NCBI GenBank assembly: GCA_025435555.1
Contig: JAIWWG010000108.1
Location: forward strand, 1 to 64,000
Direction of reading: 5' to 3'
Length of the DNA stretch: 64,000 nucleotides
From: Chytriomyces cf. hyalinus JEL632
Taxonomy: Eukaryota; Chytridiomycota; Chytridiomycetes; Chytridiales; Chytriomycetaceae
Below the pieces are notes generated by a model. That model did no database searches. It saw only the letters and a list, made by a program, of their open reading frames with translations, and was not told where the DNA came from. Position 1 is the first letter of the stretch. Each line of letters starts with the position of its first letter. The translations under genes were made by a program, and so were the position numbers. This document shows positions 1 through 64,000 of this stretch, piece after piece.

Positions 1-1
1 C

Positions 2-118
2 AATCATGTGGACATTGCGCAGCTGCTGATGAAGATTGGAGCGCGCACCGATACTGTCAGTCACAAGGGAGACACGTCATGGCAGAACAAAGTGAATCGA
101 TTCTTGAATCATGAGTGA
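2..118 (+). CDS. C-terminal end of an ankyrin-repeat protein (partial)
   Basis: The window opens inside a reading frame that ends with TGA at 116-118. The 38 visible residues begin NHVDIAQLLMKIGAR, which fits the second helix and loop of an ankyrin repeat (the usual pattern is ..VVxLLLxxGAd). A short charged tail follows. Ankyrin repeats mediate protein-protein contacts, so no specific function can be inferred. The 5' part lies outside the window. The fragment is short, so the call rests on this single repeat. Confidence 0.55.
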   Translation, partial: NHVDIAQLLMKIGARTDTVSHKGDTSWQNKVNRFLNHE

Positions 119-1980
119 CATGGCTTTGTGTGTTGATCACATTATTGATGCTTGAACCCAGCAAGTTTCAACTGGAAGCCATCTGCGTCAAAACCTTGCG
201 CCCAGTTCAAAACAATCAGAACGACGCATTTATCTTTGTCTTGTCCGCTTGGATGCAGGAATTGGTTTCCTTCATCAACCGTGTTGTTTCGCACTGCAAG
301 GTTATCGCTGTGGAAGCTTTCGATTCAGATTCCATGACGCAGCTTATGAAATTGGAGAAAAGAGTGTCGCTGTAAGATGTGGATCTTTTTGCCGACGGCA
401 CAGCTTGCGCCTTGTCCGAGACGAAAGCCTTTCGCGCCTACAATGGTCTGGTCGATGACACTCTGGTCCTCATGTCATCAGTCGAAATCCGCGCTGCAGT
501 CAAATTCAGTTTCGAAACCGCGCCGTTCTATAGTTGACGCCGCTGAACGCGTGGGAAATGGCAAACACGACATCATCGCCTTGCCTTGTTGCGTGTTTAC
601 TCCGTCTTCAATTTTGCACACTGCAATCGGGACCGCTGTCAGGGGGATCCCTCACCATCAATGATCATCTTTGCGAATAGCATCCTGGCACAGTTTACAA
701 CCCTCCTTTCAACGTTACCTGAAGCTCAATGTGATGTTTTTGAATCTCCGTAACAAATCAAGATATTATACGACTTGGCCCGCCCATGCGAGCAGATATT
801 CTCGACTGCCTGTACAGCAGTGCGCGTTCATTGAACCTTTGCGATGGTGTTACAATCCATTCAGCAATCCACATGCGTTCAGGGGTCATACTCAAAGCTA
901 ACGATATTCCCAGATCGTTCAAATTATCCATTACGAGGTCTCGTCTTTGGGCCACCCGTGTTTTGGATCGTTTGGCCAGTTCCACCTGATCTGGAAGAGC
1001 TTCCATTATTCTCCCTCGACTGCGCCACATCGAACAAGTTCAACAGGTTATGAAAATGAACGCTGAATTTGGTTGTGCGCGAGAGACCGTCCAGATCGTC
1101 AAATAGATGATACTTTTGAGGTGGTGGTGAAACGGTGCTTGCCACTTGCTTGCACCAGAAACTGCAGAAGCGATCTTGCATGGATTTTGCGTATGAGGAT
1201 ATATTCCACGAAGCTCAGCGTTTGTTGCAAGTTTCGTCACTTGTCGAATTTTGACTGGCTTTCCAATAAATTTCGGATTCAGCTGAACCACTTTTATTTT
1301 GACTCCTCTGTTTATGCAAACCCAGTTAAGACGCGACAGTCGCTTTAAACACTTCGAAACATAAACGCCACCAATGAATTATTTAAACGAATTAAGTTCG
1401 AAACCAAAGCGCATTCGGCGCACATTCCCGCGTTTGACAGGCAGCCTGCCGGTATTGAAAGGGAAGGCGGCCAGCAAGTGGTCAAAATGGTGGCATGTTT
1501 ACAAGATCCCCCATCACGCAGGTTTGTCTTCATGAAAGGGGAATGGCCGTCAATGCGCACGCAGCTTCAACCATTTAATAATGACGAAATATATGCTTTG
1601 GACGCGCCAGGATTTCATCAACTATTTTTCATTCCCACCAGTTTATGCTGTTCGTGCTCATTTCTCTGCTTGCCGGAACAAGGCGTCCTTTGGTAATCAA
1701 TACCAACGATCTGATAAAGGGCCTTCAAAGCAGCCAGTCCAGAGACTGCTTCTGCAAAGGTCTCGACCATTCGGAATTCAGTAATGATGGTCAAACCTCA
1801 ACGTCATAATATACTTCATTATTAACGTCAGCGATTGTAATTTTTATTGCCTGACTTTGGGTACTTAAGCGCGATGTGTTTGAGCAGGAACTGTCAAACT
1901 GCTTTAAACGATAACGCGTAAAGGTATGAATGCTCTTTCCTCTCTTGAGTAAACACGCTTGTAACCGACGACGCGTGCAG
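119..1980. other. Long stretch with little coding signal
   Basis: About 1.9 kb between the ankyrin gene and the F-box/LRR gene. Apart from a possible gene relic around 249-537 (listed separately), I see only short open frames on both strands with no recognisable domain. There are no tRNA-like folds and no long repeats. It may hold decayed sequence plus the upstream region of the F-box/LRR gene. Confidence 0.4.
249..537 (+). pseudogene. Possible relic of an unrecognised gene, frame broken near 375
   Basis: Two adjacent frames read as one coherent peptide if a single extra A near 374-375 is ignored. The first part ends FRFHDAAYEIGEKSVAV. The next continues DVDLFADGTACALSETKAF and runs to TGA at 535-537. 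Without that allowance an in-frame TAA (373-375) stops the second part. I do not recognise the family. It could be an eroded gene, or the downstream part could be an exon whose splice site I cannot place. Confidence is low because no start and no domain can be shown. Confidence 0.25.
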
Positions 1981-3349
1981 AATCGAAACGAGCTCGTACT
2001 GAAAACTTGGCCTCTCCTGAGCCGCCAGCAGAAGTTGATACCGACATCCTGGCAATCATTCTTCGCGAACTCAACGCCATCAAAGATATCCAAATATCCA
2101 TCATCAGCGCTCAGCAAAATCTTTCAAATCAACAGCGCACCCTGTCTAACCAAATTCAAATCCTGCAAAACCGCGACAAGAAGTTTTATACCCGGCTTCA
2201 GGACCTTCCTTTCGAGACCATGGTCCAGATCTTTGCTTGGATCCCTGCTCAGACGGTGTTCAAATACCGGCGGCTGTCAAAAACAATCAACGGGGTTTTG
2301 TTGTCCTCCCAGTTTGCTGTGCTCAACATGTACATGCCGGATTTTCAAGACGGGTCCAACGACAGCATCAGGGGACTGTGTTTCGTGCTTCCTCCGCCAT
2401 ATCAAATTGCCGTCGCGAGGGCATTGGGGTCGCAAGTCAAACGCGTCGTCAGATTCGACTTTAGAGAATTCAAAAAAAGCCTCCCAGAGTCCATCAACTG
2501 CTTGACTGCGGTCGAGGAGATGAGTCTATGCTATTTCAAGGTATCAGGCACCATTCCGGATGCATTTTGTGGGTTGATGAACTTGACGAATCTGGACTTG
2601 CAAAGCAATGCTTTGACGGGAGAACTGCCGCGCTCGTTGGGCATGCTGTCTCGACTGATCCACCTCAATCTCACGGGTAAACGATTGAGCGGAGAGTTCC
2701 CTGCTTTGCCAAACTCGAACCTGGAGACCCATTTCATCGGCTTCAACAAGTTTACTGGTCCAATTCCAACACTGTTTGACAATCCCCACAAGCTAAAATC
2801 TATATACGCAAGGCACAATCTCTTTAATACCATTCCAGCTGCTATCGGTCAACTCTCAAGTCTGGAGGATCTATGCATCAGTGGGAACCTGAAATACCCT
2901 CTCAGATTTGGAACCTGCAAGCCCTGAGAATCTTGGAGATGGACTCTAGCAACATGTTTGGATCCCTGGCAGGTGTCGGTGCCTTGCGCAATCTTTGGAG
3001 TCTGGACGTGTTCAACAATCAATTATGTGGAACGTTACCGTCCCGCGAAATCAGCAGCATGCTGACCCTGAGATCATTGCATCTGAGCAAAAATCAGTTT
3101 TCTGGGTGTGTGGGCGAACGGCTGGATATTCCAGGGATACCACACTTATTTTCTATGTGTGTGGATGCTGACATTCTTGTGAAAGGATCCCATCATTGTT
3201 TCGGCAGTCACGACAAGGTTACAAACCGCCCAGACGATTCCGATTCCGATTCCAATTCCGATTCCAATTCCCAGTTTGAATCTAAATCTGAACTAGACGC
3301 GTCTGAATCAGCGGGTTCTGAATCTGAAACTGATTCTATGGAGGACTGA
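1981..3349 (+). pseudogene. F-box / leucine-rich-repeat protein with a broken reading frame
   Basis: The first frame (to the stop at 2927) has a charged, coiled-coil-like N terminus, then an F-box-like segment beginning LPFETMVQIFAWIP, then plant-type LRRs (LxxLxLxxNxLxGxIP), for example around 2570-2760. The LRRs resume in another frame: the stretch EIPSQIWNLQALRILEM begins near 2891, and that frame runs to the stop at 3349 with an acidic Ser/Asp/Glu tail. The join near 2885-2895 falls inside one repeat, where about 10 bases seem to be missing between the Asn and Ile positions of the LRR consensus. No ATG opens the first frame after the in-frame TAA at 1962-1964. A splice acceptor at 1979-1980 (gtgcag) would allow an upstream exon. 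F-box/LRR proteins normally recruit substrates to SCF ubiquitin ligases. With the frame break and missing start this is either a recent pseudogene or a sequence error. Confidence 0.6.
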
Positions 3350-3772
3350 TTGGATTGGATGAGCAGCCTTTTGACGCAGCTTCTTTCTGATTGAACAGCG
3401 TGTTTTGCTGTAACTCACGAAGTAGACAAGATCCAAACCTCGTTGAATAAACAGTGAAGCCCCATTTGCAAACTAGTCATCATGAAAAGATTCCATGCCT
3501 CATCTTATGCTCGCAGCCTGAATACACGATACGACAAGACCCAGGCGGTTGGTGGTCGGTGCGAACGGACGAAAAAAGGGTGGTGCGGTATACGTTCGAG
3601 CATGCTCTCACTCCTGCACATTCTTACATCTCACTCACTCTCTTTACATCTCCGATTCTTTTTTATTAACAGCAAAACTTGGTGGATCAGACGCTAATCT
3701 TTGATAGTTCCAGCCTCATAGAGCAACGCTGCACCTCTCATCCACCTCTCATCGCCACCCCTTGGCCACAAC
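3350..3772. other. Intergenic, convergent 3' ends
   Basis: This gap lies between the stop of the F-box/LRR gene on + and the stop of the asparaginase gene on -, so it should hold the two 3' untranslated regions. It is C/T-rich around 3600-3780. I see no gene or RNA in it. Confidence 0.5.
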
Positions 3773-4889
3773 TCAACATTCCTCATCCACAAATATCGCC
3801 GTATGTGGAACACCGTCTTGTCCAATCCATCCCCGAAACATTCCTCCACTGTTTGGCATTGCAAAGCGTCCTTCAGAGTCTAAAGCTATTAATCCACCAC
3901 TGCCACCAAGATCTTCAATGCTTTTAAGGGTAAATTTTGAAGCATCTTGAACGCTCTTTCCTCCGTACTTCATTTGCGCAGCAATATCATACGACGCGAC
4001 TGAGCGAATAAAGAACTGGCAAAAGAGGATTCTTCAGTTAACATTATGCCGTCACAAAAAACGCTCACCTCTCCATCCCCCGTTCCCGAGCACGCAACAA
4101 GTCCATTTTCCGCATATGTCCCACATCCAATTAAAGGTGTATCCCCCAACCTGGAAGACATTTTATTCGTCTTCCCTCCCGTACTCGTCGCCGCCGCCAA
4201 ATTCCCTTCCGAATCCAACGCAACCGCTCCAACAGTCCCCTTGGGTCCCACAAAATCTTCCGACACTTGCGGCCTCTTGTCCAACTCGAGTCCTTCCAAA
4301 TGCTGTCTCCATCTCCTTTCCGTTTTAAAGTATTCTTGCGGTTCTTGTGCCAGGCCGTGATGCGCGCCAAATTCTTCGGCTTCTTCGCCGCAGAGGAAAC
4401 CGTGCGTGTTGGGTTGTTTTTCGAGAATCAATTGGGCTAGTTGGATTGGGTTTTTGGAACCCTTGAGTTGCGTTGCGGCACCAAATTGCCGCGTTGCCCC
4501 GTCCATGATGGATGCCTGTACATTTAAGGGAACACATGTGAATATACAAGTTTTGGATCGACCCTTAATAAAATGTGAACGGGGAACCTCCATCCGGATA
4601 GACCCGGACCGGGTAAATACGCTCCCGCATCCAGCGTTAAACAGCGGAGAATCTTCCATATACGCAACAGCCGCGGCGACGCTGTCGGTTGCAGTGGATC
4701 CGGATTCCAGTTTATTCCAGCCTGCTTTGAGCGCATTCTCAAGGCCGTCCAGAAACTTTTGCCTGTGAAGGCCGATGCAAGTTAGATTTTAAGTTTTAGT
4801 GGAGCGCATGCGTACCTCATTTCAGGCGTGAGACTCTCTCTGGGGATGATCCCGGCACCGCCGTGAATCACCAGTATCGGCTTCGTCAT
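3773..4889 (-). CDS. Isoaspartyl peptidase / L-asparaginase (Ntn hydrolase)
   Basis: Four exons on the minus strand: 4816-4889, 4588-4762, 4069-4515 and 3773-4015, giving 312 residues, the usual size for the plant/bacterial-type (IaaA/ASRGL1) family. The enzyme removes isoaspartyl residues from peptides and hydrolyses asparagine, after self-cleavage into two subunits. The N terminus has VIHGGAG, and the substrate region carries NAGCGSVFT and ASIMDGATR. The cleavage site is GTVGAVALD, with the nucleophilic Thr near residue 177 intact, followed by STGG and GCGTYAENG. Introns are 53-72 bases with GT and AG ends. The 72-base intron at 4516-4587 leaves the frame open if retained, but removing it restores the family spacing (RMEASIMDG). 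The start at 4889 gives the typical N-terminal beta strand. Its promoter lies in the 49 bases separating it from the next minus-strand gene, so its 5' end may overlap that gene's 3' end. Confidence 0.9.
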
Positions 4890-4938
4890 CGATGTTAACT
4901 TTTTAATAAGAATATTTTTCACGGTGGTGGCCGCACAA

Positions 4939-7197
4939 TCACACAAATTCAGGCAAAAGCACATTCTGCAAATGCCTGTAAACAGCCTCATAGTCCTTCA
5001 AACTTCCAGAATACCCGCTCAGCCTCAACGAAATGCCTCCTCCGACTGGACATCGCACAGATGCACCACTTGCAGCATCACCACCATTGCCACCGGAAAC
5101 AAGTAAATCAATTTCCTCAAATAGTCCTTCATCATCTTCTACATCCATTAGGTCCGTGGCACGGGATCCTTCGCCGGGGCAGAGCCCCATCCACACTTTC
5201 CAAGCATCGAGGTAGTATTCGCCCAAGCGTTCGCGTCGTTGGTTGTATGGAACATCCAGCATTTGGAGAATATCAACACGATGAGCTACCTTGTCCATTT
5301 TTGCAAGAGCTGTGGAAAGTTCATTCATTCCTGCGGAGAGGGAGTCATTGCTGGGACTCAACAGCGTCACAAGAACTTGTTTGAAGGCTATAAAACCATT
5401 TATATAAGTGACGTACAAAGGATGTGCAAAAAAGAACCACATAAACTCACCCCAAATGCGCGCATCCTCAGGGCAAGACAAATAATTTCGAACCGCGCAC
5501 GAATCGAAGCAACGCTGAAGCGGAGTCTTTGCACCCTTTTCCAAGACGGTTTTACTCATTGCCAAGACCTCTGCTTCATACCGCATCAACTCGGTCCATC
5601 GTTCCCTTGAAAACAACGTCACGCTCTTTTTAACCCTTTCAAGATCATAAGATACCGAGACGGGAGCGGCTTCCGACTCAGGGTGCACGATTCCCGGCGC
5701 AATTCCAACACGAACAATATCAACACTGCCAGCGTGATCAAAAAAGAGACCGCAGTTCTTGGAAAAGATGACATCCGTAGCTGAAACCATTTCTTTTGTT
5801 GACTGCTGATTTGATGTTGCAAAATGCGTTTCGTTTCTTGAAAAGACGCAAGTGTATGGGTTTGTTGATGCGCTTCCAGGAATTGGGACTGCTTGAAACT
5901 GTGGAGTCAGAGGTGATGCAGACGCAGCCATGAGTACAATTGGGAACGTCACTGCAATTTCGCACACGTCGTGTGATGGAATGGTTGATGGAAGCGCCGC
6001 TTTCAGTTTGTCTTCCTTTCGATTTTGCTTTTTGGAGGTTTGCTTGGCGCCTATCAGCAAGGAATCAAAGGTCCACGCACGGAGTTGAAGAATTGAGATG
6101 GATTCGTCAATTTGGTATTCCAAGTCTTTGATAAAGAATCCTGTCCATTTTCCAAGCAAAGGCATCGTCGTTTCCCAGGACAACTCCACAGTGATGATAT
6201 TTCGAGCGAGCTCTTCTGCGGCACAAGATCTCCACATTTTGTTGACTCGCGACAATCGCTGTTGAGGAGTTATTCAGTGAATGATTGCTTCTGAATTGAG
6301 AAATCAAGCAGGTACCTGTGCAACTGCGGGCTGAAGTTGTCGAAAGACTCTAGAAACAACCGACTTGGACGACAACACCGAACTAGTGAGACTAGAAGAG
6401 CGTGGAAGAACAAGCAGAGCGGCCGCTTTCACAGAAAGAGGAATTTTCGGCTCTTTTGGTGCCGATCGTCCGTGTCCCTTTCCCAATTCATACGGTTCGA
6501 ATATCAGCCCAGTGGATGCAGATACTGGTTCCCGCGCAGGTGGAGCCTCATCATAAGGTCTAGAAGCTGGTGTCGGGTCTGGGTAATAGAGCACTGGCTG
6601 CGGAGGCCTTGCAGACAGAGATTCGTCCACATCATAGTTTTCATCGTAATCATCCGCAACAGACGACAGTGGATCAAAGCATTGAAACAGGAACGAAGTA
6701 CTACGCCGGAGCGTGTGAGTCAGATCCAAAACCGAGGACGGCCGTCTATCCCTCGAAAAGTCTTCACTTGAAACAGAACCCATTTTGCGCGGAGCTCGAT
6801 CGAACCTTTCAAACACCCGCACAGGCTTCACCTTCTGCCCGTTCCTTCCACCAGCAACCACCACTCGCACCCCGGCGACTGACTCGACAACACTCTGCGG
6901 CTGTCCACTCAACGTCACGATCGCTGCCTCGTCACTGCTGAACCCGACAGCCGCATGCGAGAATGTGCCAACAGCAACACTGTCTGCCTGTGGATACCGA
7001 TCAAACTTGAGCGAGCCTGGGTTCATGCTGCCAGACAGCGTTGCGGCGCTGGTGCTTGGCCCGCTGGAAGAGAAGCTCGTGGGGAGAGTGTCACCGGCAC
7101 TGCCTGCATGCACGAGGCCGGTTCCACTGGGGATCTGCGTGGATCTATGCGAGGCAGTGCGGTCCTCGTCGTCGTTGGTGTATTCGAACTTGAGCAT
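4939..7197 (-). CDS. Unrecognised conserved-looking protein, 712 residues
   Basis: Three exons on the minus strand: 6316-7197, 5451-6258 and 4939-5387. The intron at 6259-6315 (gtacct...caacag) joins the two long frames. A second intron at 5388-5450 (gtgagt...tatag) has excellent signals but is 63 bases and in frame, so retention would also leave an open product. The N-terminal third is Ser/Pro-rich and probably disordered. The segment across the first junction (LSRVNKMWRSCAAEELARNI) resembles the last helix of an F-box, but weakly. The C-terminal half looks globular and has an acidic patch (DVEDDEG). I see no signal peptide, membrane segment or catalytic motif. I cannot assign a function. 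The ATG at 7197 follows an A-rich leader and is the first good start. Confidence 0.7.
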
Positions 7198-7989
7198 CAG
7201 ATTTTTTTGTGTTGAACACAGATATTTATTTTTACGGTGAATAAATATTTACATTCCACGTCCAGCTTGTGACTGACGCAGCTTGCTTTCGGTAATGTGA
7301 TCGCAGCAGTGGTAGCGACACAGCCGCTCAAGTGCGCAGCTTGCGTTGGACGTGGATGCATACGCCAATTCACTTTCGCAGTCATGTTGCATACATTGCG
7401 CAAACATGGACAAACTGAAAATGGCTTGTTTACCACAGAAGCGTTTGCAGCGTGTTTGCAGCGAGCGCAGTGCAGGTTTTGGAGTGCTTCGAAATTGGCA
7501 AATCGCAACTCATCTAGCATTTTCGCTGCGCGTGCAAGAGTTGATGAAACCAACGCGCCATCAAAAATGCACACCCCCTGCCGTTACACAATCCGACAAA
7601 AATATGTTTGGGACATGACAAGTCGCATTACTTTTTGTGGCGATTGTTGCAGCAGGTTTTTCCCCAAGAACAATAGGGGGAAATCGCGCTGGAAATCTGT
7701 GGACCACCCTCTTCACATTTTTTTAAAACACTTGTCTCTCCTCTCCCCAAAGTCCAAGTGCCCCAAGTTTCGGAAACTCTGGCTCGACAGATACTTTGTT
7801 GTTTTCGTAAGCAGGGACAGCTCTCAGGTGCGTTTCGAAAAACATTTTGCGCGCGCGGGGGAGACCCAGTCATTGTACAAAACGAGTTTCGTTGCAGAAG
7901 ATTGCGCACACACCCTTGGACAAACTCGAATTTTCGAAAGCTTCAATCACGACAGATTTCCCACCGTTGCGAACTACATCTCAACAAAG
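7198..7989. promoter_or_regulatory. Shared upstream region of two divergent genes
   Basis: The gap separates the start of the unrecognised gene (7197, -) from the chosen start of the MOK kinase (7990, +). The kinase frame stays open upstream to 7297, so a longer N terminus cannot be excluded. However, that extension is Cys/Lys-rich and unlike any kinase, so I treat it as leader and promoter. I see no convincing TATA box. Confidence 0.45.
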
Positions 7990-10805
7990 ATGAGCGATCA
8001 GAACTTGTCCGGAAAGGAAGTCCAAAAGCCGGACGGCAACGCAACGCGTCTTGAAGGTTTACTCGAAAAAAAAGCGGAGCGCGTTTCACGAAATCTGACG
8101 CAACGATGCAATCTCAAAATTAGATTACAGACTCATGTGCAAACTTGGCGAAGGAACCTTCTCTGAAGTGCTTAAAGTGAAGCACAAGCGAACAGGACAG
8201 ATTTCAGCAATGAAGCGATTCCGGAAACATTTCAACAGGTATCGTATTCCATAGCTGCATATGCTAGATTTCTAACACTTTCAAACCAGCTTTGAAGAAA
8301 TTGAAGGACTTCGGGAAATTCAGGCACTCAGGCGACTAAACCCTCATCCGCACATTGTGGACCTCGAAGACGTGATCTTGTTCGTATGCTTCGAAATTCG
8401 AAAAACACACACGCCGGGGAAATTCTAACGTGTCCATTTCCGCAGCGAGCCTCGAAATGGCGTTCTTTCACTTAATTTCGAACTGATGGACTGCAATCTA
8501 TACGAACTCATTTCACGGAAAAACCTGCTCATGACTGAGAGCAAGGCAAAGATGTACATGCATCAGATTTGTAAAGGGCTGGAATATATCCACGGGTATG
8601 AAATACTGTTATTACACTTCGCAAGCTGACTCACTCCGTTTTACAGAAAGGGAATCTTCCACCGCGACATCAAACCTGAGGTAACCCCTAAATGCTCAAT
8701 CCATATTCGAAACCTAAATAACCCAACAAAAATTGGGGGTCTCCAGAACATCCTCGTCAAAGACTTCAATATCAAAATCGCAGATTTTGGATCCTGCCGG
8801 GGCATCCACTCAAAACAACCCTACACGGAATACATTGCGACACGGTGGTACAGGCCGCCAGAATGTTTGCTTTGCGACGGAATCTATACGTACAAGATGG
8901 ACATATGGAGCGCCGGCTGTGTCTTGTACGAAGTCATTTCAAAAGCCCCGTTGTTTCCTGGCGCAAACGAACTTGATCAAATTCATCGAATTCATAATAT
9001 TATGGGAACACCGAGTCCGAAGTTGTTGAAACAGATGCTCGGGTTTGGGATTTTCTTCGTAGCGTTGTATGGGGGTTGTACTAATGTTCGAAGTACAGGA
9101 GCCGCGCAAGTTCTCCAAAGTTTCAGTTCACACCGAAAGAGGGAACAGGGATAAAAGCGCTGCTTCCGTATGTCTCGCAAGAGTGTCTCGATATTATTCA
9201 CGCGTTGTTGATCTACAATCCAGATGATCGGTAAACTATATTTGTCGCAATTGTCTTTTCAACGCGGCTCATTGACAAAATTCCATACAAAAAGTATATC
9301 GGCAAAGGAAGCTTTGAAACATGCGTTTTTCAAAGACATCAACAGCTTGAAAGCGACAAATTCGATTTCGCAAGATTCACTTCAGGCTGTGGGGAAACCA
9401 TCTGTATCAGCGAAACCATCGGCAACATCGGCAAAGGTAAATAACATACACTGGTAACGGATGTTGGGGAGAGAATTGAATAAGGTTTCATTTTCTGATT
9501 CAGGCCGAACCGTCTGGGAATTCTGAGGCAACTGTCTCATCAACTTACATCAAAAACAAAGATACCAAAGACGAGCAACCGCACAGTTTAGCAGCGGAAA
9601 AGACAATCTCAGGTTCATAAAATAGCTGGACAAAACGAAAGTAACCATAACCTAACGCATGGAGTTTATCCCAGTGAGCAATCTGGTGACTGTCGCGGAA
9701 TCCAGCGAAAGCATTGTCCTGGAAGACGAACATGCAGCCGCGAACCACCAGCAACACCGACCGAAAGGCAAGGAAATCGAGCCACAGCAACATCATCAAT
9801 CGGATACCGACGCAACAACTGGCCACCACCACCAAAAACCTTCAGAAGCAGAACAAGTTCACCTTCCAGCAATCGGGGCACCCCACACTCTTGTGCATAA
9901 TACCCAAAAGTCTCATCAAGACTTTGACAAGCACGTCAAACATGTCGACGACCCAGCGATGAAACACACGAAAAGCAAATCGGAACAACCGCCGCCAGAA
10001 CATTCCGACTTGTTTATCGGCGGTCATCAACCCGAAAACATGCATTCGCAAATTCAACCGCACGCAACACACGCACAAACTCAAAAGCATTCCATGGCAA
10101 ACGAATCGACGCATCTGCCGCATATACCCCAACCGCATACCAATCCAAGCGTGCAACAACAGCATCAAGCGCAAATTCAAAAACAGCTTCAACAGCAGCA
10201 ACAGAATCCGCCAAAAGTCCAATTCCTGCAACCCTTGGCTCAAACAGCAGCAGTACATCATCAACGAATGGGCTCAGATGAATCCATTCAACAAACAAAA
10301 CTCCAATCCGAAAGCGAAGTATCCAATTCTTTAACGACTTTGAAAGAAGCAAATGGCCCGATTCGGCGACGCGGCGGGAATGAGAAGAAGGCTGCAGAGG
10401 CGGTGTTGGCCCGGGCGCGGCGAATTCAGCAAGCGGGGAACGCGGATATCAAACGGAACCCGATTGTTGGGCATAAGCTTGGTCGGCTACATGTGAATAA
10501 CGTTGTTGGTACGAATGAAACGCGGTCAGAGAATGCGGCAATGTTTGGAGTTGTTGGAAAGATTGCTCCCAACAATAATACCAAGGTACGTTTCCTACGC
10601 TTTTTTAATACTTTCGATTGCGCTAACATGGTTGCGTTGATAGTTTCCAGTCCTTAGTTTTGCTCCTCCTGCTTCAAATTCATACAACGCCATTTCCAGT
10701 AACGCTCAAAGCAATCTTCCACCGCTTCATCATCAGTATGACTCTGAGACCAAAACCAAGCATAAACTCGTGCAAGGACATCTTCCAAAAGTTTGTGCCA
10801 ATTGA
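7990..10805 (+). CDS. MOK/RAGE-type CMGC protein kinase with His/Gln-rich tail
   Basis: Eleven exons: 7990-8056, 8124-8238, 8290-8383, 8450-8595, 8649-8682, 8747-9042, 9099-9230, 9295-9436, 9504-9612, 9675-10585 and 10644-10805, giving 735 residues. The kinase domain starts at DYRLMCKLGEGTFSEVLKV and keeps the MOK signature REIQALRRLNPHPHIV. It also has the catalytic loop HRDIKPEN, DFG, the TEY phosphorylation motif before TRWYRPPE, and WSAGCVLYE. These match MOK (MAPK/MAK/MRK-overlapping kinase) more closely than other CMGC kinases. MAK/ICK/MOK kinases act in cilium length and transport control, consistent with a flagellated fungus. The tail from 9700 is rich in His and Gln and looks disordered. 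The acceptor at the third intron is uncertain: CAG at 8445 breaks the frame, while GAG at 8449 keeps it. The last exon is supported mainly by its splice signals. If it is not used, the protein ends at 10657. Confidence 0.9.
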
Positions 10806-12637
10806 AACCCTTTACGTTAAATGACAACACTAAACCCCCTTTGCCACTCCCTTTCCAGGACTCTGTCATGTTACCCTCTCTCACAGATAAATCTTCACTG
10901 AAATTTTGCGTCATCCCAGCAGGCGTGGAGAACACTGCTGCACCAAACTTACCATTGCTGAAGCGGAAATAACTCACTGGAACGCGATAGTTTCTTAGAC
11001 TTCCGATTTTTTTTTTCAACATACAATTGCGCCGTAGCGTAATTTCATACCGGGTTGCCCTTTTGTTTCTTGTGCGCTTTTTTCTTAGTTTGATAAATGT
11101 ATGTAAAGTGAGAGCTGGTTTTTTCGAGAGAGTTGTTGCTGTTGATTTATTTTCAAAAGCGTGTCCAGCAGACTGTTTCCCTTGACAGTGATCAATGAAC
11201 CATTTTCTGGTTGAACCATGTTCTTTATTTTGAGTCATATGCCATCAACTACCCAAGCACCCTGACAAGAAGTATTCCCACAGATGAGTGTGGGAAACGC
11301 CCAAAGTCCTACAAAAGCAGCAGTCTTGTTGCTACTGGAAGTTCAAAACAAATCAAACTAAATCAGTGAAACTACCCTTCTCATGGTATTCCTCCCAAGT
11401 TTGCAAAGATCATTGTTTGGTCCACACAGGTACTGTTCCTTTTACTATTCACTGATTTGTTGTGGTTAGAATGGGACAAAGCCAAATCACAGAATTCAGC
11501 AACAACTCACTACTCTGCTTAACCTCTTGTAAAGGTATCCAGAACCTTTGTGCTGCATTTTTGCGATTAACACAACTGAACTTGCAGGTCCCCTTTTTTT
11601 TCTTATCCAAAACAAAATGCACGCCCAAACTACGTTGCTTCTTGTTGGCAGATTTGAAACTTTGTCGTAACAAGACTGGGGAGGCAACAAGCATCACCAG
11701 GTGTCCCATAAGAGTGACTGTATTTTTTAAAGATGATGGCAAATATGAGAGTGCAATGCCTGTTTGGATGTGATGAAAATATTGTACATATCACTCTGGC
11801 ATCTTGAGCACTTGAACACATGTTCTCACTGCACATCTTGTTACCTTGGCATTCTGCATATTCATGATCAAAATTAAGGGACTGTTTTATTGGAATTCCT
11901 GGCTGTGAGACACCACTCACAATGTATTTGTGAGACACAGGTGGCTCTGTAACTGTTTTTTTTATGCCTACCAAGTGCTACTGTTTTCTTTATTACGGGA
12001 CACATGTTTAAGTATCTGAGACGGCATATTCAGACAATAAACAGCACTGTTTCACAAAAACTTTACACGTATCAGTACCAGCCTAACGACAAAGCAAACA
12101 ACGAGCCTTACCATGAGCAAAGTCGACATTGTGTACAGACGCTACCAAAATTAAAGGAATGGAACAAGATTTGATGGACAAGCGTTTGACGCTACCAACA
12201 CAACTGAAAGGCTGGAGATCAAAGACTAGGGGATGATCATCCAAATAATGAGCAGCTTACTGGAATCATGGGACTCATTCCTGCAGGGGTTGAGAGCACA
12301 AACTGATGTGGGTACCAGTTATCCCAACAGAAACAGAGTTCCAGCTGTTGGAACTATTCTTTCAACCAGTTGCCAACGTGATGCGTGGTGATGGAAGTCA
12401 TTTGCAAGGAAACATGAGCAAAAAGGTACTGCGCATCAGCTAGCTATAGGCTCTTGTTCAGTATAAATAAAGACGATTTTGAAAACGGCCAGAAGATATG
12501 TTTTTTTGCACGCTAAAAAGAACAACACGTCCTCCCGAGAACGCTCCCACCAGCTCCCGATGCGCCTGATTCGACTTCGATTCCTCAGAAAAGAGTTCAT
12601 TGCCAGACAGTCAGGCCAAAACAATCACTGACAGACA
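10806..12637. other. 1.8 kb without an assignable gene
   Basis: The stretch is AT-richer than its neighbours. Open frames are short and scattered. The longest, on the minus strand at 10654-11238 (194 codons), overlaps the last exon of the MOK gene in antisense. Others on the minus strand at 11449-11974 are Cys- and Lys-rich, but they do not join by splice signals into anything I know. It may contain an eroded mobile element or an unrecognised spliced gene. The final few hundred bases should hold the promoter of the giant DUF3638 gene. Confidence 0.4.
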
Positions 12638-15600
12638 ATGCCGTCCAATCTGCCCAAAACTTGCCTCTCAGAAAATGGAAGTTGTTTACATAAAAAGCCG
12701 ATGACCGCAACTCCTCGCAACGCGGCTCTCCTCAACGCCGTGTATGATTTCGCTCACATGGCTCCAAGCGACTCTCAATCGCTGGAAGATGTTACCTCGC
12801 TCATCTATTGGATATCTGCCCGCGGTTCCCCGGTTGCTTTCAGCTTCAATAACGACGAGAAAGAGTCTCTGCGCCAAGCTTGCTTCGGACTCACTTCTGC
12901 CATTCCCCAACAAGGTGTGCCTGTACGTGTATACCGCTGGTTCCCAGGCTACGGGTGCGCTCTCCTGCTGGAACTCATTTGCGAAGGAATGCTGGGTGTG
13001 AAGCTGCTGTTTCCGGATAGATGGGCTCACAAGTCAAAACGGATTGCAACAGGAGAAAGCGTCGAATATTCAGTCCCGCTCAGCAACGAGGCGATGTTCT
13101 TCTCCACTGTCGATTCGGATCTCTTTATAAGCCGCCAGTTTGAAGAAGCGTTCGATAAAGCGTTAATGAACGCTGAGACAAGAACTGGGGATCGGCGAAC
13201 TGCAGCTGCTGGTCAGCAGGGTCATCAAAAAACACCAGCATTTATTGCTGCACTAGTGCGCCAGGTGCTGGCGTCTACAAGGGCTGAGGAACATCCATTT
13301 GGCGGTACAACAGACGTCGGCCTTCACACGGGTGGTACGTTGATGTCAAAAGTCTCAGTCAGGACCGAAATTGATCTTTTGTTTTTTTGATCCAGGTCGC
13401 CCTCGCTGCACGTCCTGGCCCTTGGTGTTTCAGACTTTGAAGCTGCTCATCAAATCTACGAGCGTGTTCAACCGTTTCATTTCAGAGTTCCATCTCAGAA
13501 ACCTTCAAACCGAGATCATTCGCGTTCAAGACCTCGCGAAGCGCTGCACACTGACCCCAACCGACATTGATGAAGCATTCGCGGTTTTAAGCGTTGCAGC
13601 CGAAGCAGTTCAGAAAATCGAAACCGATTCAAGAGTTAATATTACAGAAGCAGTGCGCGTCATTAAGAAGGCGGAGGAATGTTTATCTCATGCATTCCGC
13701 TCAGTTGCAGACGCTTTTTCGAGCAACGTCGCAGATAAATTGGCAAGCTATCGCGCAGCTTGTATTGATCCAGAACCGGTCCAATTCCAGGCCAAACCGC
13801 TCGTCGATATGAGCGCGACGATTCAGTCTCGAAGAAATCAAAATATCGGTATTCTTTGGATTTCTTCTTGAAACATTATCCAATTTATTTACCGCTTCCA
13901 AAACCCGATCCAGGACTGTTCACATGTTTTGACGACAACAGCGATGGGCCAAACTTTGTATACAACTTTGAATCCTTGCTCCTATGGGGTCAAAAGTCTT
14001 TGGAGCCGATTGACGGAGTATCGCGCGTGACTTCTTTGGTTTTAGTCCTTCAAACGATGGAGTCGTTCATGTGGAAGCAAGCCAAACTTCTGAATTCCGA
14101 AATCAAACTCTTGTGGACATCAGATCACATGAAAAATATCAAATCTTTGGAAGAAATGTACAACAAAGCAGCAAATGAATCGGTCTCCACACACACCAGC
14201 AGACACGCCATGAAAGTGATTTCAAAGAGTAAAAGTGTGCTCGTCACGCACATATTTGCCTGTCTATCATGGAAATATGCGAATCAGGAATATCCGCTGT
14301 TGAAAAAGTACGGGATTCCTTTGGATGCGAGTCAATTGGAAGTGCTGGTCATTAAGGACCTTGATGCCCTTAAAGCCATGCTGCTGGTGCGAAGATTTTT
14401 GGATCAAAACAGGAAAGGACGAGAAATGACGGTCTTTTCAATCGACGAAATGGGCGGTACGTTTTCATTCGCGCTGGAATTTGCTGAGGAAAGCGAGCGG
14501 ATGAGTTCAAGATATTTGAAAGAAGTTTCGAAAGCTGAGGATAGAAAAGCTGCATATTGGGGGAAAGTTGTGGTAAAACAAAACGACGCTGTGAGGCTGA
14601 GAGCGGAGCTTCAGGTGATGGAGGATGAGCGGGAAAATCTTCGCCTTGATGAGGAAGAATCTGTGCGCAACATAAATGATAACCCAAAGGCAAGGGGTTC
14701 ATGGCACCGTGCGCTGTATGCAAGCTACAATGAGAATGTTCGTCGTCTTCGAGGGAAAGATATTGAAATTTCAAGGTTAGAAACAGTTTGAAGAAACTTC
14801 GCACTTCAATTTTGATTCCAAATTCTCGATATCTCAGAAAAAGAACACAGATTGAAAGTGCCATTGTCGCACCACCCTTTGTAAAAAACCCGTTGCCAAA
14901 AGACAAGGAGCAAGCAATGACGATAATTTTCTTTGCCGAAATGCCTGAGGAATTGAATACGACAGTTTACCTCATTTGCTCGGCGCAATCATCTTTTGGA
15001 CTCATCAACGCTCACTCTCACGCACATGGGACCACATGGAGAGCTCATTATGAGTCCATTGATCAGTCGAGTGTATTTTTTGAGTCATTTCTGCAACCTC
15101 ATGCAGTCGGAGTGACCATTCCATCTTCATTTGGCGAGCGAAATGTGGATAGCATCACTGATCCAGCTTCGTGCGTTTGGCACCCGATAACCTCCAAAAA
15201 TGGACTGAGTTATATTTCTCAAAAGAACCCATGGAATTTCAAGAATCGCGACCTGTGGAGCGCGTTTGTGGAAAAACTTCCGCAGAATTTCGAGAGTTTA
15301 CAATGGGCTATTGACGCGCCATCAATGAACAGCAACATGGATTCCCGTGGCAATCAAGTATATTCTAAACTTTCTCAGAGACCTGCTGCCTTCAGCCGCC
15401 TGGGCTTCGAGGCTTTCGGAAAACTGCGCGCACATCCAAATCTTCAAATCAGGCATATTATCAATCTCGTTCTTCGAGAAAACTTGATGCCTTTGGATGA
15501 TGATTTGACAGTCACTATCGTTCAGCAGGCCTTATATCAGGTCGGCGAGGTTTCTAGCAAGCAGGAGTTGCTTTGGAAGTTTGATTGGGATCGTGGACAG

Positions 15601-18600
15601 ACCAAAGAGTGTATGAGCAAGGAATTGCTGGCTTTGGCAAATCAGATTCGTCCGACCCCCCGCCGCTACAAAGACCTTATGCTCCTGGGAGATTTGGCAG
15701 GATTTTTGGCGCAATATAGCGAAGACTTTTCGGAAGCCAGCTTCCAATTTTCTGAAATTGCCGAAGATTGGGCGAATGATATTCGAACTGAGCTGAATGA
15801 AAGTTCCACGGGAAACTCGAACGAAAAAAACATCCAGCTGAAGGCGAAAGAGTGCGTGATGATTGGTTACGCCATCATTTGTCTGTCACATGTGCATTTC
15901 TTGGATGAAGATGCGGTAGGAAGGCTGTGCAAGCTGTCTGCGCGGTTTACCTTTGGCCAAGTATTTGCGCCGCTGAGTGACTATCAATCAGAGATTCTTA
16001 TGCTCCAGCCGCTGGTCACAGAAACCATGATTCGACATGAGCAAACCATACGCTCCCGACTGACAAATTTGCATTTGTCAGATGCTGTCAATTTTGTGAT
16101 TCCAAGTTACAATATCCCCAAATCAACTGTCTGGAGCAGCTCTGAAGTCAAATTCTGCTTTGATTCGATGGCTGAAGATCAGTTGTTTTCCATCAATGTC
16201 GTCACGGGTCGCATTCTTGTGGATGGCTTACCGCCCGGACGGCTTCCCCCCTCTATTCTTAATCACGCGTTATACCAGAAGCATTTTGGGGTCCGGGATT
16301 TCCAGGTATTTTCCATTTATACCCTGGAAGTCACACTGTCGCTGACGTGTCAATGCAGATCCAACCAGTAGGGCCATCATTTATGACCGTCGATCTTTTA
16401 AACGGCTGTTTCTACGATTTCGCGTTGAACGATTCCAATTTGGTCATACTTGAGCGCAACGTGGTGGAAAAGACAACACTGCAGCTGGTGGACTTTTCAG
16501 TGATGAAATGGTGGGCAAATTTGCCAGTTCGCCTCAGGGAGATGCATTCTCACTGGTTCTGCTCGGATCGCCGCGCACTTTGTATGAGGCCCATCGACGT
16601 CACTTGCAAAGCGATATCCTTCATTGCGTTATGGAAGAATCCCGAGCTTTCTGAATCAAGCTCGTTGCGAAAGGATAATATTGGTGTCTTTGCAATTGGT
16701 ATCCATGACTCTGAACTCACGTTTGAAACTCTCCTCATGCGTACTCACGCTATGGATCAGTTTGTCCATCTGGAAGGCCAGGATATTTGCAATGCTGTTT
16801 CGCGTTTAGAAGAGCCGGCATTCGTGCATACTCTGTTGTCGCCGAAAAACGAAGTCATAATCAGCTTGCCAAGATTTCGGCTCTCATTCACTCAATCAAG
16901 TGAATCTTTTCAGTGGATGAGTCAACAGCACAAAGGATATCGACTTCGATCGAACCAACGGCTCGATAATGCAGCGCTGCCATTTTTCAAACAATATTTG
17001 ATCTTGGAAAACCCCCATTCGAAGAATACTCAGATTATGCTGCCAATGGGTCGTCTTGCGAAAACAGAGGATGGATTCACAGAAATTGTACTTTCGAAAG
17101 CCAGCAACGCCATTTTAAAAGCTGCAAGTTATGAACTGCATCCAATCACTAAACTGCTCAAATGCGCAAGTATATCGAATCGGCTTCTGCTTGCAGCCAT
17201 TTTATCCACTTCTGGAACTTTTATTCGAGATCCTTGCTATCGCATGACGGGTTCTGAGCTCGCGATTCAATACCTTCGAGAGTGCTGGTTGAACAAGCCT
17301 CTGAGCGACCGTAAAGTTGATGCGATTGAAGATGCAATGGCATTTTCGTATCGCGAACCGGCTGTGGGAGTCTTGTGCAACCACATCAAGTTTTCTGCCA
17401 ATCAATTGGGATTTCTATTTCCAAAGGGAAACGGAGGAATCACGAGAGAAGCAAAAGAGTTCTCTGAAGACTTTTTGAAAGGAGCAGTGGCTTCCTGCAC
17501 TCAGCTTGCCAAGTCTCGTCCAGGCGAGGAAAACACGCGCAGAAGTTTGACGAATTTTGAATTGACTCCAAGCTTTGGGCGGTTTCCCTCCAGTCGCATT
17601 GAGGAAAAGTATTATGATCGCTGCATCAACGTGGCGGGACTGAAGATCCCGACTGATGCTGTGGCTTTTATGGAACAAGCGCAAGTCAATTGTCTCTCCT
17701 GGACACAAAGATTAGCTTCAGGATTTCCTTTGAATTTGAAGGAGGAAGCTGGAGAAATTGAAAGGCTGCTGAATGCTGAACTGGAAGATAGCTGGACGGC
17801 CCACATCACGCTTCAAAAACCGCACCTACCAGAAAAAGGATTCGCAAAACTGAGTGTTCTTTTATCCCAGCAGCTGCCATGTGTATCACAGCAGATGAGC
17901 GAGATCCGTGAATATCTTTCAGTAACTTTTGCCGAAGTTCCGACTTCCCAAACGTGCGAATTCAATCTTTCTCAATCAGTCAACTTGCTGCCGAAACATA
18001 CTTTCTCGGATATCCTGCGCATTGCCTTTGATAAGAGGCATTCGTTGAAATTTAATCCGTATTTGAGTGATCTGTCTCTCCAAAACATCGTTGATGCTGT
18101 TCTGGTGCTACTGGAGCTGCATGTGATCCACACTCGCATTGAGCGTCTTCAAAGAGACATCGCTTCGAAGCCGTACGAAGCTTTGCTGAAGGATATTTTC
18201 GTTCGAAAATGGAGTATTCGCAAATACCCAAAATGGCTTGTGTTTGAGGTCGAGGGTGGAATTCAAATTCGACCAAATCAATATGCAACTGCGCTGCAAA
18301 TGATGGACAAACCATCTTCAATTGTACAATTGAACATGGGAGAAGGAAAAACGCGTGTTATCATGCCAATGATCCTTCTTGCAAACTCATCACAGTCACT
18401 TTCACGAGTGACGGTCTTGAACCCGCTGCTGAATGAGGTGTATGGACATATGCATTCAACTCTTACTGCAAGCATCTTGGGACTACACATTCTTCAAATG
18501 CCATTCCATCGGCAAATCGGCTTGGACCAGATCAGAGTCAGAAAGATGATTGAGTTTGCCAAATTGGTCAGATCTGTAGGGGGTTTCCTGATAACAACCC

Positions 18601-21401
18601 CAGAGTATCAGTTGTCACTGAATCTGAAGCTTCAGGAAGTGCAAATTAGTGGCGATCCAATCAATGGCTCGCTTCACTCATTTTTCTCGACACTTCAGTT
18701 CAAAGATATTGTGGATGAATCTGATGCTGTGTTGTCTCATCGATATCAGCTGGTATACGCGGTCGGACATCATACAAGTTTGTCGGATGGACCTTCACGG
18801 TGGTGCCTTGTCCATGCCATTTTGGATCTCTTGAATACGAACCCAGTGCTTCAGAATCTATTGAACAACAAATTCGTCATGAGGGACAACACAGTTTCAA
18901 AGGCACAATTCCAGTGTTTGCGACTGGCTCCGCGAATCAACGGCAACGAAGAGCAAGAAAAGTTTTTGACCAAATTGTCAAATGGTATCATGCAAGTGCT
19001 GGTGGAAAATCCGCCCTACGAAATGACGTGGCTCAAATCAACCGAACGCGCATTTATCGAAGCTCTGAACGTGTTTGTCACCACACGGCAAACCACTCTT
19101 CAAAGTCTTCTTTCGATTCGTCGGCTTTCGCAAGTCCAGACGGCCCAAATTCTCATGCTGCGAGGGTTACTGGCGTTTGGTCTTCTGGAGCATTGTTTAT
19201 CTTTGCGTCATGCAGTTGACTATGGCCTGGACACACGCCGGCAGAAGCGAATGGCCGTTCCTTTCACTGCTGTCAGCGTGCCTTCAGAGCGTGCTGAATT
19301 CAGCCATCCAGACATCGTCATCATCTTGACAGCACTTTCTTTCTTCCATGTGGGTCTTACAAATGACCAAGTCAAAGCAGCCATCAGCTTTCTGCTGACA
19401 TTGGGTAAGTTTTTCCTTTGATTTCACCAAACAAAAGAAATTAAAAACAAGTCCTCAGCCAAAGGATCGCAGCAATATTACTACACTCGATGGTTCAAAT
19501 GCGTGCAATCTGAACTCACGCCGGTCGAGGCAGATTCAATCAGTAGGGCCGAAAAACTCGACTTGACCAATTCTTCAAAAGTCGAGTTGCTCTGCCGCAC
19601 TTACTCCAAATCCACAAACGTCATCAGCTTCTGGCTCGAAAAATGCGTGTACCCTGCAGACACCCAACATTACAGCAAGCGTATTGGTTCTTCTGCGTGG
19701 AATTTGGCGTCAGGATCGCACGTTGTTGGATTTTCGGGGACTAATGACAATGCGCTACTGCTGCCCGCTCAAGTTAATCAAGTCCCTTCTGAAGATGCGT
19801 CACTACGCGGCACCAATGGCATGATGATTGAGCGCATCATTTCAAAAACAGAAGAAGCCATCTTTTTTCCAGCTGAAAGTATCTGGGACCAGCTTGTCAG
19901 TCATTGTGTTTCTATTGGCGCAGTAGCATTGATTGACACGGGTTGCTTGCTGGCCGGCACTAGCAACGCGTCTTTTGCCAAGTCATTGATGAAACTCGTT
20001 ACTCCAACTGATTCACTGCGTGGTATCCTATACTTTGACATGAGTTTCGGCGACTGGATGGTCCTGGACATTGAAACCAGCCACGTAACGACCGAATCTC
20101 AATCTGCGATCCCAGCAAACATGTGTTTTGTCATTTTCGACGATGCTCGAACCCGCGGTGTGGACAAGAAACTGGCTCCAGATGCACTTGCACTTGTCAC
20201 ACTGGGGCCAAAGTTGAAGAAGGATAAACTCATGCAAGGCGCTGGGAGAATGCGGCAACTGGATGCTGGACAGCGGCTTGCGTTTTGCGGCACGAGCGAA
20301 GTGGAACAGAATATCCGCATGCAGTTGGGACTGAGCGAGAATGAGGAAATTGGTACCACGCATATTTTGCGGTGGACGCTCATTAATAACAAAAACGATT
20401 TGTCGGATGGGTTGCTTCAATGGGCCGACCAAGGAATCCATTTCGAGTCATGTCGCTTGGACCAGTCAAAAGCAGAAGTGGATGAAGACTGGGGTTTGGA
20501 AAGTCTGTATGCAGTAACTGACATCAAAACCCATCTTCCGAGTCACATTGAAGCCAGCATCCAGGCACGTGTTGGGGGATGCTCGGAACTGTGCCACGCT
20601 GTTGCAAAACGGACTCGAGAGCTTGGCCAGCAAATTGAAGTCCAGGTCAAACACGACCAAGAATGCGAGCGCGAATTGCAGCAGGAGAAGGAAAAGGAAA
20701 GCGAGAGAGAAGTTCAAATTGCATCTGAAGAAGCGGTCAACGAGCCTTCCTGGGCGTATAACAGCGTGTTGACCATGCGGTTGTTTATACCATTTGGATT
20801 CCCGACATCAATCCTTCCTCTGAAAGCAGCTGCATCAATGATTGGCGGTCTGCCGGGCTTGAAGCACGCAGATTGGAGCATTGCAAATGTCTGGGCCACT
20901 CAAAACTTTTGCACAACAGTTCTCGGTAAAGGTGCAAACTACCTCCGTTCTGTTGACTGTATGCTCTATTTCCCCACATCCGAGCACCTTCTCCTTGTCT
21001 CTGAAAAGGAAGCAGACGGCATCTTGCGAGAAATCTGGAACTGGACCAAGCCGGAATCCATCCACGTCGCATTAATCCATCTGAGTCAGCTGCGAAGCGT
21101 TGTGCACCAATCCTGCAAGGGAACGGACTCACCTGGAGGAGTCCAACTTTCTACTGGAGGCTCCACGAAAATTCCGCGTTGGGAGGAAGCTGCTATCGCC
21201 CAAGTGTTTAACGGCGATTCAAACATTACGCCTGCCGCTGACGTCGGGGGGAGACACCTTTCTCGGTCACTAAAATTGCTTCTGGAAAACTTGACCCGAG
21301 ATCTTTCTGCGCGTCATGCCGTTCCGGATTTGGTTGCTTCCCGGGGCCGCTCTTCGGAGTGGGATTTTTCACAGATGAAAACGATTTGCGAAAGAAGTTG
21401 A
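12638..21401 (+). CDS. Giant DUF3638/DUF3645 protein (often annotated as ubiquitinyl hydrolase)
   Basis: Six exons: 12638-13334, 13396-13848, 13914-14775, 14838-16305, 16359-19404 and 19459-21401, giving 2,822 residues, close to the usual 3,000 of the fungal family. Diagnostic segments are IRPNQYATALQM, then NMGEGKTRVIMPM near residue 1820 (the conserved P-loop-like motif of DUF3638) and VDESDAVLSHRYQLVY. Further on come the DUF3645 signature AVPFTAVSVPSERAEFSHP and LMQGAGRMRQLD near residue 2433, which resembles the last helicase motif. Together these suggest an SF2-helicase-like ATPase core. Databases often name such proteins ubiquitinyl hydrolase, and I do not see proof of that activity here. 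A Glu/Lys-rich coiled coil lies near 20640-20730. The N terminus is divergent from the usual start of the family but begins at the first good ATG. All five introns are 53-65 bases with GT-AG ends. Confidence 0.9.
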
Positions 21402-21849
21402 TCCGAGGATCGTTTATCGACCGCCTCTGCTGTTAGCTATTTCAATAATGAAATAAAGTTGGTGTGACTTTTTGCGGTGGATAAGAGACAGCCCTCTTCA
21501 TTTGTTTCTTGTCCAGATTCGATCCATGCCCAATTCACAGTGGGCCCTGTCACCAGAGTTCAGAGGCTTGAACTGGCACAAGAACCCAGCCAGCAACAAA
21601 AATCCATCAAACAGTCGCGCGCTCGCAGGATACAAACGTACTGCCGACGCTCGCTCACATTGTCCAAGGGAGGAACCAAAAGCGCGTATCTCAACCATTA
21701 ATCCACCACTGCTCGTACCATCTGCTTTCCCCATTCCTTCTCGCGTGTTTCCCCCATCACTTCACGAGTGTTTCATTATTGGCCCTGTTCGTTTCAGAAA
21801 CTTGTCTCGACAAGCAAAATCAATTTTTTCAAGGTTTGTGGAAACTTGC
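21402..21849. other. Intergenic, 3' end of the DUF3638 gene and leader of the phosphatase gene
   Basis: The downstream frame of the phosphatase is open back to 21472 with several ATGs, but that peptide (Arg/Pro/Ser-rich, no pattern) looks like leader. The region contains an AATAAAG-like signal near 21450. No RNA gene is seen. Confidence 0.4.
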
Positions 21850-24800
21850 ATGCAAAACTCAAAGAGCAACTCGAGCAGCGGCAGCAGCGGTGCCAGCGGG
21901 AGTGCAAATGTGAATATTGCCGAAACCTCCAACACTGGCGGAGCAAACGCCGCCACCAGTAGCAAGAAGGAGGACAAGAATGCGCTCTCGTCCCGCTCCT
22001 CATGGTCCAACCCTGCGGTCGCCGCCGTTGCAAACTCATCACTTAGACGCAAACTCAGCTGGAACGTGAATACGAGCACGGCATCCGAGGGACACTCGTT
22101 GTCCACACGGCGGAGCATCATCGGCGGATTCCTCGGGTTTCTCTCAGGAAACACGCCTGCATGTTTGTTCTTTTACGTTCTCTGCTTGTCTAGTTATTGC
22201 GCTGTTTGCTTATACTTGTGTTTTTATTTCCCAGCGAGCGATAAAGATAAGGTTGCTGATAGACGAGGTGGAGTGGGTCGAGCCCAGTCCGCCTCCGTCT
22301 CGGTCTCGACAGTGTCTGCGATGGCGCAGTCTGTTATCGCTGTCAGCGAGCTTGCCAATGACTCGGTGAAGGAAGTCGAAATGCTGGAAACGGCGCAACC
22401 GGCTCAGCTGAACCACCCAGATTCGCTCTCAATCAATTCTCATTCGAGCTTCTCAAACTGCAACAGCAGCTCCAACATCAGCAGCAACGCCGTCAATGAG
22501 CCCGAAAAGAAAAAGAAAGAGTTCCACACTGTCGCCTGGTCTGTCTCGTCCGAATTGGGTTAGACAAGAAGGCATTTCCCATCTCCACTGTCACGCCCAA
22601 TTAATATACCTGAAACCCCCTTTCACAACAAAGGTTATCGCAACATGCTTTCTGCATCACCACATCCAACTGCATCGAACTTGGCCCAAACCGACTTTAT
22701 CCGTATTCCCATCCACACTCAAATTGAAGACATTCATTGGCCGGCCAACGAAGATAGGCTTATGTGGGCGTCAAACGGGCTCGGCGGCGATCATCGTGTC
22801 CACGGGCATCATTTCAATGATGGAGGCGTTGTCACGAGCGAGGTCTGGATCCATTTTAGTTTTTTTTTATTGAACCATCTCTAATTCTCGGCAACAGTAT
22901 GACAGCGCGTGGGAAAAAGAAAATAGCGGTGCCAAAAGCGTTGCAGACGCAAGCATGGATATCCAGACTGACGACTTTGCTGCAGTTTCAGGGCAATTTG
23001 ATATCATCTCAGAGTCGGGATCCATTGCCTCCTCTGACGACGACGAAATAGACCTTTCTTCTCCCCAAGATAGAAAAGACGAATCTGAAAACTCGAACGA
23101 TTTAATGGATCTTGTGACCTCTGCGAATGAGTACTTGCGGCAAACAGACCCAATGATTGTAGAACCAAAAAATACCTCATCTTCAGCTGCATCTGCAATG
23201 GACTCATCCGACACCGAATCGACATTATCATCCACAAACAATTCAAGCTCTTTTCAGCGAGATGACCTTTTGGCAACCCCATCGCAAAATGGTCAATCAG
23301 CACGTCGTATCCCTACAACTGAATCATCCCGCCTGTTTATCCTCGCCGATGGACATGGAGGAATCCTTGCTTCGAAATTCTTTGTCCCCCGCACAAAGGC
23401 TGTCCTTTCTGACCTTTTGCAGTCTCAGAAATGGGACTTTTCACAAGAGCAGCACCGGAATGACTTTGAAGCTGCCGCCGTGGACGCCTTCCGCGTCATT
23501 GATGCCGAATATTGTGCAACGCAAGTGGCCCGGTACCGTACTTGGGTCGACAGTGGAAGCGTCCCTTCGGACAGACCAGATGACGACGGATGCACTCTGG
23601 TCGCGGTTGTATTGCACGACGGCTGGTTAGTCAACATGAACGTTGGAGACAGTCGAATGACGCTTGCAAGCCGCGCGCGGAAAACATCTCCATCCCAGAA
23701 ACATCAGGAAAGCTGGACACGTGTGTTCACTTCGGTGGATCACAACATGACGCACCCTGGAAAAGTGTACAGCATCCATTCCGCGGGTGGTCACTTCATG
23801 AGCCCGAACCACTCTTTGATGGCCGTCAACCCGCAACATCCAAGCGTGCGAAAGGGTGTTCCATACGAAGAGTTGAACCTTGCGCGAATTTATCGACACG
23901 CATCTCCTGCGGTGAAAGCTGTGGGTGTTTCGCATCGACGTACTCTGAATCTGACTGGAACGATGGGAGATTTACTTTTCAAAATTGAACCCGCCGTTCT
24001 GAACCCTTTGCCTGATGTGTCGTTTGTGGAACTTGACGCGAGTCTGGAGTATGTCATGGTCTTGGCGACAGACGGAATCTGGGATCATTTGATGGAACAG
24101 TCTGGCGATACCGACCGTCAGAATTCCATGGTGATGAGAGTTGTTGCAAGCGCGATTGAAACTGTCGAAACAGAGCGGGATGCAAACGTGAAAGAATGGG
24201 AACTCTATCATGAAGCGAAATCTGCTTGGCGGAAAGAAGAAAGTGCTCGCAGACGTGCGTTGAAGCAACACAAGCGGGAGGTAAAGCGAATGGCGTTGAT
24301 TTCCGGAGCAATCAATGCTCCTGAAAGAATCACGGACGATGAGGTGATTGGAGGTCATGGGATGCAAGGGGATGTGGCCGTTGCTGCTGAAGATGATTTC
24401 AAAACATCACCTGTTGCACTCAACTTCAATCCCAGAATTGCAGCATTTACAAACGCGGATGCTGAAGCGCTTCGCTCTGAAATCCCTGATTCTGCCGTGT
24501 CCGACAGTGCGAGTATTGCTTCAAGCAATGGCTCCACAGCCGTTGCGTCGAGAGAACGCAGTCTGGAGAAAAAGAATGATGTGGTGGATGACGATATCGA
24601 ATCTCCTCATGATGGCCCATCGTCAAAGCGAACGGAAGAAGTTGAAGATATCCAGTACGAAGATGTGGAAATTGCGGCACCCATTCCCCGTCTTTCCGCC
24701 GACAAGGGTAAAATGGCCTCTACATCCATGGTCCTCTCCGATGCGCACTCTTCGACTGACGTTTTAGACAACAAATCAATTTCCATTCCACCTCCCACCA

Positions 24801-24991
24801 AACCGGCGTACTTTGACTTTCACGAGACTCTGGAAGCTCGGTTAAAACACGTTACTGATATCCTTGCCGAACGGGAGATGGGCGGCGAAGGAAGGATACA
24901 TCCGAGCATTGCAAAGACCATGCAACACTTGTACTGGCAGCGACAGATTCGTTATGACGACGCGACTGCGTTTGTCGCGTTCTTTGGGTAA
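21850..24991 (+). CDS. PP2C-family Ser/Thr phosphatase, pyruvate-dehydrogenase-phosphatase-like
   Basis: Four exons: 21850-22162, 22235-22558, 22634-22842 and 22898-24991, giving 979 residues. PP2C enzymes are Mg/Mn-dependent phosphatases. The first metal motif is PANEDRLMW, comparable with the EDR motif of PDP-type PP2Cs. The second is LADGHGG. Later come DDGCTLVAVVL, NVGDSR, GTMGD and VLATDGIWD, so the metal-binding acids are present. An acidic, Ser-rich insert of about 180 residues separates EDR from DGHGG, unusual for the family. The N-terminal 200 residues are Ser/Asn-rich and probably disordered. The C-terminal third has a basic coiled-coil-like segment (near 24200-24290) and a long acidic linker. 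The start is the ATG at 21850, but upstream in-frame ATGs exist at 21472 and 21526. Substrate and location cannot be read from the sequence. Confidence 0.85.
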
Positions 24992-25285
24992 AACTTTTTT
25001 CTGATGAGGGTTTCAGGAAGGCGGGGTGTGGGAGGCGTTATTACATGCGATTTTCTGTATTTTTCCTTTGCGTTTGGGATTTTACTGATTGTTTTGTTTG
25101 TTTTGCGGTTTTGTCTTGTTTTGGGAAATTAAAAATATTTGGGGAACTGTACCAAGCGTGAGGCTAAAACCTGCGATGAGGCGGTGATAGACTTGGGTGT
25201 GTGAACATTGGTGTGAAATTCTCATTTATTTTGCTGCTGTTGGTTTGGCGATGTTCTTCCACCTAAAAGATTTCGAGGTTCTCTC

Positions 25286-25585
25286 AAAAAATAGGCTAAA
25301 CTAAACAGAAAAGAAAATCTGAACCTGCAAGACTCAGCTTTTGGTACCTCTCTCTGTCAGATATAGACTTACTCTCGCGCGTTTAAGTTCAATAAGTTCA
25401 ATAAAGAAGGCATAAAGTCAGGTGTTTACAGACTTTATTCGAGGTCGTTTAATTTCGATCCAAATGGCACGTGTTTCAGAGATGAAACAACGTTCGTGCA
25501 ACGTCCCGCTTCCCTGAGCTTCATAGGCTATAGCTTAGTACAGTCTCCGAAGGCGTATCTTCGATGAACTTGGTCCAAGGATTAT

Positions 25586-25589
<4 letters not shown>
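25286..25589 (+). repeat. Dispersed LTR-like repeat, copy 1 (upstream of tRNA-Asn)
   Basis: This 304-base element matches the reverse complement of 46837-47132. I count four substitutions, all transitions, and one 10-base tandem duplication (aagttcaata twice near 25386-25405), about 98.6% identity outside the indel. One end is a poly-A/poly-T run followed by ataggctaaac. The other end reads ...ggattatgaca; in reverse it starts TGTCATAATCC, as LTRs often do. It ends about 270 bases before tRNA-Asn. It carries no protein frame. A solo LTR of a tRNA-targeting retrotransposon is the best guess, but no target duplication can be shown because the inner end runs into a microsatellite. Confidence 0.8.
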
Positions 25590-25619
<30 letters not shown>

Positions 25620-25637
25620 CTCTCTCTCTCTCTCTCT
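25587..25637. repeat. (AC)n(CT)n microsatellite at the end of repeat copy 1
   Basis: An AC run of about 15 units is followed directly by a CT run of about 11 units. At the matching position of repeat copy 2 (46820-46838) there is only a short gagagatagagagtgt stretch, so the microsatellite seems to have grown from the repeat's own edge. Confidence 0.9.
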
Positions 25638-25860
25638 TTGCGTAGTTTCGCTCGTGCTGGATTAACTCTCGTCGGAAGGGACCCTTCCTAGCAGCGAAGG
25701 CCTTCGCTGCAAGAGGGGGGAAGGGAGGGGGGAAGAAATGTTCATACGAACAAATCCGTGGAACAAGGGCTTAATCTCAGCAGATCGTAGCAACAAGGCT
25801 ACTGATAGACTGTAGCTACTATACTACCATTATATATTAGAATTGCTTTCACTGTAAGCA

Positions 25861-25934
25861 GCTCGATTGGCTCAGCTGGTAGTAGCGTGGGGCTGTTAAC
25901 CTCAAGGTCAGTGGTTCGATCCCACTATCGAGCG
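25861..25934 (+). tRNA. tRNA-Asn (anticodon GTT)
   Basis: A full cloverleaf can be drawn. The acceptor stem pairs GCTCGAT with ATCGAGC. The anticodon stem TGGGG/CCTCA (one G-U) holds the loop CTGTTAA with GTT at 25895-25897. The T arm AGTGG-TTCGATC-CCACT is perfect. The D arm has one extra base compared with the usual GGTAGAGC. No intron. A short T run follows (25936-25939), suitable as a Pol III stop. Confidence 0.93.
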
Positions 25935-26805
25935 CTTTTGATATTTTACCTCAACAACTTGGAAGAGTTGTTGCATTGACGCAACAGTTGATGCATGCTG
26001 TTGCTTGAAAAGCGATAGTCTTGACCACACCATGGGACTGCATGTTGGACAGGGGGCTAGGATTGTATGAGTTGCAGATTCAAATGCAGGCGATGGTCAG
26101 TTTGATGCAAGGCAGCCCAGGGGTGACATTTGCCCCCTCCCCTGTGCAACCCTTATGTATGGAGACTTAACCTTGCCAGGCTCTACATCTTCAGAGATGT
26201 ACAGCCTTGCGACTCGATGGGCGCTGGTGGTTATGCAACTTTTGTGAGCAACGGGTGCCAATCAAGGGCTTCATTGTGCGGGAACGCGAAAACACAGGCT
26301 GACCATGGTTCTTAAAGCCCTGATACAAGTTGGGTTTGGGAAGGATGTCCAGGAAGTTTGCTTACTAGAAACGGTGGGAAACCTTTACCTGAATTAGGCT
26401 TCAAATTTCTTACCGTGATATGAAGATTGGGTTTGACTGAACCAAAGGCATCATGTAGACGGTCAATGACGTGGCGCTTCATTAATGGACTTTGATCAGC
26501 CGAGGAATCCGTGTCACAAGAAATCAACGGATTGGAGCGAAACTGACACTGAGGTCTCGTTTCAAACACTCGCAAAATCCTCATGAACCAGTTTATGAAA
26601 ACAAAGACAAACCAACAATACTAAAAAGAACGAGCAAACGCACAGAAAACAAAAAAAGAAAACTAAAAGAGTTTTTGGCAGGGTAACTAAGCTGCGAACG
26701 CAAACAAAAAAACAAACAAACCAAATGTAAAAACAAACAAACCAAATGTAAAAACAACCAAGCGGGGGAAAAGAACAAAATATGAGTTTCCCAAAAACAT
26801 CTCTT
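25935..26805. other. Intergenic, AT-rich near the Pkc1 3' end
   Basis: Between tRNA-Asn and the 3' end of the Pkc1 gene. I see a 21-base near-perfect tandem duplication (aaacaaaccaaatgtaaaaac twice) near 26710-26752, which gives the run of Lys/Asn codons there. Otherwise there is no gene, repeat or RNA that I can support. Confidence 0.5.
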
Positions 26806-31330
<4,525 letters not shown>

Positions 31331-31433
31331 TCTTGATTTAAACCTTTTTAGATTTACGTAATTTATGCGAAATATTTCCAATCCGGATTTACAACGAAAT
31401 ATTTAGATAAATCCTTTTTAAATATTTTTTTGG
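31331..31433. promoter_or_regulatory. 103-base divergent promoter, PKC1 / TPC1
   Basis: The start codons of the two genes face away from each other across only 103 bases, so both promoters must lie here or in the first exons. The stretch is strongly AT-rich with several TTTAAAT/AAATATTT runs that could serve as core elements. Confidence 0.6.
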
Positions 31434-32763
31434 ATGGACAAGTCCATAACAGCCTCACAGAATGCAGTCGCAGGCGCAACGGCAGGCGTCATTTCCCGCC
31501 TAGTCATTGCCCCATTGGACGTTGTCAAGATCAGGCAAGAACCCCCTTTCCTTCCTCTCTTGCCCAAGCCATCATCGCAAACAACAAACCATCTAACTCC
31601 GTCCCGGCAACATCAGGCTCCAGATTCAATCTTCAGCAAAACCGATCCTTTCCGCCTCATTCAGGAATACACGTCCGCCTCCGAAATACACTGGCATCAT
31701 TCAATCCATGGCTCTGATTGTGCGTGAAGAAGGTGTCAAGGTGCGATTTCAAACATGTTTGACATCGGGGGAGAACCTGCCAAATTGATTCGAAGCGTTC
31801 ATTTCTGCGGATGTATAGGGTCTCTGGAAGGGAAACTGGCCAGCGGAATACCTGTACCTGACGTACGGAGCCGTGCAATTCCTCGTCTATCATGAATGGC
31901 AAAAGTCCACAACGGGACTTTTGCCAGAAACTCCGAGATCGTTCATTGGCGGAGGTTAAATAACTTTTGCATTCCAAATTCAACCCCAATGGACTCTTTC
32001 TCACGCTCTCGAACCAAATCCAACAAAAAAAAAAACATTCACAGCCATCTCTGGCTGCGTCGCAACATTTGCAACATACCCCCTGGACCTTCTCCGCACC
32101 CGATTCGCAATGCAAGGCGCATCCCGTATCTACACAAGCTTATACGGCGCATGCCGCGAAATCCATCAAACAGAAGGCATTCCTGGATTCTACCGCGGAG
32201 TGTGGCCCTCGATTCTACAGATTGCACCGTACATGGGAATCATGTTTGCTGTACAAGGAAAGCTGTCGGAAACGTTTGAACGGATCGAGGTTTGGGAGTG
32301 CCGTTTTTTTTTTTTCGACTTTGGATTTTTGATGAGCAATGCAGAGTCCATACTGGAACCATGCATGGGATCAATTCACAAGTGGAGGAGTTGCTGGAAT
32401 GTTGAGTAAAACGGCAGTCATGCCTTTCGATGTCGTTCGGTGAGTCAAAAAGTTCACAAACAAGACAACATAGATCCCTTACCGAAAGACAACCATTCCT
32501 CCTCCCCATTAAAAAGAAAACGGCTTCAAGTACAGGGCCCAAGTCGAAAGTCGTATATTCTGTCAGACATTCCACGGTACAACGGCGGGTTCTTTGCATG
32601 TGCGCGGCAAATTGCGGTGCATGAAGGGCTTGGGGCGCTGTATAAAGGGTTGTGGCCGGGTCTTGTCAAGACCGCGCCGAGCAGCGCAATCACGTTTTGG
32701 GTAGTTGGCGAGTGTCGGAGGATGTTTGGGGCGTACAACGACAGGACTCGATCAAGACAGTAA
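31434..32763 (+). CDS. TPC1: Mitochondrial carrier, thiamine pyrophosphate carrier type
   Basis: Six exons: 31434-31534, 31617-31740, 31819-31954, 32045-32289, 32345-32439 and 32517-32763, giving 315 residues, normal for the SLC25 family. Three carrier signatures are present: PLDVVKIR, PLDLLRTR and PFDVVRKR, one per repeat. Family-specific stretches such as GLWKGNWPAEYLYLTYG and RKRLQVQGP match yeast Tpc1 and animal SLC25A19-type carriers. These sit in the inner membrane and import thiamine pyrophosphate into the matrix. The first intron starts with GC (AG|GCAAGA at 31535), needed to keep KIRLQ intact. The other introns are GT-AG. The carrier assignment is firm; the exact substrate is inferred from similarity. 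Confidence 0.9.
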
Positions 32764-32779
32764 GGATACGCGTGGATGC

Positions 32780-32780
<1 letters not shown>

Positions 32781-32816
<36 letters not shown>
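32781..32816. repeat. (CTG)12 trinucleotide repeat
   Basis: Twelve uninterrupted CTG units, 17 bases after the stop codon of the Tpc1 gene and 180 bases before the next start. It is therefore probably in the 3' untranslated region of TPC1 or the leader of the C2H2 gene. Confidence 0.95.
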
Positions 32817-32817
<1 letters not shown>

Positions 32818-32996
32818 GTGTAGCAGTAGCAGTAGACTGAGCAAGTGGGACGGACAGTAACGCAATATAATAAATAGAGTAATACGAACTCTTTTTGGGA
32901 TGAACCCGCATGAACTTTGTGGCGGAGTTGCTGTGCGGACTCGCGAAATTTGGTTGAAAAAGGGACAATTCCCCACCGCTTTCCAGGCAGGACAAA

Positions 32997-33745
32997 ATGG
33001 CGGAAGCTATGGCACAGGCAAACTGTCAAGAAGGTGACTTGAACACGTGCGCTTGCCAAGAACCCATGCTAAACATACATCCACATCCATCCACCACTGC
33101 TCCTCAGATGGCACTGGAGCGACGATTGAGCAACTGCTCGGCCTCGTTGCTCCATACATCCCTTCTCCTTGTCAGCAAGCCTTGCCCTTGTCCCCGTTCT
33201 CACCAGCCAACAACCAACCCAACAACAAGGAACTGTTGAATGAGTTTGACAAGATGGTCACTCTCATGCGGTTCCAAACCGTGGTGGCTGCACTGAGCCT
33301 GCAATTACAGGCTCCTTCGCCCGTCACAGCAGCGCTTGTCGACGAGTCGTTTCTGATGGACACCCGCACACCGTCGCTCTCCCCACAACTCCCGCTGCGT
33401 GTTTTGGACTTGCCAACCCCACACACTTCACCGGCTGCTCAGATGAACAAGCTGCCTGCGCCGCGGATGTTCAACTGTGATAAGTGCTCGTTTTCTACAA
33501 GATACCGAGGAAACTTGCCGCCGCACTTGCGGCAACATGCGGGAGTCAAACCTTATGCGTGTAGTGTGTGTCAAATGGCATTTACGACACCCAACTCCAG
33601 AAACAGACACGAAAAGTCACAGCACAGTGAGGGCGGTCCACCAAAGAAGAATAAGGGCCGACGGGGCCCCAATGCGAGAGCGGCGATGGTGGTGGATGCA
33701 GTTTCACCGATCCCAATGGAGCATGACTTTTTTTTGGACTTTTGA
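32997..33745 (+). CDS. Small C2H2 zinc-finger protein, two fingers
   Basis: Two exons, 32997-33033 and 33108-33745 (intron gtgact...cctcag), giving 224 residues. The first half is Pro/Ser/Gln-rich without domains. Two tandem fingers lie at about residues 140-195: FNCDKCSFSTRYRGNLPPHLRQH and YACSVCQMAFTTPNSRNRHEKSQH patterns, joined by AGVKP, close to the TGEKP linker of DNA-binding fingers. A basic stretch (PKKNKGRRGP) follows and could be a nuclear signal. Probably a transcription factor, with targets unknown. The start at 32997 depends on the intron; without it the frame begins at 33047. Confidence 0.75.
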
Positions 33746-33750
33746 ACCTG

Positions 33751-33773
33751 TTTTTTTTTTTTTTTTTTTTTTT
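33751..33773. repeat. T23 homopolymer after the zinc-finger gene
   Basis: A run of 23 T begins six bases after the stop codon of the C2H2 gene, in its presumed 3' untranslated region. Its length may be unreliable in raw reads. Confidence 0.9.
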
Positions 33774-34010
33774 GACCGTTTTCAGGACTGGTTTGATTCC
33801 TCCCTTTTCTTTGCAGATCTCTTTGGTCTGTTTGGAGTGGGTGTTTGCTTTCACGACGTGGGCCTGAACGTTCGGCCAGACGATTGGCAGTGAGACTTTA
33901 GGGTTCTTTTTTGCACACAACGGGGGGGTTCGTTTGTTCATACCCTCCCCATCCCTCATCCTCCCCCTTCCCTTCCCATTTTGACTGCTGAGCCATTCTC
34001 AAGTCATTTC

Positions 34011-35144
34011 ATGCAACCCCCGCTTTTGGCCCTTCTCACAGTCTTTTTCCCACCCGTGAGAATGGGCAGGGCGCTCAGCGGGTATTCCCACACTCAGCAC
34101 GCTTTTGTTTATATGGGAGTTTGTTTCATTTGTAGCGATGAAGAAGAAATCTGTGACTTTTTCGGACTCATGTTCTCATTCAATCCCACGCCCACTTTGA
34201 TGTACGTCCCTGTCGACAGCGGGGTCCTACCAGTGCAGACATGGCAGCAGACACCCGACGCGTCAAACATTACTCACTTGTCTCTGTTTATACACGGAAT
34301 CGATCGGAAGATTATGGATCCGTTTGTTCCCTTCAATGTGGATCAACGCAAAGATCAAGTGCAAGACATGCTCGCAATCTGGGCACCCCTCTTCCCTTAC
34401 AACACCAGCGACTCCACCGAAGCTGCTGCCGATACATTGCTGACCTGGAAACGCGGCGCAAGCTACGCCCAAGACGCGCCGTCCAAAAGCATTCCTACAA
34501 CCACATCCTTCCACGTCCTTGATACACTCATTGACACTGCCATCACCCGCTTCCCGTCCCTCAAGAGCATCCACCTCGTTGGTTTCAGCGCCGGTGCCCA
34601 GTTTGTGAACCGGTACGCTGCGTTGAGCACACATCTTGAGACCGTTGCACGCGCGTTCCGTGTGAAACTCGTATTTGGAACATCGTCATCGTGGCTGTAC
34701 CTGGACTCTCGCCGCATTCTGCAAGACGACACTACACCCTTACCAACCTACATCACACAGATCCCACAATCCTCATTCCAAACCCCTGCCAAGTCAGAAG
34801 CCCCACCCAAATTCAACGAATGGAAATACGGACTCGAAAACGCGCCAACTAGTGACAGCGAAGCAACAATCACTTCCCGATTCCTCGCATACAACATGGT
34901 ATTCATTTACGTCGTGGATGATGATCAGCCTGGAAACTCGTTGGACGTGAGTGACGCGTGTTTGGTGCAAGGCGGCGGTACGAGTCGATACGCGCGCATG
35001 TGTACGTATGTGCAGTATCTGCGATCGTGTTGGAATAAGGTGGTTGGGCTTGAAACGGTTGTTGTGGATGGATGCGGGCATGATGCGCGGAAAGTGTATT
35101 CGCAGGCAGCAGTGCAGCGTTTGGTTTATTCTGGGGCAGTTTAA
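34011..35144 (+). CDS. Alpha/beta-hydrolase fold protein
   Basis: Open frame of 377 residues from the first in-frame ATG. The hydrolase signs are LSLFIHGIDRK (oxyanion strand), the nucleophile elbow HLVGFSAGAQFVNRYA, and a late VVVDGCGHDA that would supply the catalytic His. This arrangement, including W..G and SSFHVLD-like spacing before the elbow, is seen in a fungal group of uncharacterised, often secreted hydrolases. The first 15 residues are hydrophobic (MQPPLLALLTVFFPP) and could be a signal peptide. The next 50 are not family-like, so an unplaced intron or a later start (ATG at 34169) is possible. Substrate unknown. Its stop lies 19 bases from the stop of the facing TMEM97-like gene. 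Confidence 0.75.
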   Translation: MQPPLLALLTVFFPPVRMGRALSGYSHTQHAFVYMGVCFICSDEEEICDFFGLMFSFNPTPTLMYVPVDSGVLPVQTWQQTPDASNITHLSLFIHGIDRKIMDPFVPFNVDQRKDQVQDMLAIWAPLFPYNTSDSTEAAADTLLTWKRGASYAQDAPSKSIPTTTSFHVLDTLIDTAITRFPSLKSIHLVGFSAGAQFVNRYAALSTHLETVARAFRVKLVFGTSSSWLYLDSRRILQDDTTPLPTYITQIPQSSFQTPAKSEAPPKFNEWKYGLENAPTSDSEATITSRFLAYNMVFIYVVDDDQPGNSLDVSDACLVQGGGTSRYARMCTYVQYLRSCWNKVVGLETVVVDGCGHDARKVYSQAAVQRLVYSGAV

Positions 35145-35163
35145 TTTACATAAGTAAAATAGG

Positions 35164-35792
35164 TTACTCCTTTTTCAGTTTATGCGCTTGAGTTTGTTGT
35201 CGCGTGAGCATTGCTGCGAGGATCAAGAGAGGGACTGCCAGCCAGATAAAGTAGATGGCGGCCATGTACAGCCACTGCGACTGTGTTTGCCCCACGATTG
35301 CGGCGCCGGGGCCCAGAAAGACTTCAGTCAGAATCGGGACCATTGTCGTGGCTGTGTGGACAGCGTAGATGATCCCCGTGGTGCGTGTGTGTGGTGCATC
35401 TGTTGCAAGAGCGTGGACCATGATCAGGTTCAAGGGAAGTTGGAAGAGCATTTCGCATGTGAGGAATGACATGAACCTGATGGACAGTCAAGCCATGTTA
35501 GAAGCAGAGCCCGTAAAGAGTGCGAAAGCGCTTTGTGAAAAACAAAGGAACCAGGAAACAGAGAAAACAAGCAGAACAGCGCCACTCACCACACTGGTTG
35601 CAACTTGACAAGAAAATCGTTCGAGTCTCTGAGATAGTCCTGCACGGCGTCGAGAAGGAACGCCGGCCAGTGCTCGTGAGTGAATTCAGGCGCAAGGAAC
35701 TGGGCGTCAAACAGGAGCGTCAGAGGAATGTGTAGCACAAAGTAAGCGAGCATTGCGAGGTCGCCTTTGCGGGACAAGAGTGGGCGACCCAT
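35164..35792 (-). CDS. EXPERA-domain membrane protein, TMEM97/sigma-2 receptor type
   Basis: Two exons on the minus strand, 35590-35792 and 35164-35476, giving 171 residues, the same size as human TMEM97 (176). It begins with a hydrophobic helix (AMLAYFVLHIPLTLLFDAQ) and has the motif PEFTHEHWP...DYL. Three more membrane segments follow, one with FLTCEMLFQLPLNL and one near the C terminus before a Lys-rich end (KLKKE), which looks like an ER-retrieval signal. EXPERA proteins act in ER sterol handling. TMEM97 binds sigma-2 ligands and affects NPC1 and cholesterol traffic. The role in this organism is inferred. Confidence 0.88.
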
Positions 35793-36444
35793 TGGTTGCG
35801 TTTATTGTTTGGTTTTATTGATTGTGTTCAAAACGAGGAGCATTTTTACCTCAGACTGCATAATCAGAACGAACCATCAGCGGTGCTTCGCTCGCCGGGT
35901 TCTACCGTATCAAAAGAGTACCGAGAGAAACACTGGATTCTGAAGCCGTTGTTTGTGAAGCACTGTTCAGTATCTCCTTAAACTGCAGTTGTCATCACCC
36001 ATTAACTTTATGCAGAGGGTCAGCAGAAAGCAGGGGGGAATGGATGCTGGGAATTACTTTACTGTAGCACACTTCATGTCATACCAGCAGTGCTACTGTC
36101 GCATTTTACCGTTCTGCAGGTGCAGCATTGTCCGTAAGGTGGAATGTTCGTTTTCTGTTTGTTTTTGGGAAGCTTTACCAGGCACCCCTTTTGAATAAAC
36201 TCTGATAGAATACACTATGCTTGAAGGAGTTATTGTAAAGGTGCTTTAACGTCCCTCAAGGACCGCAGAGAAAGTATCACAAACTATCCAACCCTTGTCC
36301 AAGTATCCTTGGACTTCTGCTCGGGCTGCCTACAACTTTAGTAGGGATGTGCGAGGTTGAATGAAAGTATGCCAGCCATGTTGCCGTGTGTCAGTTTTGC
36401 CTGTAATGATTTATTTGCAAGACTGAAAAAAACAGTCTTTCATT
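35793..36444. other. Intergenic between two minus-strand genes
   Basis: It should hold the promoter of the TMEM97-like gene (next to 35792) and the 3' untranslated region of the class C receptor. I find no tRNA, repeat or coding pattern. Confidence 0.5.
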
Positions 36445-39400
36445 TTAGTTCACGACAATATCTGGCCGACAAAGGGAATCTACAACATTTTCAATCTCCT
36501 TGAACGCTCTCCCAATATCTCCCATGAACACCTCCGCAACCTCAGTGACTTCAAACTCGACAAGAATTTCCAGAGCTCCTTTAATTTCGATACAGCTGGA
36601 AGCGATGGATACATTGCTCGGGTCCCTGATGACTGTACAGTATGCTTTTTGTAGAGTGGTGATGCAGATCCACCGTTTGTCTCCTAAACTGTGGAGTGAT
36701 ATAATGCCCGTCATCCATTTTTCAAAAATCCAGCCAATCCCGTATCGTTGGATCTTGAAGACGCATAGTTTTCCGGCCTATTTTTGGTTTGTGGAAAATA
36801 AACATAAAAAAGGGAAACGAAACGACGTGATATCAGTCTCTCGAAATGAAAAGAAAGAATAAGAACGCGAAATCCGCCGCGTACCTTGTCCAAAACTCGG
36901 AACGAATAAAACTGTATCGTTTTACGCCGACTGAAACTAAGTTGCGTTTGCTTCGTAGACTTTCTCATGTACGAATCATCAGCACTGGCTTCATTATCGT
37001 GTTTGATGCGGACATGGCTTTGCATCACATCGGCAACGCGGCCTCCCAGCATGGTTCCAAGCATAGCAGTCGTTGAGATCCAAAGAATAATACAGATTTT
37101 AAAATCCGTCAATTTATCCGGCGCGCTTTCCATGGCAGCAATAAGGACAATATTCATAGCTGAAAACAGCGCAACGAGAACCATTTGAGTTGTTTCATTG
37201 TATTCAACGAGCTTCACTTTTGTAGACAGCGTCGCAGAAACGACAAGCAAGATCCATACGAGCGCGTTGGAAATGTACCAGATACATGTGGGTGCAACTA
37301 ATGCTCCCCGCACTGCACATCGAACATATGCCTCGCTGCCATCCACGACTTGAAGCGATACAACTTTTGCTTCCATCAATGCGAGCACGCAAACGCCCAC
37401 ATGTACCACGGCAGCTGTCACTGCCGACATTCTAAAAGCTGTTTTTGCTTTTCGGATTGCCTCCAATGTCCTTGACGATTCTTGACCAAAAATCCAGCGC
37501 ATCATCAAGTTTTTGGAGGCTAGAGGAACAAGAATTGCAGAGTATCCAACAAGCAAGAGCAGTGCCCGAGCATTGCACGCAGCAGAAGACGGCGTGTCCA
37601 GGACCAAAAGAAGTGACAAATACGCGCACGCAGCGCCAAAACAAATCACCAACATTTCCGGCAAACAAGAAGCACGAACAATCGACGCTCTCTGAAACTT
37701 GAACAAAAACAGCGCTCCAGCAGAGCTCGTCAGGATCCCAATGATGGACAAACAAACGATGGCTGTTCCTTCTTGTGTTTGCAGCGAGTATCGAAACTTG
37801 AAGATGCGCACGGAGCCGTCGCTTGGAATGACGGAGCTTCCGGAAAATATCGGGATGGTTTTATCGAAGCTGATGATGTTGGCTCTGCTGTTGTCTGTTC
37901 GCGCAAATTCGACGCCGTCTAAACTGTCCACGACTGTGTAAAAGCAAACAGGGCTTTTGCAAATAGTGAGTCGACAGAATGGGGATTGGATGATGCGAGT
38001 AGCTTACGATTCCCCATCTCCCTGCTCATTTAGTACCAAGTTGTTTACGCTCACGGTGCCAGCGAAACCTTTGAAAAAATAAAATAATAAACAAATAAAA
38101 AATGAGGAGGGGTTTAGTTTAGTTGAGCAACCACACTGAATAAGACCTACCAAGATTCTGGAACAGGGTAAAGTTCATATCATCTTGTGCCAGTCGGTTT
38201 GAAAGAATGTCTGGGGCAACTTGAAGCTGGCAGACTCATAATCAGCATTCAGTTTACCAAAACGCGTTTTTCACCTTGTCAAATCCCGCAAGCATCAAAA
38301 CTGTGCAGTCGTACATAATCTCGGCGGACACTCCGTAAAAGAAGGACGCACTAACATGCAAGGGCTGTTTTTTTAGAAACAAAAAACTGCCACGATAATT
38401 CAATTCTTACGAAAAGTTGGCGCCAGCAATTTGATTCATCAAGCTGCGCAAGTTTTCGCCTCGTTCTATGCTGGCCAGGTCGGTGCAATGGTTTGCCAGA
38501 ACAATACCCCGTACATCTGCCACATCCAAGTTTGGATCGGGTGTAAACCCGTTGTTTAAAAGCCAAACGTATTTTTGACCGTCGAGAAATAGACTCGCTC
38601 GACATTTCATGAGATCTGTAACAAAATACGCTTGTCCCAGCACGATAATGTACCGCGCGTCGGAGCGGTGTAAAGTTTCGTTCATCATGCGTATTGCCTG
38701 ATCGTCAGAGTTGGATGCCAGTCCCACGCTCGAAACAATGTCAATTTGATGGTCCGCGGCCATCTGCTTCATTCGCCGCCAGCCTATTTTTTTGATCAAG
38801 CAAAACCTTAGGACAAGAGAAAGCTGCAAACGTTAGCATCAACAAGTTACCAGAATTCCCGAATTCATCGTCGCGCTGGTAAATGATTGCGACGCGTTTA
38901 ACATCCCAGTACAGCATCAGAGACAGAAGGCTTTCTGTGAAACTGTACGAAGTTGCCCTCCAAAAGTACGGGTACATGTCTTTGTTGTTATATCGCGGTG
39001 CAGCAGTGGACGCTGCGCAGTACGGAATCTAAAAATGAAACGAAAGAAAAACAGTTGTGAGAATTTCGAGTGGTACTGTGTTTGGCGAAATAGTGTACTT
39101 GAGCATTGGACAATATTTGAGCAATGCCTTTGGCTGTCATGCTAAACTCGTTCCCAACAACGCCAATTACGTCTTTATGCTCGTCCGTTATATCTGTCGC
39201 GGTAACTGCTGAAGCGTAACCCCCGCTTTTGCCCGAGTACTCCAAATCCGCTGAAGGATAATACTCCCCGCAATCTGTAAATCTTTTCAAATTGACATGG
39301 ACCCCGGGCAAGATAGTCGGATCATTATTGATGCGCTCAACTGCGGCTACCACTGCAAGGTCTGCATAGTAGCTCCATCCAGAGTTTCCCTGTGTGGAAA

Positions 39401-39560
39401 TCGCATCGGCATCGAATCTCGTTGAAAAGTTGGCCACAAGAGACCGAGTGACCACGATGTTCTTGATTGCGCAGTAGTTGCTGATGATTCCCAAGGTGAT
39501 GTTCGTGTTAGCTGCCGCGGGCCAACAGCACGCAAGCGCTGCTAGGATTGCTAAAACCAT
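36445..39560 (-). CDS. Class C G-protein-coupled receptor (ligand-binding domain + 7TM)
   Basis: Eight exons on the minus strand: 39099-39560, 38851-39028, 38411-38783, 38275-38350, 38151-38226, 38008-38068, 36885-37923 and 36445-36753, giving 857 residues. A signal peptide (MVLAILAALACCWPAAA) leads into a periplasmic-binding-protein-like extracellular domain (about 20-420) with NSGWSYYADLAVVAAVERINNDP and VIGVVGNEFS. Next comes IPIFSGSSVIPSDG, the linker typical of this receptor group. Seven hydrophobic segments lie at about 465-720, and a C-terminal cytoplasmic tail of about 130 residues follows. The fold is that of the GABA-B/glutamate receptors, which couple ligand binding to heterotrimeric G proteins. 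The ligand is unknown. A second member starts at 63443. The acceptor of the seventh exon was placed at ggacag (37924) because the earlier CAG breaks the frame. Confidence 0.88.
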
Positions 39561-39902
39561 TGGCGCAAGTTGGGATTTACGCGCTTCAATTGAAAAAAAA
39601 AATGCGCTAGCGGGTACCAGAAGAAGAAGAGAGCTGTCTTTAACAAAGAATTCATCGAACGCCTGACTTTGCCTAGATCGTTCATGCCTGGGTTGGAGAC
39701 TGTTGTTGCTGATTGGTCGGGTACATAAAAGGCGGTAGGAAACGCCTCTTCTGTCGGTACATGAATTCTTTTTCTCGTATTTATTTCTCATTTCGATACG
39801 ACGTGACAGCCCGCGCTTTTTGTCCAGCAAGTTGGAACAGCGCCCATAAATATTTCCCTTAAAAAAAGTTAAATAAAGATCAACCTTAAAAAATACACAG
39901 CA
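39561..39902. promoter_or_regulatory. Divergent promoter, class C receptor / acyl-CoA-synthetase-like gene
   Basis: The starts at 39560 (-) and 39903 (+) face away across 342 bases. The part nearest the synthetase-like gene is AT-rich (ttaaataaag, aaaatacac). No coding signal is seen here. Confidence 0.5.
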
Positions 39903-42260
39903 ATGGCGTCGTATGAAGTGACACTCGGGCTCGGAGCAACAGCCATTGCGCTGTTTATGAAATGGCGCAGCGATCAGTTCCGCTCGGAAACATTTGGTAC
40001 TTACTCCCATCCACCGTCTCGTCTTGACCAAAGGAACTAACTCCCTTACAGACACGCATCCTGCTCTTTTGCGGAGCCAGACTGTCACGGCAGAGACACG
40101 GCAACGCGGCGAATGGGCCATCGTCCGAAACAGAGCAAGTTGCGTTTCTTTTTTCCCTTAAGTTCGTTTCAAAAGTTCAAGCTGACGCTCTTTCACCCTT
40201 TTCCAGCACCCTTCAACTCCAAAAACATTCCCCAGTTTGTCTCCAATGTGCATGAATCCATTGCGAAAGCGTTCGATTCCGGATCGCTGACGGCGGAGTT
40301 TGGAGACTCGATTTTCATTGGACAAGGGCTGGTAGCGTTGAATGTTGCGCAATCACCCGTTGGCGTGTTTGTGGAGAACTCGAAAGATGCTATCCTTGTT
40401 GATTTGGCCGGTATCTTGTACGGGTTTGCTACCGTCTGGATCGATGAGGAGGAGCCATCGCAGCTTCTGTCGGAGGTAATCTGGAAATGCCTGCCGAATT
40501 GATGTGTGAATAACCGTCGCCATCCTTGTTCAGGTTATTAATCAAGTGGATATGACTGTTGCCGTGACTTCACCTCAATCCCTGGGTTCTCTTCTTGACG
40601 CTGCGAGCAAGCATCCAAAGTTGACAGTAAGCTGCGTCCTTGAAATCCTTCAACGGTTTGACAACTGACTCCAGCCAATTAGACAATTGTCACCACAGCG
40701 TCCGCTGGTATTTCTCAACAAGACAACGACCGCGCTGCCGCGCTTAAAATTAAACTCATTTCTTTTGAAACCCTGAAAAGGTGAGTCAAAACTGCCCATA
40801 CGTTTTTTTAAGGCGTCTGCTAAACTTCATTTGTTGCAGCATTGGAAAAGAGAAATCTGTCGATCGCGTTAAACCGGAACTTTCGGATTTATATTCCATC
40901 GTTTATGAAAACGGTGAGACTTAATTTGTTGTGCCCGTAATGGTTTATTCAATCTATCCTTTTACAGAGCAGAATGGCGGTATTAAAGGAACAGAAATCA
41001 CATACCTAAACACATCTGTTGCGTGCATTTGCTTCTCTTTTCCTTGATCCCAACTTCTGTCTTACCTGGCTCATTGTGTCGTTTCTTGACAGGCCTCCGT
41101 CAGCGCAGTTTACATGACGTTCCCTCAACATGCCAAAATAAGCAGCGAGGATCTGTACATGAGCATCCTCCCAGTCTCGAGCATTTTTGAGCGTTGCTTG
41201 ATTCACGCGGTGTTGATTGCGTATGTTTCGCCCCTCTTTTTTCCTATGACGCATTTTATTTTTCACACTCACTTGAACTTTTGACAACATTGAGTGGAGG
41301 CAAAGTCGCGTTTTCTTCTGAAGACACTCTTATGAAAGATCTCGTTGCGCATGCACCAACGGTAGATTTTCCTTTCCTTTTTTATTCGCGAGACAACTCC
41401 CAGTTTTAATACCGTTCCCTTTTCAAGTTGATGCGCACAACGTCCCCAATCCTCTCCGATTTCGCCAACGCCATTGAGTCTCATGCAGACGCGAAAAGCT
41501 GGGCCGTGACTCAAGCGAAAGCCGCGAAATTAACCGAACTCGAAGAAGGCCGATGCTGGAAGGGAACGTTCTGGGATCGATTCTTGACCGACATTCAAAG
41601 CAAAACGTTTGGTGGACGCCTGAGATGTATTGTAAGCAAAAAAAAAAAAAAAAAAAAAAAAAAAGCGAGCCAGAATAGGATTGCGCATTTATTAAGGTTT
41701 TCCTTCTAAACAGTGGAATTCTTGCGAGGAAGCTGCTACCGATGCTGGAATCTTGGAAACCATTCGGTCTGTCCTTGGAACTCAAGTGATTGACACGTTT
41801 GGTATGACTGAGATATCCGGAATGGCATTCGCGACAGTGTATGGCGATTACCAGCCTGGAAACCACGTTGGTTAGTCACAAGTGGGGTGGAGCATATACT
41901 TTGTTGTCGTCTAACATTAGAAAAACAATGGAACCAATCAAGGGGTCCCAAGCGTCAATTTGGAGTACAAACTCGTGAACGCAGCGTCCAAAGAATACAC
42001 AATCACTGATGAACCCAATCCACGCGGCGAGGTTTGCAAATTACTTGATGATCAGAATGCGTTTCTTACGCACACCCAATTTTTTCTTGTTCCTCCCCGT
42101 TTTTTTTTTTTTGCAGATTTGGTTCCGTGGCCCAGGAGTTTCAAAGGCGTACCATAAAGATGCGGCAAAGATGGCGCGTTGCGTGACGGAGGAGGGTGGT
42201 TGGTTTAAATCAAACGTGTATGGACAGATTTTTCCAAACGGCACGTTGGGGCTGATTTAA
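39903..42260 (+). CDS. Degenerate long-chain acyl-CoA synthetase-like protein (probable pseudoenzyme)
   Basis: Thirteen exons: 39903-39996, 40052-40138, 40207-40475, 40534-40626, 40683-40780, 40840-40913, 40968-41017, 41093-41220, 41295-41361, 41428-41631, 41714-41870, 41943-42031 and 42117-42260, giving 517 residues against about 650-700 for active enzymes. An N-terminal membrane helix is followed by the AMP-binding fold: ILVDLAGILYGFATVWID, ILPVSSIFER, DTFGMTEISG, and EIWFRGPGVSKAYHKD. Two catalytic parts are lost. The ATP-binding loop, normally YTSGTTGxPKG, reads YENEQNGGIKG. The TGD near the end reads SNV. The protein stops right after NGTLGLI, so the hinge and the C-terminal domain with the catalytic Lys are absent. 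All exons remain open and correctly spliced, which argues against simple decay. It could be a regulatory or scaffold paralogue. Confidence 0.82.
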
Positions 42261-43173
42261 GGCAACTTTTAGTTTGTACTTGTACTTGTTTTTTTCGTTC
42301 ACGAGTAAAGCTTTTTGGTTCAGAAATAGCCAATGTTTGTTTTTTCTTCAAGCTTCACTTTCATTTATGTCAAAGAACCCACGCCGCCAACAAGGACGCC
42401 GTCTAAACATGAGCAACTCCACAAAGAGTGCCATGTTGCTGTTGACAACAGGCTCATCCATTCCGTGGACACAACATGCATCACATATCCTTTCACGCGG
42501 TCAAAGGTCTGCCTTTTGCACTTGTCCCTATAGATAGCCTGGCCAGGGCCACCTAACTGGGTGCACGCTTCCACTGAATTGCTGACTTGGACTGGAGCAG
42601 AGGGGGTATGGTGAATGAAATGAAAATCCAGAAGAAGTTGCTCATAATGTTTTGGAACTTGGAAAAGTATTTTCTTCAGGTGTGAATCAGGTGTTAAGAG
42701 GTTTGTTGTGGTTGGATCGTGCCTGTTGTAGAGGAAACTGTGCATATATTGCTAGGCCAACTTTTTTCACTGCTGAGATAAATGTCCTTGGATTGGATTT
42801 GAGGTTTCATTGTTAAGCTCTCTTTCAACTCTAGAAAAAAGTGAAGGCTTTTGTATTGAAGCGCGTGAGAATGATAATGCATAGGATGCAATGTGTGGGA
42901 ACGGAAGATGGAAAATTGAGGAAAAAATGCTTTCTTTCTTTCAAGCTTCACTCAAAGATGGTGCATTCACCGCGTATATATCGAAGGTGTAGAGGATATT
43001 TACTCGGTTCTATCCATAATAAGGACATGTGTCTTGCAGATGAGGTTCACCGACCCCCCTTGTCACAAAAAGGGAAACTTTCCTCAAGACCGAAATTTCA
43101 GCGGGCCGGCCCCGCACAAGTATTCAGCTAAACCATGATCCCAGGCAACAACAGACAAAAAAGAGAAGAAAAA
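42261..43173. other. Intergenic, 0.9 kb
   Basis: No gene, RNA or repeat that I can support. It contains the 3' end of the synthetase-like gene, where the expected missing C-terminal domain would lie. I read the 300 bases after the stop in all frames on + and found no trace of that domain. The end nearest 43174 should hold the promoter of the first expansin-like gene. Confidence 0.5.
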
Positions 43174-44563
43174 ATGAAGCAGCACGGCATCATCATCTCA
43201 TTCGCAATCCTGTTCACAGTGGTGAACGCGGGTGGTGGCCTTGTCGTTGAACCCGGAACAGCAGATCCCACCGACTTTAGTGGATTCGCGACCTATTACA
43301 GTACGAGTAACGATGGAGGCGTTACGCCTGGGATCGGGGCATGCGGAAACCAGTTGCGTGACAGTGATTTAATTGTTGCAGTGGTATGTGTCAAATTTTT
43401 TTTGTGGAGGGCCGAAAGAGTCTGACCAACCTTTCTGCAACACACAGTCGTCTCAGTTGTACGACCAAACGAATCCCGATGGAAACTCAAACAACGCTGA
43501 AGTGTGTGGAAGATGCATTGAAATCACTGGGCCTGGCCAACCCTTCCGCGTCAATATTCAGGACAGGTGAGAGCTCACTTTCTGAAAGACTAAACTGACG
43601 CGTTCATCTTCTCATGCTTTATAATTTCAAAAGATGCGAAGGTTGCCCTTACTACAACTTGGATTTCACGCCAGACGGATTTCGTAAAATTGGGCAACTG
43701 GAGCAGGTTTGAAAACAAAAAACCCATCTTTTCATGTCCATTTTTATGTTTGAAGAGTCCTTCTGACTGGCTTGAATTCCGACTAGGGATATCTTCCAAT
43801 CACGTGGAAATGGTGCGATTCAGGACCCATTCCAACTCCCTCAAGCAGCCAACCTTTGCCTGAACCGACAACAACAACGACTACGACGACGACCACCACC
43901 ACCACTACCATTCCAGAAAATGTTCCCACAACCACTGTGACGACGACTGAAATCGTTTCCACCACCGATGATGAAACAAGCGCTAGTCCCACCACCGAAA
44001 GCAGTTTAACAATGCCGACTGCATCAGACACAACAGACATAGTCACAACAATTCCCACTGCATCAGACAAAACAGACATTGTCATCACTTCTACGGAAGA
44101 ACCCCCAGTACCAACTACAACTTCCATCAACCCGATCACCACCGCAAGTTCAGCAACATCCAGCTCCTCAGCGCGTACATCATCCTTCGTGACAATGACC
44201 CAAACTCCAATGACACGCACAGAAACGCCCATGCCAACATCGCATCGACGGACAATCACACGTCGCCAATCGACACTAACTGGCCGTCGCAAAACATCTT
44301 CAACAACAACCCGCACAACCACAAAGACGCGTAAAACGAAAAGCAGGCGAAGAGGAACCTTGACTCGCAGCTTTGTTCACACGTACAGCAGCAGACGGCG
44401 TACTGCCGTAGCAACGGTCCTTCCAAGCACAGTCATTGTCGACGCAGTTGTGGGGACGGGCTGTCTTGCGTTTGGCGACAGGGAGTGTATTGGTGGGAAG
44501 GGATACAGGTGTGCGTATGAGGTGGACTGGCAGCTGGGATGGTACGGGACCGGTGTCTGTTGA
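43174..44563 (+). CDS. Secreted expansin-like (double-psi beta-barrel) protein with Thr-rich linker, copy 1
   Basis: Four exons: 43174-43383, 43448-43566, 43634-43706 and 43787-44563, giving 392 residues. Signal peptide MKQHGIIISFAILFTVVNA; the ATG at 43174 was chosen over 43135 because it starts right at it. The barrel domain (about 25-155) shows FATYYS, GIGACGN, CGRCIEI, the DRCEGC-type motif and LDFTPDGFRKIG, ending PITWKWC. These are the marks of RlpA/loosenin-like fungal expansins, which loosen polysaccharides without hydrolysis. A 190-residue Thr/Ser/Pro linker, likely O-glycosylated, leads to a Lys/Arg-rich stretch. The C-terminal module has four Cys with spacing C-x7-C-x7-C-x15-C, resembling CBM19-type chitin-binding modules. 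Likely acts on the cell wall or on host or substrate polymers. The neighbouring gene is a paralogue. Confidence 0.82.
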
Positions 44564-44815
44564 AGTGAGCGTGCTTTCATGTTTCAAACTTGCATTTTTA
44601 TAAAACTGCGTATCTTCTGCTTGCTGTTGAGACTCTGTGTTTGAAAAACCTGACATTTGATTGACACCCTGGTCTTGGTCAACAACACCCAAAACAAAAA
44701 ATGCAAAAACACAGAAACCCCATGCCAATGCCGTTTCAGCGGGATCCCAATTACGGAATGAATACTTAAAGACAGTCCGCCGACTGCCCTTGATGCGTAA
44801 ACGCTGCTCTCACTC

Positions 44816-46406
44816 ATGGTTTACATTGGAGCTATCACTGTGCTGTTGAGCGCGATCCACGCTGCCACTGCAACGGGATACAAAGGACGAGGAGAATGGA
44901 CTTACACGAGCAACGGCATCGGCGCCTGTGGAAACGTGCGCAGTGACGGGGATTTGACTGTATCATTGGTGCGTTTTTGTTGTCGTTGAAGCCCACATGA
45001 CGCGCCGCCCTCCCTAACTCTTTTTGTCCAATCCACAAGTCTCGCTCCCTCTTTGACAAGAGCATTACAGATGGAAACCCAAACCACGCTGAAAACTGCG
45101 GTCGATGTATCCAGATCCTTAGCCCCGCATCATTCCAAGTCACCGTCGCGGATAGGTGCGAAGGATGCGCTGAAGATAGTCTGACGTTTACTCCTGCGGG
45201 GTTTGCCCTTCTCGACGACTTTAACAAGGTGTGCACCTTTTTCAACCCATTTTCTTGCGATGCAAAATACTGACCCAGACCACTCAGGGACACGTCGACA
45301 TTGAATGGGACTGGTGTAATTCAACAAGCCTGGATACATCTCTAGAGAACCCATCGCTCGTTGATCCTGTCATGTCCTTGGACGATCCCATCTTGGTCGA
45401 TCCCGTTGAAGCAAACTTTGAAACGCCACCGCTGATCACAGTTGCCAGCATCGCCATCGACCACCTATACACTGACTACACTGATTACGCGGCCCCGTCG
45501 AGCAGCTTTTCCACCACCACCACTACTGGGACCCAAAAAACTCCGTACATCAAAAAGAAGTGTCACCCAAAAACACGCTCGTCATCCAGCCGCTCTTGGA
45601 GGCGGAAAAAGTGCCACCCCAAAACAAAGCATTCAAAGACACGTAAAACGAGTTCTTGCACTCATTTTGCTACGCCGTCGATTTCATCCACTATGACTGT
45701 GACTTTTGGAACGAGCTATATCTACCAGGAAACTTCGACTCAAACTTCGCTGGTGCAATCAACAACAACAGCCACTGCATCTTACACGGAATCCATGTCG
45801 TCCACTTCTACCGAGTCTTGTAGGTCCGCGTCGGAAACTGCAACCCAAGCGTCTTCAACCACAACTACAATTAACTCTGAAACCAAGAGTTGTCACGAAA
45901 CAACGTCTGCTGCTACGACGGAACAAACATCAGTCTGCACCTATGCTTCTTCCACCACCACAACCTCCACACATATATGTAGCAGCGAAACACAAACTGA
46001 ATCAAGTTCAACACCACCGTGCATTTCAACGTCAATTTCCATGACACTTGAAACTACCACCTCACCAACCACAACAACACAGCCCACAACAACTCAAGAA
46101 TCGCAAACGTCGACCGACTGTTCAACCATCACCACATCCACCACTACCACTCTTTCAACATCCGGTTCCAGTCTCGCAACAGCAACAAGCTCATGCGCCA
46201 CCTCCAAAGATGAACCTCACTCTTCATCCACCACCACCTCGTCAACAGTATCAACGCCGTCACCACCTGCCACCTTGCCAGAACCTTCCGAAATTGCGGG
46301 CATTGCATGCACAACGTTTAAAGACTCGGTCTGCTCACAAAACGTGTTGTACGAATGTCTTGGGTCTGATAATGTGTTCCGGTGGTATGTCGTTGCAAGC
46401 TGTTGA
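44816..46406 (+). CDS. Secreted expansin-like protein with Thr/Ser-rich linker, copy 2
   Basis: Three exons: 44816-44968, 45040-45228 and 45288-46406, giving 486 residues. Signal peptide MVYIGAITVLLSAIHAATA. The barrel domain has GIGACGN, CGRCIQI, ADRCEGC, LTFTPAGFALL and IEWDWC. The Asp of the usual LDF motif is replaced here (LTF). The linker is about 290 residues of Thr, Ser, Gln and Glu with scattered Cys and two basic KKCHPK repeats. The end has the same four-Cys layout (C-x7-C-x7-C-x14-C) as copy 1. Two intron positions are shared with copy 1. The third copy-1 intron, inside the DRCEGC codon run, is absent here. Tandem duplication with later divergence is the simplest history. Confidence 0.82.
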
Positions 46407-46674
46407 GCTTTGAGGTTACCGAGCTGTCTTTTTTTTTTTTTCAACAACATATGTCTTTTTTGGTTCCTCTCATTTTGAATTCTTGTTTTTCCCATCATCC
46501 ATTGTCTTCTTTTTGTTTTTTTTCCATGATCTTTTATTCGTGAAAAGGATAATTAAATGCATCATCATCATCATTATTATCATGGTTGTAAGCACGCCAT
46601 TGCTCTGTTGTTGCTACGGGGTGCATCAAATGCTATGCGGCATCGAAAAGAGAAGTTTCAGGAAAAAATAAGAG
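46407..46674. other. Intergenic before tRNA-Ala
   Basis: This 268-base stretch holds the 3' region of the second expansin-like gene, with a T-rich run near 46430 and a (CAT)n-like stretch near 46560-46580. It shows no gene. Confidence 0.5.
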
Positions 46675-46747
46675 TGGAGAACCTGGGCATTGATCCCAGT
46701 GCCTCTCGCATGCTAAGCGAGCGCTCTACCATTTGAGCTAGATCCCC
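46675..46747 (-). tRNA. tRNA-Ala (anticodon AGC)
   Basis: On the minus strand a full cloverleaf forms. The acceptor GGGGATC pairs with GTTCTCC (one G-U and one T-T mismatch). The D stem is GCTC/GAGC, the anticodon stem CTCGC/GCGAG with loop TTAGCAT (AGC), and the T stem CTGGG/CCCAG. The discriminator base is A. No intron. The single acceptor mismatch slightly lowers certainty that it is functional. Confidence 0.93.
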
Positions 46748-46836
46748 GATGACTACTGATAGAGAATAGGTCAAATCATTGAACTAGCTTTTTGACTATT
46801 GAGAGGACTGCTTTCGAGCAGAAGAGAGATAGAGAG

Positions 46837-47132
46837 TGTCATAATCCTTGGACCAAGTTCGTCGAAGATACACCTTCGGAGACTGTACTAAGCTGTAGCC
46901 TATGAAGCTCAGGGAAGCGGGACGTTGCACGAACGTTATTTCATCTCTGAAACACGTGCCATTTGGATCGAAATTAAACGACCTCGAATAAAGTCTGTAA
47001 ACACCTGACTTTATGCCTTCTTTATTGAACTTAAACGCGCGAGAGTAAGTCTATATCTGACAGAGAGAGGTACCAAAAGCTGAGTCTTGCAGGTTCAGAT
47101 TTTCTTTTCTGTTTAGTTTAGCCTATTTTTTT
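46837..47132 (-). repeat. Dispersed LTR-like repeat, copy 2 (upstream of tRNA-Ala)
   Basis: Inverted relative to copy 1 at 25286-25589 and nearly identical. It begins TGTCATAATCC and ends in a T run after agcctat. It lies 89 bases upstream of the tRNA-Ala start, in the same orientation relative to its tRNA as copy 1. A gaga...gtgt stretch precedes it, the unexpanded form of the copy-1 microsatellite. No protein frame. Confidence 0.8.
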
Positions 47133-47734
47133 AAGTAGACGGGGAAGGGCAGTAACCTCCTGTAAATATCCACGCGCTGCCAACCTGATTTCTACCAATC
47201 ACGCAGCTCGACAGTCGAAGCTCGCTTGTTGATCATGACACACAGTTTTCGCGTGGCACGCGTTCAGAACCACTTGCACAGCCGATGGAGATGTGGCTCA
47301 CAGGTCCGCGCGTTTGGCTGCGTTCAGGTATACGTGATGATCGCAGTTTGTGGCATTGAGCAAAGACATCTCATATTGTTCACATTGCTTCGCCTGGCGT
47401 GTACGGTTTGGTCGATTAATGCTCCCATGCAGCGACACGCGGAACAATAACTTAATCGAGCCTGTACGTGTAAATATTGAAGGGATAGGTCCCGAACGAC
47501 TTGACTAGCCGGATCATTGGCAATCCAGTAACCCCCAAGCATGATGCTCAAGACAAGGTTGTTTGTTTTTGATCAAATCAATTCAACACTCAATAGCGCG
47601 CATGCACATCAAATCCCTCTTTCACTTCGATGGTTATATTTACTTCAAAGTAAAAGCACAGATTTCACACAATTCACCACCAGAGAAACAAGAGACACAA
47701 GAGTAAGCAAAATCAAAAAATAGTCCCTGAGAAA
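47133..47734. other. Intergenic, 0.6 kb
   Basis: Between repeat copy 2 and the 3' end of the giant GTPase gene. Nothing recognisable; short frames only. Confidence 0.5.
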
Positions 47735-50700
47735 TCAAATCCTGCGTTGGCCTCCAATGCGGCCCAACGTCAAATTCGAAGCTGCTCCGATGCCGCCACC
47801 AATTTTGAGTAGACTTGGTTTGCATGTTTTCAGACTGTCCGCAAGTCCGGTAAAATGTTCCGAAAGTTTCACTTCATCAATTGCCTGATAAAACCCAGAA
47901 GTCGATCCGGATTTTGGCTTCACAGTTTGATTTTGCTCCACAAACTCAGCCATTGCTTGCAAAACAGTGCACCCTCCATAGTACCCCGAAAAAAGAACTG
48001 CGTAAAAATAAATTGTCTGCCTGCAAACACAAATTTGAGACTGGTGGTATAAAAAGAAATGGAGAAATCAGAACACCTACCCTCTCGCGTTGTTTTCGCG
48101 AACAAGACTGGAAAGTGAGTTCATTGGCATCGAGTCTTCGCCGTCAGACAAAAAGATTATGATTGGTGTCAAATCCCGATCATAATGAGCAGTAACAGAA
48201 GCTCTTATAGCCTCAACCGTGGAATGAAAGCTCGTGCCACCGGTCGCACGAGGGGACGAAATAAGAGTATCCAGAATACTGTTCGGGGTGAAATTTGCTA
48301 AGCCAGAACAAATGGTTTGCGCGTTGTGGTCAAACGTTATAAGTGTGATAATGTCTTTATCATTTGGCGTGTCGCTGTCAACCCCAGAGCGGATTGCAGA
48401 ATTTCTTGTTACGCAAAAGCGATAGGCAGCATCAATAGCAGCTCCAAAGCAATCCGGGTGTCTTGATCTGATTCTATTTCCGTATGGAGTACCGTGAAGA
48501 GGTCCACAATGCCCAGATTCCATGGATCCAGATCGATCGAGGGCGAATACCAAATGAAATCCAGCGACACTGCCAGAAGGATTCGAGCATCCGAACTGGT
48601 GGCCATCCCTTGAAATGTGACCCGATTGAGGTTGAATAGACGGGTCCAACGGTGCGTGAAACATTGGGAGTCGGCAGTACGACTTCAGACTGATAAAAGG
48701 ATCGTGCCCTTCTCCTGGCTTGTGCTCTTCACCAGAACACTCTGCATCGCACAGACTGAAAAACTTCTTCTCTTCTTCAGAATATGGGTCCTAAATCATG
48801 CAAGTAGATTGATATGTCAAAAGTGTCATAATTTGCGACTACGATCAACTGTACCTTAAATCCTGTTCTCTTCCAACACGTTTCATGGGTCACGTAGTCC
48901 TTTGGCTTGCTCGGATCCGGTAAGAGGGATTCGTGGATATGCTTGCTGCCTTCTCCGTCTCGATCGCATAAATGGGAGTCGTCCGGATGACGACACCAGT
49001 CAATGTGTGCGTGACGCTTCAGCTCTTTGCAGTACAACTGGCACAAGAAGCATTTTCCAGAATCATTTCGGTTGAACTTGTGCGGTCCATACTCAAATTC
49101 ATCTTCGTCCGCGTTCGTAAACACCGTCTGCTCCATGGACCCATGAGAGGTATCATGTTCACCCTGATGACCAACTTCAAGAGTGCAAAAGTAGTTGCAA
49201 AAAGGACACCTTTGATGGCAAAAGTGAAAGTCGTCTGGATTCTCGGTGTGAATGTGTAAACCACTGTGCTTGATTTCGTTGGGTGGAATCATGACGCTAC
49301 AGGGCAGTCTTTGGTGAACTTGCTTAAACTGTGAAAATCATGTCATCAGATGAGCAACATTTGCAATCGATATATAACTTTACCTTCGTATACGAAAACG
49401 AGCCATGGCTGTTGATATACGTGTCTTCGCAGGTTTGTGGTTGCATTTCGACTCGGCAGATTCCTTCCGATTCACACACCCCTTGACAGCGATGGGACGA
49501 TGCACACTGATGAACTGATCCACTCTCCAAGGCATGAAAATGATTGGTGCTCTGGCAGCGATGGGGGCATCCACTTATGGGACACTTAATTGGGCAAGCC
49601 AGTTGGTTCTCACAACGATGAAAGTCGTGCTCTTCTTCAACAGGGATAATGCACGAGTTTGCGCAGGCAAACAGGTCTCCGCCAGTCAGATTGGGATCTT
49701 CAACATCTCTGAGCGAGCAAGACGCGCCGCAGAAATGGGTTCGAGATTGGCACAGGTGCTCTCCTTTATGGTTCGACTGTTGGCTGCACGCCGTCTGGCA
49801 ATTTCTGCGACCTTTGTGGATGCACGGTTCTCCGCAAAGATGGGTCGACACTGAGCAAAGATGATCTCCTTCGTGTCCAGCCTTCATTCCACAGGGAGGA
49901 GTGGTTGCTTCTGATTCGACTTCACCATGCTCCGCCTGAAAACAGCAAAGCATTTTGCACTGAACAAGGGTTACGTTAGAACTGCGTTCAGGAAATTGTC
50001 TATTATCCAGTCCTACCTCGTGATCAGTCATACATGAGTGCTTTTCTGAGTGATTCTGAGACAGCAGGCACCGATAATCACAGTCACCGCAGGTCAACCC
50101 ACACAGCGTCCAAACTATTTTCAATTGCGTCAAACTTTGCTCAACCGTGTACGACAAGTTTGTAACCTCGACGTTGTCAGCGGGAAACCGCTCTGTGTTT
50201 TGTGCCAGCCAATCGTGGACTCGCTTTGACCGTCGATCCACCAGTTGAGTCAAGAATTCGCAAAACTCCTTGAACCAATCTGTATCAGACGACGCCGAAC
50301 TGCGCGGCTTCTTTGAGTCAAAGATGCTCGCAAAATTTGCAAGTAGCTCTGCGAAAGCAGTCGGTGTCATTTCCTTGTTTGCAGACAGTTCCATTACTTC
50401 ATAAAGCTTCAAGCCAGTATCAAGCTGGTGCATAAAAATTGATGTGGATTCATCTTCGACCTTCTCGGCGTCTTCCGGCGAAGTGGAATGAAGGTAGTCG
50501 CCAACTTCAGTCCCAGTGTCCTTGTTTTTCAGTACCTCTGGATACGGCTCCATTTCTTCCAAGCCCATACCAACAGCGCAAGGCATTGCGACATGAAGTT
50601 GAGCGCATCTCATGTTGATCAAGTTGGCGTCCAATCCTGACCAATCGCAAACTTTGAGCTTTGCCATCAAAACTTTGATTGACTTTGAAAAGATGAGCGC

Positions 50701-53700
50701 GTTTTGATATTTGCATTTCTGCGCGTCGAGCATGTTCTGAAGCTTGATAAGGTGCGTAAAAAAGGCCAAGTCATTGAATATCGGGTAGGGAACAATTGCC
50801 ACCCCGTTCCCATGCAAACGAGTGATGAAATTGTCTTCACCCTCTCGAGCAACCATCTCAGCAATCTTGTATTTGAATTCCGTCACGACACCTTCGCGAT
50901 CCGCAGGCGGAACGTCTTTGATAATGAGAGCGAGTTTCGAGGTGAACAGCTTCTTCCCATTCTGAGCATCAAAAAGATTGGCACCGTCTTGAAACCTACT
51001 GAACATGGCATTGGCATCTCGACCGATTGTGAAATTCGTTTTCATGAGAACCAAGCTGGAAGTCGCACAGTTGAACACGGTGAGGATGGCGTCTTCTTGA
51101 TGCGACCGTTCAATGCTTTGCAATCCTTCGAAATCAAGGCCGACGTAAATTGTCTTGGACTCATGTTTTGGTATCATCGACATCCATGCACCTTCAGTGC
51201 AGCGCTGTGAGGCTGAGATTAGTTAAACCGACCTTTTAAAAAATGCGAGCGTATTACCATTGCGCTTCCGTCGAAGGAGGTTCCAAGCAAGTGATTCAGC
51301 ATAAACGATTTTCCTGAGCTCTGCTCGCCCATGGATGAGACTACTTTGACTTGGTAGTTGCTGTAATATGTTATGATGCTTTCATACCACCCTTTACCAA
51401 TTGGATTAGTTCAGTGAACAACAAACACCAAAATTTCGCACCGAAGGAAATCGCTTCAGAGATGCTCCCGATATCAGGTTGCTCCACTTCTTGCGATACC
51501 ACTCCATCGCGCAGTGGTACAAATCGGTTTTGAGTCGCCATTGATATTTGTATTGGGATCAGACAAAAGGCTCGCACGAGCCAATCTCCAAACGTTTGCA
51601 CCTCGGAATATTCGCACTTCGCCGAAATGAAACTGGACACATCTGAATATCCATCGAGAGACACTATCATATTATTAAGCGACCGAGTGTCCTTGGTTGT
51701 GATCTTGCGGAGGTCTTCAAAAGAATTCTTCATGTGTCGTTGCAGTAGTTGAGTATACTTTCCCACCTCTTCACATGAAAACTGAGCGCCGATTGGAATT
51801 GCGGCAATGAAATTGCGATCTTTTGGTGCTACGTCACGATCCAAACAAGATTGCACTGGGAATTTGGTGAAAACGTTCTTGTACACATCGAGAAGGCCGC
51901 CTCTTCCCGCGCGACGCTCAATCCGATACTCAAGAAAAATGTTCTGAGTAGTTGTGACAGGCCTGTCAACCATCAAAACTGCATCTGAAGTTATTGCTGT
52001 TATTCGACGTCGCTCATTATTTGCAATGACGATATGATCGTCGACACGAGCATCATTCAAAAACTGCGTCCCGCGGCCAATAACGACCATCAAATCATCA
52101 GTGGAGATTTGCACGGCTCCAGAATACACTTTTCCTGGAGTCACTTTTCGGTTTTCTTGAAACTGCCAGCAGTGACGTTCGAGCGACACCTCTGCAATGA
52201 CGGAAACATACGCGCCGTTGTACACTGCTGTAAGATGAAGCTGTCGGTTGCGAACATTGATCATCTCCACCGAACGGGCCACTTCAGGGGTGAAGCTTGA
52301 AGGAAGTGGGACAATTATGTCAGCTGCCGATGTCGGCTGGGTGCAAAAGAAAATATGCGCCTCCAAGGTGCGAGCAGGATTTTCGTAAACCCCATCGACT
52401 TCAGGTTGTATGATTGATGTATCATCATCGGTCTCTGTGTTTGCATTTGGTGCGATAGGTTGCACGATGGCCATCAGACAAGATCCATCGTTCGTTGCAA
52501 TTACTCGGATAAATCCTGGAGGAAGAACAAACGCAGAAGGTCGAAACTCAGTTGTGACCAAGCTGTAAATTCGAACTCTTCCGCTTTTCTCCACAAAGCA
52601 TACTTCTTCACTCGTTGGAATGAAGATGACGTCGAATATGTCTGGCGATACGCCGTTGTACCAGGCGCCGATATTGATTTGCGGGTGCTTTATAAAAAGC
52701 TCGGTGAAACCTTCGTCAAAGCACATAACATTCAGCTGGAACATTGTGATGTTAGGTCAACATTGTCGACGCTATTAGTTCAAACGAACGACTTACATTT
52801 GCAGATTCTGAATCATACAAAGCCAACAGACTTTTCGACTCATCGAAGGAAATGTGAGATATTGGTCTCTTGAAAATTTTCAACGCGGTTGACTTTTCAA
52901 CTCGATGGCGTAAATCTTGAGAGCCGGTGATGGCAAGTGTATAACAGGACTGAATTTCTTGCAAGAACAAGAGGACATTCCCATTTTTTAAAATATACGC
53001 GCATCTGGCAACTATGGATGAGAACATAATTCAAAAATGAAATGTTTTTCATACCTGAATCGGAGCAACAGCGGATCTATATCAAATTCGATTTGATCGT
53101 ATGAGGTGAATCGAGGAGTGGGCACGAAGGTCTCATGTCCCTCGCCAGCTTCTAGAGTTTTAGCATCGTTTGCATCCAGATTCCCTTTCCACACCGAGTA
53201 TTTGACCAAAGCCGGCTTCGACATCTCCATTTCAAATGCGACATGAATTCTTTTTCTTGCAGACGGGTATCTTGAGTAGTAGTATCGCTCATCTGGACAG
53301 AGATAAATTACAATCGCGCACGGACTTTATCAAGTTCGTCCAGTCCTTACCTCCGACGCTTTTAATGAGAATAAGCCGTCTGGAGAAGTAATCCAATATG
53401 TGGCAGAGGTTTGTCAGCTGAAATACTGAAGCAAGTCGCATTCAAAAATTGCCACGAACCCAATTCCAAAACGTTCTGCCAGAATTTGTTTCGAAGTGGC
53501 CAATGCTGCTGGCAGATTTTTTTGAATAATTTCACGCCGATAGTTGAAGGCACGTGAATTGATAAGGTCTCGCGCTTTTGTAACATTGGGGAGAAATAGC
53601 CCATCTGCTGAAAACCCAGACCGCCATTCTGAATATGCCAAAAGAATCTCAGCGAGAATTGTTTTACAACGCAGCACCATCTGCTCTTTGACGCTCAGCT

Positions 53701-56389
53701 TTTTAAATTCTGCTGCGGGGATCTTGATTGACACGGGTCGACCAGCTTGCAGATCATACAATTCCAGTAATTTCAAATCGAGCTTTGATTCCTCAGCATT
53801 GTGGCCAGGAGAGGTTGAATCCATTGCAGTGGTCGGAACTTCGCATTGTCCACCAGCCGCATTTGGCACGCAGGGTGTGGCCATTCTTGCTGGGCTTGCA
53901 TATGTATCTTCAGCTGGTCTTGTCAATTTTCCTGCAATGGTACTGTCATCTGCAATGGTGCTGACATCCACATGGGAATCTTCGACTTTTCTGTCAGAAG
54001 TGACACCGCTTGCTTCAATTCCAGCATTTGCCGATATGGTTGCATTTATGAGTTTGGCTGCCCGGTCAACAAAATCAGAGTCGCTTGTTCGCATCAATTG
54101 AGCGTCGAGTTCGTCCTTGAGACATCTGAACCAGCCTACCGCATCAGTAGGAGGGCCATTTCGCACAAACGCAGCAACTTTCGCAATGAAATTATACGAT
54201 GGGACTCCTGTGACCGACTCAAGACGTTTTGAGCACTTTTTTAGAACATTGTCAACAGTTCGATTTCTCGAATTTATGCATATAGCGACCAGGGTTTTCG
54301 TTGAGTCAGCTTCAGGGGACTCGCGAGAAAGATGACTCGAGTAAATTTCAGATAGCATGAGCCGCTCTTTTATGGCTTTCCATTTTGGCCGATTGATGCT
54401 TGTCAACTTCGCTTTCAGCGCGGACTCATCAAGAGGAAAAAGCGCAGGCTTACGGAGTTGTTCATATCTGACTTGTCCGCTTGTAGGTTGAATGTGGGAT
54501 TCCGCAGGTGCACTTTCGGGCACAGAGACACAAATGAGAGGGCTGTGACCAGATACAGCATTTTCTTGCTCCGATATCATCGACTCCAAACTGGGGTAGA
54601 GTTCTCGTAATGTGCTTTTGATTTTGACTTCGAGAACAGCCTTGGAAGCAGCCAAATCCAGGTCTATCGCGGACTCTTGCTCCGCCCGAAACTCAGCAAG
54701 CTGCGCCTCCAAAGCAGCATCGAACTCTTTCAGCGGCTGGAGTATAAACTCTTTGTCCGCCATTGCAGGGTAAAGGAAATGCACAAACTTTTGAAACTCG
54801 TCGCGATTGACGGAGTCAGCAAAACGCAAGGTGCTCAATGTCTGCCCCCTAAAAAACTGTTGCAGTTCATCGGGCCCATAGTTGTCGTCAAACTTCTTCG
54901 TAATGCGCTGGCTTGGCACAGACTGGGTGGTTATGAATGCCAGCTGCTGTCTGCTTGGAGCAGGAACAGCAGAATCCAAGGACAAGCAGATTGCCCGGTG
55001 CGTAACGCGAAATCCATCACGAATACGGAAGTTTCTCTCCTTTTCTTGATTCTTGGTCACTTTGAACTCGAAAATGCCGCCATTGTCGACATCAAAGTCC
55101 TCGTCAAAATCCATTTCAAAGCCGTCTTTCTCATTGACAGCGGAGTGGGCTTCCCAATTGATAGAATTAACGTCTTCTCTTGACAGTAAGCAAATTTGCG
55201 TGTGGGTGAGTTTGTACATGAAGCTGCAAAAAAACAAAGTACTTCGTAAGTGGATATGCCACAAGGAAAACTCAAACGACGAAAAATCATGTTCGAAACA
55301 AGATGCTATCTGATATGAGGAAGTAATCGCACCTGTGCAGGTTCACAAGATTTTTTTTCAAATCACTGGACGCGTCATCATAGAAGCAGCCTTGTTCGGG
55401 CCAAAGTATCACAATCCCAGTGCTTTCTTTCATTGATAGGAAGTAAAGGCCGGGTTTCAGCCAAGAGGCCTCAGAATTCGACACCGCATCAGTTAGCATT
55501 TCAAAACTGTTGGACCAAAACATATTACTTTCAATTTGAGCCATTAAATACAGCAACTCACATTTGCTGATCGATCGTGTCAAGCTTTAAAAGCATGGCG
55601 GCCAGTGACTCGCGGTTTCCATAAACGCCAACCAACTTCATCTTTACCTCGCTCAGACGCTGAAAGTCAACGTTGGAAATGGATTTGAATGAGCCTGGGA
55701 CGAGTTGGTTACAAAGTTCCTTGACAGATCCTTGCGCGATGATGATTTTGTCAACTGCGAGAGAAAGTGGATGGTCCATCAATATGCTGTGTTTTCTCGC
55801 ATCATCAAGTTACCATACCTAATCCACTACATCCTGAGTCCTTGTAAAGCTCCAAGATTCTGAACAAGTTAGGGATTCTTTTCAAAACTTGATCAACTTC
55901 TGTTGTCGGGCGCGATGGTTCGAAGTCGAGTGCTTGGTCGCGGCTCAGTATGTAGTCCATATCCATGCCGTCATCTGAATCAAGCAGTTCAACGCTGAAA
56001 CCACCTGATTGTGGCTCTGCAGCCGGTGCAGCGATTAATTCTTTATCAGGCGTAGAGTCTTGAATGCCAGGGGTAGATTCTTGGATATCAAGCGCGTCAA
56101 GATGAATCGGGAGAAGGCCAAAGTCGTTGTCGTCATCGTCTCCAAACAGGTCCTCATCCTCATCCATGGGGACTTGGATCTCGGCGGCTGCCTGTGTTGA
56201 CTTTGTTTCATCTTGGAACTCGGCGGTTGCCTTTGTTGACTCTGCTTGATCTTGGAACTCGGCAGGTGCTGGTGCCAGGTCGACATCGCCAAAGATCGCC
56301 TCGTCCATCAGAGCCTGCATCTCGTTGGTTGGTTCCCTCGAGACGGGCGGATCGGCGTCGTTGCCGTTGCTGTCGTCAATCGTGCCCAT
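47735..56389 (-). CDS. Giant VLIG/GBP-like GTPase with Cys/His repeats and C-terminal VWA domain
   Basis: Thirteen exons on the minus strand: 55819-56389, 55562-55754, 55333-55506, 53460-55223, 53351-53379, 53055-53292, 52797-53004, 51429-52735, 51258-51360, 49384-51204, 48855-49328, 48081-48790 and 47735-48020, giving 2,625 residues. The N terminus is acidic and disordered. A long region without clear domains follows. The G domain has GEQSSGKS (about 1506-1513), CTEG for switch I and GLDFEG for the DxxG motif (about 1553), as in very large inducible and guanylate-binding GTPases. After it come Cys/His repeats of the form HxGxHxC (GHEGDHLC, NHKGEHLC), probably zinc-binding. The C terminus is a VWA domain with an intact metal site: DRSGS near 2379, GGTSF and LSDGED. 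An 81-base in-frame segment at 49938-50018 may be a further intron. The donor before the P-loop exon (gtgttt at 51428) was chosen to keep the frame. Role unknown; related GTPases act in defence or membrane remodelling. Confidence 0.85.
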
Positions 56390-56782
56390 GAGAGTTTTGT
56401 TGCAAGGGAGGCGCGTTCCTTCGTTTTTTTTTTCACTTTTTCAAGTAATGCTTGCGCATTTTTATGCGTCCAGGAAATTTTCTGGTTGCTGGGCCACATG
56501 TCTTATCTGTCCGAAACTGCACGGGACCAACAAGCCTTTAGCTGGGCGACACAACAGCGAGAGTCCGACCTGGACACAGACATGGATGGTCAGCGCTTCA
56601 GGCACCGTATAGCATGGCAGGAGGCCCACGTTACGCCCACCCAGCAAATCCCAGCATAGAACGAACGTGCGAATCGGAGCGCATTATGGGCTCGGCAAGC
56701 CTTGTTGTGGGCGACGTTTCAAGAAGACGGTACGGCCTGGGCACGCACAAGAAATCTTTATTAAATCAAACACAACGGGCAC
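56390..56782. other. Intergenic between the giant GTPase gene and the chitin synthase gene
   Basis: Holds the promoter of the GTPase gene next to 56389, with a T-rich run near 56420-56440, and the 3' untranslated region of the chitin synthase. No gene seen. Confidence 0.5.
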
Positions 56783-59700
56783 TTAAAACATGTCCAGGCC
56801 ACGCTCCGCCACCCAACAAACCCAGTACAGAAACGATCCTGCAAATCGAACCGCCGTCAGTCCCGCAACGCTCCACAAGAGGAACGACAGGAAATAGTTG
56901 GGGTCGTTGTCGCGTGACATTTTCGAAATCACGGTCGAATTGGTCAAAATGTAGACGAGCAGGAAATTGGACAGGAACCAAGCAACCACCACGTACGTTC
57001 GGTAGTTTTTAAAATGGTCTGAACACAAAACATGCCCACATCAGCTGACCAATTTTAAACAGAAAAGAAATAAACGGAACGCACCTTCAGATGTAAAGTC
57101 GACTGGCTTTGAGTCCTCCTTTTGCGGCGGGTTTCGGAGCAGATAAGACATATTCTTGAGTTTCTCGAGCTCGTTGATATAGCTGGGAGCAGGCACGTCT
57201 GTGGCAGCGACTTCCTCACCCTTCTCATTCTTCTTCGACTTGACCGCCGGCGCGTGGGACGTGCTATCTTGGCCCTTTGTGCCCCAAGAAATGTCGTGGA
57301 TGTTGCAGACTAGAAGAAATCAATAAGTCTGCAACCAATTCCCCTGAAAACTCAAAGACTTACATGCATACACCATCAGCACATTGGTAAAAGTGGGTAT
57401 CATCAGCAAATACTGCAGCAAACACGTAATCGTGTGCCATGGATCCAAGTACAACAAACTGCTCAACACATACAGCGCGTACGTGCACATTAGCGAAACA
57501 GCCAAATCTCTGAATGATGCAACTCGTCCAATGTATCGAGCCACGTCAGTGAACCCGTGCACTGAAGTCGGAACGCCTTTGACTTGCAAAAACATGGTCC
57601 AACTGACAAGTGCAAGCATGAGAACCATGCACAGGGCAAAGATGAATGAAATGAAGATCACAAGGGTCTTGACGGTGTCAGGTTTGTTTCCAAGAGAAAC
57701 AAGTACCATGGTAATGAATGCAGTGATGTACGCTGCCTTCAAGGTTGCTGAGACGGCGGTACCATATGGAAAGAAAGGGTCTACTCCATATGTATCTACG
57801 ATAGCTTGTGTGCAGTCTGCAAACCTTTTGTCTGCGATATTGAACATGAACTAAGACAAAGAGTTAGTCCTTGCCGATACTTTGCCAGATGACAACAACT
57901 TACAAAAAAGCAAATGTACATGCTGGCAATATTGAACCACGAAAACGCCAAGTTGATTGCGTTATAAAACGTTTCAAGCAGCAAAATAAACTTTCTGTGC
58001 GGGTAGTGCCCCGAAGTCAAGATGCGGGTGAAATTTTGGACCGCGTAAGTGGACGCAAAGAAGGAGCCGTTGAACCATCGTCGGCGTTGCTTAATCAGAT
58101 CGTGCATTTCAGTGGGAACATCCGTCTCGGCTTTTGCGGATTTTACGTATTTCAGAACGTATTGGTTGTGAGCTTTCATCACCAATTCGAAGCACAGGAT
58201 GCGATCTTCAGCCCTGCACCAGGTGTTAGTTGGCCTCTCGAGATTGCATCAAAAAAGTTTAATGGTGCTCACAGGTACATGTTGGATTCAGAGACATTGG
58301 GCCGACCCACTGCAAACGGAATTCTCAGAACACGCTGACGAGAATTGAAGCGATCAACACAAAATGAACTCACCAATGCCATCAGCATGCAACTTCTCAC
58401 CCTTGAAATAACATTCAAGAGGCCTACCAAGAAGTGCTTTGTACCGGTATGCAGAAAACGCGCCCGGAAGAACAGAAATGTAGCCACACATGGACTCGAA
58501 CGGCTTATCCAAAATGTTTGACATTTTATACTCAAAGTTTTGGACTGCAACCAGTGGGTTCATGAGATTTTTCCACATGCTTCCCAACTCGGCGGCAATT
58601 TCTCCGCATGCTCCAGCAACGTTTTTGTTTCGGTCGAATGCTGTTGACAAGAACATCAGCATGCAGACAACAGACTCTACACCCACAAATAATCACCTCG
58701 ATACAAATGATAAAACGACTGCCGCGTAGGCCGAGTCCCAACATCCAACAAGATACAAACCTCGGGCTTCAACTTTTCACAAATCGAATTGAAAAACCAT
58801 CGATGCGAGTTGATTTTTTTAGCATTTTTTTCCTTGAGGACAAAGATGGTTTGCATCGGTACGACGGGTATCTCATGTTTTTGAGTGTCTCCACCGACAA
58901 AGCGAATGTTCAATTCTTGGTCGATACGAGCTTGCGTCGTGAATTCAAAAAAGTGGGCTTCCACTGGCTTTTCGTTCACTGTGGAGCGAGGTAGACCTTC
59001 AACGAAGCAGCCCATGGCTGATAAGACATCCAATGTTTGCTTGTTCATTGGACGAACGCCTGTGGCAATATTTTTAAGTATCGAATTCATCAAGAAGGCT
59101 TAGGGTTGGCGTACCGTCGGCGACAATGACCACAACTATTTCTTTCCATGCGAGGGCATTCCATCCTTTCTTTCCCAAGGAGCACAGGTATGAAATGTTG
59201 TCCATCACCGCTGATATGGTTTTAGTGAACAGCAACTCGTCCTCGTTGTACCTGAACAAGAACATTTCAGCCGAGAGCAAGTAGATTGCTTTTTTTAAAC
59301 CCTCTGCAATTACATTGTACACACAACTGCCAGTTTCGTCTTTCTGCCAATCATTGATTGCCTGACATTGTACTGTCTTCCAAAGTAGTTGGCATCACAA
59401 GTGACTGCAGTGTACCTGGAGAAGATTATCGGTTGTTCGTTTAAATGCCATGAAATATAAAGGGTCATGAAACAATGTCACCTCAAGTTGGTGAATTCCT
59501 CGTCCGTTCTGTGGTACACGTTGTTCAGGTATTCCTCTCCAAGAGGAATATCCACCACAAAGTTGCCGTCCGTCAAAACAACTTCCTTATTGACCATTTT
59601 TGTGGGTTTGCGCTGGAAGGGGGATCTTTGAAACCCCTTCTTCTCAGGCATCTGGAAAATAAAGTCGGGGTCGGATTTTGCAAAATGCTGGAAGGGCGCA

Positions 59701-60020
59701 ATCTGCTGGTATCCAATCGCCATCTAGAAGGAATCACATCAGCGGGAGCCCGTTCAGGATATCTGAGTTAACATTATTACCGCGTTTCTGCCAGGCGTCG
59801 GAGCAGGCGAGACTTCTTCAGAGATGGACATCATTTCCGCCATTCTAGGCTGATTCAAGTAGGATTCTGGCATACCCGAATGGTATGGGTGGTTGGGAAC
59901 ACTGGGGCTGTATGGCTGGTGCTTGACACTGACGAAACTGCGTTCATCCGCGTTGGAGGATGATGAAGAGGCTACTTGTTCGCGACTTCCCTGCGAAGGA
60001 AGTGCCTGATACTGCTGCAT
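56783..60020 (-). CDS. Chitin synthase, division 1 (class I-III type)
   Basis: Eleven exons on the minus strand: 59781-60020, 59482-59723, 59314-59415, 59115-59251, 58697-59059, 58374-58640, 58273-58309, 57904-58213, 57364-57850, 57085-57309 and 56783-57018, giving 881 residues. It polymerises UDP-GlcNAc into chitin at the plasma membrane. The disordered N terminus leads to [11 protein letters not shown] and [10 protein letters not shown]. Core motifs are [60 protein letters not shown] and [11 protein letters not shown]. Six to seven membrane helices follow and include [15 protein letters not shown], typical of division 1. No myosin or cytochrome-b5 domain, so it is not class IV-V. A 37-base exon (58273-58309) is unusually short. 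It diverges from the RNase III gene. Confidence 0.95.
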
Positions 60021-60174
60021 GCGTGTGTGTGAATTGGGGGATCTTTTTTTGTTTTTCTTTTTGTGCGCGTTTGGATTTGGTTTGTTTTGATCGCGTTGTT
60101 TGTCATGAAAAAGGGTTCAAAAAGCCAAGCATTTTCTGTTCCAAACTTTGTTTATTTAAATAAATATTTACGTA
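60021..60174. promoter_or_regulatory. 154-base divergent promoter, chitin synthase / RNase III
   Basis: Start codons face away across 154 bases. The RNase III side has the AT-rich run tttatttaaataaatattta (60151-60170), a possible core element. Confidence 0.55.
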
Positions 60175-60876
60175 ATGAACAACACGATCGCCGGATACAC
60201 GTTCCGCAACGCCAGTCTCCTAAAAGCAGCGCTGGTACATCCAGGCGCATCGCCACCCCCTCCAGTCAACACACTGACCAGTTTCCAGCGCCTCGAGTTT
60301 CTCGGAGACGCAATCCTCAAAATGGTCGTGTCCGAGCGAGTCTTTCAAGAATACGCCACCGAAAACGAAGGCCAACTCACAAATCGAACAGCTACTCTCG
60401 TGAGCGCAGACGCATGCGGGAGAATGGCACGCATGGCCGACATGCATAAACGAATGACGGTGGCTGTGAACGCAGATCTCGAAAACTCATCCATCCTTTG
60501 CGACGCATTTGAAGCGTTGGTGGGTGCGGTTTATTTGGATGGGGGCAGCAAGATGGGACACGTGTCTGTTTGGTTGAATGGGTTTGTCGACAAGATTGAG
60601 ACGGAGAACCGTCGGGCCGAGCTCGCTAATCCTATTGCTGCGCTTCAAATTCTGTGTCAGAAGACGCTTGCGTTCCAGGAGTTGCCTGCGTACACTTCGG
60701 ACTGCGTTCAGGACAAGGGAGTGATACGGCTGTTCACAAGCGCCGTCTCCCACCCAAATCTTCCCAATGTCGTTGGCCGCGGTCAAGCAAGCAGCATCAA
60801 GAAGGCCAAAGCAAACGCGGCTGAGGACATGATACAGCAGCTCAGTCAAGACTTGGCGTCAGTGAAAATCGAATGA
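60175..60876 (+). CDS. Ribonuclease III (single RIII domain + dsRNA-binding domain)
   Basis: Intronless frame of 233 residues with the layout of bacterial and simple fungal RNase III. The endonuclease signature is FQRLEFLGDAILK near residues 38-50, carrying the catalytic Glu and Asp. DAFEALVGAVYLDGG near 103-117 supplies the second Asp/Glu pair. The first Glu of the usual ERLEFLGD is Gln here. That position is less critical, so activity is likely. A C-terminal dsRNA-binding domain follows (NPIAALQILCQKT ... KKAKANAAEDMI). The enzyme cuts double-stranded RNA and could act on rRNA, snoRNA or mRNA, or in mitochondria. No clear targeting peptide. Confidence 0.9.
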   Translation: MNNTIAGYTFRNASLLKAALVHPGASPPPPVNTLTSFQRLEFLGDAILKMVVSERVFQEYATENEGQLTNRTATLVSADACGRMARMADMHKRMTVAVNADLENSSILCDAFEALVGAVYLDGGSKMGHVSVWLNGFVDKIETENRRAELANPIAALQILCQKTLAFQELPAYTSDCVQDKGVIRLFTSAVSHPNLPNVVGRGQASSIKKAKANAAEDMIQQLSQDLASVKIE

Positions 60877-61049
60877 AGGGAAACAGAACAGAACAAGATC
60901 GCTTTGAACAAGATCGCTTTAGTACAAGCAATAGCTGCAATAATACCGCGACAATAAATAAGGAAATAAATGTGCATTAATATTTCGGTATTGCTGACGG
61001 CATGGTCTGATTTTTATTGGTGGCCAATAGAGCGTAAAAAACACCAAAA

Positions 61050-63288
61050 ATGGAATCCATCGCAGCCCAATTGGACCTCAATCCAAACGTTTTCATTGCT
61101 GGCGTGGCCATTGCAGCCATTGCAGTTGCCTACTCCGTATACAAGACTCTTCTGCCATCGAAGCCAAGCGGTCACTCCAAGGCAGCCCTGGTCAAAGTCC
61201 CGTTTCCAGACGGTAAGCTTCTGAGCGTCGTTTAGAACCAGCAACTGATCTCAATTCATGCGACAGCATGCGATCCTGATTGGGACAAGGGTCGAATTCT
61301 GGAGAATCCAATGCTGAGGGTACCGTATAAAACCATTCAGCATTGGTGCGACAACTAACCTCGCCGTGCGACAACAGGACCCCGCCAACCCAGACGTCAT
61401 CACTTGCTTTGATCCCGCCACCGGCCGTTACCTCGGAACGCGCACCCCAACGACCCGCAAACAAGTGTACGAGATTGTAGCACGATCAAAAAAAGCACAG
61501 GAAACATACCAAAAATCGAGTTGGCAACTGCGCCGCGATATTCTCGCAACGTTCCATGAATACATTATCCGTGAGCAAGAAGGAATTTGCCGAGTTTCGG
61601 CCAGATCCTCGGGAAAAACAAGTTGAGTATTGTCTTCCCATCCCACTTCCAATTCAAGCAGCCTCACTGAACGCACGATACAAAACAATTCTTCAGTGCT
61701 CGATGCAACATTCGGTGAAATCATTCCCACCTGCGAAAAGCTTCTCTTCACCATCCAAGAAGGCGAAAAGTCTCTCAGCCCCGAAAAACGCTCCAGCGGA
61801 ACCATGTCGTTCTTGGCTTCTGCGCGTGTTGAATATGTTCCAGTGGGTGTGATGGGTCTCATTGTTTCGTGGAACTACCCTTTCCACAACGTCATTAGTC
61901 CCCTCGTGAGCGCTTTGATGGCCGGAAACGGATGCGTCATCAAAGTCAGCGAGTACTCTGGATGGGCTACTGAATGGCTGCAGTCCCTTGTTAGCAAAGT
62001 ATTGGAAGTGCATGGAGTCGATCCAGCGCTTGTTACATTTATTGATGGGTTTGCTGAGGCGGGTGAAGCGCTTGTTGAAAGTGCCGACAAGGTGAACATT
62101 GTATTTTTTTGGAGCGCAAAGGGCATCTCGATGGAATTAACGGTTGCAATTCACGCAAATCAGATTACGTTCATTGGATCTCCCAACGTTGGAAAACTCG
62201 TGATGCGTCATGCAAGTGCTACCCTCACCCCAGTCGTCCTGGAACTCGGTGGAAAAGACGCTGCCATCGTTTTCAACGACTGCGAATACGACAACATGCT
62301 CAAAATTTGTATGCGAGGTGGTCTCCAAAACTGCGGACAAAACTGTGCTGGTAAAGTCGAAACATTCTTTGTATAAACATCATTTTTATAAGACTAACCC
62401 GTGAAATTGTTTATCAGGTATGGAGCGAATGATTGTTGAAGCCGGTATCTACGAGCGTCTCGTGAAAGACGTGTCAACGCTCCTCGCATCACTCCGCCTG
62501 GGAACTCCCTTCGAAGAAAACGTGGACTTGGGCGCCATCACCATGAAAACCCAAATCAAAATTATGCAAGACCTTCTCGCCGATGCAGTCAGCAAAGGCG
62601 CTGTCATCGAATGCGGTGGGAAAGTGTGGATCCATCCACAGTATCCTCAGGGACAATACTTTGAACCTACTGTTGTGACGGGTGTCACTTCTGACATGAA
62701 AATTCATCATGAAGAGATTTTTGGGCCCGTGTTTTTGATTTACAAGTTCAAGACGGAGGAGGAAGCTGTATCGATCATCAATAGCACCGAATTTGGGCTT
62801 GGATCGGCTGTATTCAGTCTCAATTACGCCAAGGCTGAGCGAGTTGCTGCGCAAGTGAAAGCGGGCATGTGCAACATTAACGGATGGGGTTTCAGTTACC
62901 TTTGCCAGGTTCGATATCTGTCAATTCCTTATTTTTTTTATTTTTTGCCACGCTAAACTTACCTCACCGAAAAACACTCCAATCGCATCAACAGTCATGT
63001 CCTTTCGGTGGTATTAAAAAATCCGGTTTCGATCGATTTGGAGGTGTCGAAGGTCTCCGCGGAAACTGCCACATCAAAGCCATGACAACCGACAAACTTG
63101 GCCATTTAGGAATCCGCGCGCAAGTTCCACCAATTCTGCACTTTCCAATCCAGAAAGAAGCCGTTGGCTTCCAGGCCGCGTTGATTGAAATCATGTACTC
63201 GTTTACTGTCTGGGACAAGGTCGTGGGAGTCACGCGTTTGTTGAAAGCTGTTACTGGCGGCAACGGTGCTTCCAAAAAGAACAACTAG
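61050..63288 (+). CDS. MSC7: Msc7-type aldehyde dehydrogenase, membrane-anchored
   Basis: Seven exons: 61050-61212, 61267-61319, 61378-61621, 61697-62091, 62164-62350, 62418-62908 and 62995-63288, giving 608 residues. The N-terminal membrane helix (FIAGVAIAAIAVAYSVY) is typical of fungal Msc7 (YHR039C) and absent from soluble ALDHs. The domain has SGKTMLDATFGEI, the NAD motif FIGSPNVGKLV, the general-base region LELGGKD, the catalytic Cys in NCGQNCAG and PFGGIKKSGFDRFGG. The intron at 62092-62163 is 72 bases and in frame; removing it restores SADKITFIGSP. The substrate of Msc7 is unknown, and the yeast protein was named from a meiotic recombination screen. A CCAAT-like box (61024-61027) lies just before the start. 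Confidence 0.92.
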
Positions 63289-63442
63289 ACCACGCCAAAA
63301 TGTCTCATTCATATATTCCTTGAATAGGAAAATAAAATAAACACGACTGAATTTTTTTATTCACCCCACGTAAATCCCTCTTGCACCAAGTCTGTTACCT
63401 GACAGAGGCAGCCGCCAACTTCCCTCCACCAAAACACCAAAA

Positions 63443-64000
63443 ATGAAAGCCACGAAATTCAACATCACGATTGCTTCCATTGCAAACTATTGCACAATTC
63501 CAAACATGGAGTTCAACGGATCCCTTGGCATCGAAGGAACCTACCCGCAATCCTACGACTCCACTCTACTCGATCTGTACGGCAACTCCGGCTGGGCGTA
63601 TCTCGGAGACGCAGGAATCCGTGCAGCCATTGACCGCGTCAACAACGATCCGAATATACTTCCAAATGTCCATGTGAATTTGAAGCGATTTACAGACTGT
63701 GGCGCGTACTATCCTGAAGCAGATTTGGAGTATTGGGGAAACTCGGCGGGATACGTGTCGGCAGTGACGGGGATGGAGATTGTTTATAATCATACGGATG
63801 TGATTGGAGTTGTTGGGAACGAGTTTTCTTCAACGGCGCCGGGTGTGGCACAGATTCTTGGCAACAACAAGGTCAGTTTTCCATCCAACAAGGAAACCTG
63901 GTTTTGCCAGCTGCGATCATTGCGCAAAGTGAAAAATAGTTGTCACTGTTCACTAATTGTGGGGGGTGTGTTGTAGATTCCTTACTGCTCCGCAAGCATG
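63443..64000 (+). CDS. Start of a second class C receptor (partial, runs off the window)
   Basis: Exon 1 at 63443-63871 (143 codons) and the first 24 bases of exon 2 from 63977. It carries the ligand-binding domain start NSGWAYLGDAGIRAAIDRVNNDP and VIGVVGNEFSS, paralogous to the receptor at 36445-39560. The first intron falls at the same place, between AQIL-type and IPYC residues. The visible N terminus (MKATKFNITIASIANYC) has no signal peptide, unlike the other copy. Either an upstream exon is unplaced, or this copy is not secreted through the usual route. Confidence 0.82.

Follow-up and report, generated by a model that had tools for sequence, protein, structure and literature searches.

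A probable single long gene on the minus strand

The minus strand of the window (the whole stretch of 64,000 nucleotides of Chytriomyces cf. hyalinus JEL632 that was analysed) contains one long spliced open frame, whose product carries the motifs of a G domain and of a VWA domain together with a segment enriched in Cys and His. The main features, all on the minus strand, are the following.

47735..56389, minus: whole coding region, 13 exons, 2650 aa (spliced model, intron candidates and codon scores)
56389-55819, 55754-55562, 55506-55300, 55223-53473, minus: exons 1 to 4
53425-53351, 53292-53055, 53004-52797, 52735-51420, minus: exons 5 to 8
51360-51258, 51204-49384, 49328-48855, 48790-48081, 48020-47735, minus: exons 9 to 13
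55819..56389, minus: exon 1, acidic N-terminus, aa 1-190 (sequence, composition, hydropathy)
51420..55754, minus: region preceding the G domain, aa 191-1519, where no family passes its curated cut-off
50707..51360, minus: G domain, aa 1520-1720, exons 9 and 10, intron 51257-51205 (Pfam, PDB, motifs)
51306..51329, minus: P-loop GEQSSGKS (direct reading)
48713..50103, minus: Cys/His-rich block, aa about 1922-2345, exons 10 to 12 (composition and shuffles; no Pfam family)
47873..48556, minus: VWA domain, aa about 2398-2605, exons 12 and 13, intron 48080-48021 (PF13519, motifs)

The first-pass annotation had proposed a single protein of about 2.6 kaa between exactly these limits, and the spliced model agrees with it, running from an ATG at 56389 to a stop codon that ends at 47735. 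The 12 introns are 47-76 bp long and all have GT..AG ends, the phases are consistent and the terminal stop is the sole stop in frame. Eleven introns were chosen from computed candidates and intron 1 (55818-55755) by eye; six junctions were examined for other splice choices and every one has alternatives. Three of the chosen donors are weak (GTTTCG at 55299, GTTTTG at 53472 and GTTCAC at 51419), which leaves some uncertainty about the residues around aa 313-323, 907 and 1515-1523. The scores of the G domain were almost unchanged under the alternative intron 51387-51350, the sole alternative tried.

It had also been considered that the exons could belong to two separate transcripts. In the sequence model they form one phase-consistent frame and, since every intron is of 76 bp or less, there is no space for intergenic sequence. 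That two or more adjoining genes have been falsely fused, for example an N-terminal part separate from the G-Cys/His-VWA part, is very improbable: the model is built on genomic sequence, with weak donors that have alternatives, and the codon score puts the true frame on top of the six in 10 of the 13 exons by small margins (exons 5, 7 and 11 miss), but all phases agree and internal stops are absent. The stretch thus looks like one real gene, and the searches used point to a single copy. Of the genes identified around it, the closest are one for tRNA-Ala (46674-46747) and one for a chitin synthase.

The G domain

The protein has a single G domain, in which the G1, G2-like, G3 and G4-like motifs are all present (P-loop at aa 1531, RCTEG at 1555, DFEG at 1578 and IIKD at 1648), and it would be expected to bind GTP. 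On the spliced protein, the GBP family (PF02263) scored 29.8-32.5 bits, over its cut-off of 21.1 (exon 10 alone gave 15.3 bits). URGCP_GTPase (PF25683) had the best E-values of all families, 4e-10 and 6e-11, with 39.4-42.2 bits, below its cut-off of 55. RHD3 (PF05879) reached 32.7-36.0 bits, also below its cut-off (42.4), and 20.1 bits on the P-loop exon alone. The PDB search gave GBP2 and GBP1 as the best matches and Sey1 next, and NCBIfam returned no match. The description of this domain as GBP/VLIG-like is therefore borne out, with Pfam GBP over the cut-off, URGCP and RHD3 under it, and GBP2 and GBP1 in the PDB. An AlphaFold model of aa 1555-2161 (single exon, without alignment) had a mean pLDDT of 34.7 and was useless.

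The Cys/His block and the VWA domain

Between aa 1915 and 2345 (431 aa) there are 42 Cys and 37 His. The CxxxC motif occurs 14 times, against 3.9 +- 1.8 in shuffled sequences, and none of 1000 shuffles reached 14, the segment having been picked after inspection of the sequence. The first-pass annotation had described a run of HxGxHxC repeats. This overstated the regularity, since the exact motif occurs only twice, at aa 1998 and 2033 (with HSEKHSC at 1939 as a further H...H.C). Up to an E-value of 10, no Pfam family, zinc fingers included, matched aa 1901-2320, and the PDB search with the same segment gave no match. From its composition, the block is probably a zinc-binding array.

The VWA domain has a complete MIDAS, with all three motifs in place (DRSGS at aa 2404, Thr 2505 in GGTS and Asp 2535 in LSDG), as had been claimed, and it would be expected to bind metal. 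The isolated domain scored 27.3 bits with PF13519, just over the cut-off of 27 (26.4 and 23.5 bits with other cuts), and 23.1 bits with PF00092, under the cut-off of 23.8; the VWA matches in NCBIfam were weak and far beneath their cut-offs. From the end of the G domain to the VWA nothing in Pfam passes its cut-off, and the fold there was modelled too poorly for a comparison with the helical part of GBPs.

N-terminal region and cellular location

The first 100 aa contain 28 Asp/Glu against 3 Lys/Arg, and aa 1-190 are probably disordered. The long part before the G domain had been described as having no known domain, and neither Pfam nor the PDB gave anything over a cut-off: the Pfam matches to GPAT_C and GRAM were weak and all under the cut-off, and the best PDB match for aa 164-1174 had an E-value of 0.65. 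The AlphaFold model of aa 1082-1519 (single exon, without alignment) was too poor for use (mean pLDDT 31.7).

No signal peptide is evident, as there is no hydrophobic segment in the first 40 residues (best value 0.14). Neither is a transmembrane segment, the best 19-residue hydropathy mean over the protein being 1.37; the scan was a simple one, not a dedicated predictor, and gave 3.09 and 2.54 for two of the window's membrane proteins and 1.12 and 1.71 for two of its other frames. The protein ends in QRRI and lacks a CaaX. All this points to a cytosolic protein. The lack of a hydrophobic N-terminus and the low hydropathy maximum also make an intracellular VWA more likely, and the "adhesion-type" label that the domain had been given is a poor fit.

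Related genes in the same genome and elsewhere

When aa 164-1174 and 1509-2608 were used as queries against the own genome, no paralog came up. Two weak protein matches, at C1 and C208, were rejected because both match the VWA portion of the query; a further search found the C208 match again and none to the C1 locus at E up to 1. At exon level there are three VWA matches elsewhere in the genome (C208, C100 and C191), in a PF00092 search that did not return the giant gene itself; these too we do not regard as paralogs. The equivalent search with the GBP profile returned nothing, controls and giant gene included, and is hence uninformative on paralogs.

On another contig, C29, there is a Sey1-like gene in which two exons reach 165 and 118 bits with RHD3. 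It shares 60% identity with the giant GTPase over 25 residues only, around the P-loop, and has RD in the G4-like motif where the giant GTPase has KD. With the URGCP profile, searched exon by exon, the Sey1-like P-loop exon gave 30.1 bits against 15.1 for the giant gene; since it outscores the giant gene, part of the URGCP match is common to the branch. Other matches to this profile, at C14 and C210, were judged by eye to be dynamin-type P-loop genes.

Outside this genome, five pattern searches of viral contigs (retrieving 7, 10, 0, 0 and 10 stretches) gave no relatives. In the ten loci of the second, tblastn was weak in five, with a best E of 0.067 at the searched motif itself, and we attribute them to chance. 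A first search of genome contigs (59 stretches) found no relatives and a second (5 stretches, best tblastn E 0.49) only chance matches. The viral searches with 7 stretches and the last with 10, and the genome search with 59, reach close relatives only, and since the collections hold prokaryotes, viruses and plasmids these results are silent on fungi. Relatives in other fungi are presumably to be found in the sequence databases as unnamed VWFA-domain proteins; we take the giant fungal "VWFA domain-containing" proteins of PANTHER PTHR22796 to share its arrangement, with the G domain first, then the Cys/His block and then the VWA. Among open-licence papers we found none on a fungal protein with this architecture and none with the number PTHR22796. 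Because of this, its location, GTPase activity and knock-out phenotype would probably all be new.

Possible functions

What the protein does we infer from its fold class alone. The explanation that we prefer, with about an even chance of being right, places the protein in the cytosol, as a giant GTPase belonging to the GBP/URGCP-VLIG/atlastin branch of the dynamin superfamily, with GTP-driven assembly and a metal-dependent recognition tail. The G domain would bind GTP, probably as a face-to-face dimer, and dimerisation would drive the formation of a higher-order scaffold or coat. The Cys/His modules, probably with zinc, and the MIDAS of the VWA would recognise a partner or surface in a manner dependent on divalent metals, and the large N-terminal region would supply more protein contacts. 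Both dimerisation and scaffolding are suggested here by analogy of fold. A more specific version, for which we see a small chance, is a branch of giant GTPases of the dynamin superfamily in fungi, so far undescribed, whose metal-dependent Cys/His-VWA tail selects the target and whose G domain builds a coat by polymerisation. This would be a fungal counterpart of GVIN1/GBP coatomers, used for defence or on the cell's own organelles or large assemblies.

Immune GTPase families are typically expanded. A role in defence had been suggested for this gene. In the form of an effector that coats intracellular bacteria or virus factories, as GBP1 and GVIN1 do with bacteria in human cells, it would fit the resemblance of the G domain to GBP and URGCP/VLIG-like GTPases, and PMC11789081 offers a fungal precedent in the Mx-like MxF proteins. 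However, the gene is single-copy by the searches of its own genome, unlike those expanded families, and a tRNA-Ala and a chitin synthase gene provide no defence context, so that the suggestion is unsupported and we consider it unlikely. An equally doubtful alternative is an adaptor for protein handling or linked to ubiquitin, with the Cys/His array and the VWA doing the work and the G domain regulating them. VWA domains inside cells, like Cys/His arrays, often function in multiprotein complexes, and the roughly 730 aa that follow aa 1921 make the tail much bigger than the G domain, but neither a RING or U-box nor a zinc finger of a known family appeared in Pfam. Slightly less probable still is a membrane-remodelling GTPase of the atlastin/Sey1 type: the RHD3 score and the short identity at the P-loop speak for it, but the score is under the cut-off, a strong hydrophobic segment is absent and the Sey1-like gene is a separate one.

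If the giant GTPase acts as a GTP-driven scaffold in the manner of GBP and GVIN, fungi would have to be counted among the organisms with GTP-driven protein coats, and the question whether immune GTPases arose from a general scaffold function could be put to a genetically tractable system.

Comparison with known GTPase families

With RHD3/Sey1/atlastin the protein shares a related G domain (36 bits), but it remains below the cut-off and no membrane hairpin of the Sey1 type is seen (hydropathy maximum 1.37). Grouping with a household GTPase had been named as a possible objection; for Sey1 this is not what we find, since the gene on C29 has 165 and 118 bits with RHD3 against 36.0, a comparison of scores and not a tree.

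The GBP guanine motif is of the TLRD type, with RD, and the giant GTPase has IIKD at aa 1648 in its place. It also differs from GBPs in the Cys/His block and VWA tail, in the lack of a CaaX end and in its length of 2650 aa, the seven longest GBP chains among the PDB matches listed having 577-603 aa. On the other hand, it can be aligned with GBP2 and GBP1 at the P-loop, the switch-I Thr and the DxEG motif, and the Pfam cut-off is passed.

To URGCP and VLIG-GVIN it is similar in its giant size and in the best E-value of the G domain, although the PF25683 score is below the curated cut-off. According to PMC11974893, human GVIN1 is a protein of 1808 aa with two LG domains, whereas the fungal protein has one G domain, and the domain description given there includes neither a VWA nor a Cys/His block. 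The Mx-like MxF proteins, relatives of the dynamin-superfamily immune GTPases, are described in fungi including chytrids in PMC11789081. According to PMC11974893, GBP1 dimerises and polymerises upon GTP binding and hydrolysis, and GVIN1 was seen as a coat round bacteria, with LG-LG dimers predicted by AlphaFold3.

Gene model and neighbourhood

On the minus strand, long open stretches run from 56389 to 47735, with the frame shifting between them. GT..AG introns that preserve the reading phase were sought at every frame change (intron 1 was picked by eye), and the resulting model, which encodes 2,650 aa in 13 exons separated by 12 short introns (47-76 bp) and has only the terminal stop, reproduces the coordinates of the first-pass annotation. 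Nine of the 12 donors are of the ordinary type (GTATGG, GTGAGT, GTAAGG, GTATGA, GTAAGT, GTAATA, GTAAAG, GTACAG, GTAGGT). For the three weak ones (GTTTCG, GTTTTG, GTTCAC), reading phase and the plausibility of the encoded protein decided between alternatives, a matter of judgement. A codon-preference score, for which nine further open frames of the window served as training set, ranked the chosen frame above the five others in 10 of the 13 exons, by small margins, the exceptions being exons 5, 7 and 11. No gap of intergenic size separates the exons, which at the DNA level speaks for one gene and not two transcripts. Its short introns and the neighbouring chitin synthase are in keeping with a fungal source, and the Class C receptor-type genes may point to a chytrid. 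Other features noted in the window are:

57799-58248: chitin synthase match, upstream of the gene (Pfam, 28.3 bits, cut-off 27)
downstream of the gene: tRNA-Ala
12632-21401 (+): probably a second giant protein, assuming one gene across three frames
16263-19418 (+): frame of the latter with DUF3638 (195 bits), DUF3645 and a Walker-A-like GEGKT
12632-13387 and 19425-21398 (+): its flanking frames, with no Pfam match
28188-29150 (-): C1 (phorbol ester/diacylglycerol-binding) domains in two stretches, probably belonging to a gene for protein kinase C
36711-40157 (-) and 63374-63976 (+): genes of the Class C receptor type; the first matches 7tm_3 with 59.5 bits and has an ANF_receptor-like portion that stays at 21 bits (cut-off 25.4), the second resembles 38988-40157 by eye and has no Pfam match
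60160-60876 (+): compact RNase III with dsRNA-binding motif

The G domain

The motifs GEQSSGKS, RCTEG, DFEG and IIKD are all present. In the spliced protein (about aa 1522-1618) Pfam gave GBP 29.8 bits, over its cut-off of 21.1, together with URGCP_GTPase (39.4, cut-off 55) and RHD3_GTPase (32.7, cut-off 42.4). The isolated domain (aa 1521-1716) scored 32.1, 42.2 and 36.0 bits, respectively, and an alternative splice form 32.5, 41.4 and 35.9. Against solved structures, phmmer placed GBP2 and GBP1 at the top (E 4e-4 to 8e-4), with Sey1 at 0.002. Judged from these similarities, this G domain falls within the GBP / URGCP-VLIG / atlastin-Sey1 branch, a placement made at the level of the branch.

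That it might be the household Sey1 is not borne out, as a separate Sey1-like gene (RHD3 165 and 118 bits on two exons) sits on another contig, C29; its guanine motif is VIRD instead of IIKD, and its match to our protein, at 60%, is confined to 25 residues. A specific link to URGCP/VLIG is also disfavoured, since in an exon-wise genome search with the URGCP profile the P-loop exon on C29 scored 30.1 bits versus 15.1 for that of the giant gene. The equivalent search with the GBP profile gave zero matches, missing even this gene, and its controls gave no signal either; it therefore cannot count as evidence against further GBPs in the genome (37.8 Mb, 242 contigs). When aa 1509-2608 and aa 164-1174 were used as protein queries, the same genome yielded the gene itself and two weak matches to the VWA part. 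Two near-identical dynamin-type GTPase gene stretches (C14:71-178 and C210:21418-21528) could be candidate fungal Mx-like (MxF) genes.

The Cys/His block and the VWA domain

Between aa 1915 and 2345 there are 42 Cys and 37 His. The CxxxC pattern is found 14 times versus 3.9 +- 1.8 in shuffles (reached in 0/1000), C.{2,4}C 18 versus 10.9 +- 2.9 (16/1000), H...H.C 3 versus 0.31 (4/1000), H.{2,4}H.C 5 versus 0.82 (3/1000) and [GN]Hx[GE]xH 4 versus 0.05 (0/1000). The exact HxGxHxC motif appears only twice, so that the regular repeat first described is only partly present. No Pfam family or PDB sequence matched aa 1901-2320.

The VWA domain that follows carries all three motifs of the metal site (DRSGS, GGTS, LSDG). 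When isolated it reached 27.3 bits with PF13519 (cut-off 27), other cuts giving 26.4 and 23.5; PF00092 stayed at 23.1, under its cut-off of 23.8, and no PDB sequence matched.

The N-terminal part and cellular location

As first described, the long N-terminal part has no known domain: over aa 1-1100 all Pfam families, among them weak GPAT_C and GRAM, fell under cut-off, and aa 164-1174 found nothing better than E 0.65 among solved structures. AlphaFold without alignment gave no usable model for two pieces of the protein. The N-terminal 100 residues have a strongly acidic composition. The protein is most likely cytosolic, to judge from its sequence, because residues 1-40 lack any hydrophobic stretch, the best 19-residue hydropathy mean is 1.37 (two membrane proteins of the window reach 3.09 and 2.54, two other frames 1.12 and 1.71) and the C-terminus carries no CaaX box. 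This weakens the reading of the VWA domain as adhesion-type.

Possible function and comparable known systems

The protein combines the domains and motifs described here, and the picture best supported by their class is that of an assembly protein driven by GTP, in which the tail would serve recognition; it would bind nucleotide, dimerise, bind metal, form a polymer or coat and engage a target. A defence role, as suggested initially, is possible but less likely; that the genome searches returned a single copy speaks mildly against it.

Proteins of this layout are presumably present in many fungi, held in databases only as VWFA-domain proteins (PANTHER PTHR22796). If they do share it, the protein is not unique but belongs to a fungal family that is still uncharacterised. 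The architecture is striking and, in the open-licence literature searched for fungal VLIG/GBP/VWA combinations, we found no paper describing such a protein, yet databases likely already hold it.

Among known systems, the ESTs surveyed in the fungus Blastocladiella emersonii include one listed as "similar to Interferon-induced guanylate-binding protein" (PMC1550239), Dictyostelium has a single GBP homolog, its function stated there as unknown (PMC8565484), and Mx-like proteins occur across fungi, chytrids included (PMC11789081). Human GVIN1, with two LG domains in its model, is described as forming a coat around cytosolic Burkholderia thailandensis (PMC11974893).
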